DNA from: Gammaproteobacteria bacterium
GTDB taxonomy: Bacteria; Gemmatimonadota; Gemmatimonadetes; Longimicrobiales; Gaopeijiaceae
DNA: 64,000 bases
Assembly (NCBI GenBank): GCA_028819075.1
Contig: JAPPMM010000017.1
Location: 1-64,000, forward strand
Direction: 5' to 3'
Under the pieces are notes generated by a model. It did no database searches and was not told where the DNA came from. It saw only the letters and a program-made list of their open reading frames with translations. Below, piece after piece: positions 1 to 64,000 of this stretch. The position numbers were made by a program, and so were the translations under genes. Positions within the stretch are counted from its first letter, which is position 1. Every line of letters starts with the position of its first letter.

Positions 1-341
1 GCCGGTCGATGCCCGTCGGCTTCGCGGCTGAGTCCGCGGAGTGACCGGCGAGCGGTGTCGGCGGCGTTGCCACCGCTTCGGCGCCGGTCCCCCCGGCCTC
101 CGGCACGGACTTCGTCCGTTCCTTCCGCCGGGGTCGAGTCCTTCCCCACCCCGCCCTGCAATGACTGCCGGATGCGGGTGGAGGTGGCTGGTCCTGCGTG
201 TCCGGTTCGCTTTGGGGGTCGCCGGACATGAAATGGCCGTTCGGCCGGACACGGCCCCGGTCGTCGATGTCGCGGGCACGCTGGCGGTTGCGCCACGGCC
301 AGCGGAGCGCCGGTGCCGATCCGCGCTCCTTGGACGTGGCT

Positions 342-434
342 GGGAGCGACCCCCCATTTCGGCATGCCTCAATCGGCACCGGGGAGGATGAAGCCGGACA
401 GCCCCATCCTCCCCGCCGTTGCGGGGTCACTCCC
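342..434. repeat. Nested inverted repeat, module 1
   Basis: The outer arms gggagcgacccc (342-353) and ggggtcactccc (423-434) are reverse complements with one mismatch. Nested inside is a perfect 10-base pair, ggggaggatg (381-390) with catcctcccc (405-414), around a 14-base loop. The same layout recurs at 610-698, so this looks like one copy of a repeated structured unit, not a chance hairpin. Confidence 0.55.
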
Positions 435-609
435 AACCAGCAGTCCTTCCAGGAAGGGGGTCGGGCGCCGCTTCGAGGCGGGGCATCACCAACTCGCCAG
501 CCGAAGCCGCGGTGCTGCCTAGGCCGGGGCCATGGTCGGGGCGGACGTTGTCCGTGCGTGTGCGGCCAGGCATGTCGGATTTGGCCTTCCCGCGCGGGAT
601 TGCTGGACC

Positions 610-698
610 GGGAGCGACCCCAGGCGAGGGGGGGATGGCCTGCACATCCCAACCGCCGCCGTGGCGTGTGAGGCGTGCCGAACACCCGGGTCGCTCCC
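610..698. repeat. Nested inverted repeat, module 2
   Basis: The outer arms gggagcgaccc (610-620) and gggtcgctccc (688-698) pair perfectly over 11 bases. An inner hairpin is formed by gggatg 632-637 with catccc 645-650. The left arm is identical to that of module 1, 268 bases upstream, and the overall sizes match (93 and 89 bases), while the sequence between the arms differs. That pattern would fit conserved RNA structure, or two copies of a decayed repeat. Confidence 0.55.
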
Positions 699-865
699 GT
701 CAACGGACGCAAGCGTCCGCCCGTCACCGGCCGCTCCGGCGGATTCGTCACAAACGCAACGACTCCAGCAACATGCGGCATCGGAGGCGTGTCACATCCA
801 AGCGCGGTTTTCATGCACAACGACCCCGATGTCACACGGACACTCCTGGATCGGCAACGGGCCAC

Positions 866-895
866 GTCCACGGGCGTTCAAATCCCGACTCCGCC
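866..895 (+). other. tRNA/tmRNA 3'-end-like segment
   Basis: Bases 870-885 have the form cggg-N(9)-cccg around gttcaaat, the consensus of a T-loop. They are followed at 889-895 by ctccgcc, which resembles a tRNA or tmRNA acceptor strand. No matching 5' half (ggcggag) was found upstream, so this is not a working tRNA. Tyrosine recombinases often leave such 3' fragments as attachment-site copies, and one is encoded at 2778-3935. The stem is imperfect and chance is possible. Confidence 0.25.
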
Positions 896-1038
896 GAAGC
901 GACTCGAACGCCATACCGAATAGCTGTCGATCATGCCTCCGGGGAGGCCCGACCGGAGCAAAGCCCTCATCTCGACGAGGCGGTGAAGGCAGCCGTTCCG
1001 CCAGCGCATTCCAGACCGCACGACCGCCGGTGAGGCAG

Positions 1039-1067
1039 TTGGCGCATCGTTCCAAGCCAAGTACTGT
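1039..1067 (+). promoter_or_regulatory. Candidate sigma-70 promoter for the 1112 gene
   Basis: TTGGCG (1039-1044) and TACTGT (1062-1067) are separated by 17 bases, about 45 bases before the start codon at 1112. The call rests on motif match and position only. Confidence 0.35.
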
Positions 1068-1111
1068 CCAACCACACAGGGACGCCAAGGAGCCAACGTG
1101 TAGGTGCAGCC

Positions 1112-2419
1112 ATGCGAACGACCCCCAGGAAAGCGAAGCAGGCCCCAGGCGATCGGCCACTTCACCCGCGCTCGCGTATCGGAGGACTGGTTTCAGCGGC
1201 AACCGCCGCTCTCCTCATCGCCTGCGGACCCGACGCGCGCTCCTCCGACCGGATGCTCGACACCGTCGTGGAAACCATCGGCGATACCGGGGTTGTTCGC
1301 ACGCTGGCCGGAAGCGTCTGGGTCGAGGAGGCGACGCTCGTGCCGGAGATCACGATCGGCATGCTCGACGGGCCCGAGGAGTATCTCTTCGGGCGCATCG
1401 GGTCGGTCGCCGTGAACGACGACGGCACGGTATACGTCTTGGACCGGCTGGAGCAGCATGTCCGCGTCTTCGACTCGCTCGGAGTCTATCTCGAAACCCT
1501 GGGACGCCGGGGTGAGGGCCCCGGCGAGTTCAGCAGCGCCGAGGCGATTGCTGCGTTGCCCGGCGGACGCCTCGCTGTGCGCGACCCCGAGAACCAGCGC
1601 GTCACGGTATTCGGTCCCGGCCCGGGGGAGACGGCCCTGTGGAGGTATTCGGCCAGTGCCGAAACCAGGGCACCGCTCTACACCGATGCCCGCGGCCGGA
1701 CTCTACTACTCGCCAGCGATCCGACACCCGGGCGTGCGCTTGTCATGCAGATCATCGTTCTGGGTCTGGACGGGACGCCTCTCGACACGCTTCCGGAACC
1801 GTCGAACGACTACCAACCGCCCTTCGTGAGAGCTGAGGCTCCCGGGCTGTCGTTGAGTTACGGCGTCCCCTTCACTCCGCGGTTTCTCTGGACCGTCCAC
1901 CCGAGCGGCCACTTCCTCACCGGCCTCTCCTCCGACTACCGAATCGACCTCGCCCGCAACGACGGCGTACTCCGGATCGAGCGCAGCCGGGACCCGGTCC
2001 CCGCGTCGACCGCGGAGCGGGCCTACCAGCGCGAACGCATCGTCGGGAGCATACGCCGGTTACTCCCGGGCTGGGAGTGGGACGGTCCGGCGATTCCGAG
2101 TCACAAACCGTTCTTCCGGGAGCTGCTGGCCGGCCGGGACGGGCGCATCTGGGTGCGGCTGTGGACCGAGGGACGACCGGTGGACAACGTGGATCACGAT
2201 CCCGGCGATCCCGGGTCGCTTTCGATAATCTGGGAGGAAGAGGCCCGGTACGATGTCTTCGAGCCGGACGGGACCTATCTGGGCGTCGTTGTGACACCGG
2301 ACGAGTTTTCCAGCTTCCCGGCCCCGGTATTCGACGGCGACCGTGTGTGGGCAGTGACGGCGGACGAGCTGGGAGTGGAACGGGTCGTGCGGTACCGGAT
2401 CCAGACGGGGCGCCTGTGA
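1112..2419 (+). CDS. Lipoprotein six-bladed beta-propeller protein
   Basis: The 435-residue product begins with a basic stretch, a hydrophobic segment and the lipobox LIAC (Cys38), so it should be a lipoprotein on the periplasmic or outer face. The body has repeated blade-like units such as 'VNDDGTVYVLDRLEQHVRVFDS' (broken here as VNDDGTVYVLD then RLEQHVRVFDS), typical of NHL or 6-bladed propellers. The ATG at 1112 has AGG eight bases upstream. Nothing indicates an enzyme; such proteins usually bind ligands or partners. It stands alone between the structured region and the integrase, so context gives no function. The specific role is unknown. Confidence 0.75.
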   Translation: MRTTPRKAKQAPGDRPLHPRSRIGGLVSAATAALLIACGPDARSSDRMLDTVVETIGDTGVVRTLAGSVWVEEATLVPEITIGMLDGPEEYLFGRIGSVAVNDDGTVYVLDRLEQHVRVFDSLGVYLETLGRRGEGPGEFSSAEAIAALPGGRLAVRDPENQRVTVFGPGPGETALWRYSASAETRAPLYTDARGRTLLLASDPTPGRALVMQIIVLGLDGTPLDTLPEPSNDYQPPFVRAEAPGLSLSYGVPFTPRFLWTVHPSGHFLTGLSSDYRIDLARNDGVLRIERSRDPVPASTAERAYQRERIVGSIRRLLPGWEWDGPAIPSHKPFFRELLAGRDGRIWVRLWTEGRPVDNVDHDPGDPGSLSIIWEEEARYDVFEPDGTYLGVVVTPDEFSSFPAPVFDGDRVWAVTADELGVERVVRYRIQTGRL

Positions 2420-2456
2420 ACCTCCCCGACAGTGAGGCGTTGAGTTCACTGCGTCG

Positions 2457-2573
2457 TTATCTCAGGCTCCAGCGCGAAGGGCGATCCGCTTCGCGGCGCT
2501 TTGGAGCCACGCTGATGGCGAACCGTTGGTAAGTGGCCCCGAGCTTGCTGAAGTCTGGGGTGTTGGTGGTCAT
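2457..2573 (-). CDS. Possible 38-residue peptide or gene remnant
   Basis: A short frame on the minus strand starts MTTNTPDFSKLGATYQRFAI and stops after 38 residues. AAGG lies eight bases before its ATG. It has no recognisable domain. It might be a small peptide or the 5' stub of a gene interrupted next to the integrase. Its C-terminal half overlaps the inverted repeat at 2465-2508, which weakens the case for coding. The rest of the 2420-2777 gap shows nothing else I recognise. Confidence 0.2.
   Translation of the reverse strand: MTTNTPDFSKLGATYQRFAISVAPKRREADRPSRWSLR
2465..2508. repeat. Two-tier inverted repeat after the beta-propeller gene
   Basis: ggctcca (2465-2471) pairs with tggagcc (2502-2508), and inside it cgcgaag (2473-2479) pairs with cttcgcg (2489-2495). 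It begins 46 bases after the stop at 2419 but has no T-tract, so a simple intrinsic terminator is unlikely. It could be a terminator remnant, a recombination site or part of a mobile element. Confidence 0.45.
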
Positions 2574-2777
2574 GGCGGGCCTTATCCTTTGCTTTCCCGA
2601 GCGAACGGGCAACCCACCAAGGGCGACGCCGGGGCACGGAATTGTCCTCCCGGTGGCCGTCTACCCTGGTAAGTAGCATCCCTGTCAAAGGGGTGCCGGC
2701 ACTGGTCAAGACGCCTCTTCCCGGCGAAGTTTCGTTCGCGCAGATCGTGCAGTCCGTCTTCGAGGAGGAATCGAACG

Positions 2778-3935
2778 ATGGCACGCACGAAACGAAGCCG
2801 CCGGAGCTACGGCGCCGGCGAATGGGGCCGGAACCGGGTAAGGGTGTTCCCCGATCCCAAGACCGGCATCTTCCAGATCGAGTGGCGCGAGAACGGGCGC
2901 AGGCTCACCCGGTCGCTGAAACACCGCGACTGGCGGCGCGCGAAGAGGCAGGCAGATCAGTTCGCCGCCGGGTTCATCGACGCGCCGAACGGCAAGGCCG
3001 AAGCGGAGTCCGAGCCGCTCACGCTGGAAAAGCTGTTTGACATCTACGGTGAGGAGGTGACGCCCGCGAAGGGCAGGCACACCCGGCTGCACGACAGGGC
3101 CGCCATGGCGATGTTCCTCGCGTGCTTCGGCAGGGACCGGAAGCCGGGAACGCTCTCGCAGCGCGACTGGGACCGGTTCATCCGGTTGCGGCGCGCGGGG
3201 AAGGTCGGTCCGAGCGGCGAGCCCGTGTCCGACCGGACGGTCGAGCGGGACCTGAGGTTCCTGCTCGCGGTCCTCAACTGGGCCGGGCGGTCGAGGGACG
3301 AGGAGGGAAGGCTCCTCCTCGAAGCCAATCCCCTGAGGGGCCTCAAGCCGCCCAGGGAGAAGAACCCGACTCGGGTGCTGCTCGCCGCCGCTGAGTACGA
3401 AGCCCTGTTGGAGGCGTCGCGGGAGATGGACTGGCGCTTCCGCGTCGCGCTGGTCCTGGCGCACGAGACGGGGCACCGCATCGGCGCGATCCGCCAACTC
3501 AGGTGGTCGGACATCGGCCTCGGAACCGGGGTCATTCGGTGGCGCGGCGAACATGAGAAGACGGGCTACGAGCACCGGACCCCGTTGACCGACGAGGCGC
3601 TCGCCGTCCTCGACGAGGCGCGGAGGCGGAACCCGGGGATCGGAAACGCTCCGCTGCTGCCCGCGCCGAAGAACCCCACGAAGTGCATGCACCGATGCCT
3701 GGTCGCCAAGTGGTGGAGGAAGGCCGAGGCGCTCGCCGGGCTGGAACCGAAGCGGGGGCGCGGCTGGCATTCGCTGAGGCGCAAGTTCGCTAGCGACCTC
3801 ATGGACCAGCCCCTCAAGGTGCTCTGCGAGCTGGGCGGCTGGAAGACGGCCCAGACGGTGCTTCAGTGTTATCAGCGGGCCGACGAGGACAAGCTCAGGA
3901 AAGCCCTCGCGGAGCGCGGGCGCATGGCCTCCTAG
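2778..3935 (+). CDS. Tyrosine recombinase / phage-type integrase
   Basis: The 385-residue protein has the layout of an integrase: an N-terminal arm-binding part with many Arg and Lys, a SAM-like core-binding part (about 80-170), and a C-terminal catalytic domain. Catalytic residues that can be read are Arg234 (HRIGAIRQL), Lys261, His331 and Arg334 (HSLRRKF), Trp355 in the second His position (ELGGW), and nucleophile Tyr365 (LQCYQ). A GAGGAGG site precedes the ATG. It probably moved a genomic island or prophage, but no phage or conjugation genes remain nearby. The flanks hold a structured non-coding region upstream and hsp20 downstream. A defined att pair was not found. Confidence 0.88.
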   Translation: MARTKRSRRSYGAGEWGRNRVRVFPDPKTGIFQIEWRENGRRLTRSLKHRDWRRAKRQADQFAAGFIDAPNGKAEAESEPLTLEKLFDIYGEEVTPAKGRHTRLHDRAAMAMFLACFGRDRKPGTLSQRDWDRFIRLRRAGKVGPSGEPVSDRTVERDLRFLLAVLNWAGRSRDEEGRLLLEANPLRGLKPPREKNPTRVLLAAAEYEALLEASREMDWRFRVALVLAHETGHRIGAIRQLRWSDIGLGTGVIRWRGEHEKTGYEHRTPLTDEALAVLDEARRRNPGIGNAPLLPAPKNPTKCMHRCLVAKWWRKAEALAGLEPKRGRGWHSLRRKFASDLMDQPLKVLCELGGWKTAQTVLQCYQRADEDKLRKALAERGRMAS

Positions 3936-4022
3936 CGCAATCAGCGGGAACAGAATAGCGGGAATCGGGCCAACGATTTCCGTAAGTTCATTGGTCGCAT
4001 AAGATGTGGATTCGCGACCCCA

Positions 4023-4106
4023 TGCCATTTTGGCAGACTTTTGCCTTTCGTCCCCCGGATCGCAACCCCGCCCCATCCCGCGCATCCGCCACCTGACAAA
4101 ATGGCA
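4023..4106 (+). promoter_or_regulatory. Paired activator-like sites upstream of hsp20
   Basis: TGCCA-TTT-TGGCA (4023-4035) and TGACA-AAA-TGGCA (4094-4106) share the form TGNCA-N3-TGGCA. Their centres are 71 bases apart, close to seven helical turns. Their position relative to the sigma-54 promoter at 4117 suits binding sites for an enhancer-binding activator. The activator itself is not in the window. Confidence 0.55.
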
Positions 4107-4116
4107 GACTCGGGGC

Positions 4117-4133
4117 TGGCACGCTCCCTGCCA
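4117..4133 (+). promoter_or_regulatory. Sigma-54 (-24/-12) promoter of hsp20
   Basis: TGGCACG-ctccc-TGCCA contains the invariant GG (4118-4119) and GC (4130-4131) exactly ten bases apart and matches the -24 consensus TGGCACG fully. Transcription would start near 4143, giving a leader of about 80 bases before the hsp20 ATG at 4223. Confidence 0.65.
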
Positions 4134-4222
4134 CTGCCGGGGCCGAACGCGCATGACAAGCTCAGGCATCAGGAAGCCTGACGACGCGGATTTCAGTCAC
4201 AAGAATCCAATGGAGAACACAC

Positions 4223-4672
4223 ATGACGACCATCGCCAGGTATCGTTCGCTTTCGCCCTCGCAGGTGCTGCGGGCCTTCAACGCCGCTCTTCCGAGTGGC
4301 CCGGCCTTTCCCTTCGGGGCCTTCATCAACACGGACTGGGTGCCCCCGGTCGACGTCGCGGAGACTGCGGACTCGATCCTCGTGACCGCGGAACTCCCGG
4401 GCGTCTCGTCCGACGACGTCGAGATCCAGGTCGAGGAGAACGTGCTCACGATCCGGGGCGAGAAGCATGAGGAGCGCGAGGAGGAGGACACCGAGCGCCA
4501 CATGCACATCTCCGAGCGGATCACGGGGAGCTTCAGCCGCTCCTTCACCCTGCCGCGCAAGGTGGACATCGAGGGCATCAACGCCGACTTCGGCGAGGGG
4601 GTGCTGAAGGTCAGCGTCCCGAAGGCGCCCGAGACTCGCGCCCGCAGGATCGAGGTGAAGGCGCGCGCCTGA
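4223..4672 (+). CDS. Small heat shock protein, Hsp20 family
   Basis: This 149-residue protein matches the family length. An alpha-crystallin domain spans about residues 38-135, ending in GVLKVSVPK, which contains the family's G-V-L element. The acidic block EEREEEDTERH lies within the domain as in other class A bacterial Hsp20s. It acts as an ATP-independent holdase that keeps unfolding cytosolic proteins soluble. It is monocistronic: a sigma-54 promoter with paired upstream sites precedes it and a strong hairpin follows it at 4727. Stress control through an enhancer-binding protein is therefore likely. Confidence 0.93.
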   Translation: MTTIARYRSLSPSQVLRAFNAALPSGPAFPFGAFINTDWVPPVDVAETADSILVTAELPGVSSDDVEIQVEENVLTIRGEKHEEREEEDTERHMHISERITGSFSRSFTLPRKVDIEGINADFGEGVLKVSVPKAPETRARRIEVKARA

Positions 4673-4726
4673 CGAGTCGCGACCCGAGGCCCGCCCCTGC
4701 CGCGGCGCCGCACAACGCAGGACCCC

Positions 4727-4754
4727 ATCGGACCCGGTTCCCGCCGGGTCCGAT
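4727..4754 (+). terminator. Intrinsic terminator-like hairpin after hsp20
   Basis: atcggacccgg (4727-4737) pairs perfectly with ccgggtccgat (4744-4754) around a six-base loop. Only a short pyrimidine run (tctc) follows, so termination may be partial or assisted. Confidence 0.65.
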
Positions 4755-4773
4755 TCTCATGCCGGACCCAGGT

Positions 4774-4801
4774 TTGATGGCATCCCCGGGGATGCTACTT
4801 T
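4774..4801 (+). promoter_or_regulatory. Promoter of trpS with palindromic spacer
   Basis: TTGATG (4774-4779) and TACTTT (4796-4801) are separated by exactly 16 bases. Those 16 bases, gcatccccggggatgc (4780-4795), form a perfect palindrome. The palindrome looks like a dimeric repressor or activator site built into the promoter spacer. Transcription would start about 85 bases before the trpS ATG. Confidence 0.5.
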
Positions 4802-4895
4802 GGTGGCGACGTTTCTCCGTTCCCGGGCAGGCGGGCATGAGCCCATCCGCCGATCCCGGTCCCGTCGGCGCCCGTAACCCGAGAAGAACCCGCGC

Positions 4896-5939
4896 ATGAC
4901 CCACGCCAGCACCCGGCCCCCGCCGGGATCGCGCGTCTTCAGCGGAATGCAGCCCAGCGGCGAAGCCCACCTCGGCAACTACCTGGGTGCGCTGCGCCAA
5001 TGGGCCGCCATGCAGGACGACTACGACTGCATCTACTGCATCGTGGACCAGCACGCCATCACGGGGCGCTACGATGCCGCGGCGCTTCCCGGGGCGGTCT
5101 TCGATCTCGCGATCAGCTTTCTGGCCTCGGGGCTCGATCCCGAGCGCTCCATCATCTTCGTGCAGTCCGACGTCCCCGAGCACACCGAGCTGAGCTGGCT
5201 CTTCAACTCGGTGGCGCCCATCGGCGACCTGGAGCGCATGATCCAGTTCAAGGAGAAGTCCGAGCGCATGGAGTCGGTGCCGGTCGGCCTCCTCAACTAC
5301 CCCGTGCTGCAGGCCGCGGACATCCTCATCTACCGCGCCGACGTGGTGCCCGTGGGGGAGGACCAGCGCCAGCACCTCGAGCTGACCCGGGACATCGCGC
5401 GCAAGTGGAACGCCCGCTTCGGCGACTACCTGCCGGAGCCCCAGGCCTACATACCGCGCGCGGGCCGCATCGTGGGGCTGGACGGCCGCTCCAAGATGAG
5501 CAAGTCGCTCGGCAACACGGTCGGCATCCTCGACGAACCCGACGAGATCCGCAGGCGCGTGCGCACGGCGGTGACCGACCCGGCGCGCATCCGCAAGACC
5601 GACCCCGGCCGCCCCGAGGTCTGCAACGTCTATTCGCTGCACGAACATTTCGCGGACGACGAGCGCCTCGACGACATCGCCCACCAGTGCCGCACGGCGC
5701 AGCGCGGCTGCGTCCAGTGCAAGGGCATGCTGGCCGAAGAGATCGACGAGGCCTTCGCCCCCATGCGGGAAGTCGCCGCGCACTATCGCGCGCACCCCGA
5801 GGAGGTGCGGCGGATTCTCGACGATGGAGCGCGGAGGGCCGGGGCCATCGCCCGGGAAACCATGGCGGAGGTGCGGTCGCGCATGGGGCTCGACTGGAAG
5901 CGCACCGCCCGAGCATTGACGGAGGAAACGGAGTCATGA
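4896..5939 (+). CDS. trpS: Tryptophan--tRNA ligase
   Basis: TrpS charges tRNA-Trp with tryptophan in the cytosol. The 347-residue product has the class I signatures: the HIGH-type motif as HLGN (25-28) and KMSKS (200-204). Other conserved stretches are FSGMQPSGEAHLGNY at the start and the substrate-binding region around VGLLNYPVLQAADIL. The length is normal for bacterial TrpS. Its last bases overlap the ATG of the DapA-like gene (ATGA), so the two are co-transcribed. The palindrome in the promoter suggests a specific regulator of this pair. Confidence 0.96.
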   Translation: MTHASTRPPPGSRVFSGMQPSGEAHLGNYLGALRQWAAMQDDYDCIYCIVDQHAITGRYDAAALPGAVFDLAISFLASGLDPERSIIFVQSDVPEHTELSWLFNSVAPIGDLERMIQFKEKSERMESVPVGLLNYPVLQAADILIYRADVVPVGEDQRQHLELTRDIARKWNARFGDYLPEPQAYIPRAGRIVGLDGRSKMSKSLGNTVGILDEPDEIRRRVRTAVTDPARIRKTDPGRPEVCNVYSLHEHFADDERLDDIAHQCRTAQRGCVQCKGMLAEEIDEAFAPMREVAAHYRAHPEEVRRILDDGARRAGAIARETMAEVRSRMGLDWKRTARALTEETES

Positions 5940-6862
5940 ACCTGGCCGGAGTCTTCATCCCCGCGGTTACGCCCTTCGACCCCGTGACCGGAGACGTGGA
6001 CGTTGTCGCGATGCGCGCCAACCTGCGGAGCTGGCTGGCGCATCCGGTGCACGGAATCGTCATCGCCGGATCCACCGGAGAGGCGGTGCTGCTCAGCCGC
6101 GGTGAGCGCAGGCGCCTCATCGAGGCGGCGGCCGGCGTCATGAGCGACGACCGCCTGCTGATCGCCGGGACGGGGGTGGAGTCCACACGCGGCACCATCA
6201 GGCTCGGCCGGGAGGCCGCCGACGCCGGCGCCGACGCCGTGCTGGTGCAGCCCCCCGCGTATTACCTGGGCGCGATGACGCCGGAGGCCGTGCGCGACCA
6301 CTACACCGCGGTGGCCGACGCTTCCCCGGTGCCGGTTCTCATCTACCAGGCGCCGCTGCGCTTCAGCACCCTCGACTTCCCCTCCGGGCTGGTGGCCGAA
6401 CTCTCCCGGCATCCCAACATCGTCGGGATCAAGGATTCACGGGGAAGCCTGGAGAAGGTCGCCGAACTGCTGGACTGCACCGGGCGCGACTTCGCGGTGA
6501 TCGTCGGCAACGGCGCAGGGCTGTATGCCGCCCTGGAGCTGGGCGCGGCGGGCGGGATTCTGGGAGTCGCCAACCTGGCTCCCGCCGAGAGCGCCGGGAT
6601 CTTCCAGCGCTTCGCGGAAGGGCGCACCAGCGAGGCGGGCCGTCTCCAGGAGCGGGTCGCGCCGGTCCACAAGAAGTTGGTGGCGGGATTCGGGGTGCCG
6701 GGGGTGAAGGCCGGGCTGGATCTGCTGGGAGGGCATGGCGGAGCGCCCCGCCCGCCGCTCAGGCCGCTCCCGGCCGGCAAGGTCGGGGCGACGGAGGCCG
6801 TTCTGCGCCGGGCCGGGCTGCTCCGGCCGGAGCGCGCGCTTTCCGGTTCCGCCTCCGCATGA
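5936..6862 (+). CDS. DapA/HOGA-family lyase
   Basis: A class I aldolase of the dihydrodipicolinate synthase superfamily, 308 residues. Readable features are the GSTGE loop near residue 45, the Tyr in LIYQAP, and the Schiff-base Lys in IVGIKDS. The YNVP motif of true DapA is YQAP here and GTTGE is GSTGE. The family also includes 4-hydroxy-2-oxoglutarate aldolase and N-acetylneuraminate lyase, so the substrate is uncertain. The start overlaps the trpS stop by four bases. The C-terminal tail is Pro/Arg/Ala rich. Lysine biosynthesis remains one possibility but is not shown. Confidence 0.8.
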   Translation: MNLAGVFIPAVTPFDPVTGDVDVVAMRANLRSWLAHPVHGIVIAGSTGEAVLLSRGERRRLIEAAAGVMSDDRLLIAGTGVESTRGTIRLGREAADAGADAVLVQPPAYYLGAMTPEAVRDHYTAVADASPVPVLIYQAPLRFSTLDFPSGLVAELSRHPNIVGIKDSRGSLEKVAELLDCTGRDFAVIVGNGAGLYAALELGAAGGILGVANLAPAESAGIFQRFAEGRTSEAGRLQERVAPVHKKLVAGFGVPGVKAGLDLLGGHGGAPRPPLRPLPAGKVGATEAVLRRAGLLRPERALSGSASA

Positions 6863-6908
6863 GGACGGGCTCGAACCGCCTCACACCGCACCCGCCGGGA
6901 GCCTGATC

Positions 6909-8198
6909 TTGTCGACGAACGCCGCCCGAGGCCGCTGCACGGTCGTGGTGGGTTGCCAATGGGGCGACGAGGGCAAGGGCAAGATCGTCGACGTGCTGGC
7001 GGAGTCGGCTGATATTGTCGCCCGCTACCAGGGGGGCGCCAACGCCGGTCACACCGTCCATGTGCACGGCGACGAGTTCATCCTGCACCAGATTCCCTCC
7101 GGCATCCTCCACCCCGGCAAGCGCTGTCTGCTCGGCAATGGCGTGGTCCTCGATCTGCCGAAGTTTTTCGCGGAGTACGATGCCCTGGTGGAGCGCGACA
7201 TCGAGCTGGAGGGGCGGATCGGGATCAGCCAGCGCGCCCACCTGCTGCTGCCCTACCACCGCGCGCTCGACCACGCCGCGGAAGTACGCGCCCGCGAGAA
7301 GATCGGCACCACCGGACAGGGAATCGGGCCGGCCTACGTGTCCAAGTCCGGGCGGCGCGGGGTCCGCGTCACCGACCTGGGCAATGCCTCGCGCCTGGAG
7401 CGTCTGGTGGAGCGGGCCATGGGGGATGCCGTGGAGGAGCTGCAGGTCGGGGAGTTCACGGCCACGGAGCTCGAGGCCCGGGTATGGGCGGCGCTCGCAC
7501 TGGCGGGCCGCACCCTGCCGCTGGCCACCGACACCGGCCGCGAGATCGTGGAAGCGCTCACCGCCGGGCGTTCGGTCCTGATGGAGGGGGCGCAGGGGAC
7601 GGCGCTCGACCTCGACCACGGCACCTATCCCTTCGTGACGTCCTCCAACACCACCGCGGCCGCGGCCGCCACCGGGCTGGGGATCGGCCCGACCGCCATC
7701 AGCGCGGTGCTGGGCGTGGTCAAGGCGTACACGACGCGGGTGGGCAACGGCCCCCTGCCGACCGAGTTCGACGAGGAGATGGGCGAGCGTGTGCGTGAAC
7801 TGGGCGGGGAGTTCGGCGCGACCACCGGCCGGCCGCGCCGCTGCGGCTGGTTCGACGCGGTGCAGGCGCGCTACGCGGCCCGGGTGAACGGGCTCACCGG
7901 CCTGGCGGTGACCAAGCTGGACGTACTCGACTCCCTGGACGAGATCCGGATCGCCACCGGCTACCGCGTCGACGGCGATCTCACCACGGAGTTTCCCGCC
8001 GATACGTGGTCGCTGTCCCGGGTGGAGCCCGTGCTGGAGCGGCACCCGGGGTGGCGCTTGCCGACCACGGAGGCCCGTCACATCGCCGACCTTCCGCCTG
8101 AAGCGCGCAGCTACCTCGACCGCCTGCAGGAGCTGACCGGAGTCCCCATCGAGATCGTCTCGGTCGGATCCCGGCGCGAGCAGATCATTCACGTCTGA
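6909..8198 (+). CDS. purA: Adenylosuccinate synthetase
   Basis: PurA joins IMP and aspartate using GTP, the first committed step to AMP. The N-terminal motif CQWGDEGKGKIVD holds the catalytic Asp and His-loop region (with NAGHT further on), and GTTGQGIGPAY and the C-terminal TKLDVLDSLDEI stretch are diagnostic. I chose the TTG at 6909 because GGGAG lies seven bases upstream and it gives 429 residues, close to the usual 430. A longer frame reaches back into the previous gene without conserved sequence. It sits four bases before ffh. Confidence 0.95.
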   Translation: MSTNAARGRCTVVVGCQWGDEGKGKIVDVLAESADIVARYQGGANAGHTVHVHGDEFILHQIPSGILHPGKRCLLGNGVVLDLPKFFAEYDALVERDIELEGRIGISQRAHLLLPYHRALDHAAEVRAREKIGTTGQGIGPAYVSKSGRRGVRVTDLGNASRLERLVERAMGDAVEELQVGEFTATELEARVWAALALAGRTLPLATDTGREIVEALTAGRSVLMEGAQGTALDLDHGTYPFVTSSNTTAAAAATGLGIGPTAISAVLGVVKAYTTRVGNGPLPTEFDEEMGERVRELGGEFGATTGRPRRCGWFDAVQARYAARVNGLTGLAVTKLDVLDSLDEIRIATGYRVDGDLTTEFPADTWSLSRVEPVLERHPGWRLPTTEARHIADLPPEARSYLDRLQELTGVPIEIVSVGSRREQIIHV

Positions 8199-8201
8199 TC
8201 G

Positions 8202-9518
8202 ATGTTCGACCGCCTGGGAAAGAGGCTCGACAGGGCCCTGGGGCGCTTTCGCCAGCGGGGCATCCTCACCGAGCCCATGATCCGCAAGGGGCTGCGGGAG
8301 GTGCGCCGCGCCCTGCTCGAGGCGGACGTCAACTTCAAGGTCACCCGGGACTTCCTGAAGCGGGTGGAGAAGCGGGCGGTGGGCGAGGGGGTCATCCGCT
8401 CGATCTCGCCTGGACAGCAGGTCGTCAAGATCGTGCACGACGAGCTGGCGGGGCTGCTGGGCGAGGAGGTGGCCGACCTGACCTGGGCGCGAAAGCCGCC
8501 CACGGTGATCCTCATGGCCGGCCTGCAGGGCTCGGGAAAGACCACCACGGCCGTGAAGCTGGCGCACCTGATCGCGCGCGAGGGGCGCCGTCCGCTGCTC
8601 GCCGGGTGCGACGTGTACCGCCCGGCGGCGGGGGAGCAGCTGCGCACCCTGTGCGGGCGCGCGGACCTGCCGGTGCTGGCGGGCGCGCGCGGCGACGACC
8701 CCGTGGAGGTGGCGCGGGCCGCGCTCGATGACGCCCGCGCGCGCGGGCGCGACGCGTTAATAGTCGACACGGCGGGCCGCCTGCAGATCGACGAGCCCAT
8801 GATGGCCGAGCTGGGGCGCCTGCGGACGGAGCTGGCGGCGACCGAGGTGCTGCTGGTGGCCGACGCGATGACCGGACAGGAGGCGGTGAACATCGCCCGC
8901 GGATTCGACCGGGCGCTGGGCCTCACCGGGGTGGTGCTCACCAAGCTCGACGGCGACGCGCGCGGCGGAGCGGCGCTCTCGATCCGCGGGGTCACCGGCA
9001 GGCCCATCAAGTTCGTGGGCGTGGGCGAGGGACTGGACGACCTGGAGCGGGTCGATCCCCGCCGGCTGGCGGGGCGCATCCTCCAGATGGGCGACGTGGT
9101 GGGGCTGGTGGAGCGGGCCCAGCGCTCCATCGACGCCGAGGCCCAGGCGCAGATCGAGGAGAACGTGCTGCGCAAGGGACGCTTCACCCTGGAGGACTTC
9201 CTGGTGGCGCTTCGCCAGGTGCAGGCGATGGGCCCGCTGGAGCAGGTCATGAAGATGATCCCCGGGATGAGGCGCAAACTGCCGGTGGGCAACGTCGACC
9301 CGAAGAAGATCAGGCATGTGGAGGCCATCATCCTCTCGATGACGCCCGCGGAGCGGAGCGAGCCGCGCCTCCTCGACCGCTCCCGCCGCATCCGCATCGC
9401 CCGGGGGAGCGGCCGGCCGGTGTCGGAAGTCAACCGCCTGTTGAAGCAGTTCAAGGAAATGCAGAAGTTGATGAAGCAGATGCGGGGCATGGCGCCCCCG
9501 CTGAACCAGATGCGCTGA
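8202..9518 (+). CDS. ffh: Signal recognition particle protein Ffh
   Basis: Ffh is the SRP GTPase that binds signal sequences of membrane proteins and 4.5S RNA and docks with FtsY. The 438 residues contain the N domain, the G domain with G1 [10 protein letters not shown] (from 107), DTAGRLQ and [10 protein letters not shown], and a Met-rich M domain ending [13 protein letters not shown]. All are intact and the length is normal. It directly precedes rpsP, the common ffh-rpsP-rimM-trmD order. Confidence 0.96.
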
Positions 9519-9559
9519 CCGCCCGGGAGAGGCGGGCAGGCAAGAACCCGAGGAGACAC

Positions 9560-10009
9560 ATGTCGGTACGAATTCGACTTCGCAGAATGGGCCGGAAGAA
9601 GGCTCCCCACTACCGCGTGGTGGTGGCGGACGGCGACTCGCCGCGTGACGGGCGCTTCGTCGAGACCATCGGCTACTACAAGCCACTTTCCACGCCTGCC
9701 CGCGTGGTCGTAGACCTGGAGCGCGCCGACTACTGGCTGGGCCGGGGAGCGCAGCCGTCGGCCACCGTGAGGTCGCTGCTGAACAAGGCGCGCAAGGGCG
9801 GGGACGCCAGCGTGGCCGTGGGCGAGGCGGATACGGCCGCCGAGAAGGCCCGGCGCTCGGAGCAGTTGGCCGCGCGGCGCCAGGCGGAAGCGGACGCGCA
9901 GGCGAAGCTGGAGGCGGAGGCGAGAGCCGAGGCGGCGGCAGCCCAGGCCGCGGCTCGAGCGGAAGCCCAGGCCGCGGCCGAAGCTGGCGAAAACGGCGAA
10001 TCCGGGTAG
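9560..10009 (+). CDS. rpsP: 30S ribosomal protein S16 with long C-terminal extension
   Basis: The first 85 or so residues are a standard S16 ([20 protein letters not shown], then [11 protein letters not shown]), needed for 30S assembly. The remaining 60 residues or so are a low-complexity Ala/Glu/Arg/Gln segment that should form one charged helix or coiled coil. Many S16 proteins end near residue 90, so the tail is an addition. AGGAG precedes the ATG. The gene is part of the ffh-rpsP-rimM-trmD run. Confidence 0.95.
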
Positions 10010-10023
10010 TACCGGGGTCCCGA

Positions 10024-10566
10024 ATGGACTCCGCCCATCCTTCGCACCTCGTCGTCGGGCACCTCAACAAGGCGCACGGCACCAAGGGCGAACTCTTTCT
10101 CTGGCCGCTGACGGCCGATCCGGGCGAGGCGTTCGCCGCCGGAGCGGGGTTGCATCTGGCCGACGAAGCCGGGGAGAAGCCGGATCCCGCGTTCGCCGAG
10201 GTCCGCGTGCGGGGGGTCCGCCCCTTCAAGCGCGGCTTTCTGATCCGGCTGGAAGGCATCGATTCCCGGGACCAGGCCGAGTGGCTTGCGGGCCGCTACG
10301 TGCTCCGGCCGCTTGCCGACGTGCCCCCGCTCGAGGAAGGGGAGGTCTATTACCACGACCTGCTGGGCATGCGCGTGGAATCCGGCGACGGGGAGGCGGT
10401 CGGAGAGGTCGTCGAGGTCTACGAGCTGAGCCCGGTGCATCTGCTCCAGGTGGCGCGCGAGTCCGGCACCGCGCTGATTCCCTTCGCGCGCGACATGGTG
10501 CGCCGGCTGGACCGCGAGGGGAAGCGGCTGGTCATGGACCTGCCGGACGGCTTGCTGGACCTCTGA
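10024..10566 (+). CDS. rimM: Ribosome maturation factor RimM
   Basis: RimM helps mature the 30S head by binding S19. The 180 residues show the N-terminal barrel (VGHLNKAHGTKGELFLWPLT) and the C-terminal PRC-barrel domain (EGEVYYHDLLGMRV, IPFARDMV). The length is usual. It starts 15 bases after rpsP, and its stop lies just inside the ribosome binding region of trmD, so translational coupling is likely. Confidence 0.93.
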   Translation: MDSAHPSHLVVGHLNKAHGTKGELFLWPLTADPGEAFAAGAGLHLADEAGEKPDPAFAEVRVRGVRPFKRGFLIRLEGIDSRDQAEWLAGRYVLRPLADVPPLEEGEVYYHDLLGMRVESGDGEAVGEVVEVYELSPVHLLQVARESGTALIPFARDMVRRLDREGKRLVMDLPDGLLDL

Positions 10567-10579
10567 GGAGGTGCGGGCG

Positions 10580-11302
10580 GTGACGTCGGATGCCGGTTCG
10601 GGCGCGCAGCCCGGCACGCCCATGCGGCTGACCTTCGTGACGATCTTCCCGGAGTTCTTCGAGGTTCCGCTGGCCACCAGCATCCCCGGGCGAGCCGCCC
10701 TTGCGGGGGCCGTGCAGTACCAGGTCGTCGATCTGCGCGACTTCACCCGCGACCGACATCGCACCGTGGACGACGCGCCCTACGGGGGCGGCGGCGGGAT
10801 GGTGATGAAGCCGGAGCCGTTCTTCGAGGCGGTGGAGTCTCTCGACCGGGCGGGCCGGGTGATCCTGCTTTCCCCCCGCGGCCGGCTCTTCACCCACCGC
10901 GACGCCGTGCGGCTCTCCCTGGAACCGTCCCTGACCCTGCTCTGCGGGCACTACAAGGACGTCGACCAGCGCGTCGCCGACCACCTCGCCGACGAGGAGA
11001 TCTCGATCGGCGACTTCGTGCTGTCGGGGGGCGAGGCCGCGGCGCTGGTGGTCGCGGACGCCATCGTCCGGCTGCTGCCGGGGGTGCTTGGGGACCACGA
11101 CTCGGCGGCTTCGGACTCGTTCTACGACGGCCGCCGGCTGAGCGCGCCCTCCTACACCCGTCCCGCCGAATACCGGGGTCTCCCGGTGCCCGAAGTGCTG
11201 CGCAGCGGCGACCACGCGCGCATCGAGGCCTGGCGCGAAGCGGAAGCCGAACGCATCAGCGCCGCACGTCGATCCGAGCCGCCCGGAAGGGGTGGCCGCT
11301 AA
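10580..11302 (+). CDS. trmD: tRNA (guanine-N1)-methyltransferase TrmD
   Basis: TrmD methylates G37 of tRNAs reading CNN codons, preventing frameshifts. Motifs of the knotted SPOUT fold are visible: VTIFPEFF, DDAPYGGGGGMVMKPEP, ALLCGHYKDVDQR (as LLCGHYKDVDQR) and EISIGDFVLSGGE. AGGAGG at 10566-10571 lies eight bases before the GTG at 10580, so I prefer this over the GTG at 10571. An internal ATG at 10622 would also keep the whole domain. This is the last gene before the ribosomal cluster is interrupted by the SusC/SusD island. Confidence 0.94.
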   Translation: MTSDAGSGAQPGTPMRLTFVTIFPEFFEVPLATSIPGRAALAGAVQYQVVDLRDFTRDRHRTVDDAPYGGGGGMVMKPEPFFEAVESLDRAGRVILLSPRGRLFTHRDAVRLSLEPSLTLLCGHYKDVDQRVADHLADEEISIGDFVLSGGEAAALVVADAIVRLLPGVLGDHDSAASDSFYDGRRLSAPSYTRPAEYRGLPVPEVLRSGDHARIEAWREAEAERISAARRSEPPGRGGR

Positions 11303-11340
11303 CGTCAACGCACGCGCGCGACGAGGTGCCGGACTGGTAA

Positions 11341-11369
11341 TTCGGATTGAGTTCTTACAGAATTATTAT
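11341..11369 (+). promoter_or_regulatory. Candidate promoter of the SusC gene
   Basis: TTCGGA (11341-11346) and TATTAT (11364-11369) have a 17-base spacer in a locally AT-rich pocket. This pocket is unusual for the region and lies about 75 bases before the SusC ATG at 11446. The -10 is good and the -35 is weak. Confidence 0.4.
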
Positions 11370-11445
11370 CCGCGCATTCTGCGCGCGCGGACGGGGTGGA
11401 TGTGGGGTGGCGGGGAAACGTTACCCTTCGCAAGAGGAGCAGCGC

Positions 11446-14400
11446 ATGAAACACAACCAATGTCCAACACGTAGGGTGTGGGGCGCCTTTGCGCTTCCCC
11501 TGCTGGCCGCCAGCCTGGCCTTTGCGCCCGGCCTGAGCGCGCAGCAGGGCGGAGTGATCACGGGCCGCGTCACGGAGGAAGGCTCCGGTCGCGCCCTTGC
11601 CTCCGCCCAGGTGTACGTCGAGGGCTCCGGCCTCGGAACCCTCACCAACTCAAGCGGGCAGTTTCTGCTGCTCAACGCCCCCGCCGGGGAGCACACGGTC
11701 ACCGTCGAGCTGGTCGGCTACCGCTCCGCCTCGCAGACGGTGACGGTGGCGGCGGGCGAGACCGCCAGCGTCGACTTCGCCATCGCCGTGACCGCGCTCG
11801 CCCTCGACGAGATCGTGGTGACCGGAACCGGCGTCGCCACCGAGAAGCGCAGGCTCGGCCATACCATCGCGACGCTCGATGCCGCCGAACTCGAGAACGC
11901 CCCCATCTCCGACTTCAGCCAGCTCATCGCCGGCCGCGAGCCCGGCGTGGTGGCGCTGCCTTCCTCGGGCTACACCGGCGAAGGCGCCCGCATCCGCATC
12001 CGCGGGTCGGCGTCGCTCTCGCAGCTCAACGAGCCCATCGTCTACGTCGACGGGATCCGGGTGGACCGCTCCGCCGTGCAGAACTTCAACGGCCAGGGCA
12101 ACCCATCCCGCCTGGACGACATCCCTCCAGAGTCCATCGAGCGGGTCGAGATTCTGAAGGGCGCCGCGGCCGCGACGCTCTACGGAACCGAGGCCTCGAA
12201 CGGCGTGATCCAGATCTTCACCAAGCGGGGCAACGTCGGCGCGCCGCGCTTCACCTTCCAGACGGACCTGACCGGGATCTCGGTGCCTACCAACCGCATC
12301 CTGCCGGTCGCGGACTTCGCCGGGCGGGTATGCGCCAGCCCAGGATGCACCGGAGACGGTGACGCCAAGAGGCTGGCCGATGCAGTGAACCGGATGTCAA
12401 CGCGCTGGGGACAGTCGGTCTCCCCCTGGGAGCCGGTCGAGCGCGACCTCATCCCCGAGCTCCTCACCACCGGTTTCGGCCAGACCTACTCCGGGTCGGT
12501 TCAGGGCGGTTCCAGCGTGTTCCAGTACTTTGCCTCGGCGCGCCTTGCCAGAGAGGACGGTCCCTACGATGCCGCGCGGAACTTCGACGCGGTGGAGGGA
12601 GTCGAGCCGGAGAACGACACCAACCGGCGGGCTTCGATCCATTCGAACTTCACGGTGGTCCCGAACGACAATCTCCGCATTGGCGTGACCACGCTCTATT
12701 CGGACATGGAGCACCACACGCCCGACAACTCCAACAACATCTACGGGGTGTTCTCGTCCGCGCTGATGTCACAGCCGCGGCTCGCCAACGCCGACCCGAA
12801 CCTGGGGCAGATCAACTACTACGGCCAGCCGGCCTTCGCCACGCTGCGCGAGAACGCGTACCAGTTGAACTTCGTGAACTCGCAGCACTTCGCGGGTGCC
12901 ACCAACATCAACTTCACGCCGACCGAGAACTTCCGCCTCGACGGAACCTTCGGCATCGACTTCACCTCCGACGACGCGGTCTCCTTCCGGCCCTACCGCT
13001 GGAACGTGGACGGCTTCTCCGGCTCGACGCCGGACGGCAGCAGGAACGTCAACGAGGACCGCAGCCGGGAGATCACGGCGGACGTCAAGGGATCCTACAT
13101 CTTCAGCACCGACCGGATCGAGAACACGTTCCTGTTCGGCGGCCAGGGATTCCTGCGCCAGCGGCAGTCCGCGGGCGGAAGCGGACGCGATTTCCCGGGC
13201 CCGGGTCTGGAGACCCTGTCGGCGCTCGGTTCCGAGTCTTCCTACGAAAACTGGCTCAGGGTCACGCAGATCGGCGGATACCTGCAGGACCAGATCGGGT
13301 GGGACAACTGGCTTTTCCTCACCGTCGGTGGGCGCTGGGACGCGAACTCGGCGTTCGGTGAAGCGTTCAACTACGCCTTCTATCCGAAGGCCAACTTCGC
13401 GGTCGTACCCAGCGAGATGTGGGAGAGCGAGACCTTCTCCTCACTGCGCGTCAAGGGCGCGTACGGCACCTCCGGACTGCAGCCGGGCGCCTTCGACAAG
13501 TTCACGACCTTCTCGTCGCTGGGCACCGAGGTGGGTCCGGGCGTCCAGCCCTCCAACCTGGGCAACGACCAGTTGAAGCCCGAGGTGTCCACCGAGTTGG
13601 AATTCGGCTTCGACCTGGGGCTCTTCAACGATCTCTGGTCCGTTGAGGCGACGTACTGGGATCGCACGGTTACCGACGCCATGGTGGCACGCCAGTTCCC
13701 GGTGACGGGCGGATTCACCCAGACGCAGCTCGACAACATCGGCGAAGTGAAGGCTTCCGGCCTCGAGATCGGCGTGCGCGGCGCCCTGGTGCAGCGGCCG
13801 GGTCTCTCGCTGAACGTCTTCGCCAACACCGCCTACCTCAAGGAAGAGATCACCGACATGGGCGGTGCTCCTCCCCTGAAGACCGGGGGCAGCTACCCGC
13901 GCTACCGCAACTTCCTGACCGAGGGCTACACGCCCGGGGCCTTCTTCGGCGCCAGGGTCGCAGACCTGGCCATTCCGCTGAACATTCTCGCTCCGGTCAA
14001 CGGCGAGTGCGTGGCTCCCACCCAACAGCAGGCTCTGGACTACTTCAGCGTGCCCCGCAACCCCAACAGCTTCAAACCGCTGGCGATCGGCAACGAAACC
14101 TTCGGTACGCCGAACGGCGGGCTGGCGTCCCACAACTGCGGAGCGGGGCTGCTCGACAGCTATCTCGGCAAGCCCACCCCGGACTTCGCCGGTTCCTTCG
14201 GATTCAACCTGGCGTTCCTGGGCAATTTCGAGCTCAACTCGCTGCTGGAGTACAAGATCGGTCACCAGGTGCAGGACCTGTCGGGGATGTTCCGGCGGGC
14301 CAACAACTTCATCGGCCGCAACACGCCGCGCTCCGCAGAGCTCTACGCGGCCATGCTGAACCCGAGTTCGTCCGCGCAACAGCGGCTCGATGCCGCGATC

Positions 14401-14730
14401 GCGTGGGCCCACGAGGTCGAAGGGCTCTCGCCGATGAGCGGGATGAACGGGGTGTACGACGCCGACTGGATCCAGTGGCGCGAGCTGTCGCTCACCTACC
14501 GGGTGCCGGCATCGGTCGTCGAGGGCTGGGGCCTTTCCACCGCCACCGTGAACCTGGGTGTGCGCAACCTCCGGCTCTTCATGCTGGGCGACTACCCGGG
14601 CATGGATCCCGAAGGCAACGTCCTCGGGCGCTGCAACTCGGGCCTGAGCTGCAATTTCCTGGACTCGACGGAGGGCTGGGGCATTCCGGTGCCGCGTCGC
14701 CTCACGCTGTCCACGCGCTTCACGTTCTGA
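11446..14730 (+). CDS. SusC/RagA-type TonB-linked outer membrane transporter
   Basis: The 1094-residue protein has a signal peptide ending LSAQQG, a carboxypeptidase-regulatory-like domain (about 28-115), the SusC-type linker LDEIVVTGTG, a plug domain (PIVYVDGIRVDRS, LKGAAAATLYGTEASNGVIQ) and a long 22-strand barrel ending in LSTRFTF with the terminal Phe. It would import an oligomeric nutrient, such as a glycan or peptide, using TonB energy. AGAGGAG precedes the chosen ATG; the frame runs further upstream but without conserved sequence. The SusD partner follows after 16 bases. The substrate cannot be inferred, since no hydrolase accompanies the pair. Confidence 0.93.
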   Translation: MKHNQCPTRRVWGAFALPLLAASLAFAPGLSAQQGGVITGRVTEEGSGRALASAQVYVEGSGLGTLTNSSGQFLLLNAPAGEHTVTVELVGYRSASQTVTVAAGETASVDFAIAVTALALDEIVVTGTGVATEKRRLGHTIATLDAAELENAPISDFSQLIAGREPGVVALPSSGYTGEGARIRIRGSASLSQLNEPIVYVDGIRVDRSAVQNFNGQGNPSRLDDIPPESIERVEILKGAAAATLYGTEASNGVIQIFTKRGNVGAPRFTFQTDLTGISVPTNRILPVADFAGRVCASPGCTGDGDAKRLADAVNRMSTRWGQSVSPWEPVERDLIPELLTTGFGQTYSGSVQGGSSVFQYFASARLAREDGPYDAARNFDAVEGVEPENDTNRRASIHSNFTVVPNDNLRIGVTTLYSDMEHHTPDNSNNIYGVFSSALMSQPRLANADPNLGQINYYGQPAFATLRENAYQLNFVNSQHFAGATNINFTPTENFRLDGTFGIDFTSDDAVSFRPYRWNVDGFSGSTPDGSRNVNEDRSREITADVKGSYIFSTDRIENTFLFGGQGFLRQRQSAGGSGRDFPGPGLETLSALGSESSYENWLRVTQIGGYLQDQIGWDNWLFLTVGGRWDANSAFGEAFNYAFYPKANFAVVPSEMWESETFSSLRVKGAYGTSGLQPGAFDKFTTFSSLGTEVGPGVQPSNLGNDQLKPEVSTELEFGFDLGLFNDLWSVEATYWDRTVTDAMVARQFPVTGGFTQTQLDNIGEVKASGLEIGVRGALVQRPGLSLNVFANTAYLKEEITDMGGAPPLKTGGSYPRYRNFLTEGYTPGAFFGARVADLAIPLNILAPVNGECVAPTQQQALDYFSVPRNPNSFKPLAIGNETFGTPNGGLASHNCGAGLLDSYLGKPTPDFAGSFGFNLAFLGNFELNSLLEYKIGHQVQDLSGMFRRANNFIGRNTPRSAELYAAMLNPSSSAQQRLDAAIAWAHEVEGLSPMSGMNGVYDADWIQWRELSLTYRVPASVVEGWGLSTATVNLGVRNLRLFMLGDYPGMDPEGNVLGRCNSGLSCNFLDSTEGWGIPVPRRLTLSTRFTF

Positions 14731-14746
14731 TCCAGGAGAGAGACTC

Positions 14747-16075
14747 ATGAAGAACCGAAACATCAAGTCTTGCGCCGCGACGCTCCTGGCCGCTTTCGCG
14801 CTCGGGGGCTGCGACATCCTGGACGTCAACAACCCCAACAGCCTGGTCGAGGAGGACATCCGCTCCGAAGCGGCCGCGTCAGCGGTCGTCAACGGAGCGC
14901 TCACCCTCGTTTCGTCATCCGTTTCCCAGTCCTGGCAGCCGTATCTGGTCGCCTCCGACGAGATGCGCTGGATCGGGTCCAGGGACGCCTGGCTCTCGCT
15001 CGATCTGGGGTTCGTGAGCGATCCGCTGAACGAGTTCATCGACGGCCCGTTCCCCGCCATGGGGCAGGGGCGCTGGATGAGCGACGAGGCGATCGAGATC
15101 CTTACCGAACACCAGGCCAACAACCCTTCCACCGCGATCAAGACCGATCTGGCCCGGGCGTACCTTTACTCGGGCATCATGTACATGGTGATCGGCGAGA
15201 TCCAAGAGGACTTCGCGTTCTCGGACAAGACCGAGAGCGGAGCTCCCATCGGGCCCGACAACATGTACCAGGTGCTGGACGGGGCAATCGAGAGGTTTTC
15301 GACCGCCATTTCCGGCTTCAACGAGGTCGGAGCCACCGACATGGCCCTCCAGGCCAAGGCGTTGCGCGCGCGGGCGAGGCAGTCGCGGGCGATCTGGGAC
15401 GTGATCAACCCGTCGCCCTCCGGGGATGGGCTGGTTTCTTCCGCCGAAGCCGGCGCGGACGCGAGCGACGTGCTTGCGAACGTCGCCGCGGACTGGACCT
15501 ACAACCTGACGTTCTCCAGCGCCAGCCGGTCCAACTCCATGGCCTCCTGGGTCAACGACCGCAAGGAGAACCAGATCGACCTGTCGATCGCCACGGTCGA
15601 CGACCAGAACGACATCAACGGCATCGCGCTGCAGGACCCGATCGATGGCGTCGATGACCCGGCCGTCATCAAGTGGCTGAACCAGTGGAAGGGCGGCAGC
15701 TACCTTGACAAGGGCGGCATCTATCCGCCCCTGACGCTTGCATCGGCCAGGATGATGCATCTGATTCTGGCCGAGAACGCGCTCAAGGGCATGGATTCGG
15801 GTGGCTTTGCCACCCACATCAACCACATCCGCGCGCTGGACGGCCTGACGCCGTACGACGGCCAGATCTCCGAGATGGAGATGCTCCAGCACACGCGCCG
15901 GGTGAACGTGATGCTGCAGGGCCTGCGCCTTGCGGACATGTACCGCTGGGGGCTTACGGATCCGAAGTGGCAGGGCGCCTCCGCCGCTTCGTCCCAGCCC
16001 GGCACGATGCTGCCGATTTCCATTATCGAAATCAGGGCCAACTGTCACCTGAACGGACTGGGTTGCGGCGGCTGA
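14747..16075 (+). CDS. SusD/RagB-type substrate-binding lipoprotein
   Basis: This 442-residue lipoprotein has the lipobox LGGC (Cys22) and the SusD-like opening DILDVNNPNSL. Its helical body should form TPR-like units, and the C-terminal part (MLQGLRLADMYRWGL) matches the RagB/SusD pattern. It caps the SusC barrel at the cell surface and delivers substrate. It starts 16 bases after the SusC stop with AGGAGAG upstream, so the two are one transcript. Confidence 0.9.
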   Translation: MKNRNIKSCAATLLAAFALGGCDILDVNNPNSLVEEDIRSEAAASAVVNGALTLVSSSVSQSWQPYLVASDEMRWIGSRDAWLSLDLGFVSDPLNEFIDGPFPAMGQGRWMSDEAIEILTEHQANNPSTAIKTDLARAYLYSGIMYMVIGEIQEDFAFSDKTESGAPIGPDNMYQVLDGAIERFSTAISGFNEVGATDMALQAKALRARARQSRAIWDVINPSPSGDGLVSSAEAGADASDVLANVAADWTYNLTFSSASRSNSMASWVNDRKENQIDLSIATVDDQNDINGIALQDPIDGVDDPAVIKWLNQWKGGSYLDKGGIYPPLTLASARMMHLILAENALKGMDSGGFATHINHIRALDGLTPYDGQISEMEMLQHTRRVNVMLQGLRLADMYRWGLTDPKWQGASAASSQPGTMLPISIIEIRANCHLNGLGCGG

Positions 16076-16084
16076 TTACAAGGT

Positions 16085-16118
16085 TGGGGGTGCCCTCGGT
16101 TCGCCGTGGGTGCCCCCA
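16085..16118 (+). terminator. Hairpin after SusD
   Basis: tgggggtgccc (16085-16095) pairs with gggtgccccca (16108-16118) over 11 positions, two of them G-U, with a 12-base loop. A cttttc tract follows ten bases on. It may terminate or attenuate SusC/SusD transcription before the two small lipoprotein genes. Confidence 0.4.
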
Positions 16119-16155
16119 CCGCTGCCGCTTTTCGCCGGTGTCACACAGGCCCGCC

Positions 16156-16599
16156 GTGAGTCGCGCATCCACAGTGAAGAAGCTGCTCGTCGCCGTTGCG
16201 CTGGTCGCCATCTCCGGTTGCGAGATCTTCGAGGACCTTACTCCTCGCAATATCTTCTTCGAGATGAGCGGCGAGGCGGGCCAGCAGGTGCGCGTCATCT
16301 ACTCCACGCAGTTCGTTGCCGGCGTGAACGACATCGGGGTGACCAGGGTCCAGGTCGTCAGGTCGGACACCATCCTTCACGAGGTCCCCTTCACCCGGGC
16401 GATCGACATCTCGGTCGATCGGCGCTGGTTCGTGCAGGCGGAGTCGCTGGGGTCCGACACGCTCGAAGTGCATGTGATCGTGGATGTGGACGACCGCAAC
16501 CTGGTGAACGAGTCCGGTGGGATATTCCCCGGTGACCCCTGGCATTTCGTGTACGCCTTCAACCAGTTCCTGACACGTGATATCGATGTGGCGTTCTGA
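16156..16599 (+). CDS. Small lipoprotein of unknown function
   Basis: The product is about 147 residues from GTG 16156. A second GTG at 16174 gives the compact signal MKKLLVAVALVAISGC and is equally plausible. Either way the lipobox ISGC makes it a lipoprotein. The rest is rich in beta-strand-like residues with no motif I recognise. It follows SusD on the same strand and overlaps the next lipoprotein gene, so it may be an accessory of the SusC/SusD system. That link rests on position only. Confidence 0.6.
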   Translation: MSRASTVKKLLVAVALVAISGCEIFEDLTPRNIFFEMSGEAGQQVRVIYSTQFVAGVNDIGVTRVQVVRSDTILHEVPFTRAIDISVDRRWFVQAESLGSDTLEVHVIVDVDDRNLVNESGGIFPGDPWHFVYAFNQFLTRDIDVAF

Positions 16600-17107
16600 C
16601 CTGTTGGGCGCGTTGCGCCGTACGTTTTTCGCCGCTGTGGTTTGCGGTTTGCCGCTTGTGTCCGGCTGCTACACCTACCGTCTGGTGGAGGAAGCGCCGG
16701 TAGGTTCGGTGGCCAGACTGCGCGTACCGATTCAGTCCGCGATCGTCGATCCCAACTCGCCGCCGGAGACGGTGGCCATCGAGGGGCTGATCATCAGCTT
16801 CGGGGATACCATCTCGTTCGAAGCCAGCAATCGGCAGATCATCGGCGCGTTCCGCGAAGTCGTGCAGTACGACACCCTGCAGGTGGCCCGGGACGGGCTC
16901 GCGAGCATCGAGGTGCGCGAGTTCTCGAGGACGCGGAGCGTTGTCCTCGGCGTCGCCGTGGCTGCGGGAACCGCGGGCCTGGCCCTTGCCGCGCTCGGCG
17001 TCGAGGGCGGGGAGGCCGGGGACCGACCCGGCGAGGGAGGCACCCAGAGCTTTACCGCAGGCCTCGCCGTCGGCGTGGGGGCGCTCGGAAGATTGTTCGG
17101 GCGGTAG
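16586..17107 (+). CDS. Small lipoprotein with glycine-rich C-terminal segment
   Basis: The product is about 173 residues from ATG 16586; a GTG at 16577 is possible. The signal ends VSGCYTYR, a lipobox. A beta-rich region follows, then a hydrophobic, Ala/Gly-rich stretch (VLGVAVAAGTAGLALAALGV) and a second Gly-rich segment near the end. It overlaps the previous gene by 14 bases, so the two are probably translated together. I do not recognise the family. It closes the island inserted before rplS. Confidence 0.6.
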   Translation: MWRSDLLGALRRTFFAAVVCGLPLVSGCYTYRLVEEAPVGSVARLRVPIQSAIVDPNSPPETVAIEGLIISFGDTISFEASNRQIIGAFREVVQYDTLQVARDGLASIEVREFSRTRSVVLGVAVAAGTAGLALAALGVEGGEAGDRPGEGGTQSFTAGLAVGVGALGRLFGR

Positions 17108-17163
17108 CGCGAAACATCCATCTCGCGCCGGGGCGTTCGGGACTTGGCGTCCGGACCCCGGCC

Positions 17164-17192
17164 TTCACTGATGAATCGGCTCGCGTTAGCTT
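17164..17192 (+). promoter_or_regulatory. Promoter of rplS-rnhB
   Basis: TTCACT (17164-17169) and TAGCTT (17187-17192) are separated by 17 bases. Transcription from about 17200 would give an 80-base leader for rplS. The cluster probably needs this promoter because the SusC/SusD island separates rplS from trmD. Confidence 0.45.
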
Positions 17193-17201
17193 TTAATGCT
17201 G

Positions 17202-17222
17202 CACAGGAGATTCCTCCCTGTG
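17202..17222 (+). promoter_or_regulatory. Hairpin in the rplS leader
   Basis: cacagg (17202-17207) pairs with cctgtg (17217-17222), and the stem can be extended inward by gag/ctc with one bulge. It lies at the very start of the predicted transcript. L19 leaders that bind the protein are known in other phyla, so autoregulation is a possibility, not a demonstrated fact. Confidence 0.3.
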
Positions 17223-17282
17223 GCGCAACCGCTACGCAATCGATAACGCTTCTCGGCCGAACGGCGCCTGAGGGGGTGGACC

Positions 17283-17633
17283 ATGGGCGATCTGCTGCAG
17301 GAACTCGACAGGGAGCATGTGCGCACCGATCTGCCGGACTTCGCCGCGGGCGACACGGTGCGGGTCCGCTACCGGGTTCGCGAGGGCCGCAAGGAACGAA
17401 TCCAGGTCTTCGAGGGCGTATGCATCGCCCGGCGCGGCGGGGGCATGGGCGAGACCTTCACCGTGCGCAAGATCTCGGGTGGGATCGGGGTGGAGCGCAT
17501 CTTCCCCTACCTGTCGCCCTGGATCGAGGGCGTCGACGTGGTGCGGCGGGGGCGTGTGAGGCGGGCGAAGCTCTACTACCTGCGCGGCTTGCGCGGGAAA
17601 GCGGCGCGCATTCCGGAGAAGCGCACCCGCTGA
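17283..17633 (+). CDS. rplS: 50S ribosomal protein L19
   Basis: L19 sits at the 30S-50S interface. The 116 residues match the family throughout: [46 protein letters not shown] and the basic end [17 protein letters not shown]. The length is standard. It would normally follow trmD directly; here nearly 6 kb of envelope genes intervene. It is followed after four bases by rnhB. Confidence 0.96.
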
Positions 17634-17637
17634 CACC

Positions 17638-18321
17638 GTGCCGGCGATGACGCCGGGACCAGGCGTTGATTCGGGGCTCCGGATCCCGCTCCACTACGAG
17701 CGCGGGTTCTGGAGCCGCGCTCTTTCGTGGGTCGCGGGCGTGGACGAAGCGGGCCGGGGGCCGCTCGCGGGTCCGGTGGTGGCTGCGGCCGTGGTTCTGC
17801 GGGAAGGAGTCGGCGTGGAGGGAGCGGACGACTCCAAGCGGGTGTCGCGCGAGGAGCGGGAAGAGGTGGCGCGGCGGATCCGGGAGCAGGCGGTCGCGGT
17901 CACCGTGGGGGCCGCATCGGCGCGCGAGATCGACGAGATCAACATCCTGCGGGCAACGGCGCGCGCCATGGAGCGGGCGATTCGCCGCCTGCCCCGACAC
18001 CCCGACCACGTCGTGGTGGACGGTCTGCCGATGCGCGGCCTTGCCTGGCAGCACGAGGCGGTGGTTGGCGGCGACGCCCTGGTGCACTCGGTGGCCTGCG
18101 CCTCCATCGTGGCCAAGGTGTGCCGGGACCGGCTCATGACCCGCCTTGCTCGCCGTTATCCGGAGTACGGCTGGGAGCGGAACATGGGCTACGGCACGGA
18201 GGAGCACCGCGACGCCATCCGGCGCGTCGGCCCCACGCCCCATCACCGGATGACGTTCGGGCTGGAGCAACTGGAACTCCGGATGACGGGAGAGGAAGCG
18301 GGGCCGGGCCCCCCGGTGTAG
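17638..18321 (+). CDS. rnhB: Ribonuclease HII
   Basis: RNase HII nicks RNA-DNA hybrids and removes single ribonucleotides misincorporated into DNA. The acidic active site is readable: Asp36-Glu37 in GVDEAGRGPLAGP, then DDSKR and the Asp in HVVVDGLP, with SIVAKVCRD following. The 227 residues agree with the family. The GTG at 17638 is four bases after rplS; an ATG nine bases further on is an alternative start. Confidence 0.93.
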   Translation: MPAMTPGPGVDSGLRIPLHYERGFWSRALSWVAGVDEAGRGPLAGPVVAAAVVLREGVGVEGADDSKRVSREEREEVARRIREQAVAVTVGAASAREIDEINILRATARAMERAIRRLPRHPDHVVVDGLPMRGLAWQHEAVVGGDALVHSVACASIVAKVCRDRLMTRLARRYPEYGWERNMGYGTEEHRDAIRRVGPTPHHRMTFGLEQLELRMTGEEAGPGPPV

Positions 18322-18346
18322 ATGGCTCGGAGGGCGGACTGCCATG

Positions 18347-18352
18347 TATTAT
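18347..18352 (+). promoter_or_regulatory. -10 element of tRNA-Lys
   Basis: TATTAT ends six bases before the mature tRNA 5' end. The -35 region is poor, so the gene may also be read through from rnhB. Confidence 0.4.
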
Positions 18353-18358
18353 TGCGTC

Positions 18359-18431
<73 letters not shown>

Positions 18432-18524
18432 TGAGAGGAGACGCCGCGCGAAGGCCGGCTGCGGCCGAGGGGACAGGGAAGCGGACGGGGCGGGCTGAAC
18501 AGAGGCGGAGCAAGGGGACAGGCG

Positions 18525-19535
18525 ATGATGATGGCAGCATCCAGTGGAAAAAGGAGGCCGCACCGAGGCGTGTGGGTCGGGCTCGCGGGCCTGCTCCTGA
18601 CCGTGGTGCTGGGGTTGGCGTTTCTCATACTTCGGGAAGCGCCGCTGCCGGAGCTTGCGCCGGTCGAGGTGGGTTGGGAACCCGCTCTGCCCGTTCAGGG
18701 CCATCTCTTCCTCATCCGCGTGACGGCGCCGGGGGTGGACGGCATGGTGTCGGCCGCGGGAGAGGCCGGAGGCGAGGAGCTGCACTTCCAGCAGGACGGC
18801 TCCGTGTCGACGCCCCCCGCGCCGACGCCCGCGGACGAGGAGGCCGCCGCAGACGACGAAACACTCGCCACCACCGTGCTGGTGAGCCTGGCGCCGGTTC
18901 CCATCGGAGCCACCGATTCCATCGACGCCTGGGTCACGGCGAGCTACGCCGACGGCCGCACCCAGACCGACTCGCTGCGCATCGCAATCGTGGCGGGGGA
19001 GTACGAGCACGAGCGCCTGACCGTGGCGCCGCGCTTCGGGTCGCCGCTGAACGAGGAGGACCAGGCGCGGCTGCGGAGCGACCAGGCCAAGGCCAACCAG
19101 GTGGCGCGCGAGGCGCACGCGACCCCGCGGCTGTGGAGTCCGCAGGTGGTGCTTCCGCGCGACTCCCGCGTGACCAGCGGCTTCGGCACCGGCCGCGAGT
19201 TCAACGGCCAGATCTCCAGCCGCCACATGGGGCTCGACCTGGCCGGGGTCCCCGGTGACACGGTCCGCGCGGCGGCCGACGGGGTGGTGGCGCTGGTGGA
19301 CGGCTTCCTGCTGGCGGGCAACATCGTCTACCTGAACCACGGCGGCGGGCTGCTGACCGGCTACTTTCACCTGAGCGGACAGCTGGTGGAGGCGGGCGAC
19401 ACGGTCACTGCCGGGAGCCCCATCGGGCTGGTCGGGGCCACCGGCCGGGTCACCGGCCCGCACCTGCACTGGGTGGTGCGCTACGGCACCACCAGCGTCG
19501 ATCCCCGCAGCCTGCTGGCGCTGTCCGGGAATTGA
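18525..19535 (+). CDS. M23-family metallopeptidase, membrane anchored
   Basis: The 336-residue protein has one N-terminal membrane segment (about 17-37), a beta-rich and low-complexity stretch with an acidic/Pro part (APTPADEEAAADDE), and a C-terminal LytM/M23 domain. The zinc ligands are visible as HMGLDL (H-x3-D) and HLHW, so the enzyme should be active on peptidoglycan cross-links in the periplasm, or act as an amidase activator. It ends in a TTGA overlap with the next gene. Confidence 0.88.
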   Translation: MMMAASSGKRRPHRGVWVGLAGLLLTVVLGLAFLILREAPLPELAPVEVGWEPALPVQGHLFLIRVTAPGVDGMVSAAGEAGGEELHFQQDGSVSTPPAPTPADEEAAADDETLATTVLVSLAPVPIGATDSIDAWVTASYADGRTQTDSLRIAIVAGEYEHERLTVAPRFGSPLNEEDQARLRSDQAKANQVAREAHATPRLWSPQVVLPRDSRVTSGFGTGREFNGQISSRHMGLDLAGVPGDTVRAAADGVVALVDGFLLAGNIVYLNHGGGLLTGYFHLSGQLVEAGDTVTAGSPIGLVGATGRVTGPHLHWVVRYGTTSVDPRSLLALSGN

Positions 19536-20668
19536 AGAACCCCGACGTCGTCATCGCCGGCGCCGGCATCATGGGCGCCTCCTGCGCCTGGCACCTGGCC
19601 CGCCGCGGGCTGCGCGTGCTGGTGGCCGAGATGGACGTGGCGCCCGCCATGGGCTCCACCGGCAGGAGCGCCGCCGGCGTGCGCGTCCAGTTCACGACCG
19701 CCGCGAACATCGGCCTCTCGATGTACTCCCTCCCCGTCTACCGGGAATTCCCGGAGCGCCACGGCCACGAGGTCGGCTACCGGGACATCGGCTACCTGCT
19801 CCTGGTGCCCCACGACAAGTGGGAGCGGCACCTGGAGTCGGTCGCGCTGCAGAAGAGCCTGGGAGCGCCCGTGGAGGTGGTCGACCCGGGCGACGCCCAG
19901 CGCTACGTCGACTTCGAGACGGAAGGGCTGGCGGGCACCACCTACGGGCCGTGGGACGGGGTGATCGACCCCCACATGGCCACCCACGCCTGGGTGGCGA
20001 TGGGCCGGGAGCTGGGGGTGCGCTACCGGTTCTCCTCCCCCGTGACCGGGGTGAGGGCGGAAGGGAAGAGGTGGCGGGTCGAGTGCGGCCGCGAAGTCTT
20101 CTCGTGCGCGCACTTCGTGAACGCCGGGGGTGCGTGGTCGGGAACGGTCGCGGAGCTGGCCGGGCTGCATCTCCCCGTGGGGCCGAAGCGCATCAACATC
20201 TTTCTCAGCGCGCCCGTGCGCGACACGCGCACCTATCCCCTCACCATCGACCTCGCCACTGGCGTGTACCTGCGCAGCGAAGGCGACCGCGTACTCTTCG
20301 GCCTCGACGATCTTACCCAGGCGTACGGCTTCACCGAAGGAGTGAACTGGGAGTGGCTCGAGCACGTTTTTCTCACTGGCGTCGAGCGCTTCCCCTGGTG
20401 GGAGGACCTCGGGGTCGACCGCCGCGGGAGCTGGTGGGGGTACTACGGCGTCACCCCGGACAACAGCCCGATCATCGGTTTCAATCCGGGCGCTCGTGGA
20501 TGGATCGACGCGTGCGGCTTCTCCGGACACGGGATTATGCACGCCCCGGCCACCGGGCTCGCGGTGTCGGAGCTGATCGCGGACGGCGAGGCGCACACCG
20601 TCGACGTGACCGCCTTCCGCCACGGCCGTTTCGGTGACGACATCCCGGTCGAGGCCAACATCTTTTGA
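19532..20668 (+). CDS. FAD-dependent oxidoreductase, DAO family
   Basis: This 378-residue flavoprotein starts at a TTG overlapping the previous stop. It has the dinucleotide-binding motif GAGIMGASCAWHLARRG at the N-terminus and, near the end, the DAO-type segment DNSPIIGFNPGARGWIDACGFSGHGIMHAP. The family oxidises amines such as sarcosine, glycine or D-amino acids; the closest architecture is sarcosine oxidase beta-like or glycine oxidase-like. No folate or partner subunit lies nearby, so the substrate is open. Confidence 0.85.
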   Translation: MKNPDVVIAGAGIMGASCAWHLARRGLRVLVAEMDVAPAMGSTGRSAAGVRVQFTTAANIGLSMYSLPVYREFPERHGHEVGYRDIGYLLLVPHDKWERHLESVALQKSLGAPVEVVDPGDAQRYVDFETEGLAGTTYGPWDGVIDPHMATHAWVAMGRELGVRYRFSSPVTGVRAEGKRWRVECGREVFSCAHFVNAGGAWSGTVAELAGLHLPVGPKRINIFLSAPVRDTRTYPLTIDLATGVYLRSEGDRVLFGLDDLTQAYGFTEGVNWEWLEHVFLTGVERFPWWEDLGVDRRGSWWGYYGVTPDNSPIIGFNPGARGWIDACGFSGHGIMHAPATGLAVSELIADGEAHTVDVTAFRHGRFGDDIPVEANIF

Positions 20669-20733
20669 GGGCAGGGCAGGGGCCGTACATTCCCCGGCGG
20701 CGGATTCCACCGCCACGGCCCACGGGAGGGGTA

Positions 20734-21987
20734 GTGAATCCAGTGAGATGGCTCCGTAGCGCGCTCATACTTCTCCCGGTGCTGCTACCAGCGATGGCCG
20801 AAGCCCAGGAGGCGGGGGAGGCGGAAGCAACGGGCAGCGTGTTCGGCCGCATTCTCGACCAGGACACCTTCCAGCCGGTGGCAGGGGTGGTGGTCCGCAT
20901 TACCGTCCCGGACGGAGTCCTGCAGGACATCTCGGGCCCGAGCGGCACCTTTCTCATCGACGATGTCCCCGTGGGCGAGCGCGTGGTGGTCATGGAGCAC
21001 ATCGCCTACGGCGAGTACGCGCAGCACGTGGGCGTGGAGACGGGCAGGGACCTGAGGATCGAGGCGTACATGTCGCCGCGCGCCATTCAGTTCCAGCCCC
21101 TCGTCGTGGAGGCGCTGAGCGAGGTCGAGCGCCGCCGCCTTACCTCCGGGTTCAGCGTCAATGAAATTCCCGCCGAGGAAATCGAGCAGGCGGCTCAGAC
21201 CGGCCAGCACCTCGGGGACCTGCTGCGCGGCGGCGTGTCCGGCATACGAGTGCGCGGCGGCATCCGGCCCGGCGACGACCTGTGCGTGGAGTACCGGGGC
21301 AGCGGAGCCGGCGTCTGCGACGAGGTCGCCGTCTACCTGGACGGAGTCGCGGTGGCGGAGCCCGGACAGATCTACGCGAGCCTCTCGCTGGACGATATCG
21401 ATCGGGTGGAGGTTCTTTCGCCCCTGGAGGCAGTCGTCCGCTTCGGCGACCGGGGGGCGAGAGGCGCGCTGCTGATCGAGTCGCGGGTGCCGAGCCTTCC
21501 GGAGCGGCAAAACCCGTTCCGTACCTCTCCGACGCGAGGCTGGGACTGGTCGCTCGAGGAGGAGCCGCACCCGTCCGCGAAAGTGTTCGGGAACACGATC
21601 CTTGCCAACGCCCTGGGCGTGGGGCTCGGCTACCTGGCCCTGAGGCAGTGCGTGGGGACCGTAGCCACCGACCAGGGCACGCGGTTCGACACCCAGTGTG
21701 GAGCTCTGACCACGATGGGGACCGGCGTGTTTGCGCTAAGCCTGCCCGGCGCCGTCGGCGGCATCGCCGCGACGCGATCCGGAAGCACGAGGCGATCGCG
21801 TGGCCGCATCTTTCACGTCGCCATGGCCGGACTGATCTCGACCACCGCCGGATACGTGATGCTGATGCACGGCGAGGATCCGGAATACAGGAACAACGGC
21901 CTCCGGATCGGGGGACTGCTCACGATGACGGTGGGCACGCCGTTGCTGCTGACCATTTCCGACCGCTTCTTCCGGTCCCTGCGCTAA
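20734..21987 (+). CDS. Exported protein with carboxypeptidase-regulatory-like and TonB-plug-like domains
   Basis: About 417 residues from the GTG at 20734, chosen because GGAGGG lies just upstream. A signal peptide ends AMAEAQE. Next come a beta-sandwich carboxypeptidase-regulatory-like domain (about 28-110) and a segment resembling a TonB receptor plug (GQHLGDLLRGGVSGIRVRGG, VAVYLDGVAV, DDIDRVEVLSPLEAV). Instead of a long barrel it ends with about 150 residues holding two or three hydrophobic segments. It is far too short for a TonB transporter, so it may be a plug-only signalling or docking protein. Confidence 0.7.
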   Translation: MNPVRWLRSALILLPVLLPAMAEAQEAGEAEATGSVFGRILDQDTFQPVAGVVVRITVPDGVLQDISGPSGTFLIDDVPVGERVVVMEHIAYGEYAQHVGVETGRDLRIEAYMSPRAIQFQPLVVEALSEVERRRLTSGFSVNEIPAEEIEQAAQTGQHLGDLLRGGVSGIRVRGGIRPGDDLCVEYRGSGAGVCDEVAVYLDGVAVAEPGQIYASLSLDDIDRVEVLSPLEAVVRFGDRGARGALLIESRVPSLPERQNPFRTSPTRGWDWSLEEEPHPSAKVFGNTILANALGVGLGYLALRQCVGTVATDQGTRFDTQCGALTTMGTGVFALSLPGAVGGIAATRSGSTRRSRGRIFHVAMAGLISTTAGYVMLMHGEDPEYRNNGLRIGGLLTMTVGTPLLLTISDRFFRSLR

Positions 21988-21992
21988 GGCCC

Positions 21993-23594
21993 ATGACACG
22001 TCTTTCCGTCCGTCGCGCGCTCGTCTTCTGTTTGGCCGCCACCGTTCTGCCCGCCGGTGCGGGAGCCCAGTCGCTCCCGCTTTCCGAAGCCACCATCGCG
22101 GACATCAACGCGGCCTTCGACGCGGGTTCGCTCACCGCCGAGGGGCTGGTCGAACTCTACCTGGCGCGCATCGAGGCCTACGACGACCAGGGGCCGATGC
22201 TCAACGCCGTCCTTACGCTCAACCCGCGTGCGCTCGAGAGGGCGCGGGCCCTGGACGAGGAACGACGCACCCGGGGCCCCCGGTCGCTGCTGCACGGCAT
22301 CCCGGTGTTGCTCAAGGACAACGTCGACACGGACGACATGCCCACGACCGCGGGGTCGCTCCTGCTGAAGGGTTCGATTCCGCCCGACGACGCGTTCATC
22401 GTGCGCAAGCTCCGGGAGGCGGGAGCCATCATCCTGGCCAAGCTCAACATGAGCGAGTTCGCGTCGGGCGTGCAGCTCAGCTCCATCGACGGGCCCATGC
22501 GGAACCCGCACGACCTTACCCGCAACCCGTCCGGTTCCTCCGGCGGCACCGGCGTGGCCATCGCTGCGTCCTACGGGCAGCTCGGGATCGGCACCGACAC
22601 CGGAGGCTCGGTGCGCGGCCCTTCCACCGCCAACGGCATCGCCGGGCTCAAGCCCACACACGGGCTGCTCAGCCGGGACGGCATCGTGCCGCTCGCGCTC
22701 TCCTTCGACACGGCCGGCCCCATGGCCCGCCACGTCTACGACGTCGCGGCGATGATGAACGTGATGGTCGGCGTGGACCCCGCCGACGAGGCGACGCTGG
22801 CCAGCGAGGGGCGCTACGAGACCGACTACACCGCATTCCTGGACGCGGACGCGCTGGATGGCGCACGCATCGGCGTCGCGCGCGACTTTCTGGGCTACGA
22901 CGACGAGGTCGACTGGATCATCGAGGCTGGGCTCGATGCCATGCGCGCAGCCGGGGCGACGGTGGTGGACGTGCGCTACCCGCCGTGGCTGCTCGAGGCC
23001 AAGGCGCAGTACTACCAGACCATCCGCTGGCGCGAGTTCAAGCCGCAGATCGAGGCGTACCTCGCCGACCTGGCGCCGGGATATCCGCGCACGCTCGAGG
23101 AGATGATCGAGCGTGCCACGAAGATCCTCGCGGCTCCGCCCGAGGGCGGTGTCCCCAACCCCACGCGCTGGACCCTCTTCGAGCAGGAGCTGAACACCGG
23201 CACTCCGGACGACTACCTGTACAGGGCCATGTACGACCACGGCCTGCCGCTGGTGCGCGCCAACCTGGAGGGGCTGCTGGACGCGAACGACCTCGACGCC
23301 ATCGTCTATCCCACTTCGCCGACCCGGCCCGGACAGGCGGGGGTCTACCGGGGTTCCTCGTCTCCCAACCCTTCGCCGTCCGCGACCAACCTGGCCAACC
23401 TGAGCGGGCTTCCCGACCTGATCGTGCCGGCCGGCTACACGAGCAATCGCCTGCCCGTCGGGATCTCGTTCTTCGGCCGGCCCTTCAGCGAGGGCCGGCT
23501 GTTCGCCCTGGGCTACGCCTTCGAGCAGGCGACGAAGGTGCGCCGCGATCCGGTGCACGCGCCGGCGCTTCCCGGAGAGGTGATCCGGCGCTGA
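21993..23594 (+). CDS. Exported amidase, amidase-signature family
   Basis: The 533-residue enzyme has an N-terminal signal peptide (ending PAGAGAQS) and the full Ser-cisSer-Lys triad: Lys108 in LLKDNVD, Ser182 in GSSGG and nucleophile Ser206 in GTDTGGSVRGPS. The spacing between the serines (24) is as in the family. It hydrolyses amides in the periplasm or outside; the specific substrate is unknown. It starts five bases after the previous gene's stop. The same family includes Glu-tRNA amidotransferase GatA, but the signal peptide rules that out. Confidence 0.9.
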   Translation: MTRLSVRRALVFCLAATVLPAGAGAQSLPLSEATIADINAAFDAGSLTAEGLVELYLARIEAYDDQGPMLNAVLTLNPRALERARALDEERRTRGPRSLLHGIPVLLKDNVDTDDMPTTAGSLLLKGSIPPDDAFIVRKLREAGAIILAKLNMSEFASGVQLSSIDGPMRNPHDLTRNPSGSSGGTGVAIAASYGQLGIGTDTGGSVRGPSTANGIAGLKPTHGLLSRDGIVPLALSFDTAGPMARHVYDVAAMMNVMVGVDPADEATLASEGRYETDYTAFLDADALDGARIGVARDFLGYDDEVDWIIEAGLDAMRAAGATVVDVRYPPWLLEAKAQYYQTIRWREFKPQIEAYLADLAPGYPRTLEEMIERATKILAAPPEGGVPNPTRWTLFEQELNTGTPDDYLYRAMYDHGLPLVRANLEGLLDANDLDAIVYPTSPTRPGQAGVYRGSSSPNPSPSATNLANLSGLPDLIVPAGYTSNRLPVGISFFGRPFSEGRLFALGYAFEQATKVRRDPVHAPALPGEVIRR

Positions 23595-23632
23595 GCGCGG
23601 CGATCCTCCCCTTCATTCACCAGCCCACGCGA

Positions 23633-23649
23633 ACTCGACTCCGTCGAGT
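23633..23649. repeat. Short hairpin between amidase and desaturase
   Basis: actcgac (23633-23639) pairs perfectly with gtcgagt (23643-23649) around three bases. There is no T-tract. It could be a pause or processing site. Confidence 0.35.
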
Positions 23650-23676
23650 GACCCGGCTCGACGCAAGAGGCAACCC

Positions 23677-24696
23677 ATGACCCCCGCCCCCGACCGCGAG
23701 AAGGTCGCCCGCTGGAACGCCATCCTCAAGCCCTACTGGGGGCCGGACACCGGCGCCAGCGTTCGCCAGCTGCTCACCTCGGCGATCCCCTTCGTGGTGC
23801 TCTGGTACGCGACCCTGCGCAGCCTGGAGGTGAGCTACTGGCTGACCGTCCTGCTCGCGATGCCCACCGCCGGGTTCATGATGCGCCTCTTCATGATCCA
23901 GCACGACTGCGGGCACGGGTCCTTCTTCCGCTCGCACGCGGCGCGCCAGTGGTTGGGGCGCTGCATCGGGGTCCTGCTCCTGACCCCGTACGACTACTGG
24001 AAGCGCACGCACGCGTACCATCACGCGCATTCGGGGGATCTCGATTTCCGCGGCTTCGGCGACATCGACACCTTCACCGTGCGCGAGTACCTGGCGTGGC
24101 CCTGGTATCGCCGTCTGCGCTACCGGCTGTACCGGCATCCGTTCGTGCTCTTCGTACTGGGCCCCCTGTTCATCTTCCTCATCAAGCACCGGTTTCCGTG
24201 GGATGTGCCGGCGCGATGGAAGCAGGCGTGGCGCGGGGTCTTCTGGACGAACCTGGTACTGGTGGCCGTGGTGCTTCTGATGGGAGAGACCATCGGATAC
24301 CAGCGCTTTCTGCTGACCCACGCGCCGGTTCAGCTCTTCGCCACTACGGCCGGCGTCTGGATGTTCTACGTGCAGCACCAGTTCGAGCAGACCTACTGGG
24401 ACAGGCACGAGGAGTGGGACTACTACGATGCGTCGCTCTACGGAAGCTCGTATCTCGTGCTTCCCGCCCCGCTCCGGTGGCTGTCGGCGAACATCGGCTT
24501 CCACCACGTGCACCACATGAGCATGCGCATCCCCAACTACAAGCTGCAGAGGGCGCACGAGGAGAACGAGGAGTTCCACGTGGTGCGCGAAGTCCGCGTT
24601 CGCGACACGCTGAAGCTCATCAACCTGGCGCTGTGGGACGAGGACAGCCGCCGGCTGATCCGGTTCCGGGATCTGAAGGCGTTGCAGCCCGCGTGA
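23677..24696 (+). CDS. Membrane fatty acid desaturase
   Basis: This 339-residue membrane protein has the three histidine boxes of acyl-lipid desaturases: HDCGH, HAYHH and HHVHH. These hold the di-iron centre. Hydrophobic segments lie between them, as expected for four membrane helices. It introduces a cis double bond into membrane acyl chains using O2 and reductant, most likely omega-6/delta-12 type, though position cannot be read from the sequence. It converges on the GPP34 gene, with 84 bases between and no clear terminator. Confidence 0.9.
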   Translation: MTPAPDREKVARWNAILKPYWGPDTGASVRQLLTSAIPFVVLWYATLRSLEVSYWLTVLLAMPTAGFMMRLFMIQHDCGHGSFFRSHAARQWLGRCIGVLLLTPYDYWKRTHAYHHAHSGDLDFRGFGDIDTFTVREYLAWPWYRRLRYRLYRHPFVLFVLGPLFIFLIKHRFPWDVPARWKQAWRGVFWTNLVLVAVVLLMGETIGYQRFLLTHAPVQLFATTAGVWMFYVQHQFEQTYWDRHEEWDYYDASLYGSSYLVLPAPLRWLSANIGFHHVHHMSMRIPNYKLQRAHEENEEFHVVREVRVRDTLKLINLALWDEDSRRLIRFRDLKALQPA

Positions 24697-24780
24697 GGTC
24701 GGCTCTTCAGCGCGTGCCGCCCGTCTGCCGCTGAGCGCGCGGCGCCCTCGGGCGTTGGGTGATCGGTCGGACGGACGAGG

Positions 24781-25515
24781 TCAGCTGGACGAGGAGGCGG
24801 CGATGCTGGCCACGACGGCGGCCTGAGTGGCGGCCACCGCCGCCTGGGACGCCGCAACTGCCGCCTTGACTGCCTTCTGAGCGGCAATGGCGGGGTGACC
24901 GGCTCCCGCGGTGAAGGGCTCCCCGGCGCTGATGGCTTTCAGCCGCGCTTTGCGCTCCTTGAGTTCCTTGCGCTCGAAATGGATGCGGAGCGAACCGGTG
25001 GCGTGCGCCAGGGAGAGCACGACGCCCAGTCCGGCTTCGATGTCGCCATCGCCCATGATGGCGTCCCGCAGGCCGGCGATGAGCTTGCGCTCGGGTCCCG
25101 GGTCGATGGTGGGATAGAGTTTGCGCCTGAAGACGAGCAGGATCTGCGACTCCTTCGTGCGCAGGATGCCCCGGCGGCAGAGGCCGAGGGCGGTGCGGTG
25201 CCGGAGCCGCTTGAGGTTGCCGAAGGTCGATACCCAGGAAGATGCGCGTCGACGTCTCTTCGAATTGCGAACCCGCTCCAGCGCTTCGGCCATGATCTCG
25301 TCCCGGGGGCGGCCGGTTACCGGCGCGGCCTCGACGAACGCCTTCTTGCTTTCCTCGATGCGAATGACGCCAGCAAGCGCGAGTTCGGCGAGGACGGCTC
25401 CGCCCATGGCGAGATTGTAGAAGCCGGCTCGATAGTCCACGGTGCCCTTGCGGTCGCGGAGCACCAGGAGCAGAAGCTGTTCGTGCAGATGGAGGTCGTG
25501 GCGGGACGATGACAT
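24781..25515 (-). CDS. GPP34 (GOLPH3/Vps74-like) family protein
   Basis: The 244-residue product matches the GPP34 fold: an N-terminal LHLHEQLLLLVLRDRKGTV, a helical middle and a C-terminal region with IMGDGDIEAGLGVVLSLAHATGSLR. In eukaryotes the family binds PI4P at the Golgi; bacterial members are of unknown role. I placed the start at 25515, where the conserved part begins, although no good ribosome binding site precedes it. The C-terminus adds a low-complexity Ala/Val/Ser tail of about 40 residues made of repeated AAxAATQA-like units. It is divergent from the next gene. Confidence 0.78.
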   Translation of the reverse strand: MSSSRHDLHLHEQLLLLVLRDRKGTVDYRAGFYNLAMGGAVLAELALAGVIRIEESKKAFVEAAPVTGRPRDEIMAEALERVRNSKRRRRASSWVSTFGNLKRLRHRTALGLCRRGILRTKESQILLVFRRKLYPTIDPGPERKLIAGLRDAIMGDGDIEAGLGVVLSLAHATGSLRIHFERKELKERKARLKAISAGEPFTAGAGHPAIAAQKAVKAAVAASQAAVAATQAAVVASIAASSSS

Positions 25516-25603
25516 GGGAGGGTGCCCGGGTTGAGGGTCGTCGGGTGCGCTCAGGCCCAATACTCCACACTTTGAACGCCTGTTTCGCAAGCTCGGAGTT
25601 GGC

Positions 25604-27373
25604 ATGGGATCACGCATGACCTGGAACCGTGTTCGCAGCCCGTTGGCGCTGGCGGCGCTGTGGGCTGTCGTGTCGGCGTGCGGCGAGCCCGACCCGGCGG
25701 GCGAATCCCGGGGACCCTACGGCATCGGAGCCACCATCGAGGTGGGCGCGGCCCCGCACGGCATCCGCTTCAGCGGGGACGGCGACACCGCATACGTTGC
25801 GCTGAGCGGGGACGGGCAGATCGGGGTCGTGGATCTCGCGGCCCGCTCGGTGGTCGCACGCTGGGAGGCGGGGGACACGCCCCTCGACCTCGTGCGGGTT
25901 GGCGACGGCTGGCTGGTCAGCCAGTTCCGGGACTCCACCCTCATCAAACTCGATCCTGACGGTGCAGTCGTGCCGGGGGCGGTATGGAATGTCGGCTCGG
26001 GTCCGTCTCTGTTCTCACCGGGCGAGGTCCGGGGCGAGACCTGGATCACGTCCGAGTTCGCGGACCTGCTGTGGGTCGTGGACACGGAGACCGGGGTGCC
26101 GGTGCGGTCTCACGCGACCGGCGACCGGCCCTACCCGGCCGACGTGATGTGGGACGGGTCGCACGCCTTCGTGCCCAACCTGGACGGCGGCACGGTGTCC
26201 GTGATCGATCTGCTCAACATGGAGACGGACGCCACGGTTGACGCGTGTCCGGGTCCGCCCGGGGGCGCCCTCACGCCCGATCAGGTCACCTACGTCGTGG
26301 CGTGCGGCGGCTCGGACGAGCTGGTGTTCGTGAATTCGGCTTCGTTTGCGGTCACCGGCCGGGTCCCGGGCCTCGGACCGCGGCCCTTCTCGGTGGTCGT
26401 GCCGGGCGGCGGCCGCTACGCCCTGGTGAACAATGCCGGCGGCAGCACGGTCTCGGTGGTGGACATGGAGGCACGGGCGGTCGTGCAGACCATCGAGGTG
26501 GGGGAGCAGCCGATCGTGCTGAGGGCGCACCCGGACGGTGAGCGGGTGTTCGTCGCCAACGAACTCTCCGGAACGCTGGTGGAGCTGGTTCCGGTCGCGG
26601 AAACAGGGGATGCGCGGTCATCCACGGCGGCCTCCGGCGAAGCAGCTATCGTTGCCGGCGAGGCGGCCGATAATCTCAACGAAGTCGTCGTCCTGGGGGT
26701 GATCCACGGCGGGCACACCACCAGCGAGGTCTTCAGCCTCGAAGTCGTGCGCAACCTGGTGCGCGAGATCGATCCCGACTACTGGCTCACCGAGATCCCG
26801 CCCAACCGCTGGGACCAGGCGTGGGCCGAGTACCAGTCGTCGGGCTCCGTCGAGGAGCCCCGCGTGCGCCTCTTTCCCGAGTACATGGAAGCGCTCTTCC
26901 CGCTGACGCGCGAGCTGGGCTTCGAGGTCATCCCCACGGCCGGATGGACGGAGCCGATGTCCGATTTCCGCGCGGCGTATCTCGACGCGTATTCGCGGGA
27001 TCCGGAGCGGGCCGAAGCGTGGGCCGAATATCAGGCCGCGGCCGCGGCTTCGGCCGAGGCGCTCGCCGCCGGCTCCGGGGACGATCCGCGCTGGATCCAC
27101 ACCGATGCCTACGACGACGCATACGACATCCGCATGCAGGTGTACGCCCGTCTGTTCGATGCCGATCTGGGGCCGGGAGGCTGGGACGCCATCAACGCCT
27201 CGCACTGGGCGAACATCGAGCGCGCACTCGACCGGCACGGGGGCGGAGGAGCTCGCTTTCTGCTGACCTACGGGGCGGGCCACAAAGGTCCCTTCCTGCG
27301 CGAGCTGCGGAGGCGCGACGACATCGTGCTGCTCGAGGTCGCGCCATTCCTGGATCGCGTCGAGAACAGATGA
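25604..27373 (+). CDS. Lipoprotein fusion: YVTN-type beta-propeller plus TIKI/TraB-like domain
   Basis: The 589-residue protein has a lipobox (VSACGE, Cys26) and a seven-bladed-type propeller (about 40-335) with YVTN-like units such as AYVALSGDGQIGVVDLA and TVSVIDLLNME. It then has a separate C-terminal domain (about 355-589). That domain begins VVVLGVIHGGHTTS, places a Glu in WLTEIP and ends FLLTYGAGHKGPFLREL, the pattern of TIKI/TraB or DUF5694-like metal-dependent proteins. The start has GGAG five bases upstream. Recognition by the propeller and hydrolysis by the tail is a reasonable but unproven model. Confidence 0.72.
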   Translation: MGSRMTWNRVRSPLALAALWAVVSACGEPDPAGESRGPYGIGATIEVGAAPHGIRFSGDGDTAYVALSGDGQIGVVDLAARSVVARWEAGDTPLDLVRVGDGWLVSQFRDSTLIKLDPDGAVVPGAVWNVGSGPSLFSPGEVRGETWITSEFADLLWVVDTETGVPVRSHATGDRPYPADVMWDGSHAFVPNLDGGTVSVIDLLNMETDATVDACPGPPGGALTPDQVTYVVACGGSDELVFVNSASFAVTGRVPGLGPRPFSVVVPGGGRYALVNNAGGSTVSVVDMEARAVVQTIEVGEQPIVLRAHPDGERVFVANELSGTLVELVPVAETGDARSSTAASGEAAIVAGEAADNLNEVVVLGVIHGGHTTSEVFSLEVVRNLVREIDPDYWLTEIPPNRWDQAWAEYQSSGSVEEPRVRLFPEYMEALFPLTRELGFEVIPTAGWTEPMSDFRAAYLDAYSRDPERAEAWAEYQAAAAASAEALAAGSGDDPRWIHTDAYDDAYDIRMQVYARLFDADLGPGGWDAINASHWANIERALDRHGGGGARFLLTYGAGHKGPFLRELRRRDDIVLLEVAPFLDRVENR

Positions 27374-27409
27374 GTCCCCGGCGGCTCGCTTGACGAAGGA
27401 GGAAGAGAG

Positions 27410-29878
27410 ATGAAGTGGAACGGCAGACGCAACTCGTTGATGGTGGTGCTGGCGGCGGGTGCGGCGGCCGGCGCGGTGACCGTCTCGCCGGGCGGAGTCC
27501 TGGCCCAGTCCGAACCGGTTCTCATCCGCGCCGGCACGATCCACACCGCTACCAACGGCACGATTCAGGACGGCGAGATCCTGATACGCGACGGCGTCAT
27601 CGAGGCGGTGGGCGCCTCCGTGGACGCTCCCGCCGACGCGCGCGTGTACGAAGCCGAGGTCGTGATCCCGGGGCTGATCGACGCACACGCCCACATGGCC
27701 CTCGACCGCTCCAACCGGGCGCGTATTCCGGGCCCGGTGACCGCCGAGTGGAAGGCCGTGGAGCACCTGAACCTGGAGGACCCCATGATCCAGGTGGCCC
27801 TCTCCGGGGGGGTGACCTCGCTGATCACGCGTTCCGGGAGCGGCATCATCTCCAGTGGCCAGTCGGTGGCGCTGAAGATAAAGAGCACGCCGGGGCCGGA
27901 GATGATCTTCAAGCCCTACGTGGACCTGAAGATGGCGGTGCGCCCGCTCATCAACCTGCGCCCGGGGGAGACGCCGCAGACGGTGATGGGCTGGTACGCC
28001 ACCGCTGACGACTACTTCCGGCGCGCGCAGGCGTACGTGGCGGAGCAGGACGCGCACGCGGCGGGCGAGGGGCCGGCTCCCGAGCGGGACGAGCGCCTGG
28101 AGGCCTTCGCGGCCGTGCTCCGGGGCGAGGTGATGGTGCACGCGCACTCGCACTACCCCAGCGAGGTGATGATGGTGTTCCGCCTGGCGCGCAAGTACGG
28201 CTTCTTCGACCGGCTGGCGCTGGCGCACGCGGAGGAGATCTTTCCGCTCACCGAGCTGCTGGCCGGGACGAAGGTCGTGCCGGTGATCGGGCCGATGATG
28301 ATCGTCCAGTACTACAACGACCCCGAGCCCCTCAACCTGCTGAAGGACCTGTTGGACGCGGGCGTGTACGCGAGCATCCAGACGGACATGTCCAACCAGC
28401 ACTTCAAGGACTTCCGCGAGTACGGGGCGTTCCTGGCGCGCCACGGCCTGACCGACCAGCAGGCGCTCGAGGTGATGACCATCAACGGGGCGCGGGCGAT
28501 GATGCTCGACGACCGCGTGGGGAGCATCGAGGCGGGGAAAGATGCGGACCTGGTGCTGCTCGACGGGCACTTCCTGGACCAGACGGCGGACCGGGTGGAG
28601 CGCGTGTTCGTGGATGGGGAACTCGAGTACGAGCGCGGCCGGGTGCTGCAGCCCGAGCGGCCGCGCAGCGTGGGGCCCTTCAGCCCGGTGAACGGCGCGG
28701 TCACCGCCGACGACGAGGCCTTCGCCATCACCGGGGCGCATGTGTTCACCGTGAGCGGCGGCACGATCGAGAACGCCACCCTGGTGGTCGAGGGCGGCCG
28801 GTTCATCCGGGTGGAGGAGGGAGCGGTCCCGCCGGAGGGAATGCCGGTCATGGATGTGGGGGGGCGGGTGGTGATGCCGGGCACCGTGATCGCGCGCGCC
28901 TTCGCCAACGACTGGATCGGCGACCTCAAGTGGCAGGTGCAGAACGACGAGATCACCGCGCCGGTGGTGCCGGAGATGAACGCCCTGTACGCCGTCGACC
29001 CCTGGTTCCCGTCGTACCGCGTGAACACGACCATCGGGGTGACCGCCATCCACGTCACGCCGGGGACGCGCAATCTGGCCGGTGGCAACGGGGTGGTGGT
29101 CAAGACGCCGGGCATCGACTTCGAGGAGATGGTGCGCCGCGAGCCCGCCAGCATGGTGTTCGCGCTCACCGCCTCGGCGCTGCGGGAATGGCCGGACGAC
29201 TCCGGGGCGCCGCTCACGCTCGCGAGTGCGTCGGCGATGATCCGTGAGACCCTCGACGCGGCGAACGCCTACGCGGAGGCCGGTGAGACACGGGAGTACG
29301 ACGCGCGCATGGAAGCGCTGCTGCCGCTGCTCGCCGGGGAGGTGCCCGCCATGATCCACGCGGACCGGGTGGTCGAGATCGAGGAGGCCATGAGCATTGC
29401 GGAGGACTACGGCCTGCGGCTGGTCGTCACCGGCGGCGTGGAGGCGCACCGCCTCGCGGACCGGCTGGCCGCGGCCGACGTGGGCGTCATTCTGGGCAAC
29501 TCCGGGAGCTACGCTTCCGACATCCGCGGGGGCGGAGAGGGGTGGAGCATGGAAGGACCGGCGATCCTGAACCGGGCGGGGGTGAAGGTGGCGTTCTACG
29601 GTCCGGGGGCATCGCGTCGCGCGTCACCCATCGGACGACTCGGAGGCGAGCCCATCCTCAACTCGGCGTGGGCCTTCCGCAACGGCGTGCCCGAAGTGGA
29701 CGCCTTGCGCATGGCGACGCTCAATGCGGCCGAGCTGCTCGACATGGACGACCGCATCGGCAGCATCGAGGTGGGCAAGGACGCGGACTTCGTCATCCTG
29801 GAAGGCCATCCCTTCGACTACCGTGTGCTGCCGGGGTGGGTGTTCGTGGACGGGAAGCTGGAGGCGGGCGGAGGTTGA
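27410..29878 (+). CDS. Exported twin-domain amidohydrolase
   Basis: The 822-residue protein has a signal peptide (about 1-33) and two consecutive amidohydrolase units. The first has the metal motif IPGLIDAHAH (His93, His95), further ligands in VMVHAHSH and LALAHAEE, and Asp in SIQTDMSN. The second (from about 435) keeps the composite barrel layout and the C-terminal LNAAELLDMDDRIGSIEVGK pattern. However, it has MPGTVIARAFAND where the HxH motif should be, so it is probably catalytically dead. GGAGGA precedes the ATG. The substrate may be a cyclic amide, dipeptide or similar; this cannot be decided here. Confidence 0.85.
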   Translation: MKWNGRRNSLMVVLAAGAAAGAVTVSPGGVLAQSEPVLIRAGTIHTATNGTIQDGEILIRDGVIEAVGASVDAPADARVYEAEVVIPGLIDAHAHMALDRSNRARIPGPVTAEWKAVEHLNLEDPMIQVALSGGVTSLITRSGSGIISSGQSVALKIKSTPGPEMIFKPYVDLKMAVRPLINLRPGETPQTVMGWYATADDYFRRAQAYVAEQDAHAAGEGPAPERDERLEAFAAVLRGEVMVHAHSHYPSEVMMVFRLARKYGFFDRLALAHAEEIFPLTELLAGTKVVPVIGPMMIVQYYNDPEPLNLLKDLLDAGVYASIQTDMSNQHFKDFREYGAFLARHGLTDQQALEVMTINGARAMMLDDRVGSIEAGKDADLVLLDGHFLDQTADRVERVFVDGELEYERGRVLQPERPRSVGPFSPVNGAVTADDEAFAITGAHVFTVSGGTIENATLVVEGGRFIRVEEGAVPPEGMPVMDVGGRVVMPGTVIARAFANDWIGDLKWQVQNDEITAPVVPEMNALYAVDPWFPSYRVNTTIGVTAIHVTPGTRNLAGGNGVVVKTPGIDFEEMVRREPASMVFALTASALREWPDDSGAPLTLASASAMIRETLDAANAYAEAGETREYDARMEALLPLLAGEVPAMIHADRVVEIEEAMSIAEDYGLRLVVTGGVEAHRLADRLAAADVGVILGNSGSYASDIRGGGEGWSMEGPAILNRAGVKVAFYGPGASRRASPIGRLGGEPILNSAWAFRNGVPEVDALRMATLNAAELLDMDDRIGSIEVGKDADFVILEGHPFDYRVLPGWVFVDGKLEAGGG

Positions 29879-29904
29879 CGAAGGGCGAATTGCACCACTA
29901 ACTT
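29875..29904 (+). promoter_or_regulatory. Promoter of the 29950 toxin-antitoxin operon
   Basis: TTGACG (29875-29880) and TAACTT (29899-29904) are spaced by 18 bases. The -35 overlaps the stop codon of the amidohydrolase gene. TSS would be near 29911. tgcacc 29891-29896 and ggtgca 29923-29928 form an inverted repeat flanking the start site that could serve as operator. Confidence 0.5.
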
Positions 29905-29949
29905 GCCCATGTGTCGGTCAACGGTGCATTACCCATGGAGGCGAGCAGC

Positions 29950-30222
29950 ATGTCCCGCATCCACTTCGTCGTGAAAGAGACCGCCAAGATGGCCTACCAG
30001 ACGCAGGCCCGACGGGAGGGCAAGTCCCTCGGGGAGTGGCTGCGCGAGGCTGCCGAGGAGAAGCTGGCGACCGCACGCCCGCGCAAGTTCACGGTTGAGG
30101 AGCTGCGGGAGTTCGCGGCCAGGTGCGACGCGCGTCACCCGCCCGGCGCGCGGGAGTTGGACTGGCCGGAGATCAAGAAGATCATCGTCGAGACGCGTTA
30201 TCCGGACTACGACATCACATGA
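29950..30222 (+). CDS. VapB-type antitoxin
   Basis: The 90-residue protein starts at the ATG 29950 with GGAGG eight bases upstream. The N-terminal part resembles a short ribbon-helix-helix-like DNA-binding region followed by a helical, acidic toxin-binding tail (ELDWPEIKKIIVETRYPDY). Its stop overlaps the toxin start (ATGA), the usual coupling in VapBC modules. It should block the partner nuclease and repress the operon. Confidence 0.7.
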   Translation: MSRIHFVVKETAKMAYQTQARREGKSLGEWLREAAEEKLATARPRKFTVEELREFAARCDARHPPGARELDWPEIKKIIVETRYPDYDIT

Positions 30223-30608
30223 TCTTCGTCGACGCCAACGTCTTCATGTACTTCGTGGGCGCCGACCATCCCCTGCGGAAGGAAGCCACGGAGTTCTTCA
30301 TCCGGTCACTAGAACGGGACAGGCCCCTCGTCACTTCGGCGGAAGTGCTCCAGGAACTCCTCCATCGCTACCTGCGCCGGGACAGGCGGCCGCTGCTCGA
30401 CGCGGCCTTTGACCTGGTCGGTTCCACGGTGGACGAAGTCTGGCCCGTCGAGAAGGCCGACGTCGAGCTTGCGCGCAACCTGTCCGCTCGCCACCGCGGC
30501 TTGGAGGCCCGCGACCTGGTGCACCTGGCCTGCTGCATCCGGCGAGAGCCGCGTGAACTCATGACGTTCGACCGAGGGCTGGCCGCGGCGTGGCGGAGCC
30601 GGAGCTAG
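30219..30608 (+). CDS. VapC-type PIN-domain toxin
   Basis: A 129-residue PIN nuclease with the acidic active site complete: Asp5 (FVDAN), Glu42 (SAEVLQE), Asp99 (ARDLVHL) and Asp118 (TFDRG). VapC toxins cut specific RNAs, often tRNA or 23S rRNA; the target here is unknown. Together with the upstream antitoxin it forms a normal VapBC unit. Confidence 0.85.
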   Translation: MIFVDANVFMYFVGADHPLRKEATEFFIRSLERDRPLVTSAEVLQELLHRYLRRDRRPLLDAAFDLVGSTVDEVWPVEKADVELARNLSARHRGLEARDLVHLACCIRREPRELMTFDRGLAAAWRSRS

Positions 30609-30658
30609 CGGAACGCGGTGGCCGGTCTGTCGTGATGCCGGCGCTCGACCAGGTCTAC

Positions 30659-30687
30659 TTGTCGCCCGACACTCCCGTGCGTACCGT
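30659..30687 (+). promoter_or_regulatory. Candidate promoter of the 30794 gene
   Basis: TTGTCG (30659-30664) and TACCGT (30682-30687) with a 17-base spacer, about 105 bases before the start codon. Confidence 0.35.
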
Positions 30688-30793
30688 GCCTGTGCGGAAG
30701 GCAGCGCGGCGGCCGAGTTGTCCGCCTGCCGCCGATGGCAAGCATCGCCCAACGCACACATCACCCCACCGCACTTACCCGGAGGCCCCACCG

Positions 30794-31831
30794 ATGACTG
30801 GACGAACGCGCGCCACGATCGCTTCTGGAATCTTCACCGTCGCGGCTCTCGCCGTCGCGGTTTCGTCACTTCAGGCCCAGTCGGTGACGACCAACCCCTT
30901 CCGGCCGGTCTACGGCTGGGGCGAGCTCCCCGACGGCAGGGAATGGGGCTCCACCAGCGCGGTGGAGATCGCGCTGGACGGAAACATCTGGGTCGCGGAG
31001 CGCTGCGGCGCGAACACCTGCGTCGGCTCGGATGTGGATCCCATCCTGCTCTTCGACAAGGAGGGGAACCTGCTGCGGAGCTTCGGCGGCGGAATGATCG
31101 CGTGGCCGCACGGCATTGACGTCGATCATGACGGCAACGTCTGGGTGACCGATGCGTGGCGGCCGGGCGCGACCACCACGGGGCACTCGGTGCTCAAGTT
31201 CTCCCCGGAGGGCGAGCTGCTGATGACCCTGGGCACGCCGGGGGAGGCCGGCGACCCTCCCACCCACTTCACCCAGCCGTCGGACGTGGTGGTGGCACCC
31301 AACGGTCAGATCTACGTCGCGGACTCGCACGACCGCACCCGGGGCCGGATCGTCCGCTTCGCGGCCGACGGCACCTACATGGAGACCTGGGGCGAACTCG
31401 GGTACGGGCCGAAGCAGTTCCGGGATCCGCACGCCCTGGCGATGGACTCGCAGGGCCGCATCTTCGTGGGCGACCGCTACAACAACCGCATCCAGCTCTT
31501 CGACCAGGAAGGCGAATTCCTCGCCATCTGGACGCAATTCGGCCGGCCCAGCGGGATCTACATCGACGCCGACGACAACATCTATGTGGCCGACTCCGAG
31601 TCGAGCCCGGCGCCCAACCAGTTCACCGGCCAGCGCAACGCCGGCTGGGAGAAGGGAATCCGTATCGGCGACGCGAACCAGGGATGGGTCCACTTCTTCC
31701 TGCCGGACGACATCTCCAACCCGATGGGGTTCAGCGGTCCCGAGGGCGTTGCCGTTGACGACGAAGGGAACGTCTACGGCGCGGAGGTGAGCCAGCGGCG
31801 CATCACCAAGTGGATTCGGTTCCGGCCGTAG
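30794..31831 (+). CDS. Exported NHL-repeat beta-propeller protein
   Basis: 345 residues from the ATG at 30794, with GGAGG eight bases upstream. A signal peptide ends SLQAQS. Six or so NHL-like blades follow (PHGIDVDHDGNVWVTDAW, PSDVVVAPNGQIYVADS, PHALAMDSQGRIFVGDRYNNRIQLF). This is the fold seen in peptidyl-alpha-hydroxyglycine alpha-amidating lyase and in many bacterial binding proteins; a lyase role is possible but no catalytic set can be assigned. It is monocistronic and ends at a strong bidirectional terminator. Confidence 0.82.
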   Translation: MTGRTRATIASGIFTVAALAVAVSSLQAQSVTTNPFRPVYGWGELPDGREWGSTSAVEIALDGNIWVAERCGANTCVGSDVDPILLFDKEGNLLRSFGGGMIAWPHGIDVDHDGNVWVTDAWRPGATTTGHSVLKFSPEGELLMTLGTPGEAGDPPTHFTQPSDVVVAPNGQIYVADSHDRTRGRIVRFAADGTYMETWGELGYGPKQFRDPHALAMDSQGRIFVGDRYNNRIQLFDQEGEFLAIWTQFGRPSGIYIDADDNIYVADSESSPAPNQFTGQRNAGWEKGIRIGDANQGWVHFFLPDDISNPMGFSGPEGVAVDDEGNVYGAEVSQRRITKWIRFRP

Positions 31832-31891
31832 CGCCTCGAAGTCAGGAGCCGGCCCCGTGCTGACTGCCTGACCCACCGGATTCCACAAACG

Positions 31892-31926
31892 AAGCCCCGT
31901 CCCGTTGCGAACGCGGGACGGGGCTT
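31892..31926. terminator. Bidirectional terminator
   Basis: aagccccgtcccg (31892-31904) pairs with cgggacggggctt (31914-31926), 13 perfect base pairs with a nine-base loop, between two convergent genes. The A/T ends give a short T-run in both directions. Confidence 0.8.
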
Positions 31927-31950
31927 TCGACTGCGCGTCTGCGTTGGGCT

Positions 31951-32940
31951 TCAGGCGCTCCGTACCGCCCGCGCCACCAGGTTCTTCACGAGCGGAATCT
32001 TGAAGTGGTTGTAGTCCAGGGGCCTGGCGCCCTCCGTGGCCAGTTCGCCCGCCTCGTCGGCCGTGGTCTCGTTCGGCACCCGACCGCGAACCAGGTCCTC
32101 GACGTCGGTCAGGCGGCGGGGGATGCACTCGACCGCGCCGAGCACGATGCGTGAGTCGTCGATGCGCCCGTCGGCCACCCGGAACGCCGCGGCCACGTTC
32201 ACCAGCGGGAAGTCCCAGGTCTTGCGGTCCGACACCTTCTCGAAATGGAAGCGGGCGCCCGCCCAGCGAGCCGGGATGCGCACGGCGGTGAGCAGGTCGC
32301 CGGGGTCGAGCACGGTCATGCGGGTGATGTCCACGCCCGGTGGCATGAAGAACTCACCGGCCGGGATCACCCGCTCGCCGCGGGCGTTGCGCACCACCAT
32401 CTCCGCGTCCAGCGCCACCAGCGCCGGGGCCGAGTCGGACGGGGTCACCGCCACGCAGCGGTCCGCGCCGAAGAGGGCATGCTCGCGGTTCATCGCGTCC
32501 GGCGCGCCCGCGTAGCAGACGTTGCCTCCCGCCCGGTAGCAGGGCATGCCGTAGCGGTAGTACCAGCAGCGCGTATCCTGGCAGAGGTTGCCGCCCAGCG
32601 TGCCGGCGTTGCGGATCTGCGGGCTGGCCACCACGCTCACCGCCTCCGCGAGCAGGCCGTAGCGGTCGCGCACCACCGGGTCGTTCTCCACGTCGGTGAG
32701 GCTGGTCATGGCGCCGATCTCGATGCCCTCGCCGTTCTCGCGCACGCCCCTCAGTTCGTCGAGCCCTTCCAGGTCGACCACCACGGAGGGCTGCTTGCCG
32801 CGGTTCTTGAACCAGTCGAAGCTGTCGTAGCCGCCTGCCAGCGCCCAGGCGTCGCGGCCGTGCTCCCGCAGCAGATCCAGCGCCGACTCGACGTCGGTCG
32901 GCTGAACCAGATCGAAGTGGGGCATCATGTCCTTCATCAT
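31951..32940 (-). CDS. FAD-binding subunit of a molybdenum hydroxylase (PaoB-like)
   Basis: The 329 residues match the FAD-binding (FAD_binding_5 and CO_deh_flav_C) subunit of the xanthine dehydrogenase family: ALAGGYDSFDW, GAMTSLTDVEND and NAGTLGGNL. Cys120, 125, 134 and 142 form a cluster in the loop after GGNL, like the [4Fe-4S]-binding insertion in E. coli PaoB and 4-hydroxybenzoyl-CoA reductase beta. Electrons would pass from the Mo subunit through Fe-S centres to FAD. It is separated from the other two subunits by a kinase gene and a small protein gene, and may have its own promoter. A second ATG four codons in is possible. Confidence 0.88.
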   Translation of the reverse strand: MMKDMMPHFDLVQPTDVESALDLLREHGRDAWALAGGYDSFDWFKNRGKQPSVVVDLEGLDELRGVRENGEGIEIGAMTSLTDVENDPVVRDRYGLLAEAVSVVASPQIRNAGTLGGNLCQDTRCWYYRYGMPCYRAGGNVCYAGAPDAMNREHALFGADRCVAVTPSDSAPALVALDAEMVVRNARGERVIPAGEFFMPPGVDITRMTVLDPGDLLTAVRIPARWAGARFHFEKVSDRKTWDFPLVNVAAAFRVADGRIDDSRIVLGAVECIPRRLTDVEDLVRGRVPNETTADEAGELATEGARPLDYNHFKIPLVKNLVARAVRSA

Positions 32941-33011
32941 GGGGATCCCCCCGGCCTCAGATGGTCTCGTTGCGAGAGACTGCGATGCCAACGCGGCATC
33001 ATCCCTATCCC

Positions 33012-33040
33012 GTCCATATGGACTAATCTTGCGGGTTCAA
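33012..33040 (-). promoter_or_regulatory. Candidate promoter/operator of the FAD subunit
   Basis: On the minus strand TTGAAC (33040-33035) and TATGGA (33018-33013) are 16 bases apart. A perfect 12-base palindrome, gtccatatggac (33012-33023), covers the -10. It could be a repressor site that lets this subunit be controlled separately from the rest of the cluster. Confidence 0.35.
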
Positions 33041-33097
33041 GCCCAGCGGCGCAAAAGGCCGGTGATCCGGCGCGCGCACCCGGACCCCGTCGCCAGC

Positions 33098-35458
33098 TCA
33101 GGCTCGACGTCCGGGCATGCGGTAGCCGACCGCGCGCTCGTTGTGAATGTACGTCGGGTTGGTGGCGTCGTCGCCCAGCTTGCGGCGGAGGCGCTTCACT
33201 ACCGCGCGCACGAGCTTCGGGTCGGTGGAACCGCGATGCCGTGAGCCCCACGCCTGGCGCAGCAGCGATTCGTAGGTCAGCACCCGTCCCGCGTTGATCG
33301 AGAGTACGCGGAGTAACTCGTACTCCGTGGGGGTCAACTCTACCGGCTGGCCACCCACAGCTACCCGCCGCTGGTTGTAGCGGATGGCCAGCTCTCCGAG
33401 CACGAACGGCTCGGGTCCCGTCGTCCTGCGCAGGGCGGCGCGCACCCTCGCGGTCAACTCGGCCCGAGAGAAGGGCTTGACGAGATAGTCGGCCGCGCCC
33501 GCGTCCAGCGCCCTGACGATGGTTTCGTCCCGACCATACGCGGAGATGAGAATGACCGGAAGGTCGGTCAGTTCGGCAAGGCGCTCCATGAGTGCGATGC
33601 CGTCGGTCCCGGGCAGCAGCAGATCCAACAGGACCAGCCCGGGACGGTGTATTCGCACAAGACGGGCCACTTCTTCCGGATCGCCGGTCACCACCGGGAC
33701 GAAGTCCGCCTCGGTGAGCGCTTCGCGCACGTGACGCAGCATCTGCGGATCGTCATCCACCACCAGAATGCGCGTCCGCTCCTGCCCTTCCGCGGCGGCG
33801 CGCGGACCGTCCATCGCCATGTCGGCTGCAGGTCCCGTCCGTTCGGCGACCGGGACGGTGAAGGTGAATCGCGTGCCGCGTCCCGCACCCCCGCTTTCGG
33901 CCCGGATGCGGCCGCCGTGCGCCTCGACCAGGCCCTTGCAGATCACCAGGCCGAGATCGTCGGATCCCGCCCCGCGCTTCCGGTTGGTGTCCGCGTTCGA
34001 GGCGTACTTGCGGAACAGGTGCGGCAGTCGGTCAGACGGTACGCCCTGGCCCTCGTCGGTCACCGAGATCGCCACGTGGACGCCCTCACGCGCGGCGCCG
34101 ATCCGGATGGGAGACGAGTCGGGCGAACGCCTCGCCGCGTTGGCGAGGAGGTTGTTGAGAACCTGGACGATGCGCGGCCGGTCCGCCATGACCCGCGGCA
34201 GGTCCTCCGGCACGTCGATGCTCACGGCATGCCGGCGGGTGCCGATCAGGAACGTGTCCCGTGCCTGTTCCAACAGGGAGCCAACGTCCGAGGGCTCGGG
34301 AGAGACCGACAGCGTGCCCGTCACTATGCGCCCATGGTCGAGCAGATCGGCGATCAGGCCGCGCATGTGGTCGGCCTGCTCGTCGACGACCCGGAAGAAC
34401 TCCAGCATCTCGGCCGGGTCCGGGGGCGGCGAAGCGCCGAGCACGGTCGCCGTCGAACCCTTGATCGAGATGAGCGGGGATCGCAGCGCATGGCTTACGA
34501 TGCCCAGGAGCTCGCCGCGCATCCGCTCCAACTCCTCCAGCGGCGCCAGATCCTGCAGCGTTACGACAACGGACTCGACGGTGCCGTCTTCCGTCTGGAT
34601 CGGCGTAGCGTTGATAAGCGTCGTGACGCTCCGGCCGTCCGGGACCGAGAGGGTCAGCTCCTCGGCGCGCACCCTCTCTGCGCTGCTGAACTGCTGCGCC
34701 AGCGGAAACTCGGCCAACGCGACTTCCCGCCCGTCGGTGCGACGGCAGGTGATCGTATTCAGCAACTCCACCGGTGGTAATCCGGGCGAACTGAGAGCCT
34801 CGACGATCCGCCGCGCTTCCAGGTTGAATGACAGGGGCTCGCCCGTCCGGCCGTCGACGACCACCACACCCACCGGCGAAGTCTCGATCAAGGTCTCCAG
34901 GCCGGACCGCGCCCGCTGCACGTCGCGGTGCGCGCGCGCGTTGGCGATTGCCGCCGCGGCCTGGGATGCAAACAGCATCACGACTTCCTCGTCGTCGTGC
35001 GTGAACTCTTCACCACCTTGCTTCCCGGCAAGAAAGAAGTTGCCGACGGGCATGTCACGGTGCCGCAACGGCACGGACTGAAGCGTCTTCGACCGCATCA
35101 GTTCCGACGAGAAGCCCAGCGCCCGGACATAGGCGGGCAGGTCCGCCAGTCGAAGCGGCGCCGCAAGGCTCCGGAAGTGCTCGAAGAGCAGAGGTCCGTC
35201 GGCCCAGGCCGCCATCTGGTCTTTCTCGGAAGACGTAAACCCGGAGGTAACGAAGTCTTCGATACGCCCTGCGCCGTCGACGATGGCGATCACGCCGTAG
35301 CGGGCACCGGTCAGGGCGCAGGCGCTGTCGACGACCTCCTGCAGCACGGTGTCCAGATCGAGGCTGGCGTTGATGCGCAGCACGGCGGTGCTCAGTCTTG
35401 AGACCCGCTCCTGGAGCACCTCGATCTCTCGCCGCAGCCGTCCGGAATCCTCCATCAT
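33098..35458 (-). CDS. Single-chain sensor kinase, receiver and OmpR-type DNA-binding protein
   Basis: 786 residues from ATG 35458. The order is a short coiled coil (1-30), GAF (about 30-175), PAS-like (185-300), HisKA with His323 in VSHALRSPL, HATPase (N box NNLLANA, G1 DEGQGVP), linker, receiver with Asp612 (LLDLLLPG) and Lys661, and a KdpE/OmpR-type winged helix (690-783). A whole two-component system thus sits on one chain with its own DNA-binding domain. The second ATP lid motif is degenerate (GSDDLGLVI). No membrane helix is present, so the signal is cytosolic. It lies between the subunits of the molybdenum hydroxylase and probably controls them. Confidence 0.88.
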   Translation of the reverse strand: MMEDSGRLRREIEVLQERVSRLSTAVLRINASLDLDTVLQEVVDSACALTGARYGVIAIVDGAGRIEDFVTSGFTSSEKDQMAAWADGPLLFEHFRSLAAPLRLADLPAYVRALGFSSELMRSKTLQSVPLRHRDMPVGNFFLAGKQGGEEFTHDDEEVVMLFASQAAAAIANARAHRDVQRARSGLETLIETSPVGVVVVDGRTGEPLSFNLEARRIVEALSSPGLPPVELLNTITCRRTDGREVALAEFPLAQQFSSAERVRAEELTLSVPDGRSVTTLINATPIQTEDGTVESVVVTLQDLAPLEELERMRGELLGIVSHALRSPLISIKGSTATVLGASPPPDPAEMLEFFRVVDEQADHMRGLIADLLDHGRIVTGTLSVSPEPSDVGSLLEQARDTFLIGTRRHAVSIDVPEDLPRVMADRPRIVQVLNNLLANAARRSPDSSPIRIGAAREGVHVAISVTDEGQGVPSDRLPHLFRKYASNADTNRKRGAGSDDLGLVICKGLVEAHGGRIRAESGGAGRGTRFTFTVPVAERTGPAADMAMDGPRAAAEGQERTRILVVDDDPQMLRHVREALTEADFVPVVTGDPEEVARLVRIHRPGLVLLDLLLPGTDGIALMERLAELTDLPVILISAYGRDETIVRALDAGAADYLVKPFSRAELTARVRAALRRTTGPEPFVLGELAIRYNQRRVAVGGQPVELTPTEYELLRVLSINAGRVLTYESLLRQAWGSRHRGSTDPKLVRAVVKRLRRKLGDDATNPTYIHNERAVGYRMPGRRA

Positions 35459-35552
35459 CGGCTCACCCTCACCCGGCCTTCGACGCGGCACAGGCGCACC
35501 GGGGGATTCGCCCTTCGCGAGCAGGTGAGTTGGCCGTCCGCAGCCCGGCGGT

Positions 35553-35732
35553 TCAGTCCCTGCCGGGGAACAAGGGCGTGACGATTCCCCGCAGGATGCA
35601 GACAAGACCGATCCCGCCGATGGCCAACGTCACGTCGCGTGGGATCCAGTCCCAGAACCGGTCGAGCAGGCCGCCGGAGGAAGCGACGGCCCCGACGATG
35701 AACACCGGCCACCAGGACTTCAAGAACTTCAT
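35553..35732 (-). CDS. Small membrane protein, 59 residues
   Basis: The frame starts MKFLKSWWPVFIVGAVASS and ends VTPLFPGRD. It has two hydrophobic stretches (about 7-24 and 34-51) and a strong ribosome binding site, GAGGGAG, four bases before the ATG. The base pattern and position between the Mo subunit and the kinase gene support a real gene. I recognise no family. It might anchor or scaffold the exported complex, but that is speculation. Confidence 0.6.
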   Translation of the reverse strand: MKFLKSWWPVFIVGAVASSGGLLDRFWDWIPRDVTLAIGGIGLVCILRGIVTPLFPGRD

Positions 35733-35826
35733 TGTCGCTCCCTCGGTTCTGTTCTGGCGGACGTGGTCGATACCAATCCCGGTCCGCGGCCGAGGGCTTC
35801 TCCGATGCCCGGGCGCCTGCCCTCGA

Positions 35827-38226
35827 TCACTGCGTGTTGACCTGCAGCGGCCGATGCGACGGGGGCTGCTGGGCCACGGCGTTCACGATCATGTCCGGGA
35901 CGACCGGGATGCGGTTGAAGTAGTGCCCGCCGAGCGCATCCGAGATGGCGCACAGCAGAGCCGCCCCCGAGCATCCCATGAGGGGTTCGCCCACCCCCTT
36001 CGCGCCCACCGGGTTCTGCGGGTCGGTGATGTCGGTGGCGTCCCAGTCCATCTGCGAGGGCACGTCCAGGTATGACGGCGGCTTGGCCTGATGGAAGCCG
36101 ATGTTGCCCGCCACCCCGTAGCGCGTGTCGTAGACGTGGCGCTCGAGGCACGCCATCCCGAACCCCATCACCGCGCCGCCCCTCACCTGGGCCGCCAGCC
36201 CCATCGGGTGCACCACGGTGCCGCAGTCGGCCACGCCCAGGTAATCGATGATCTCGTACATGCCGGTCTCGAGGTCCAGCTCGATCTCGATGAAGCCGGC
36301 GGCGAGCGCGGGCACGACGTCGTGGCGGGGGAGGTTGTCGCGGGCTACGCCGATCAGGCCGCTGCCCGCCAGGTTCTGCACGGAACGTTTGGTGATGTCG
36401 TTCAGGTCGTCGGGGAACTCCTCGCCGCTGAAGCGCCCGCCCAGCTCGATGGCACGCGCCGCAGCCCTTGCGTGGGTGATGCGGCGCGAGGGGTTGGCGC
36501 GCGCGAAGGTCACTTCGTCCCCGATGTCGTAGTCGTCCGGCGAGCCGCCCAGCTCCATGGCCGCGATCGCTTTCAGCTTCTCCACCGCGTCCGCGCCCGC
36601 CGCCCAGCCGGCGCGGGTCATGGTGAAGGTCGTGTTGCTGCCCACCTGCGCGCTGCTGGATGCGAGATTGCGGGAAGTGTCGCCGCGCACCAGCTCGACG
36701 TTTTCCCAGTCGTACCCGAGCATCTCCGCAGCGACGCGCGAGGTGGCCGCGTAGGAATACGTCCCGAGGTTGCCCACCCCCGTGTGAATGTGCAGCCTGC
36801 CGTCCGGCGCGATGCGCAGCAGCCCGTCCTGACCGCTGTTGCCGGCCCCGTGATAAGCCTGGCCGATGCCGACCCCGGTCACGCGCGATCCCTGGCGCCG
36901 GCCGCTGCGGGCGCGCCGCTCCTCCCATCCAAAGCGCTCCGCGCCCTGGGCCAGCGCTTCGCCCAGATGAGCGCTGGTGACCGGCACCTGGCCTCCGCCG
37001 TAGAGCGAATTCGAGTCGGGCGCGTTGATGCTGCGGATGGCAAGCTGATCGATGCCCAGTTCGGCCGCTGCCTTGTCGAGCAGAGGCTCCACCGCGCACG
37101 CGATCTGGTTCTGGCCCGGACCGCGCTGCGCGCCCCGCGCGGGCGTGTTGGTGAGCACCGGAATGCCGCGGAAGCGCATCGCCAGCGGCGTGTAGACGAT
37201 GGTGACGGCTCCGGCGGCGCTGTTGAAGTCGCCGAAGCCGCTGTTGGGCCCGTTTTCCTGCACGATGAAGAGGTCGACCGCGCTGATGCGCCCGTCGGGC
37301 CGGAAGCCCATGCGGATGCGGCCCTGGAAGCCGGCCCGCGCGGAGCCGATGGCGTATTCCTCGGCCCTGCTGATGCGCATCATCACCGGCCGGCCCGTCT
37401 TTCGGGACATGTGCGCCGGCACCGACATGATCGGGTAGGCGCTTCCCTTGGAACCGAACCCGCCCCCGCAGTATTCGCCCACGAACACCACGTCCTCGGG
37501 CGGGATGCCGATGTAGCGCGCCAGCCCGTTCAGCGTCGCGCTCTGGCTCTGGCTCGAGCCGAAGACGTGGCACCTGCCGTTCTGCCAGTAGGCCATCGCC
37601 GTGCGCGGCTCCATCGAGTGATGCGACGTGCCGGCGGTGACGAAGGTCTCGTCGAACACCAGCGCGGCATCGCGGAAGCCGGCTTCGACATCTCCGTACG
37701 ACCACTCCGTGGTGACCTCGCCCATGGGCAGTTCACCGTCGGTGGCGGCGGCGAAGTCCTCCTCGGTCCACTTCACCTCGCGGATTCCCTCTCCCCGCTG
37801 CGAGGTGTTGCCCTCCGTGCGCGCGTTGGGGCCGCCGGGACGCAGGCTCTCCAGCGGGTCCACCACGAACGGCAGCGGTTCCAGGTCGAGCCTGACCTTC
37901 GCGATGGCGTCCTGGACGGTGGTCTCGTCGACGGCCGCCAGCGCGGCAATCGGCTCGCCCACGAAGTGGGGCGTGTTGGTGAGGATGGGGTTGCCGGGCG
38001 CCTCGATCCCGGGCACCTCGTCCGCGGTCAGGATGGCGACCACGCCCTCCATCGCGAGTGCCTCCGACGCGTCGATGGCGCGCACCCGCGCGTGCGGCAT
38101 CGGGCTCGTGATGAGCCGGCAGAAGAGCATCCCGTCGGCGCGGAAATCCTCCGCGTAGCGGGCTCTCCCGGTGACTTTGGCGATGACGTCCGGGGGCGCG
38201 AAATCCCTGCCGATGAGCTCAGCCAT
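35827..38226 (-). CDS. Molybdopterin-binding subunit of a molybdenum hydroxylase (PaoC-like)
   Basis: The 799-residue catalytic subunit of the xanthine dehydrogenase family binds the Mo cofactor and hydroxylates or oxidises an aldehyde or N-heterocycle. Visible features are GRARYAEDF at the start, QSQSATLN, the Gly-rich EYCGGGFGSKG, the active-site Glu in GVGEPLMG, and the C-terminal DIGAxxNP-like segment. It overlaps the 2Fe-2S subunit by eight bases. Like PaoC it has no signal of its own and would be carried out with the Tat-tagged partner. Confidence 0.92.
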   Translation of the reverse strand: MAELIGRDFAPPDVIAKVTGRARYAEDFRADGMLFCRLITSPMPHARVRAIDASEALAMEGVVAILTADEVPGIEAPGNPILTNTPHFVGEPIAALAAVDETTVQDAIAKVRLDLEPLPFVVDPLESLRPGGPNARTEGNTSQRGEGIREVKWTEEDFAAATDGELPMGEVTTEWSYGDVEAGFRDAALVFDETFVTAGTSHHSMEPRTAMAYWQNGRCHVFGSSQSQSATLNGLARYIGIPPEDVVFVGEYCGGGFGSKGSAYPIMSVPAHMSRKTGRPVMMRISRAEEYAIGSARAGFQGRIRMGFRPDGRISAVDLFIVQENGPNSGFGDFNSAAGAVTIVYTPLAMRFRGIPVLTNTPARGAQRGPGQNQIACAVEPLLDKAAAELGIDQLAIRSINAPDSNSLYGGGQVPVTSAHLGEALAQGAERFGWEERRARSGRRQGSRVTGVGIGQAYHGAGNSGQDGLLRIAPDGRLHIHTGVGNLGTYSYAATSRVAAEMLGYDWENVELVRGDTSRNLASSSAQVGSNTTFTMTRAGWAAGADAVEKLKAIAAMELGGSPDDYDIGDEVTFARANPSRRITHARAAARAIELGGRFSGEEFPDDLNDITKRSVQNLAGSGLIGVARDNLPRHDVVPALAAGFIEIELDLETGMYEIIDYLGVADCGTVVHPMGLAAQVRGGAVMGFGMACLERHVYDTRYGVAGNIGFHQAKPPSYLDVPSQMDWDATDITDPQNPVGAKGVGEPLMGCSGAALLCAISDALGGHYFNRIPVVPDMIVNAVAQQPPSHRPLQVNTQ

Positions 38227-38926
38227 TGGACACCTCCTCGGCGACCGCCTGCCCGTTTGCGGCGGCGGCCATGACCCCGTTCAGGTAGTGGTCGTAGGCC
38301 CCGCACCGGCAGAGATTGCCGGACATGGCCCGGCGCGCCTCCTCGCGGGTGGGGTTGGGGTTGGCCTCCAGCAGCGCCGCGGCCGCCATGACCTGTCCCG
38401 GGGTGCAGAATCCGCACTGGGGACCCAGCTCGTCGATGAACGCCTGCTGCACCGGATGCAGCGTGCCGTCCGCGCTCTCGAGCCCCTCAACCGTGACCAC
38501 CTCGCGCGCCCGCACCCGTTGCGTGAGCGTCGAGCAGGAGTAGTGGGCGACGCCGTCGATCATTACGGTGCAGGCGCCGCACTCCGCCCGGTCGCAGCCC
38601 AGCTTGGTGCCGGTGAGCCCCAGCTTGTAGCGGAGCGTCATCGCCAGCGTCTCCTGCGGCAGCACGTCGACCCGCCGGGTCTGTCCATTGACGTTGATGG
38701 AGACCAGGCGCGGAACGCTGCCCCGCGCGGACGTCGCCGCCGGACCCGAAAAGTAGGCGAACGCCGACACCGAAGCGCCGGTCGCGATGACCCCCTTGAT
38801 GAACTGGCGGCGGGAGACGTTGCCGCGCCCGGGGAGGTTCGCCAGAAAGCCTTCCCAGGCGGCATCTTCGGCGGGTGGGACGCCGGGATGCGCGGACGGG
38901 TCGATGGTGGATGACCGCTCGGCCAT
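38219..38926 (-). CDS. (2Fe-2S) subunit with Tat signal (PaoA-like)
   Basis: 235 residues from ATG 38926, with GGAGG eight bases upstream. After about 37 residues comes the twin-arginine motif SRRQFIKG and a hydrophobic stretch (GVIATGASVSAFAYF), so the folded complex is exported. The plant-type 2Fe-2S domain (CDRAECGACTVMIDG ... C) and the second cluster domain (CGFCTPGQVM, NLCRCGAY) are intact. The layout follows E. coli PaoA, part of a periplasmic aldehyde oxidoreductase. It is the first gene of the operon. Confidence 0.92.
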   Translation of the reverse strand: MAERSSTIDPSAHPGVPPAEDAAWEGFLANLPGRGNVSRRQFIKGVIATGASVSAFAYFSGPAATSARGSVPRLVSINVNGQTRRVDVLPQETLAMTLRYKLGLTGTKLGCDRAECGACTVMIDGVAHYSCSTLTQRVRAREVVTVEGLESADGTLHPVQQAFIDELGPQCGFCTPGQVMAAAALLEANPNPTREEARRAMSGNLCRCGAYDHYLNGVMAAAANGQAVAEEVSNG

Positions 38927-38969
38927 GTGTCCTGCCTCCTGCTCCGGTCCACGGTGGGATGTGCCCTTG

Positions 38970-38998
38970 ATCGTACGCTGGCGCAGGACTCCGGACAA
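38970..38998 (-). promoter_or_regulatory. Promoter of the molybdenum hydroxylase operon
   Basis: On the minus strand TTGTCC (38998-38993) and TACGAT (38975-38970) are exactly 17 bases apart, giving a start site near 38963 and a leader of about 37 bases. Confidence 0.5.
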
Positions 38999-39115
38999 CC
39001 GCAGTTTGCTCGCGGATTCACGACCGCGCCGAAGCGTGATTCCCGGCCTCATTCCACGAGATTGGAGTCGGTTCCGTCCGATGAGGCGAGGTCACGAAAC
39101 GAGAGGCCCTTAGAG

Positions 39116-39625
39116 ATGAGCAAGATCGCCGAGACCATCGAGATCTTCGAGGCCGCGCGCCGACCCCTCTTCATGGTGCTGGACGGCATCTCGCGCGAGG
39201 ATCTGGACTGGAGCCCGAGCGAGAAGGTGCGGGGCGTCGGCAAGATCTGCCGGCACCTGTACCGGGTCGACATCTGGTTCCTCAAGCGGCTGGGCGTCGT
39301 CCCCGTAATCACGGAGGATCGCCCCGGGCCGGCGGAAGATATCGCGGCGCGCATGCGCACGATCCAGGAGCAGGTCATCGCCGAGGTGAAAGCCTGCGAG
39401 AGCGATGACGACCTGTTCGCCGAACGCACGTCGCTGGACGGCAAGACGACCTCGCAACTCGGCCCCGACGTCATCCATATGGCGCAACACTACCTCTACC
39501 ATCTGGCTCAGATCACTTACCTGCGACGGGTGCGGGATCGCGCGTGGCCGGCGCCACAGGAGGAGTGGGAGCACGCGACGCACGTGATCGGGGACCGGGT
39601 GCTGGATCGCGAGCACCAGGCGTGA
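39116..39625 (+). CDS. DinB/YfiT-like four-helix protein
   Basis: 169 residues from ATG 39116. The DinB-like pattern is a first His in ICRHLYRVD and a second pair in HMAQHYLYHLAQI, the usual metal triad of this superfamily. Members include thiol transferases and uncharacterised metalloproteins. It precedes the symporter gene by four bases, so they may be co-transcribed, but no functional link is known. Confidence 0.72.
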   Translation: MSKIAETIEIFEAARRPLFMVLDGISREDLDWSPSEKVRGVGKICRHLYRVDIWFLKRLGVVPVITEDRPGPAEDIAARMRTIQEQVIAEVKACESDDDLFAERTSLDGKTTSQLGPDVIHMAQHYLYHLAQITYLRRVRDRAWPAPQEEWEHATHVIGDRVLDREHQA

Positions 39626-39629
39626 CGCC

Positions 39630-40847
39630 ATGAACACCCGCGCCATCCTCATCGGGCTGATCCTCGGGCTGGGGCTCGGAGTCGCCGCCTCAGCGACCGG
39701 ATCTCCGGCGCTGCTGCAGGCAGCCGAAGCGGTCGAGCCGCTGGGGGCAGTGTTCCTGCGCGCCATTCAGATGGTCGTCATCCCGCTGGTGGCGGCGGTG
39801 GTATTCGTGGGCGTTGCGCGGATCGGGAACCTGCGCAGGCTTGGGCGGCTCGGGGGGCTGGCGGTGGGCTTTTTCTGGGTTACGACGCTTCCCGCGATCC
39901 TGATCGGGATGGGGGTGATGGGGCTGGCGCTCACCTTCACGACGCCGGTGCCGCCACCGACGCCCATGACGGAGCTGGACACCGCGACGCCGGGCGTGGT
40001 GGACTTTCTGGTCAACCTCGTGCCGCGCAACCCCGTCCAGGCGGCCGCCGATGGGTCGCTTCTGTCGGTGCTGATCTTCGTCGTCCTGCTTGCCGCGGCG
40101 GCGACGACACTGCCGGCTGCGAAGCGCGAAGCGCTCACATCCCTCGCCGAAACGCTCGGGGACGCGCTCATCAAGCTGATGACCTGGATCCTGTGGACGG
40201 CGCCCGTGGGGGTCTTCGGTCTCGCGGCGCCGGTGGTCGCGCAGACGGGGTTGGCGATGCTTCAGAACCTCGCCGTCTTCATCGTCGCCGTGGTCGTGGG
40301 CTTCTTCATCCTGAAGGGCGTCGTGCTGCTGCCGCTGGTCTGGATCCTCGGCGGGATGAAGCCGGGGCGGTTCGTGCGCGGGACCGTGGGCACCTACACG
40401 GTGGGATTCACCACGACGACGTCGGTGGGGACGCTGCCGATGATGCTGCAGGAGGCGGAGAAACTGGGTCTGTCGAAGAGCACCTTCTCGCTGGTCCTGC
40501 CGCTGGCGGCTTCGATCAACCGTCCGGGGAGCGCGCTCTTCCAGAGCACCTCACTGGTCTTTCTAGCCGCGATGTACGGGGTGCCGCTCGACGCCGGGCT
40601 GATCGCGGCGGTCGTGCTGGCGATCTTCCTCGCATCGATGACGGTCGCCCCGGTGCCCAGCGCCAGCATCGTGACCATGGCGCCCGCGCTCGACGTGGTG
40701 GGCGTGCCGGTCGCGGGGCTCGGCATCCTGCTGGGGATCGACCGCGTGCCCGACGTGTTCCGCTCCGCGACCAACGTGATCGCCCACATGGCGGCGGCGA
40801 CGACGGTGAATGGGATGACGGGGGGTGAGCAGGGAACCGACGCCTGA
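39630..40847 (+). CDS. Dicarboxylate/amino acid:cation symporter, divergent
   Basis: A 405-residue member of the DAACS/SLC1 family with about eight helices and two re-entrant loops. The positions that bind substrate and cation differ from the usual family forms: the serine-rich HP1 tip is TTTTSVGTLP, and the NMDGT motif of helix 7 reads INRPGSA. Helix 8 keeps DRVPDVFRSATNV. It should still transport a small anion or amino acid driven by H+ or Na+, but glutamate or aspartate specificity should not be assumed. Confidence 0.88.
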   Translation: MNTRAILIGLILGLGLGVAASATGSPALLQAAEAVEPLGAVFLRAIQMVVIPLVAAVVFVGVARIGNLRRLGRLGGLAVGFFWVTTLPAILIGMGVMGLALTFTTPVPPPTPMTELDTATPGVVDFLVNLVPRNPVQAAADGSLLSVLIFVVLLAAAATTLPAAKREALTSLAETLGDALIKLMTWILWTAPVGVFGLAAPVVAQTGLAMLQNLAVFIVAVVVGFFILKGVVLLPLVWILGGMKPGRFVRGTVGTYTVGFTTTTSVGTLPMMLQEAEKLGLSKSTFSLVLPLAASINRPGSALFQSTSLVFLAAMYGVPLDAGLIAAVVLAIFLASMTVAPVPSASIVTMAPALDVVGVPVAGLGILLGIDRVPDVFRSATNVIAHMAAATTVNGMTGGEQGTDA

Positions 40848-40892
40848 CCTTGAGTTATGGAGCCGGAACCGCCGCGGTCCCCCTCCCCGGGC

Positions 40893-41363
40893 TCACTCGT
40901 ACATCATCCCCGGCACCTTGCCCAGGAGCCGCGCGTAAACCGTGAGCGCGCCCCGGTGGTGCGCCGTGTGATCCACGAGGGGAACCACAATGGCGGAACG
41001 CGACGCGCCCGGCATGATGCGGTCGTCGGGGATCGGGGCGGCAAGCTCCTCGTCCGAGGCCGCCTCGAAGGTCGCGATGGCCTTCTCGAATGCGCGGTCG
41101 AGCCACGCGACGGCCTCATCAAGCGTCTCCACCGCCCGAGCCGCGGCGATCAGGCCTTCGAAGTCCATGTTCCAACCCTCCCCGAAGGCGCCCTCCACGA
41201 ACCATTCGACCGAGTCCGCGGCGTGCGCGATGTGGCCGGCGACGGTGTAGAGTTCGGGCTGGGGAGCGAACCCGGCGTCCTCCTCCTCGAAGATCGAGAT
41301 CATCTTCCGGATGTACCCGTGGGACGTTTCCAGTTGTGCGACGAGATCGGCGGCCTGCGACAT
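40893..41363 (-). CDS. DinB-family protein
   Basis: This 156-residue four-helix protein has the metal-ligand pattern GHIAHAADSVEWF and DHTAHHRGAL typical of DinB/DUF664 proteins. The biochemical role is unknown. It is convergent with the symporter gene and divergent from the MATE gene; GGAGAG lies upstream of its ATG. It is a different subfamily from the DinB-like protein at 39116. Confidence 0.75.
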   Translation of the reverse strand: MSQAADLVAQLETSHGYIRKMISIFEEEDAGFAPQPELYTVAGHIAHAADSVEWFVEGAFGEGWNMDFEGLIAAARAVETLDEAVAWLDRAFEKAIATFEAASDEELAAPIPDDRIMPGASRSAIVVPLVDHTAHHRGALTVYARLLGKVPGMMYE

Positions 41364-41454
41364 GGGCGTTTCTCTCCGGTGGAGTGTTCGTTCGCGGTTG
41401 GAGCGGCGGCCAAGTCTAGCCTTGGCCTGAAGACTTCTCCAGCCCGAATCCCGT

Positions 41455-41460
41455 TAGCTT
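41455..41460 (+). promoter_or_regulatory. -10 element directly before the MATE gene
   Basis: TAGCTT ends nine bases before the ATG at 41470 and no ribosome binding site lies between. The -35 region is weak. The arrangement suggests a leaderless transcript. Confidence 0.4.
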
Positions 41461-41469
41461 TCCGCCGCC

Positions 41470-42897
41470 ATGAATCCGCACGAGACCCCCAAACCGCCGC
41501 CCGCACACGCATCCGAAACCTGGTGGGACCTCCTCGTCCACGCCGTGCGGGGCACCGGGGGCGATCCCACCCACGGCCCCATCCGGCGCGCGGTCATCCT
41601 TCTGGCCGTGCCGATGGTGGTGGAGATGTTGATGGAGTCGCTCTTTGCGGTCGTCGACATCTACTTCGTTTCCCGGCTGGGGAACGAAGCCATGGCGGGC
41701 GTGGCGCTCACCGAGTCGGTCCTGTCGCTCATCTACACGGTCGCCATAGGGCTGAGCATCGGGGTCACGGCCGTGGTGTCGCGCCGGATCGGCGGAGGCG
41801 ACAGGGAAGGGGCGTCGCGCGCGGCCGCGCAGGCCGTCCTGCTGGGACTCGCACTGGCGCTCGTGTTCGGCATCGCCGGAGTGGCGTTCGCGCCGGACAT
41901 CCTGCGGATCATGGGCGGCGACGAGAGCGTCGTGGCCACGGGGGCGCCCTACACGCGCATCATGCTCGGCGGCAACGTCGTCATACTGCTGCTGTTCCTG
42001 CAGAACGCGGCCTTCCGCGGGGCGGGCGACGCCGCTATCGCGATGCGCGTGCTCTGGATCGCGAACGGACTCAACATCGTGCTCGATCCCCTGCTCATCT
42101 TCGGCCTCGGGCCGTTCCCGGAGATGGGGGTGCAGGGGGCCGCGGTCGCGACGACCATCGGCCGGGGAACGGCGGTGCTGGTGCAGGTCTACACGCTCTT
42201 CCGTCTGGGCGGCAAGCTCCGCATCCTGGCTTCGCATCTGCGCATCCAGCCCGCGCTCATGGCTCAACTGGTGCGGCTCTCGGGGACGGGGATGCTCCAG
42301 ACCTTCATCGCAACCGCGAGCTGGATCGGCCTCATCCGCGTGACGGCGCTGTTCGGGGCCGAGGCGCTGGCGGGTTACGTGATCGCGATCCGAATCATCC
42401 TCTTCGCGATTCTCCCCGCCTGGGGACTCTCCAACGCGGCGGCGACCATGGTCGGGCAGGGGCTCGGGGCCGGAGATCCGGAACGTGCCGAGCGGGCCGC
42501 GTGGATTTCCTGCAAGATGAACCTCGCCTTCCTCGGGGCGGTCAGCGTGTTCTTCATCGCCTTCGCGCCGGCGATCGTGGGGTTGTTCGGCGGGACCGAG
42601 GGGGCGTCCGTCGTCGGCGTGACCGGCCTCCGCATCGTGTCGATCGGCTTCGTCTTCTACGCCTACGGCATGGTGCTCACGGCTGCGTTCAACGGGGCAG
42701 GGGCCGTGTGGACGCCCACGATTCTCAACTTCTTCTGTTTCTGGCTGTGGGAGATCCCGCTTGCGTGGGGCCTGTCGCTTCCAGGCGGACTCGAGACGAC
42801 CGGCGTGTTCATCGCGATGACGGTGTCGTTCTCGACGCTGGCGGTGGTGGCCGCGGTGCTGTTCAGGCGGGGGCGGTGGAGGCAGGCGGTGGTGTAG
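41470..42897 (+). CDS. MATE-family efflux transporter
   Basis: 475 residues with twelve hydrophobic segments and the MATE hallmarks: PMVVEMLMESLFAVVDIYFVS in the first helix region and a repeated second half beginning near 255. It exports cationic drugs or metabolites in exchange for Na+ or H+. An N-terminal cytosolic stretch of about 35 residues precedes the first helix. It is monocistronic, with a promoter immediately upstream. Confidence 0.92.
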   Translation: MNPHETPKPPPAHASETWWDLLVHAVRGTGGDPTHGPIRRAVILLAVPMVVEMLMESLFAVVDIYFVSRLGNEAMAGVALTESVLSLIYTVAIGLSIGVTAVVSRRIGGGDREGASRAAAQAVLLGLALALVFGIAGVAFAPDILRIMGGDESVVATGAPYTRIMLGGNVVILLLFLQNAAFRGAGDAAIAMRVLWIANGLNIVLDPLLIFGLGPFPEMGVQGAAVATTIGRGTAVLVQVYTLFRLGGKLRILASHLRIQPALMAQLVRLSGTGMLQTFIATASWIGLIRVTALFGAEALAGYVIAIRIILFAILPAWGLSNAAATMVGQGLGAGDPERAERAAWISCKMNLAFLGAVSVFFIAFAPAIVGLFGGTEGASVVGVTGLRIVSIGFVFYAYGMVLTAAFNGAGAVWTPTILNFFCFWLWEIPLAWGLSLPGGLETTGVFIAMTVSFSTLAVVAAVLFRRGRWRQAVV

Positions 42898-42978
42898 CCG
42901 CGGGAGCCCGCATGTGTCCGATCGCGATTCGGGGGGCGAAGCTGGCAGCCAAGCGCCGCAAGTCGGGGCGTCGGTCGG

Positions 42979-43389
42979 TCACACCCGCGGCAGCACCTCC
43001 GCTCCGGTCAGTGCGAGATGGTAGTCGGTGGCCCACGCAGTCCGGATCCCGTGCTGCTCCATGAGCGTCAGGCTGGAGGCGTCCACGTAGGTGAGCCGCG
43101 CTCCCCGCAGGCGGTCGAGCATGCGGCACGTGTCCCGGTGGAGGTCGGCGGTCGCTTCCAGCACGACGAGGCCGTCGAGGTTGTCGAGAAACAGGCGGCA
43201 GGTGCGGGCGGGCTCTTCTCCGTGGCGATGGAGGAACCAGGAGTACGCCTCGGACCACACCAGCACCGACGTGTGCCAGCGGGGCGTGGGACCCGCGAAG
43301 AGGGAGCGCGCCTGCTCGTGATGCTGGTCGCGCCGGTTGAAGGCGGCGATGAGGATCCCCGTGTCGAGGAAGACCTTCGGGTTCGTCAC
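42979..43389 (-). CDS. VapC-type PIN-domain toxin
   Basis: A 136-residue PIN nuclease with acidic residues Asp9 (FLDTG), Glu47 (WSEAYSWF), Asp103 (YVDASSL) and Asp122 (ATDYHL). The GTG start overlaps the antitoxin stop (GTGA), so translation is coupled. It is probably an RNA-cutting toxin. Confidence 0.85.
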   Translation of the reverse strand: MTNPKVFLDTGILIAAFNRRDQHHEQARSLFAGPTPRWHTSVLVWSEAYSWFLHRHGEEPARTCRLFLDNLDGLVVLEATADLHRDTCRMLDRLRGARLTYVDASSLTLMEQHGIRTAWATDYHLALTGAEVLPRV

Positions 43390-43613
43390 GGCGACTCGCG
43401 CCCGTAGACCACGTCGTCAACGGTAGTGCTGTCTTCGGGCCGGCCTTCGAAGACGCCCACCCAGGCCATCCAGGGATGGCAGACGGGCTCGCGGGACAGA
43501 GTTTCGGCCAGGCTCCTCCGGCAGAGTTCCGCCAGCGAGATACCCTGGCGGCGAGCGGCTTCCTTGGCGCGCGCGTACATCTCCTCATCCACGGAGATCT
43601 GGGTTCTGATCAC
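43386..43613 (-). CDS. Ribbon-helix-helix antitoxin
   Basis: I place the start at the GTG 43613, giving MIRTQISVDEEMYARAKEAA, the typical opening of RHH antitoxins, with GAGG upstream. A GTG at 43643 in the same frame lies inside the operator and is less likely. The 75 residues hold a beta strand plus two helices for DNA binding and an acidic tail (EGRPEDSTTVDDVVYG) to hold the toxin. Confidence 0.78.
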   Translation of the reverse strand: MIRTQISVDEEMYARAKEAARRQGISLAELCRRSLAETLSREPVCHPWMAWVGVFEGRPEDSTTVDDVVYGRESP

Positions 43614-43633
43614 GGGGTGGGACACCTCGTTGG

Positions 43634-43664
43634 ATGTTATCACAATTGCTTCTCATGATAACAT
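43634..43664. promoter_or_regulatory. Operator of the 43613 toxin-antitoxin operon
   Basis: atgttatca (43634-43642) and tgataacat (43656-43664) form a perfect 9-base inverted repeat with a 13-base spacer, in an AT-rich island directly upstream of the antitoxin. On the minus strand a TTGAAG/TATCAT pair with about 18 bases between overlaps it. This is the expected autorepression site. Confidence 0.65.
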
Positions 43665-43801
43665 ACGATGACGAACATCTTCAAGCGCCCGCGATGCGGA
43701 TCGGTGTCGGCGAACATGGCGAGGAAACCTACCCAGGGATCAGGGGCGCCTACATGGCACGATGCGCCCATCGCCGATCCTGGTGTCCCCTCCCCCGGTC
43801 G

Positions 43802-43831
43802 GTGACAGCGGGCCGCCCGCCGTAGTAGATT
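43802..43831 (+). promoter_or_regulatory. Promoter of the GGT gene
   Basis: GTGACA (43802-43807) and TAGATT (43826-43831), 18-base spacer. The -10 ends seven bases before the ATG at 43839, so the mRNA would begin at or near the start codon. Confidence 0.45.
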
Positions 43832-43838
43832 CCGCGCC

Positions 43839-45347
43839 ATGCAAGGACTTCTCTCTTCCGGACATCCGCTCATCTCCGAGGCCGGCGCCGACATCCTCCG
43901 CGCCGGAGGCAACGCCTTCGACGCAGTCGTGGCGGCGGCGTTCACCAGCACGTTCGTGGAGCCCACCATGGCGAGCCTGGCGGGGGCGGGCTTCGTGCTG
44001 GCGCGCACGTCTTCCGGGGAGGAGATCCTCTTCGACTTCATCGCCGCCACTCCTGGCCGGGCGCACCCCGGGCCCCCGGACGACGGTGATCGCGACTTCT
44101 ACGCGGTGGACATCCTCTTCGGGGATATCCCGCAGGAGTTCACCATCGGGCTGGCGTCGGCCGCGGTTCCGGGCACCCTGAAGGGCCTGGTGCACGTGCA
44201 CCGGCGTCTGGGACGGCTCCCGCTCGCGGAGGTGGTCGCGCCCGCTATCGCCGCCGCACGGGCCGGTACCGTCATCACCTCGTTCGTGTCGGACTCGCTT
44301 CAGCTGATGTTTCCCGTGCTGCGGGATTCGCCGGCAGGCACCGCCCTCTTCCTGGATGACGGAAGGGTTCTACCGGCGGGCCGGCTGCACCGCAACCCCG
44401 GGATGGCCGATTTCCTGGAAAGCCTGCCGGGCGATCCGCGCGGGTTTTACGCCGGGGACCATGCCGAGACCATCGAACGCGACATGCTCGAGGGCGGCGG
44501 GCTGATGACGCGAGCCGATCTCGAACAATTCGAGGTCATCGAACGCCGTCCGCTCTCCGTGGACTATCGCGGGCGTCGCGTCCTCACCAACCCGCCGCCG
44601 GCGCTGGGTGGATCGCTGATGGCGCTTCGCCTGCTGCTTCAGGAGGAGACGGATCTGTCGCGCTGCGCCTGGGGAAGCCGCGCGCACGTGACCGCGACGG
44701 CGCGGGCGCTCGAGCAGGCGGTCCGCCTCCGGGGAGGAGAGGCGGTCCCGCGCGATCCCGCGCACGCGGAGCTTCTGGAGAGCATCCATGCCCCGTTGAT
44801 CCACGCCGTGCATGGCACCACCCACCTCAACGCCTCCGACGCCGAGGGCAACGTCGCCGCGCTCTCCATGTCGAACGGATCGGGATCGTCGTATTTCCTT
44901 CCCGGAACCGGCATTCACTTCAACAACATGATGGGCGAAGGCGATCTTCACCCGGCCGGACTTGACGCCTCGGAGCCGGGGGACCGGGTGGCGTCGATGA
45001 TGTCGCCCACGCTGCTGCTGGAGGGAGACCAGGTGCTCGCCGCGCTCGGCACCGGGGGCAGCAACCGCATTCCGTCGGCGGTGTTCCAGGTGGTCTCGTC
45101 CCTCCTCGACCTGGGACTCTCGCCCGACGAGGCGTCCAACTTCCCTCGCATGCACTTCGACGGCGAACAGCTCCAGATCGAGCCGGGATTCCCGGATGAG
45201 GCGATGGAAGCGCTCGCGGAGGAGTGGGACTTGTCGCTCTGGCCCGAGCAGAGCCTGTACTTCGGCGGGGTGCATGTGGTGGCGCCACGCGTGGGACGCG
45301 TCGGCGGCGACCGGCGCCGCGAGGGCCACGGGATCGTCGTGGAGTAG
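43839..45347 (+). CDS. Gamma-glutamyltransferase-family Ntn hydrolase
   Basis: A 502-residue proenzyme of the GGT family. Self-cleavage is expected before Thr327 in HGTTHLNASDAEGN, giving large and small subunits; the residues around GTGGSNRIPSA correspond to the small-subunit oxyanion region. Unlike most GGTs this start gives no signal peptide, so the enzyme would be cytosolic unless translation begins elsewhere. It moves or hydrolyses gamma-glutamyl groups, or acylates; substrate unproven. Confidence 0.85.
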   Translation: MQGLLSSGHPLISEAGADILRAGGNAFDAVVAAAFTSTFVEPTMASLAGAGFVLARTSSGEEILFDFIAATPGRAHPGPPDDGDRDFYAVDILFGDIPQEFTIGLASAAVPGTLKGLVHVHRRLGRLPLAEVVAPAIAAARAGTVITSFVSDSLQLMFPVLRDSPAGTALFLDDGRVLPAGRLHRNPGMADFLESLPGDPRGFYAGDHAETIERDMLEGGGLMTRADLEQFEVIERRPLSVDYRGRRVLTNPPPALGGSLMALRLLLQEETDLSRCAWGSRAHVTATARALEQAVRLRGGEAVPRDPAHAELLESIHAPLIHAVHGTTHLNASDAEGNVAALSMSNGSGSSYFLPGTGIHFNNMMGEGDLHPAGLDASEPGDRVASMMSPTLLLEGDQVLAALGTGGSNRIPSAVFQVVSSLLDLGLSPDEASNFPRMHFDGEQLQIEPGFPDEAMEALAEEWDLSLWPEQSLYFGGVHVVAPRVGRVGGDRRREGHGIVVE

Positions 45348-45408
45348 ACTTACCTCCCGCCGGTGCCGGTCCGTCTGCGGCGGTGCCCGATGTCCCGGGC
45401 GGTCCGGA

Positions 45409-46230
45409 TCAGGGATCGGGTAACAGTTCCATCGTGGTCGTCACGTTCGTCTCCATCGTCATCCCGGCCATGCTCACGTCGAAGCTGGCGCGGGTCGACT
45501 GGCTCCGGAATCGGCCCTCGGCGAGGTCCACGATCATGGTGCCGGACATGGTTCCGGTGGCCGTCATGCCTCCGCCCGCCACTTCCATATCCATCTCGAT
45601 GGGCCCCTCGAACGAGAGGGTTGCGAGGCTTCCGTCCAACCCGACGAAGGTGTACGTCGTTGCGATCCCCATGGACATCGATCCCCCGGGACCCATGGGC
45701 AACTCCATCGGCACGTCCTGGGTCCAGGAATCCCCCGGGCTGACCTCCTCCTCGGGAAGTACGAAACTGCCCGACTGCTGGAGGAGGTCCTCCGGGTTGA
45801 ATCCGGCGATCGCCGGCATGCCTTCGGTGTCAATGACGCCGAGCACCCGGCCGCGTGTGTCCATTTCCGTGGTGATGGCACTCCCGGAAAAGTCCGGCAT
45901 CTCCATCCCGGGCACGGGCATCGGCATTGCCGTGGAGGTCGAGTCGATGGTCGTCCGGAGTCGGATCACCTCGTCCGCAACCCCGACCACGGTCCGCGTC
46001 TGATACGTGCGCATGGTCATGACAGGGCTTGACGGCATCATCGGGCTCTCCACTTCCGCCTGCGTGGAGTGGGCGTAGCGGGATACCTGCCCCTCGGGTG
46101 GCGCCAGCCTCAGCAGGATGGGCGTGTCGAGCGGTTCAGCCGGTCTGGGCGGATCCTGCCCGTATGAGGCGAGAGGGGTCGAGAACAAGAGGGCCGCGGT
46201 AGCTGCGGCCATGCACCATGCTGACTTCAT
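45409..46230 (-). CDS. Exported protein resembling DUF6263
   Basis: 273 residues from an ATG with AGGAGG five bases upstream. A signal peptide ends ASYGQDP. The body is beta-rich, with many Met and Thr residues and alternating hydrophobic strands (LRTTIDSTSTAMPMP, SGSAITTEMDTRGRVLGVID), resembling DUF6263-type lipid- or ligand-binding barrels. The function is unknown. It is convergent with the GGT gene. Confidence 0.65.
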   Translation of the reverse strand: MKSAWCMAAATAALLFSTPLASYGQDPPRPAEPLDTPILLRLAPPEGQVSRYAHSTQAEVESPMMPSSPVMTMRTYQTRTVVGVADEVIRLRTTIDSTSTAMPMPVPGMEMPDFSGSAITTEMDTRGRVLGVIDTEGMPAIAGFNPEDLLQQSGSFVLPEEEVSPGDSWTQDVPMELPMGPGGSMSMGIATTYTFVGLDGSLATLSFEGPIEMDMEVAGGGMTATGTMSGTMIVDLAEGRFRSQSTRASFDVSMAGMTMETNVTTTMELLPDP

Positions 46231-46369
46231 CGATCCTCCTGACGTTGCAGAGATCGCGACCCGGGGAAGCGCGCCGTCGAGCGAGAGCCGGATTCCGCGC
46301 TCACCGACGCCAGGACGTGTACCAGGTCCGGAATCCCCGATGAGCGCCCGTACGGTATGTTAATGTCGG

Positions 46370-46398
46370 TTGCCGGTGTCGGGCATCCGGGTTACGGT
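46370..46398 (+). promoter_or_regulatory. Promoter of the Lhr helicase gene
   Basis: TTGCCG (46370-46375) and TACGGT (46393-46398), 17-base spacer; the -10 ends six bases before the ATG at 46405 and no ribosome binding site is present. A leaderless mRNA is likely. Confidence 0.4.
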
Positions 46399-46404
46399 TC
46401 GCCA

Positions 46405-49400
46405 ATGAGCCTGCCCTTCCACCCGATCGTCGCCGGCTGGTTCACCGAGACGCTGGGGCCGCCGCTCCCAGCCCAGGAGCGCGCCTGGGCCGCCATCCGC
46501 GATGGCCGCCACACGCTCCTCGCCGCCCCGACCGGGTCCGGCAAGACCCTTGCCGCCTTCCTGAACGCCATCGACGAGCTGCTGCGCGAAGGGCTCGAGC
46601 ATGGTCTCGAGAACGAGGTTCGCGTCCTCTACATCTCGCCCCTGAAGGCGCTCAGCGCCGACATCCACAAGAACCTGGAGGAGCCGCTCGCCGCCATCCG
46701 CGAGCGCGCCGAGGGCGCGGGGCTGCCCGGCGTCCGCATCCGTTCCGCGGTACGCACCGGAGATACGCCCTCCTCGCGCCGCGCCGCCATGCTGCGCACC
46801 CCTCCACATATTCTGGTCACCACGCCGGAATCCCTCTACCTGCTCCTGACCGCCGAGCGCAGCCGGGCGATGCTCGGCACCGTGCGCACGGTGATCGTGG
46901 ACGAGATCCACGCCGTGATCGATTCGCGCCGCGGATCGCATCTGGCGCTCAGCTTGGAGCGGCTGGGGCACGTCGTGGGCCGGCCCCTGCAGCGCATCGG
47001 GCTCTCGGCCACCCAGAAGCCGGTCGGCGAGGTCGCGCGCTTCCTGCTGGGGAGCCAGAACCGGGATGCGGAGATCGATCCGGAGCGCTGCCAAATCATT
47101 GACGCAGGGCATCGCCGCACCATGGACCTGGCCATCGAGGTGCCGCCATCGCCCATGGAAGCGGTGATGTCGCACGAGGTATGGTCGGAGGTCTACGAAC
47201 GGCTGACCGAGTCGATCGAGGCCCACAGGACCACCCTCGTCTTCGTCAACACGCGCCGGATGGCGGAGCGGCTCGCGGCCCGGCTGACCGACCGGCTGGG
47301 CGAGGAGGCGGTCACCGCGCACCACGGCAGCCTCTCCAAGGAGGCGCGGCTGTCCGCGGAGGACCGTCTGCGCGCGGGCACGCTGAAGGCGCTGGTGGCC
47401 ACCGCGTCGCTCGAGCTCGGCATCGACATCGGGCATGTGGATCTGGTGTGCCAGATCGGCTCCCCGCGCTGGATCTCGACCTTCCTGCAGCGGGTGGGGC
47501 GCTCCGGGCACACCGTGCGCGGCACTCCGAAGGGCCGCCTTTTCCCGCTCTCCCGCGACGACCTGGTGGAGTGCGCTGCGCTCGTGCGCGCTGTGAACGA
47601 CGGGGAACTGGACCGGCTGGTCATGATGCCGCAGCCGCTCGACGTGCTGGCGCAGCAGACCGTGGCCGAGTCCGCGTGCGAGCCCTGGTCCGAGGACGAC
47701 CTCTACCACCTCTGGCGCGGCGCGTACCCGTACCGCGAGCTGGCGCGCGCCCACTTCGACGAGGTGGTGCAGATGGTGGCCGAGGGCTTCGTCACCCGGC
47801 GCGGCCGGCGCGGGGCGCTGGTGCACCGGGACCGGGTCAACGGGCGCATCAAGGGCCGGCGCGCGGCCCGCCTCACCGCGATCACGGCGGGGGGCGCCAT
47901 CCCCGACAACGCCGACTACCGGGTGGTGCTCGATCCCGAAGAGACCTTCATCGGCACCCTCAACGAGGACTTCGCCATCGAGAGTTCCGCGGGCGATATC
48001 TTCCAGTTGGGCAACACCTCCTGGCGCATTCTCCAAGTCAATTCCGGCACCGTCCGGGTGGCGGACGCGCACGGGGAGCCGCCGACGATCCCGTTCTGGC
48101 TGGGAGAGGCGCCCGGGCGGAGCGCGGAATTGTCGACCGCGGTGGCCCGGCTGCGCTCGGATGTCGAGGCCCGCCTGGACGGGGAGCAGGAGGATGCGGC
48201 CGCGAAGTGGCTCGAGGAACTCGGGCTTTCGGACTCGGCCGCGCGCCAGATCCAGCACTATCTGCGGGAGGCGAAGCACATCCTCGGAGCGCTGCCCACG
48301 CAGGACACGCTGGTGCTCGAACGCTTCTTCGACGAGGCCGGGGGCATGCAGATGATCCTGCACGCGCCCTTCGGCTCGCGGGTGAACCGGGCGTGGGGGC
48401 TCGCGCTGCGCAAGAAGTTCTGCCGCCAGTTCAACTTCGAGCTCCAGGCCGCGGCCACCGAGGAGGGCGTGCTGCTCTCGCTCGGACCCCAGCATTCCTT
48501 CCCCCTGGAGGATGTCTTCCGCTACGTGCACCCGGACACGCTCGAGCGGACGCTGGTGCAGGCGCTGATCGACTCGCCGGTCTTCCCGACCCGCTGGCGC
48601 TGGAACGCGACCATCTCGCTGGCTGTGCTGCGCAACCGGGCCGGGCGGAAGGTGCCGCCCCAGTTGCAGCGCATGGAGGCCGACGACCTGATGGCGGCGG
48701 CCTTCCCGGACGCGGCCGCGTGCCTGGAGAACATCGGCGGCGACCGCGAGATCCCCGATCATCCCCTCGTCCGGCAGACGATGCGCGATTGCCTGGAAGA
48801 GGCGATGGCGATGAGCGAACTCGACGCCGTGCTGCGGCGGGTGTTGGCGGGGGAGATCCGCTACGTCACGCGCGACACCCCCGAGCCCTCGGTGCTCAGC
48901 CACGAGATCCTCAACTCGGCCCCGTATTCGTTCCTGGACGATGCCCCGCTGGAGGAGCGGCGCGCGCGGGCGGTGCAGACAAGGCGCGCGTTCGAGCCCT
49001 CGTCCGCGGATGAGCTGGGCGCGCTCGACCCGGCGGCGATCCAGCGCGTGCGCGAGGAGGTGTGGCCCGATCCGCGCGATGCGGACGAACTGCACGACGC
49101 GCTGTTGACGGCGGGGGTACTGACGACCGCCGAAGGGGAGCAGGGGAACCGGGGCGCGGAAGGGGATGGACGTTCGTGGCAGGGCCTCTTCGAGGAGCTG
49201 TGCGCGACCGGACGGGCGGGGCGGCTGCAAGTGGGTGAGGCCGGCAGTTCGGTCGATTCGGACGCCCTCGCCTGGTGGGTGAGCGCCGAGCGGTTGCCGG
49301 AGGTGCTTGCGGCGGCGGGTGCGGAAGTGCGGCTCGAGCCGGCTCTGACTCCGCCTGCCGACCTGGCCGCGCGCGAGTGGAGCCGGGAGGAGGCGGTGCG

Positions 49401-50892
49401 CGAGCTGGTGCGCGGGCGGTTGCAGTTGTGCGGCCCGGTGACGGCCGGCGAGATGGCGCAAGCGCTCGCGGTGGACGAACCGGAGGTGAAGGCGGCGCTG
49501 CTCGCGCTCGAGGCCGAGGGCTTCGTGCTGCGGGGGGCCTTCACCAGCCCGGACGCGGGGGTGGAGTGGTGCGAACGCCGCCTGCTCGCCCGCATCCATC
49601 GCTACACCCTGAACCGGTTGCGGGCGGAAATCCGGCCGGTGTCGCAGGCCGACTTCATGCGTTTCCTGTTCGCGTGGCAGAGGGTCGCCGAGGGCGAGCA
49701 GGCCGCGGGGGTGGAGGGGCTGGCCGGCGTGCTCGCCCAGCTCGAGGGATTCGAGACCTGCGCGGGCGCGTGGGAGGCGGACGTCCTCGGCCGGCGGGTC
49801 ACAAGCTACGACCCCGGGCTGCTGGACGCGGTCTGTCTGGCGGGACGCGTCACGTGGGCGCGCATCTCTCCGCCGGCGGGGAACGGTCGCTCGATGCGCG
49901 GGCCGCTTCCCGCGACCCCGATCGCCTTCCTGGACCGCAGCCGGATGGAGGTGTGGCTGCGCCCCGGCGGAGATCCCTCGACCAACGGCGCCGCCTCCCT
50001 CCTCTCCGCCCACGGACGGGCCGTGCACGACGTGCTGGCCGATCGCGGCGCCTCCTTCTTCCACGAGCTGGTGGGTGCGTCCGGCCTGCTGCCCACCCGG
50101 GTGGAGGAGGCGCTGGGCGAGCTGGTCGCCGCCGGCCTGGCCACCGCGGACAGCTTCACAGGGCTGCGCGCGCTGCTCGTGCCCTCCGACCGGCGCAAGC
50201 CGCTCGGGCCGGCGGGGCGCTCGTCCCGGGCGGCCAGTGTGGTCGGCGCGCGAGGCCGCCTCGGTCGCCGCGGCCGCCGCCGGTCGTCGGTCGCCTTCGG
50301 GGTGGACTCGGCGGGGCGGTGGTCGCTTCTGCGCCGCGACCTGCCCGACAGCGGGGGAGGGGCGGGGGAGGAAGCGCGCGCCGCGTCGATAGCCCGCGTT
50401 CTGCTGCGCCGCTACGGGGTGGTGTTCCGCCGGTTGCTCGACAACGAGCCGCGCACGCTCCCCTGGTGGCAGCTGGTGCGCGCGCTCCGCCGCATGGAGG
50501 CGAGGGGCGACGTGCGCGGTGGCCGCTTCGTTAACGGGGTGTCCGGCGAGCAGTTCGCGCTCCCCGAGGCGGTGGGCCTGCTGCGCCGCATCCGCCGGAG
50601 GACTCCTTCCGGCCGGCCGGTCCCGGTCAGCGCCGCCGACCCGCTCAACCTCACCGGCATCCTCGCACCGGGCCCGCGTATCGCGAAGAGCACCAGAAGC
50701 CGAGTGGTCTACCGGGACGGCGTCCCGGTGGCGGCACACGAGGGGGGCGCCTTCGTACGGCTGGGCGAGTACGAAGACGGGGTCGCAAACCAGATCGAGC
50801 GGGCCGCGCGCATCGGATCGCTGCCCCCGGCGCTTCGCTCCTACATGGGCCGCAAGCGGCGCGCGGCCGCGGCCGGCAGAACAAACAACTGA
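46405..50892 (+). CDS. lhr: Lhr-type ATP-dependent DNA helicase
   Basis: A 1495-residue superfamily 2 helicase, the size of full-length Lhr. Motifs: Walker A APTGSGKT (41-48), VDEIHAV, SATQK, TASLELGIDIGHVDLV and QRVGRSGH. Downstream lie the winged-helix and Lhr-core domains (to about 870) and the long C-terminal extension rich in Ala and Arg with further winged-helix-like units. Lhr unwinds DNA and RNA-DNA hybrids 3' to 5' and takes part in DNA damage repair. I chose the ATG at 46405, where conserved sequence begins, over the ATG 48 bases upstream. Confidence 0.93.
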   Translation: MSLPFHPIVAGWFTETLGPPLPAQERAWAAIRDGRHTLLAAPTGSGKTLAAFLNAIDELLREGLEHGLENEVRVLYISPLKALSADIHKNLEEPLAAIRERAEGAGLPGVRIRSAVRTGDTPSSRRAAMLRTPPHILVTTPESLYLLLTAERSRAMLGTVRTVIVDEIHAVIDSRRGSHLALSLERLGHVVGRPLQRIGLSATQKPVGEVARFLLGSQNRDAEIDPERCQIIDAGHRRTMDLAIEVPPSPMEAVMSHEVWSEVYERLTESIEAHRTTLVFVNTRRMAERLAARLTDRLGEEAVTAHHGSLSKEARLSAEDRLRAGTLKALVATASLELGIDIGHVDLVCQIGSPRWISTFLQRVGRSGHTVRGTPKGRLFPLSRDDLVECAALVRAVNDGELDRLVMMPQPLDVLAQQTVAESACEPWSEDDLYHLWRGAYPYRELARAHFDEVVQMVAEGFVTRRGRRGALVHRDRVNGRIKGRRAARLTAITAGGAIPDNADYRVVLDPEETFIGTLNEDFAIESSAGDIFQLGNTSWRILQVNSGTVRVADAHGEPPTIPFWLGEAPGRSAELSTAVARLRSDVEARLDGEQEDAAAKWLEELGLSDSAARQIQHYLREAKHILGALPTQDTLVLERFFDEAGGMQMILHAPFGSRVNRAWGLALRKKFCRQFNFELQAAATEEGVLLSLGPQHSFPLEDVFRYVHPDTLERTLVQALIDSPVFPTRWRWNATISLAVLRNRAGRKVPPQLQRMEADDLMAAAFPDAAACLENIGGDREIPDHPLVRQTMRDCLEEAMAMSELDAVLRRVLAGEIRYVTRDTPEPSVLSHEILNSAPYSFLDDAPLEERRARAVQTRRAFEPSSADELGALDPAAIQRVREEVWPDPRDADELHDALLTAGVLTTAEGEQGNRGAEGDGRSWQGLFEELCATGRAGRLQVGEAGSSVDSDALAWWVSAERLPEVLAAAGAEVRLEPALTPPADLAAREWSREEAVRELVRGRLQLCGPVTAGEMAQALAVDEPEVKAALLALEAEGFVLRGAFTSPDAGVEWCERRLLARIHRYTLNRLRAEIRPVSQADFMRFLFAWQRVAEGEQAAGVEGLAGVLAQLEGFETCAGAWEADVLGRRVTSYDPGLLDAVCLAGRVTWARISPPAGNGRSMRGPLPATPIAFLDRSRMEVWLRPGGDPSTNGAASLLSAHGRAVHDVLADRGASFFHELVGASGLLPTRVEEALGELVAAGLATADSFTGLRALLVPSDRRKPLGPAGRSSRAASVVGARGRLGRRGRRRSSVAFGVDSAGRWSLLRRDLPDSGGGAGEEARAASIARVLLRRYGVVFRRLLDNEPRTLPWWQLVRALRRMEARGDVRGGRFVNGVSGEQFALPEAVGLLRRIRRRTPSGRPVPVSAADPLNLTGILAPGPRIAKSTRSRVVYRDGVPVAAHEGGAFVRLGEYEDGVANQIERAARIGSLPPALRSYMGRKRRAAAAGRTNN

Positions 50893-50906
50893 CACGGAGC
50901 AGGACC

Positions 50907-51815
50907 ATGCGGATCAAGCAACAGAGCGTATTACGGGCGCTGGCACTGGTGGCCGTGCTCCTGCCGGCCTCCGGCCTGGCACAGCAGACCCATCCTCTCC
51001 TCGTAACCGAGGACTGGCTCGCGGAGCGTCTCGACGATCCCGGTCTGCTGCTCCTGAACGTCGAGTACGACGAGTCGACGTTCCTGGAAGGGCACATTCC
51101 GGGCGCGCGCTTCCTCCCCTACCAGGAGATCGTGACCCAGGTGGGTGAGCGGCTGGTCGAACTTCCTCCGCTGGAGCAGGTGGTCGAGGTGTTCCGGCAG
51201 GCGGGCATCTCCAACGACCTGCACGTCGTCCTCTACGGCACGCCCATCCCGGCCGCGCGCGCCTTCGTCACCCTCGAGCACCTCGGCCATCAGCGGGTCT
51301 CCATCCTGGACGGCGGGCTCTTCGCGTGGCGGGAAGCGGGACGGGATGTAGCGACGGGCTCTGTTTCCGGCGGACGAGGCGCCTTCGAGCCACGCGTGCG
51401 CGACGATGTGTTCGTGGACGCGGAATGGGTGGACGAACGCCGCGGCCAGACGGGCTACGCCCTTCTCGACGGCCGCCCCGACAACGAGTACACGGGCGCC
51501 GACAACGGGCGCGACGGCACCTATCGTCCGGGGCACATCCCCGGTGCCGGGCACGTCTACTGGGAGGAGTTCATGGTCTCGCGCGAGGAACCGCGCTTCG
51601 TCTCGCGCGAACAGATGGAGACCCTCTTCCGGCGCGCGGGCATCGACCCGGACGAGACCGTCATCAGCTACTGCTACATCGGGATGCGCGCCAGCGTGAA
51701 CTACTTCGTCTCGCGCCTGATGGGCCACGAGACCCGCTTCTACGACGGCTCCTGGAACGACTGGAGCCTGCTGGGGCTGCCCGCGGAGACGGGAGCGCAG
51801 CGCCCGCCGGGCTGA
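50907..51815 (+). CDS. Exported two-domain rhodanese (sulfurtransferase)
   Basis: 302 residues with a signal peptide ending SGLAQQ, so it works in the periplasm. There are two rhodanese domains; the second carries the catalytic Cys in ISYCYIGMRAS, while the first has EGHIPGARFLPY and ends in an inactive loop (VLYGTPIPAARA). It moves sulfane sulfur from thiosulfate or 3-mercaptopyruvate to an acceptor. It starts 15 bases after lhr, but its function relates better to the two following genes. Confidence 0.88.
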   Translation: MRIKQQSVLRALALVAVLLPASGLAQQTHPLLVTEDWLAERLDDPGLLLLNVEYDESTFLEGHIPGARFLPYQEIVTQVGERLVELPPLEQVVEVFRQAGISNDLHVVLYGTPIPAARAFVTLEHLGHQRVSILDGGLFAWREAGRDVATGSVSGGRGAFEPRVRDDVFVDAEWVDERRGQTGYALLDGRPDNEYTGADNGRDGTYRPGHIPGAGHVYWEEFMVSREEPRFVSREQMETLFRRAGIDPDETVISYCYIGMRASVNYFVSRLMGHETRFYDGSWNDWSLLGLPAETGAQRPPG

Positions 51816-51839
51816 GGAGGCGGCAGACCCTCCTGGATC

Positions 51840-53477
51840 ATGGCCGCAGCGAAACGCAGGCGAAGGCGCCGCCGGGACGCGAGCACCGAGCCGGGACCCG
51901 GGCCGCCGAAGTCGACCGTGAGGCCCGGCTCTCAGGCTCCAGACCTCCGCCGCGTCTTCCTCGTCCCGCTCGTCCTGACGCTCGGCCTCCTTCTCCTCTC
52001 GCTTGCGCCGCGGGTCGCCGACAACGCCCGGCTCACCTTCGCGTTCCTGGCGGCGGTGGCCGGGCTGCTGGTCTGGCAGGGGGTGCTGTTCGCGAGGCTG
52101 TCGCGCGCCGGCGCGTCCCGCGGCTTCCGGGTCGTCCTGCGCCCGCAGCATTATCTGCAGGCCCTTGTGCAGCTCACCGTGTTCGCGGTCTGGGGCTGGT
52201 ACTGGCGTCCGGTCTACGACTTCGCCGGGCTCCTGCTGGCGCAACTGATCTTTGCCTACGCGTTCGACATGCTGCTCGCGTGGTCGCGGGGCGAGCGCTA
52301 CGTGCTCGGCTTCGGGCCCTTCCCCATCATCTTCAGCACCAACCTCTTCCTCTGGTTCACGGACGACTGGTTCTACCTGCAGTTCCTGATGGTGGCGGCG
52401 GGCTTCCTGGGGAAGGCGTTCGTGCAGTGGCGGCGCGGGGGCCGGCGCACGCACATCTTCAACCCCTCGGCGTTCTCGCTGGGACTGTTTTCGCTGGTGC
52501 TGATCGCGACGGGGACGAGCGATCTGACGTGGGGGCAGGACATCGCCACCACCCTCACCTTTGTCCCCGCCATCTACCTGCTGCTGTTCGGGCTCGGCCT
52601 GGTGGTGATGTACTTCTTCCGGGTCACCCTGGTGTCGGGGTTCGCCGCAGCCGCGCTCTTCGGGCTGAGCGCGCTCTACGGGGCGGCGACCGGGGTCCCG
52701 TATTTCATCGATTCCGAGATTCCGGCCGCCGTCTTCTTGGGGCTGCACCTGCTGGTCACGGACCCCTCGACCTCACCGCGCACTCGCACCGGCAAGGCCA
52801 TCTTCGGAGCCCTCTACGGCGCCGGGGTCTTCGGGCTGTTCTGGTTTCTCGAGGCGGTGGGTGCCCCGACCTTCTACGACAAGCTGCTGTGCGTGCCGCT
52901 GCTCAACCTGAGCGTGCCGCTGATCGACCGCTTCGTGCGCTCACTCCAGAGCCGTCCGCGCATCCGGCGCCTCACCGAGGTCCGGTGGGCGACAGCCAAC
53001 CTGGTACACATGGTGGCATGGACGACCTTCTTCGCCGTCATGACCGCGACCGGGCGCACCGATGGCCTCCACCCGGGCGACATGCTGCCGTTCTGGCAGG
53101 AGGCGTGTGAGGAGGGCCGGGCAGGCGCCTGTGACCGGTTGGTGCAGATCGAGGCGAGCTACTGCGCCAACAACGCGGGATGGGCGTGCAACGAGTTGGG
53201 CGCGCATTACGTGGAGGGCCGGATCGTGGAGCCCGACGCGGAGCTGGCGCTGGGCTTCTTCGCGCGGGCGTGCGAGGCGCAATTCCAGGCCGGCTGCGTG
53301 AACCTGCTCGATCCGTCGGTGGTGAGTCGCGCGCCGCCGCGCCCGCTGGATCTCAGGCTGATGCTGCGCCAGGGAGGCCTTAATCTGGTCGATATGCCGG
53401 AGCGGGATCTTCTGGAGCGCGCCTGCAGCCATGGTTGGCAGTTTGCGTGTGAGCGGCTGGGGATGGAGGTGCAATGA
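51840..53477 (+). CDS. RnfD/NqrB-like membrane protein fused to a Cys-rich Sel1-like tail
   Basis: The 545-residue protein starts with a very basic stretch (KRRRRRRR), then about nine membrane helices (35-400) with RnfD/NqrB signatures HIFNPSAFSL and LLVTDPSTSPRT. The remaining 110 or so residues are soluble and hold Sel1-like helical repeats with paired Cys: ACEEGRAGACDRL, YCANNAGWACNEL, ACEAQFQAGCVNL and ACSHGWQFACERL. In RnfD and NqrB a Thr binds FMN covalently; I cannot identify an equivalent. It lies between the rhodanese and the FGE-like gene with small gaps, suggesting one operon. Confidence 0.75.
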   Translation: MAAAKRRRRRRRDASTEPGPGPPKSTVRPGSQAPDLRRVFLVPLVLTLGLLLLSLAPRVADNARLTFAFLAAVAGLLVWQGVLFARLSRAGASRGFRVVLRPQHYLQALVQLTVFAVWGWYWRPVYDFAGLLLAQLIFAYAFDMLLAWSRGERYVLGFGPFPIIFSTNLFLWFTDDWFYLQFLMVAAGFLGKAFVQWRRGGRRTHIFNPSAFSLGLFSLVLIATGTSDLTWGQDIATTLTFVPAIYLLLFGLGLVVMYFFRVTLVSGFAAAALFGLSALYGAATGVPYFIDSEIPAAVFLGLHLLVTDPSTSPRTRTGKAIFGALYGAGVFGLFWFLEAVGAPTFYDKLLCVPLLNLSVPLIDRFVRSLQSRPRIRRLTEVRWATANLVHMVAWTTFFAVMTATGRTDGLHPGDMLPFWQEACEEGRAGACDRLVQIEASYCANNAGWACNELGAHYVEGRIVEPDAELALGFFARACEAQFQAGCVNLLDPSVVSRAPPRPLDLRLMLRQGGLNLVDMPERDLLERACSHGWQFACERLGMEVQ

Positions 53478-53501
53478 GCGATGAAGCGGAGGTGCAATGA
53501 G
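53465..53501 (+). repeat. Direct repeat of a start/stop region
   Basis: ggaggtgcaatgag occurs at 53465-53478 and again at 53488-53501. The first copy contains the stop codon of the RnfD-like gene. The second provides GGAGG plus an ATG that opens an eight-codon frame (MRLGIEAR). It looks like a recent small duplication that may affect translational coupling. Confidence 0.5.
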
Positions 53502-53519
53502 ATTGGGAATCGAGGCCCG

Positions 53520-54458
53520 ATGAGGCTCCTGGCGGCGTTCGCGGCGGCGGGCCTGATCCTGGTGGGCGTGTGGCTGGACTATCGGAGGCAGATGGAGCGG
53601 GGCGAGCCCGGAGCCCGGGAATCCGAAGGGATCGCACCCGCATCCGCGGAGTTCGCGACTCCCTCTTCCGAGCTCACCGGCTACCGCGCCGACCTCGGCC
53701 ATCTGCCCGACGCACCGCTGCTGGGGTTCGTGGAGATCGCCGAAGGACCCTTCCTCATGGGGAGCGATCCCGGCATCGACACCCTCGCCTACGACGTCGA
53801 GCGCTGGAGTGCCGACCGCCCGCAGGGCGTCGTCGATGTGCCGCCCTTCCTCATCGGCCGCAGCGAGGTGACGGTGGCCCAGTTCGCGGCCTTCGTTGAA
53901 GCGGCCGGCCATGAGGTCGACCCGCAGGCTCTCGCCGGGTCGCCGCTCCATCCCGTGTCCTTCGTCTCCTGGCCCGACGCCCTGGCGTACTGCCGATGGC
54001 TGGAGGAGCTTCTGCGCGAATCCCCGGCAACGCCCCCGGAGCTACGCGCGCTGCTGGCCGAGGGCTGGCGCGTGACCCTGCCGAGCGAGGCGCAGTGGGA
54101 GAAGGCGGCCCGTGGCGGCGACGGGCGCATCTTCCCGTGGGGAAACGAGTTGCGGCGGGACAGGGCGAACTTCGCGACAGGCAGGCCGGCGCCCGTGGGA
54201 GAAGTGGCCTGCCCGGAGTGCGTCCACGGTCTGAGCGACATGAGCGGCAACGTCTGGGAGTGGACCCGCAGCCCCTGGCAGCCCTACCCCTACGACGAGG
54301 CGGACGACCGGGAGGGGCTCGACGCCGACCCCCTCTGGGTGATGCGCGGCGGATCCTTCGCCGATCCCGTGCGCAATGTGCGCGCCGCCATCCGGGGCGC
54401 TGCGGGGCCGGACGTGAGGCGCGAGTTCATCGGGTTTCGCGTGGTGATTGCGCCCTAA
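53520..54458 (+). CDS. Membrane-anchored FGE-fold (SUMF1) protein
   Basis: 312 residues from ATG 53520; an ATG at 53481 is possible. One N-terminal helix anchors it, followed by a SUMF1/FGE domain: PFLMGSDP, RSEVTVAQFAAF, PVSFVSWPDALAYCRWLE, LPSEAQWEKAARGG, FPWGNE and GNVWEWT. The catalytic Cys pair of true formylglycine-generating enzymes is absent: the end reads MRGGSFADPVRNVRAAIRG. It is thus more likely a binding or other-chemistry relative. No sulfatase lies in the window. Context: same strand and spacing as the rhodanese and RnfD-like genes. Confidence 0.85.
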   Translation: MRLLAAFAAAGLILVGVWLDYRRQMERGEPGARESEGIAPASAEFATPSSELTGYRADLGHLPDAPLLGFVEIAEGPFLMGSDPGIDTLAYDVERWSADRPQGVVDVPPFLIGRSEVTVAQFAAFVEAAGHEVDPQALAGSPLHPVSFVSWPDALAYCRWLEELLRESPATPPELRALLAEGWRVTLPSEAQWEKAARGGDGRIFPWGNELRRDRANFATGRPAPVGEVACPECVHGLSDMSGNVWEWTRSPWQPYPYDEADDREGLDADPLWVMRGGSFADPVRNVRAAIRGAAGPDVRREFIGFRVVIAP

Positions 54459-54469
54459 CGTCCAGGTGG

Positions 54470-54907
54470 CTACGTGCTCACGTCCATATCGGCGACGTGG
54501 ACGACCCGGTCCCCCAGATAGGGGTGTTTCCGCACCTTGTCGTAGAAGCGCGTGTCAGCGGTGACGACCGGGAAGTCTTCGGCAATCGCCAGCGCGAGGT
54601 AGAAGCAGTCGTAGACGGCGTGACCGAGGTCGGCGGCCAGCCGGGCGCTCGAGGCGGCAAGCTGGCGCATTGAGAGCGGCGAGGCGACAGGCGCGGCACG
54701 CAACAGGTTCACGGTCTCCGCGAGTTCTTCGCGGTCCATCTCCCCTCGCCGGCACTTGGCGGACAACGCGCTGGCGGCCTCCGCAAACAGCAGATCGGGG
54801 GCCAGGAGCGTTACGCCGGGGTCAAGCAGGGTGGCTGCTTCGTCAGACAGGGGCTCGGTCACCAGCCACTTGACCGCCACGCTTGCGTCGACGACGTACC
54901 CTCTCAC
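54470..54907 (-). CDS. VapC-type PIN-domain toxin
   Basis: A 145-residue PIN protein with Asp7 (VVDASVAVKWL), Glu43 (FAEAASAL) and the C-terminal acidic pair in HAVYDCFYLALA and VVTADTRF. Its start overlaps the antitoxin stop by four bases. It is probably an RNase toxin, convergent with the FGE-like gene. Confidence 0.86.
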   Translation of the reverse strand: MRGYVVDASVAVKWLVTEPLSDEAATLLDPGVTLLAPDLLFAEAASALSAKCRRGEMDREELAETVNLLRAAPVASPLSMRQLAASSARLAADLGHAVYDCFYLALAIAEDFPVVTADTRFYDKVRKHPYLGDRVVHVADMDVST

Positions 54908-55140
54908 TCAGGCGCGTCCCGGTCCCGGTCAGCGCGGATCGTGTCGGTGCTGTCGATGCAGGAGTGGAGCCGCTGCCGCAAAGACTTGGCGCGCTCGCCG
55001 AAGTTCCCTTCGGCCGGGAGGAGCGCTCGGCGCAGAATCTCCCGGTGTTCGGCTTCGGCAGACCGTCCGTTGGCGGCTGCGCGCTGTTTCAGGGCGTCCA
55101 TGATCTGATGAGGCACCTTGCGAACCGTGAGTTGAGCCAT
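54904..55140 (-). CDS. FitA-like RHH antitoxin
   Basis: 78 residues: MAQLTVRKVPHQIMDALKQR is the Arc/FitA-type ribbon-helix-helix, AAANGRSAEAEHREILRRAL the second helix, and an acidic tail follows. It represses the operon and neutralises the PIN toxin. A palindromic operator lies just upstream. Confidence 0.82.
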   Translation of the reverse strand: MAQLTVRKVPHQIMDALKQRAAANGRSAEAEHREILRRALLPAEGNFGERAKSLRQRLHSCIDSTDTIRADRDRDAPE

Positions 55141-55152
55141 CTTGCGTCATCC

Positions 55153-55179
55153 GAGTGTGCATGCAATGCCATCACACTC
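55153..55179. promoter_or_regulatory. Operator of the 55140 toxin-antitoxin operon
   Basis: gagtgtg (55153-55159) and cacactc (55173-55179) are perfect inverted arms with a 13-base spacer, 13 bases upstream of the antitoxin ATG. On the minus strand a perfect -35, TTGACA (55204-55199), lies just beyond it; the -10 is less clear. Confidence 0.55.
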
Positions 55180-55208
55180 TCGCATCCGCAGGCAATGCTG
55201 TCAAGCCC

Positions 55209-58031
55209 TCACAGGTTCAGCCAGTAGTTCACCTTGACCAGGAAGATGTTGTCCGGGCGGATGCGCACCAGTTCGCGGGCGTCGTAGCGGAAGTCGAAGT
55301 CGCCGATGCCGTCGGACGCGAGCGGGTCCCAGGCGTCCCGCAGCGCGCGGTGGTAGCGGCGCTGCTGCCACACCAGGAAGAGCGTCGAGCCGGGGCTCCA
55401 CTCCCAGCGCAGCACCGCGTTGCCGCGCAGGCTGCGCACGTTGAAGTCCTGGTCGCGGATGGTGATTTCGGGGGCCCCGCCGGCGCCGTCGGGATCGATC
55501 AGGAAGCCACCGTTGTCGAGCCGGTACATCGTGCCGGCGTCCTCGCCGTAGCGCAGGAAGTCGAAGGTTCCCGGGGTCCGGAACTCCTTCAGGCCCCCGT
55601 AATCTCCGCTGGAGATGAGCGGCTGGGCGTACACCTGCAGCGTCAGTGTGGGCGAGAAGGTGACGTTCAGCCGGGTGTCGAGCGCCAGCGTGGTCTGATC
55701 GATGGGCGCGAAGATGTAGCGTCGGCCGAAGGTGGCGGTGGCCAGCGGGTCGGAGCGCGAGGTCACGTACTGGGCCTCGGCGTAGCTGCGGGTGAGCCTG
55801 GGACCCAGACGCAGCTCCAGCTTCTCGCCCGACTTGTAGGTGACGTTCAGCGATCCGGTGTGGCTCCAGGATCCGGCTTCGTCGAAGGCCCAGTTGTAGC
55901 TGGCCCGTCCGCTCACGGGCTGCCGGGAATCGGAGGAGAGGTTCGCGTTGCCGGCATAGGACTGGGGTTCACGGGCGAGGGGGCCGCCGCGGGTGAGGCG
56001 GTCGTTGTCGGTGGGAGCGCGGATGACCCCTCGGACCGAGCCGCCCCAGTAGTTCAGCCACTGCCAGTTCAGGTTGGCGTTGAACTCCGAGTGCAGGCGG
56101 TCGCCGGCCGTGTTCCACTTCCCGTCCGGGCCGCCGGACACCGACCAGTTGCGCAGCCAGCTTCCGGGACGCGGCTGGCGCCAGGTGAGGTGGGTGTCGA
56201 GCATGATGCGGTCGGCTTCGGTCTGGAAGCCGATGTCGTTGACCTCGTAGCCCGGGCTGATGCTCGCCATGGCGATGCGCGCCGTGAACGATCCCGACTG
56301 CTTGTTCACGTCGAACATGGCGTAGTGACCGCCCAGCGAGGTGGCGTCGGGGTCCAGCACGCGGTTGTCGTCGGGGCGCTGGAAGTACCGGGCCGAGGAA
56401 TGTTGTGTGCGCATAATGGCCGCCTCGCTGCCCGAGACGAGGCTCTGCGAGAGGGCGCCGTTGATGCGCCAGGAGCGGTCCTCCCACTCGTGGATGAAGT
56501 CCACCCCGGCGACATACGCCGAAGAGTGCAGGCGGTCGCCCAGGATGCTGCCGGAGAGGTTGCGGTTGACGGCCGTGGCCATGGCGCCCAGCTGGGTGAG
56601 GCCGTCCCGGAGGTCGCGGCGCACGCGGCCCGCCAGGTAGTTGGTGGCGGGTTCGAGTTCGGCTTCGCCCCGGATCCCGACGGCGTCGACGTAGGGGGCC
56701 ATTTCGCGCCCGGTCACAGCCTCCAGCAGCCCGACCGACCAGCCGTCCCCCACCTTCCCGGTGACCTTGGCGGCCCCGAGGATGGTGGTCGAGGTGGGTG
56801 CGTCCGAGAAGACCGCGTCCGACGCCATCGGCCCCTGCGGCCGCCGGCCGATGCGGCGCGAGTACATGACCGTCGGGGGACGCCCGGTACTGCCCCCGGG
56901 TCCGCCGCGCGCGAACTGGAAGATCTCCCCGCCCTCCACGAAGAAGGGGCGCCGCTCGTCGAAGCGGGTCTCGAAGGCCGTGAGGTTTATGACCGCCGGG
57001 TCCACCTCGACCTGGCCGAAGTCGGGATTGACGGTGGCGTCGAGGGTGAGGTTCGAGCCCAGCCGGTACTTGAGGTCGGCGCCCGCCCGCCCGAAGTAGT
57101 CGGAGCCCGAGCGGAACGGGTTGTCGAACGCGACGTCGGCCGGCGCCGTTCGGCGAATGTACTCGGCGCTCAGCCCTGCGTAGGGCAGGATCTCGAGCCT
57201 GCGTCCGGAAGCGACGCCGGCGATTCCGGAGAGGTGCCCGAATCGGGCCACGCCGCCGGGTTCCAGCTTTGGCGTGAAGGAGAAGACGGCGCGCTCCTGG
57301 TTGCGATTGATGGTGCGCTCGATCTGAAGACCCCACAGCTGGTCGTCGGCCGTACTGAAGCGCAGTTGGCTGAAGGGGATGCGCATCTCCACGAACCAGC
57401 CCTCGTCCGTGACTGTAGTGGCGACGTCCCAGACCGGGTCCCAGGAGCCGTCTCCGCGGCCGTCCCCTCTGCCTCCCCCGAAGATGCCGGAGCCGCCGCT
57501 CAGGACTTCGTCGCGCTTCATCCCCGAGGGGTTGGTGGAGAAGCGATAGGCGGTGCGGTGATCGTGGTAACTGTCGACGGTCAGGGTGAAGAAGTCCGAG
57601 TCGGGCACCCCGGCGTCACGGCGGGCGAGCCGGGTGGTGACCGGCGCCGAGTCCAGCAGCCTCGCGCCCACGTAGAGCGCGTCGTCGTCGTACAGGAATC
57701 GGACCTCGGTGCGCTCGCTGACCGGGAAGCCCTCGTCAGGGTCCATCTGGGTGAACTCCGTCACCGGAGCCGCGTCGTTCCACGGCGCCTCCTCCAGCCG
57801 GCCGTCGATCCGGATGTCGGTGGGCGTTCGGAGGGCGCGCGCCTCCGGGGCTTCCGCGTGGGGCACGACCGCAAGCGCGGGGACGCCGCCGCCGTCGTTC
57901 TGCTGCGCGGCCAGAGACCCGGGGATGAGGAGCAACGGGAGGGAGGCGACCAGCAGGAGCGCAGCCATCGACCCGGCCGGACGCACTGCACCCGGCGGGC
58001 GCAGACCCGTCCGGCTCGAGCGGTTCACCAC
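55209..58031 (-). CDS. DUF5916 outer-membrane protein with CBM9-like domain
   Basis: 940 residues. A signal-like hydrophobic stretch (AALLLVASLPLLLIPGSLAAQ) is followed by a carbohydrate-binding family-9-like sandwich (IDGRLEEAPWNDAAPVTEF, VRFLYDDDALYVGARL, WFVEMRIPFSQL). The rest is a long beta-barrel of DUF5916 type ending FLVKVNYWLNL. The family is usual in Gemmatimonadota and Bacteroidota outer membranes; function unknown. The GTG at 58031 overlaps the upstream gene by seven bases; the Met at 57968 is an alternative start that leaves the signal peptide whole. Confidence 0.82.
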   Translation of the reverse strand: MVNRSSRTGLRPPGAVRPAGSMAALLLVASLPLLLIPGSLAAQQNDGGGVPALAVVPHAEAPEARALRTPTDIRIDGRLEEAPWNDAAPVTEFTQMDPDEGFPVSERTEVRFLYDDDALYVGARLLDSAPVTTRLARRDAGVPDSDFFTLTVDSYHDHRTAYRFSTNPSGMKRDEVLSGGSGIFGGGRGDGRGDGSWDPVWDVATTVTDEGWFVEMRIPFSQLRFSTADDQLWGLQIERTINRNQERAVFSFTPKLEPGGVARFGHLSGIAGVASGRRLEILPYAGLSAEYIRRTAPADVAFDNPFRSGSDYFGRAGADLKYRLGSNLTLDATVNPDFGQVEVDPAVINLTAFETRFDERRPFFVEGGEIFQFARGGPGGSTGRPPTVMYSRRIGRRPQGPMASDAVFSDAPTSTTILGAAKVTGKVGDGWSVGLLEAVTGREMAPYVDAVGIRGEAELEPATNYLAGRVRRDLRDGLTQLGAMATAVNRNLSGSILGDRLHSSAYVAGVDFIHEWEDRSWRINGALSQSLVSGSEAAIMRTQHSSARYFQRPDDNRVLDPDATSLGGHYAMFDVNKQSGSFTARIAMASISPGYEVNDIGFQTEADRIMLDTHLTWRQPRPGSWLRNWSVSGGPDGKWNTAGDRLHSEFNANLNWQWLNYWGGSVRGVIRAPTDNDRLTRGGPLAREPQSYAGNANLSSDSRQPVSGRASYNWAFDEAGSWSHTGSLNVTYKSGEKLELRLGPRLTRSYAEAQYVTSRSDPLATATFGRRYIFAPIDQTTLALDTRLNVTFSPTLTLQVYAQPLISSGDYGGLKEFRTPGTFDFLRYGEDAGTMYRLDNGGFLIDPDGAGGAPEITIRDQDFNVRSLRGNAVLRWEWSPGSTLFLVWQQRRYHRALRDAWDPLASDGIGDFDFRYDARELVRIRPDNIFLVKVNYWLNL

Positions 58032-59620
58032 CTGTGCGGGCGCCTCGGCCCTGCCCGACGCCGCGGCTTCACCTGACGTCCCGAGGGGGAGGGAGTCTCG
58101 ATGCCGGCGAGCTCGAGGTCGTCCAGGTAGCGCACCGAGTCGGGGGCGGACACGGACTTGCGCAGCTCGCGGTCGAAGTTGGCCATGGCCCTGGCCGACT
58201 CCTCCTCAGGGGTGTCCGCGCTCGAATAGACCACGCGTCCGACCGAACGCTTGTCGAGGCGGAGGGCGGACCGCACCTCTTCTCCTCCAAGGAGGGCCGA
58301 GCGAATCGAGGGGAAGCGGTAGATGATCTGGCCGGAGTCGGCGGGCTCCACCTCGGCGTCGAACTCGGCGGCGATGCCCTGGAGCTGTTTGCGCACATCG
58401 GCCGCACCGATGTTCGGGTCGACCAGCGCGATGCGCACATCGTCCGTGGCGCGCTCCGCCGAGAGCGCAGCTCCGCCCCCGAGGCTCTGCCGGAAGACCA
58501 TCCCCAGCAGCACCTTGCGCACGTTGCGCAGGCGTCGGCGGGCGTTCTCGACCCGGTGCCCCACCCATCTGCCGAGCGGCACCGAGAAGAAGAGCGTGCT
58601 GAAGACCGCGGGCACCCAGATCAGGCCGATCTCGGCCCCCAGTCCCCCCAGACCCAGCGGGGGAAAGATCAGCACCGGGGCGGAGAGAGCCGCCAGCAGG
58701 TTGAACCCGTTCAGAGAACCGATGAGCACGTTGGTTCCGGTCTTGTTCCCGGTGAACTCGGCCGCCTTCTCCAGGCGCTGCCATGCGGGCGCGGGTTCGC
58801 GCGCTCTGACCTTGCCGTGGGCGCTCACGAGCAGTTCGCCGAAGCTGTAGACCAGTTCGCCGCCCCGGGAGACGTGCACATCACCCGCGTAAGCTCCCAT
58901 CAGCCGCCCCATCTCCTCCTCCGCCTCCGGGACCGTCAGCCCGCTGTGGCGTACGAGTTCAGGCACGGTGAGCGTTCCCTTGCGCGCCCGGATGAGGCGG
59001 ATGACGCTGCGGTCGCGGTCGCGAAGGGTCGCGCGCGGCCGGTCGGGGCCGAAGACGAAGGCGAACACCTTCTTGTAGAAGGGCACCTTCCTGCCGCTGC
59101 GGCGCTCGAAGCGGTTGCCGTAATACGGATGGCCGAGGCGCCAGTCCGGGGCCCAGATCCAGAACAGGAAGGGAAAGTTGAAGCCCCCGCCGCGCCGTCC
59201 GCCGCCCAGGATGGAGCCGCCGTTGCGGTCGTTCCCCCTGGAGGCGGCGATCAGGGCCGCGATCAGCAGGGTCACGAAGACGACGAAATAGACCACCAGC
59301 ATGACCACGATCCAGATCTTGAAGGCGGTCTTGAGCACGCGCGCCGCGGCCGTCCGGAAGCGAATCCAGAAGGGCGTGTGGTCGCGTCGCAGCAGGCGGC
59401 GCTGGAAGGCGTACACGATATCGCCCTCTTCCCCGACCTCCACGTGTCCCTGGTAGGTTTCCAGCAGCCCCTTGAGGCCGGACTCGGCGTCCGCCTGGGC
59501 GAGTCCGGTGGCGGCCATGAGGTCACCGACGGTGGCACGGCCGCCCAGGCCGCGGAGGGCGCGGCGAAGCGGGTCGGCGATCGGGGTGTCGAGACCGGTG
59601 GCCGGAATTGCGGTCGCCAT
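58025..59620 (-). CDS. Membrane protein with three winged-helix-like modules
   Basis: 531 residues from ATG 59620. Three related modules are visible at about 15-75 (TVGDLMAATGLAQADAESGL ... GDIVYAF), 200-262 (TVPELVRHSGLTVPEAEEEM ... GELVYSF) and 392-440 (IGAADVRKQLQGIAAEF ... GQIIYRF). Hydrophobic segments lie between them (about 100-127 and 296-350) and a basic tail ends the protein. I do not know the family or function. It shares a divergent promoter region with the HEAT-cyclophilin gene and is followed by the DUF5916 gene. Confidence 0.7.
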   Translation of the reverse strand: MATAIPATGLDTPIADPLRRALRGLGGRATVGDLMAATGLAQADAESGLKGLLETYQGHVEVGEEGDIVYAFQRRLLRRDHTPFWIRFRTAAARVLKTAFKIWIVVMLVVYFVVFVTLLIAALIAASRGNDRNGGSILGGGRRGGGFNFPFLFWIWAPDWRLGHPYYGNRFERRSGRKVPFYKKVFAFVFGPDRPRATLRDRDRSVIRLIRARKGTLTVPELVRHSGLTVPEAEEEMGRLMGAYAGDVHVSRGGELVYSFGELLVSAHGKVRAREPAPAWQRLEKAAEFTGNKTGTNVLIGSLNGFNLLAALSAPVLIFPPLGLGGLGAEIGLIWVPAVFSTLFFSVPLGRWVGHRVENARRRLRNVRKVLLGMVFRQSLGGGAALSAERATDDVRIALVDPNIGAADVRKQLQGIAAEFDAEVEPADSGQIIYRFPSIRSALLGGEEVRSALRLDKRSVGRVVYSSADTPEEESARAMANFDRELRKSVSAPDSVRYLDDLELAGIETPSPSGRQVKPRRRAGPRRPHRW

Positions 59621-59654
59621 CGTGTCGCGTCCGGGGTTTCGGGGGTCGTGGATC

Positions 59655-59683
59655 GCGGTACCAGCGCGCGCGATTCTTGTCAA
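59655..59683 (-). promoter_or_regulatory. Minus-strand promoter of the 59620 gene
   Basis: TTGACA (59683-59678) and TACCGC (59660-59655) with a 17-base spacer. The -35 is a perfect consensus and overlaps the -35 of the opposite promoter by five of six bases. Confidence 0.45.
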
Positions 59684-59704
59684 CGGGGCTACGTACTCTA
59701 ATCT
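59677..59704 (+). promoter_or_regulatory. Plus-strand promoter of the 59818 gene
   Basis: TTGTCA (59677-59682) and TAATCT (59699-59704) with a 16-base spacer. Because both -35 elements occupy the same bases, only one polymerase can bind at a time. Confidence 0.45.
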
Positions 59705-59817
59705 ATTCCGTGTTTCGCCACAGGCGAACGCCGCGCGGCGATGCAGGGTACCCGGCCGGGGCGGTGGGTCGGGCGACAGGCATAACGGGAACGAAACGCA
59801 AGGAAGGGTTGGACGGG

Positions 59818-61974
59818 ATGCTCGATAGACTGTGGTGCTTCGGGTCGGCCTGGCGCTCAGGTCGCAGAGGATTCCTGATCTGCGCGGTCACCCTGGGCAG
59901 CGGTCTGGTCGCCGGGTGCGGCGACGGGGGGGATGCGGGGGAGGTCCGGCTGCTCCCCGGGAGCGAGGAGATCCTGCACCGCGTCCTCGAGGCCGAGGAC
60001 TCCCGTTCGCGCGACCCCGCCGCGCACTTCACGTTCCTCGAGGGAATCTCCTGGCCCGACCCGGAGGTGCAGCGGATCGCCGTGCGCGCGCTGGGGCGCC
60101 AGGAGAATCCTGCGGTTCTGGTGGACATCGGGTCCATGCTGGAGAGTTCCTACGCCGACATCAGGGTCGAGGCCATCAACGCCAGCGCGCAGGCGGTTGC
60201 CGGCAGCGACCCCCGCCGGGCGATGGCGGCGCTGATCAACTACCTGCCCCGCGAGAGGGATCCCGAGGTGCGGGGCGCGGTCCTGGAGGCGATGGGCCGG
60301 CTCTCGTACCGGGATGCCGATGAGGTGCGGCAGGCCTACGACCTGCTGCTCGAGAATCTGGTCGCGGGACTCACGGGAGGCGGGGCCGTAACCCTGCGGT
60401 CGGTGCCCCACCCCGTAGTTCTAGGCGGGACTCGCGCGCTGGAAAACCTGGTTCGCACGCAGTCGCAGTTCACGCCTCCCCCGTTCGTGTTGGCGGCACT
60501 CGCGGAGTTGGCCGGCTACCGCGGGGCGGACGGCGAGGAGGGCGCGCAGGTGCGGCGGCTCGCCCTGGCGGGACTGGTGAGCGCGGGAAGACCCGCCGAA
60601 GACGTGATCGCGGCCGCGCTGGCGGACGAGGACGCGCAGGTGCGACGCCTCGCCGTCCTCGCCATCGGGGAAGGCGCGCTCGACGAGGTGCGGGCTCCGC
60701 TCGCGCAGGCGCTCGCCGACACGAGTCACTTGGTGCGGGTGGAGGCCGTGCGAGCGCTGAGCGAACGTGTGGACGGCAGCCAGGCGTGCGTGGAGCTGGC
60801 GGCGTTGCTCCAGGACCCGAGCGCGCACGTGGCTCTGGAGGCCATCGACCGCCTCGCCGGTTGTCCGCCGGAGACCGCTCTGACGCCTCTCGACGCACTG
60901 GCCCAGCGGGCCGATTCCGTGTCGGCCGGCGACTGGCACCGGGCGGCGCGCAGCCTGGTGGCGCTGGCCGCGGTGTCGTCCTTCACGGCCGCCCGCCGGC
61001 TGCCCGCATTCTCCGCTCATCCGGTCTGGCAGATGCGCATGTACGCCGCGCGCGCCGCGGCCCGCCTGGAACTCGTGCCCGCGCTCCTGGCGCTGGCCGG
61101 TGACGAGCACTGGAACGTGCGTGAGGCGGCCATCGCCGGGCTCGCGCCGCTGGTGGGCAACGACGCCGACTCGGTCTACCTCGACGCCCTGGGCGCGGAC
61201 GATCCGCAACTGGTGCTGACGGCGGCCCGATCGCTCGCCGGAAGCCCGCATCCGGACGTGCTGCCGGCCGCCTTCGCCGCGCTCGAGCGCATGAGCGCCG
61301 ATCGCAAGGAGACCCACCGGGACGTGCGCCTGGAACTCCTGCAGAGGATACGCGAACTGGGTTCCCTGGACGACCTCGATCGCGTACAGCCCTACATGGA
61401 GGACTACGATCCGGTGGTTGCCCTGGTCGCCGAATACCTCCGCAACGAGTGGACCGGAAGCGACCTTCGCTGGGCTCGTCCCTCGCCGCCGGAGCGGGCG
61501 CCGATGCCCACCTTCGAGGAGATGCGCGAGATGGCCGCTTCCCGGGCCGTGATCCGCATCGCCGGGGGCGGCGAGATCGTCCTCGAGCTGCTCCCGTTCG
61601 AGTCGCCCGCCAACACGGCGCGCTTCGTCCGCCTCGCGCGCGAAGGATACCTGGACGGTCTCACCTTCCATCGGGTGGTTCCCAACTTCGTCATCCAGGG
61701 GGGCAGCCCGGGGGCGAACGAGTACCACGGGGACGGGCCCTATACGCGCGACGAACTGACCATGCGCTCGCACGTGCGCGGCACCGTCGGCATCTCGACC
61801 CGGGGGCGCGACACCGGCGACGGCCAGATCTTCGTGAACCTGGTGGACAACCCCCGCCTCGACCACAACTACACCATCATCGCCAGGGTGGTGGAAGGGA
61901 TGGAGGTGGTCGACGGCGTCCTCGAAGGGGCCGTCATGGAAGAGGTAAGCGTTCTGGAACCGGCGCCCGAGTAG
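59818..61974 (+). CDS. Lipoprotein with HEAT repeats and C-terminal cyclophilin
   Basis: 718 residues from ATG 59818 (AAGGAAGG upstream). The lipobox LVAGCG places it in the envelope. About 500 residues of HEAT-like helical repeats follow (VQRIAVRALGRQENPAV, VRRLAVLAIGEGALDEV, VREAAIAGLAPLVG), then a cyclophilin-type peptidyl-prolyl isomerase from about 574: ANTARFVRLAREGYLDGLTFHRVVPNF split as FHRVVPNFVIQGG, then GQIFVNLVDNPRLDHNYTI. It probably binds and isomerises outer-membrane or periplasmic clients, with the HEAT array as a scaffold. Confidence 0.86.
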   Translation: MLDRLWCFGSAWRSGRRGFLICAVTLGSGLVAGCGDGGDAGEVRLLPGSEEILHRVLEAEDSRSRDPAAHFTFLEGISWPDPEVQRIAVRALGRQENPAVLVDIGSMLESSYADIRVEAINASAQAVAGSDPRRAMAALINYLPRERDPEVRGAVLEAMGRLSYRDADEVRQAYDLLLENLVAGLTGGGAVTLRSVPHPVVLGGTRALENLVRTQSQFTPPPFVLAALAELAGYRGADGEEGAQVRRLALAGLVSAGRPAEDVIAAALADEDAQVRRLAVLAIGEGALDEVRAPLAQALADTSHLVRVEAVRALSERVDGSQACVELAALLQDPSAHVALEAIDRLAGCPPETALTPLDALAQRADSVSAGDWHRAARSLVALAAVSSFTAARRLPAFSAHPVWQMRMYAARAAARLELVPALLALAGDEHWNVREAAIAGLAPLVGNDADSVYLDALGADDPQLVLTAARSLAGSPHPDVLPAAFAALERMSADRKETHRDVRLELLQRIRELGSLDDLDRVQPYMEDYDPVVALVAEYLRNEWTGSDLRWARPSPPERAPMPTFEEMREMAASRAVIRIAGGGEIVLELLPFESPANTARFVRLAREGYLDGLTFHRVVPNFVIQGGSPGANEYHGDGPYTRDELTMRSHVRGTVGISTRGRDTGDGQIFVNLVDNPRLDHNYTIIARVVEGMEVVDGVLEGAVMEEVSVLEPAPE

Positions 61975-62021
61975 GCTCCCGTCACCCGACCCCATCCCCG
62001 CGCACCCGCGAGACCAGCGTC

Positions 62022-62996
62022 ATGTCCCAGCGAAACATCCTCTACCTGTCGCGTGCCCACGTCGAGCAAGCCGGGGTTTCCATGGCGGAGATCATCGACG
62101 CGCTCGAGTTCATGTTCCGGGAGAAGGCGGCGGGCCGGGTGGAAATGCCGCCCAAGCCGGGCATCCATCCGCGGCCGGACTCCTTCCTGCACGCGATGCC
62201 GGCCTACGTCGAGCGTCAGAATGCCGCAGGGATCAAGTGGATCTCGGCCTATCCCAACAATCCCGCTCACGGACTGCCCTACATCAGCGGGCTGATCACG
62301 CTGAACGACCCGCAGACGGGGCTGCCGCTCGCGGTGATGGACGCGACCTGGATCACGGCCATGCGCACGGGGGCCGCGTCGGCGCTGGCGGGCAAATACC
62401 TCGCCCGTCCGGATGCGGCGAGCGTCGGCATCGTCGCCTGCGGCGTTCAGGGGCGCAGCAACCTCGAGGCCCTGTGCACCTTGTTCCCTGTGGAGCGGGT
62501 GCACGCGTACGACATCGACCAGGCCGTGATGCACGCCTATGCCGAGGAGATGGGCGAGCGCATGGGCGTCGAGGTGCGGCCGGTGGGAACCGTTGCGGAG
62601 GCGGTGCGGGGGATGGACATCGTCATCACCAGCGGCCCCATCCTGCTCGATCCCGACCCCGCCATCCCGCCCGGATGGCTTTCGCCCGGCGCCTTCGCCT
62701 GCCCGCTGGACTTCGACTCCTACTGGCAGGCGGACGCGTTTCGCGAGGCGGATCTGCTGACCACCGACGACAGCGCGCAGTTTGCCTACTACCAGAGCGG
62801 GAGCGGCTACTTCCGCGACACGCCGACGCCCCGCGCCGAGCTGAGCGACGTGATCGCGGGCAAGGTCGGACGGCGGGCGGCGGGCGATCGCATCATCGCC
62901 ATCCATCTGGGGCTGGCGCTCGAGGACATGGCCACGGCAAGACTCGTCTACGACCGGGCGCGCGCCGCCGGGATCGGCGTCGAGCTGGACATCTAA
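62022..62996 (+). CDS. Ornithine cyclodeaminase / mu-crystallin family enzyme
   Basis: 324 residues from ATG 62022. The family pattern is clear: an N-terminal substrate domain (EMPPKPGIHPRPDSFLHAMP, KWISAYPNNP), TGAASALAGKYLARPDA and the Rossmann segment VGIVACGVQGRSNLEAL. Members act on ornithine, alanine, ketimines or opine-like products using NAD(P)H. The specific reaction is not deducible. The next gene follows without a gap, so the two are probably one operon. Confidence 0.87.
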   Translation: MSQRNILYLSRAHVEQAGVSMAEIIDALEFMFREKAAGRVEMPPKPGIHPRPDSFLHAMPAYVERQNAAGIKWISAYPNNPAHGLPYISGLITLNDPQTGLPLAVMDATWITAMRTGAASALAGKYLARPDAASVGIVACGVQGRSNLEALCTLFPVERVHAYDIDQAVMHAYAEEMGERMGVEVRPVGTVAEAVRGMDIVITSGPILLDPDPAIPPGWLSPGAFACPLDFDSYWQADAFREADLLTTDDSAQFAYYQSGSGYFRDTPTPRAELSDVIAGKVGRRAAGDRIIAIHLGLALEDMATARLVYDRARAAGIGVELDI

Positions 62997-63560
62997 GTGG
63001 CTGAACGGGGCAGGACCGAGATCCGCCGGCGTGACCGGGCCAGGGACGACGCCTGGACCCGCGACTTCATCCGGCAGGCACGCGTCGGGGTCCTCGCCAT
63101 GACCCGCGGCGAGCAGCCTCTCGTGAACAGCAACCTGTTCGTGTACGATCCCGCCCGGCACGCCGTCTACATCCATACCGCGCGCACGGGGCTGACCCGC
63201 GACACCCTGTCCCGTTCCGTGCCGGTGTGTTTTTCGGCCTTCGAGATGGGGCGCCTGCTGCCGGCGGACGAGGCGCTGGAGTTCAGCGTCGAATTCGCCA
63301 GCGTCACGGCGTTCGGGAACGGGAGCGTGGTGGAGGATCCCGTGGAGGAGCGCGAGGCGCTGCAGATGCTCCTCGACAAGTACGCGCCCGAGCTGCGGCC
63401 CGGCCGCGACTACCGCGCAATCACGGAGGGCGAGTTGAAGCGCACCGCCGTGTACCGCATCGACATCGAGGACTGGACCGGAAAGCTCAAGCTGGTGGAG
63501 GACGAGTTTCCCGGCGCCTTCCGCGTGCCTCCGCCGGAGATCTTCCCTCGGGCCCGCTGA
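62997..63560 (+). CDS. Pyridoxamine-5'-phosphate-oxidase-fold protein
   Basis: 187 residues starting at a GTG directly after the previous stop. The split-barrel flavin-binding pattern is visible: VGVLAMTRGEQPLVNSNLFVYD, AVYIHTARTGLTRDTL, VCFSAFEMGRLLPAD and the end TAVYRIDIEDWTGKLKLVE. Relatives are NimA-type or F420/FMN-dependent reductases. The role is unknown; the neighbour suggests amine or amino-acid metabolism. Confidence 0.8.
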   Translation: MAERGRTEIRRRDRARDDAWTRDFIRQARVGVLAMTRGEQPLVNSNLFVYDPARHAVYIHTARTGLTRDTLSRSVPVCFSAFEMGRLLPADEALEFSVEFASVTAFGNGSVVEDPVEEREALQMLLDKYAPELRPGRDYRAITEGELKRTAVYRIDIEDWTGKLKLVEDEFPGAFRVPPPEIFPRAR

Positions 63561-63583
63561 GTTGGAGCCTTAAGCGGGACGGC

Positions 63584-64000
63584 TCAGGGATCGGCGTGGA
63601 GAAACGTGCACAGGGCGAAGACCTCGACGCCCATCGCCTCGAGGTGCTTCCGCCCGGGTAGCTCTGGCAGATCCACGACGAAGCCGGCCCCCACGACTTC
63701 ACCACCCATGCCGCGGATCAACTCGATCGCGGCGGCCGCGCTCCCGCCGGTCGCGACCAGATCGTCGATGAGCAGGACGCGCATTCCCTCGCGGATCGAG
63801 CCGGTCTGCATCTCCAGGCGCCCGGTGCCGTACTCGAGCGCGTAGTCGGCGCCCACCACCTCGCCGGGCAGCTTCCCGGCCTTCCGCACCGGCACGAAGC
63901 CGACCTCGAGCCGCTGCGCCACCGGGACGCCGAAGATGAAGCCTCGAGCCTCGATGCCGGCCACGGCGTCCGGCGTCTCCGGGGCGAACCGCCGCGCCAG
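63584..64000 (-). CDS. apt: Adenine phosphoribosyltransferase (5' end beyond the window)
   Basis: Apt salvages adenine to AMP with PRPP. The visible 138 residues, cut at the right edge, include GIEARGFIFGVPVAQRL, VPVRKAGKLPGEVVGADYALEYG and the PRPP loop VLLIDDLVATGGSA, all diagnostic. Only the first 40 or so residues of the usual 170-180 are missing. It is convergent with the PNPOx-fold gene. Confidence 0.93.
   Translation of the reverse strand: MARRFAPETPDAVAGIEARGFIFGVPVAQRLEVGFVPVRKAGKLPGEVVGADYALEYGTGRLEMQTGSIREGMRVLLIDDLVATGGSAAAAIELIRGMGGEVVGAGFVVDLPELPGRKHLEAMGVEVFALCTFLHADP

Follow-up and report, generated by a model that had tools for sequence, protein, structure and literature searches.

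The small heat-shock gene hsp20 and the chaperone gene dnaK of this Gemmatimonadota genus are probably controlled by sigma-54 through a palindromic operator and an orphan AAA+ activator bound to it; the same operator probably serves as the attachment site of integrase-bearing mobile elements. The promoter at 4117-4132 of the window (the whole 64,000-nucleotide stretch analysed here, part of contig C17 of a 4.4 Mb genome in 65 contigs) would be used by sigma-54 RNA polymerase to transcribe hsp20. An AAA+ enhancer-binding protein seated on phased upstream palindromes would open this promoter under protein stress. The same control would extend to dnaK across the order (three families) and to hsp20 in the family of the window genome, less clearly beyond; within the genus, lon may be an additional target. 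In the same genus, a clade of integrases would recombine at this palindrome, and in the window species an element appears to sit in the distal hsp20 operator. Since the palindrome is complete at each junction, control of hsp20 has probably been kept.

Features around hsp20 are listed in Table 1. The initial annotation described a -24/-12 element (GG-N10-GC) and two related 13-mers upstream of this gene; the element was confirmed by reading and by script, and the two 13-mers are present with starts 71 nucleotides apart. The promoter matches the sigma-54 consensus TGGCACG-N4-TTGCA at 10 of 12 positions, and would place the transcription start near 4143. It is the sole site scoring at least 10 in the window when both strands are scanned. 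In 1.34 Mb of related loci there are 36 such sites besides four at dnaK, a density of about one in 37 kb that makes a single occurrence in the window unremarkable; judged from its sequence, the hsp20 promoter is real by conservation and position, not by rarity. No Rfam element reached the gathering score in window positions 1-15000.

Table 1. Coordinates of the hsp20 control region and the adjoining mobile element in the window
Feature	Position	Strand	Remarks
Probable interior of mobile element	1..2777	.	Inference; other end outside the window
Tyrosine integrase of mobile element, 385 aa	2778..3935	+	Pfam Phage_integrase, E 1.1e-17
Non-coding right end of mobile element, to operator	3936..4022	+	96% identity to a G001 element end
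Distal operator TGCCATTTTGGCA, also right junction (attachment site) of mobile element	4023..4035	.	
Proximal operator, presumed activator site TGACAAAATGGCA	4094..4106	.	Same site in most genus members
Putative sigma-54 (-24/-12) promoter of hsp20, TGGCACGCTCCCTGCC	4117..4132	+	Read directly, located by script
hsp20, small heat-shock protein, 149 aa	4223..4672	+	Pfam HSP20, E 9.6e-25

Compared with L028, L029, L030 and L033, about 84 bp are absent from the window between the proximal operator and the promoter (4107-4116); in these relatives the segment carries further operator-like sites, and its loss is consistent with recombination between two operators. Genome G003 has two hsp20 copies 5 kb apart (C28:1034-1477 and 6266-6712), which are 84% and 92% identical to the window hsp20.

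The 16-mer promoter of hsp20 is identical in all eight genus genomes for which hsp20 was fetched, while its flanks vary (G002 and G006 gave no match, and the second G003 copy was left out). The dnaK promoter scores 10 in 10/10 genus genomes. Outside the genus it scores at least 9 in 37 of 38 genomes and at least 10 in 31 of 38, spread over three families: 22/22 and 17/22 in f1 (the family of the window genome), 7/7 and 7/7 in f2, and 8/9 and 7/9 in f3. The one miss, in f3, has only 82 nt of upstream sequence, and locus L293, which starts inside dnaK, was dropped from the counts. For hsp20, scores of at least 9 and at least 10 were found in 18/18 and 17/18 f1 genomes outside the genus, and in 10/19 and 4/19 genomes of f2 and f3; four further f1 loci (G017, G022, G030, G034) score 10. 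The hsp20 loci are a subset of all matches, with one or two genes taken from genomes that have several.

Control upstream regions reach these scores rarely. Scores of at least 9 and at least 10 were found in 37 and 8 of 1095 regions of 250 nt, 42 and 8 of 1087 regions of 300 nt, and 71 and 11 of 1069 regions of 450 nt; none of them scored 11. Markov shuffles of the first 29 dnaK regions reached at least 10 in 15 of 1450 cases. A sigma-54-type promoter at dnaK thus appears to span all three families, and is less clear at hsp20 outside the family of the window genome. Order-wide sigma-54 control of hsp20 was considered and rejected, as the per-family recount (37 loci, including L042, L053 and L054, which score 8) limits it mainly to that family. 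Among 80 named loci with 10 kb flanks dnaK mostly lies farther out; two dnaK promoters were recovered there by an exact-start script and four by promoter scan, all from the genus.

These data bear on whether the -24/-12 match is a sigma-54 promoter at all. If it were not, hsp20 would be read from a sigma-70-type promoter or by read-through, for example from the integrase side, and the chance frequency of equal-scoring sites given above leaves room for this. Such an arrangement is very improbable given that the 16-mer is conserved against changing flanks and that promoters of this type recur at the same genes across genera. In addition, rpoN, whose absence had been named in the initial annotation as an argument against its proposal, was found in the window genome and is present in 58 of the 59 genomes. 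Control of dnaK or hsp20 by HrcA and its CIRCE element was also considered and rejected: HrcA is present in 57 of the 59 genomes, and no CIRCE was found at the scanned dnaK and hsp20 loci (L027-L056, L268-L297), where the best match to the consensus had 5 mismatches in 18 positions.

The operator is abundant in the genus. A looser pattern, TGNCANNNTGNCA, occurs 43 times in the window genome against 15 for the pattern read backwards; the stricter TGMCAWWWTGKCA occurs 24 times against 0. This stricter form is found 9-33 times per genome in 10/10 genus genomes, the window genome included (reversed control, 0-1). Outside the genus it occurs at least once in 13 of 49 genomes and is frequent in three (G030, 15; G033, 8; G034, 6). 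The operator is longer than the 13-mer, as the 24 exact sites have conserved flanks, approximately GTCTGCCA-N3-TGGCAGAC. The copy at 4023 has CCA at its left flank instead of the GTC found elsewhere; this is explained by its left side belonging to the mobile element.

Operators adjoin dnaK, clpB, lon and hsp20 (confirmed with Pfam) and other genes, and up to four genomes share conserved clusters at loci such as dnaK, clpB and argR. The spacings within pairs are phased: 33 distinct spacings from 20 locus groups follow a period of 10.5 bp (R 0.76, Rayleigh p ~7e-9), for spacings of 13-110 and at most one mismatch, with spacings within one locus not fully independent. In other genera, 26 of 38 dnaK and hsp20 promoters have a palindrome matching at least 7 of 8 fixed positions within 120 nt (L042, L053 and L054 lie outside this set); the shuffle control gave a mean of 1.4 and a maximum of 5 in 200 runs. 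The hsp20 gene of G030 has four exact operator copies before its promoter.

Operators were also read at further places. At L071 a conserved pair is flanked by the ends of convergent genes, and three operators lie between an argR-like gene and a deoxyhypusine-synthase-family gene (L064:2663-2739). In G001, a pair 31 bp apart is directly upstream of a uvrA-like gene (L138:2032-2075). The argR-like and uvrA-like genes and the convergent arrangement were assigned by reading.

Operators and sigma-54 promoters coincide at few loci. In the window genome, a promoter scoring at least 9 lies within 120 nt at 3 of 17 operator clusters (hsp20, dnaK and lon, the two sites at lon each being one mismatch off); the clusters at clpB, argR, argF and hut have none. 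For this genome we therefore reject the idea that every operator acts as enhancer for a sigma-54 promoter close by, and the operator may have other uses (repression, other promoters) or exist partly as relic copies. The suggestion that the 13-mer defines a stress regulon for the lineage holds in that it marks several stress genes, and fails in that it is not generally tied to GG-N10-GC promoters. The nearest operator sites are 11-20 nt from the -24 element at hsp20 and dnaK, and adjacent to the promoter-like site at lon; such distances are close for classical enhancers, and the lon arrangement would also fit repression.

The palindrome could instead serve a different protein, such as a heat-labile repressor, with another activator driving hsp20 and dnaK through sigma-54. 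The 14 of 17 clusters without a nearby sigma-54 promoter are in keeping with this alternative, as is the contact between palindrome and promoter-like site at lon. Repressors do coexist with such promoters, HrcA being nearly universal, and the window genome encodes six strong sigma-54 activator domains from which another activator could come. This choice is much narrower in G022 and G030, which have only two and three strong activator domains respectively, one of them the orthologue of the orphan candidate described below. Moreover, the sigma-54 promoters of two unrelated genes are repeatedly preceded by palindromes in different genera, and paired, phased sites suit sigma-54 activators. A different palindrome-binding protein is thus unlikely, though the alternative deserves to be taken seriously; sigma-54 activation from the palindrome is the preferred reading.

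The initial annotation proposed looking for an orphan AAA+ activator, and one was found in the window genome at C19:108293-110065. It has an AAA+ domain (PF00158, E 1.1e-68), a Fis-type helix-turn-helix (HTH_8, E 1.7e-13) and a GAFTGA loop, which are the domain features of an enhancer-binding protein. A Pfam search gave no match to a receiver domain. Residues 1-142 are nevertheless predicted to adopt a receiver fold (pLDDT 85; modelled on the L298 protein, 99% identical, with 37 sequences), for which the best Foldseek match is 1xhe (E 7e-06), followed among others by NtrX (5m7p) and NtrC1 (4l4u). T9-H10 and T49 are invariant in 37/37 rows of this receiver type; there is no phospho-acceptor aspartate, and T49 stands at the end of strand 3 in every row. 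True receivers have acidic residues at such strand positions. As modelled, the receiver is degenerate, and the protein does not class as a two-component response regulator though it has the fold of one.

The activator has a match below 1e-100 in 56 of 59 genomes. The three without one (G002, G006, G007) all carry operators, and contig breaks may be behind the absent matches. The distance between dnaK and the activator gene is 7-14 kb in 26 of the 28 genomes that have both on one contig, and 20 and 59 kb in the other two; in the remaining genomes the two are split between contigs, or one of them is partial or absent. In G022, an exact operator lies ~119 nt above the matched stretch of the activator; no operator was found in the stretch read at the other 3 of the 4 activator loci from other genera. 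Operators precede argF in the window genome (G000), G002 and G007, and in the window genome argF heads the gene run that ends in the activator.

Among named records, the best 80 of 104 activator relatives carry titles of Gemmatimonadota or its subgroups, except three titled Gammaproteobacteria; the search patterns were drawn from the C19 family, and other phyla may also have it. Two public metagenome-assembled genomes with that title (L298, L299) have an activator 97-99% identical to the C19 protein and look mislabelled. Activator presence alone was rejected as an explanation of the exact operators, as the activator is near-universal and exact sites are frequent nowhere but in the genus, G030, G033 and G034; degenerate operator sites in the other genomes fit better. 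The orphan C19 protein is the likeliest activator of the palindrome-linked promoters, and would act by binding the palindrome.

The distal of the two upstream sites appears to have a second role. Both 13-mers had been taken for enhancer-type sites; this may stand, but an inserted element also has its junction at the 4023 site. A tyrosine integrase gene lies next to this junction, as is typical of a site-specific integrative element, and the putative left end of the element was placed on contig C24 (C24:7688). In G001, an element end at a different operator (L132) matches the final 300 bp of the window element at 96% identity; the far flank of this G001 site is unrelated (54%).

The integrase has 35 matches in the window genome, 19 of them near full length, and 2-49 matches per genome in 11 genus genomes. 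The 57 fetched loci (a subset of matches; 9 loci unparsed) yielded 51 integrase 3' ends, a few of them counted twice. An operator follows 13 of these ends, and the first copy begins 80-92 nt beyond the stop codon. The 13 include every near-full-length integrase with at least 80% identity to that of the window (11 of 11); among these 11, two pairs each represent a single insertion shared by two genomes of a species, and fragments are excluded (including G004:C157, at 83%). In a tree of 43 integrases, 9 of 11 operator-linked members group together, with support (81/92) below the level that the tool stars. The operator label changes twice on this tree against a shuffled mean of 9.9, and 0 of 500 shuffles were as low; two rows labelled 'other' (L089, L090; minus strand) abut a tRNA gene, which leaves the operator label unaffected.

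Other related integrases abut tRNA genes or other sequence. By reading, the related integrases at L080, L212, L214, L089, L091, L205 and L215 abut tRNA genes. A junction at a tRNA-Leu 5' end reads TGCCGGGATGGCGG, which resembles the operator; this likeness may show how the operator became an integrase target. At L062:2387-2442 (G000:C29), two element left ends seem by eye to face each other across operators 43 bp apart. Two mazEF-like small genes (by reading) lie between an element end and hutF (Pfam) at L057:1719-3816.

Empty and filled sites can be compared at two loci, hsp20 and clpB, with each junction pair lying on two contigs. In L033 and L034 the hsp20 site is empty, and a single TGCCATTTTGGCA joins the thrA-side flank to the hsp20-side flank. 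The corresponding flanks in the window genome are 90-91% identical on the thrA side (C24) and 70-71% on the hsp20 side (C17); both run into an operator and then into element DNA, which matches the flank it replaces at 44-53%, the background level. L031 agrees on the thrA side (90%) and not on the other (53%; its upstream region is shorter); L030 has a different left flank (51%) and a matching right flank (71%). The second clpB operator carries an insertion in G001 (L130/L131), whereas the site is empty in G000, G007 and G002. Flanks of G000 and G001 are 84% identical on both sides here, and element ends 47% and 52%; in G007 and G002 the flanks are 65-66% and 78% identical. In the hut region, two junctions (C31 and C11 against L157) gave 96% for the hutI-side flank and only 59% for the C11 side.

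The empty and filled sites, together with the 11/11 operator-linked integrases, point to the operator as the attachment site of this integrase clade. Recombination would take place within the 13-mer palindrome, and one element would join contigs C24 and C17. This raises the question of whether the palindrome is mainly a recombination site, or a REP-like repeat spread by integrase elements, whose location at heat-shock genes is secondary. Element ends account for seven of the 24 exact sites in this genome (three right; four left, by eye), and some sites are at gene ends or in convergent gaps. Conserved pairs are present at dnaK, clpB and hsp20 in genomes without an element there, however, and G030 has four of its 15 sites before hsp20; palindrome-like sites also precede dnaK and hsp20 in other genera. 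It is therefore highly unlikely that the palindrome is primarily a repeat, and an operator secondarily used by integrases is preferred.

A broader picture can be sketched tentatively, and we consider it possible but doubtful as a whole. In this Gemmatimonadota heat-shock switch, the orphan activator, perhaps held inactive by the DnaK encoded nearby, would drive dnaK and hsp20 through sigma-54, replacing sigma-32. A clade of integrases would have evolved to target its operator as attachment site, so that elements land in stress promoters genome-wide with the operator intact at both ends, perhaps in a manner tied to stress.

Core chaperone genes are usually thought to be under sigma-32, HrcA, HspR or similar control. 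Given an order-wide sigma-54 promoter at dnaK, a defined operator and a candidate activator, the control of heat-shock genes becomes testable in a poorly studied phylum. If the operator is indeed an attachment site, this would show how elements can reach many tolerated insertion sites in front of important genes and yet leave the control site intact. No description of sigma-54 control of dnaK with such an operator was found in searches of the open-licence literature, nor, in a narrower search of it, of an operator used as a mobile-element attachment site. In a Desulfovibrio vulgaris regulome paper (PMC4641369), the matches to heat shock (one reference) and chaperone (type III secretion) do not concern chaperone control.

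Sigma-54 control of E. coli ibpB, offered in the initial annotation as a known precedent, is disputed: according to the available text of a sigma54 ChIP study, the signal at ibpB is background and misannotation is suggested (PMC4591121). The interpretation otherwise stands with regard to rpoN, promoter conservation beyond the genus and the orphan activator, and falls with regard to this precedent and the general link to GG-N10-GC promoters. Closer parallels are found in Bacteroidota and Planctomycetota, where the available text of PMC12316311 predicts sigma-54 promoters at dnaK, ibpA-type, groESL and grpE genes, of which dnaK and the ibpA type are shared with the present case; it further refers to grpE and groES of Bacteroides and Flavobacterium as dependent on sigma-54. 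Gemmatimonadota gave no match in its main text. No activator or operator is given for those genes in the available text, whereas here there are a palindrome, a candidate activator and order-wide conservation. Sigma-54 chaperone promoters have thus already been predicted elsewhere; the less usual feature is the proposed use of the operator as an attachment site.

The proposed activator resembles known enhancer-binding proteins in part. According to the available text of PMC2941729, several upstream sites scaffold the hexameric AAA+ activator NorR of E. coli, as proposed here; NorR has a GAF sensor for nitric oxide and another regulon, whereas the C19 protein has a degenerate receiver and sites very near the promoter. 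With NtrC/NtrX-type regulators the C19 protein has in common the predicted receiver fold, the AAA+ domain and HTH_8; it differs in having T9-H10 and T49 where, judged by strand position, true receivers have acidic residues. The window element resembles tyrosine-integrase islands at tRNA genes in that the integrase lies beside the junction. Unlike its relatives, which abut tRNA genes, the window integrase clade abuts regulatory palindromes.
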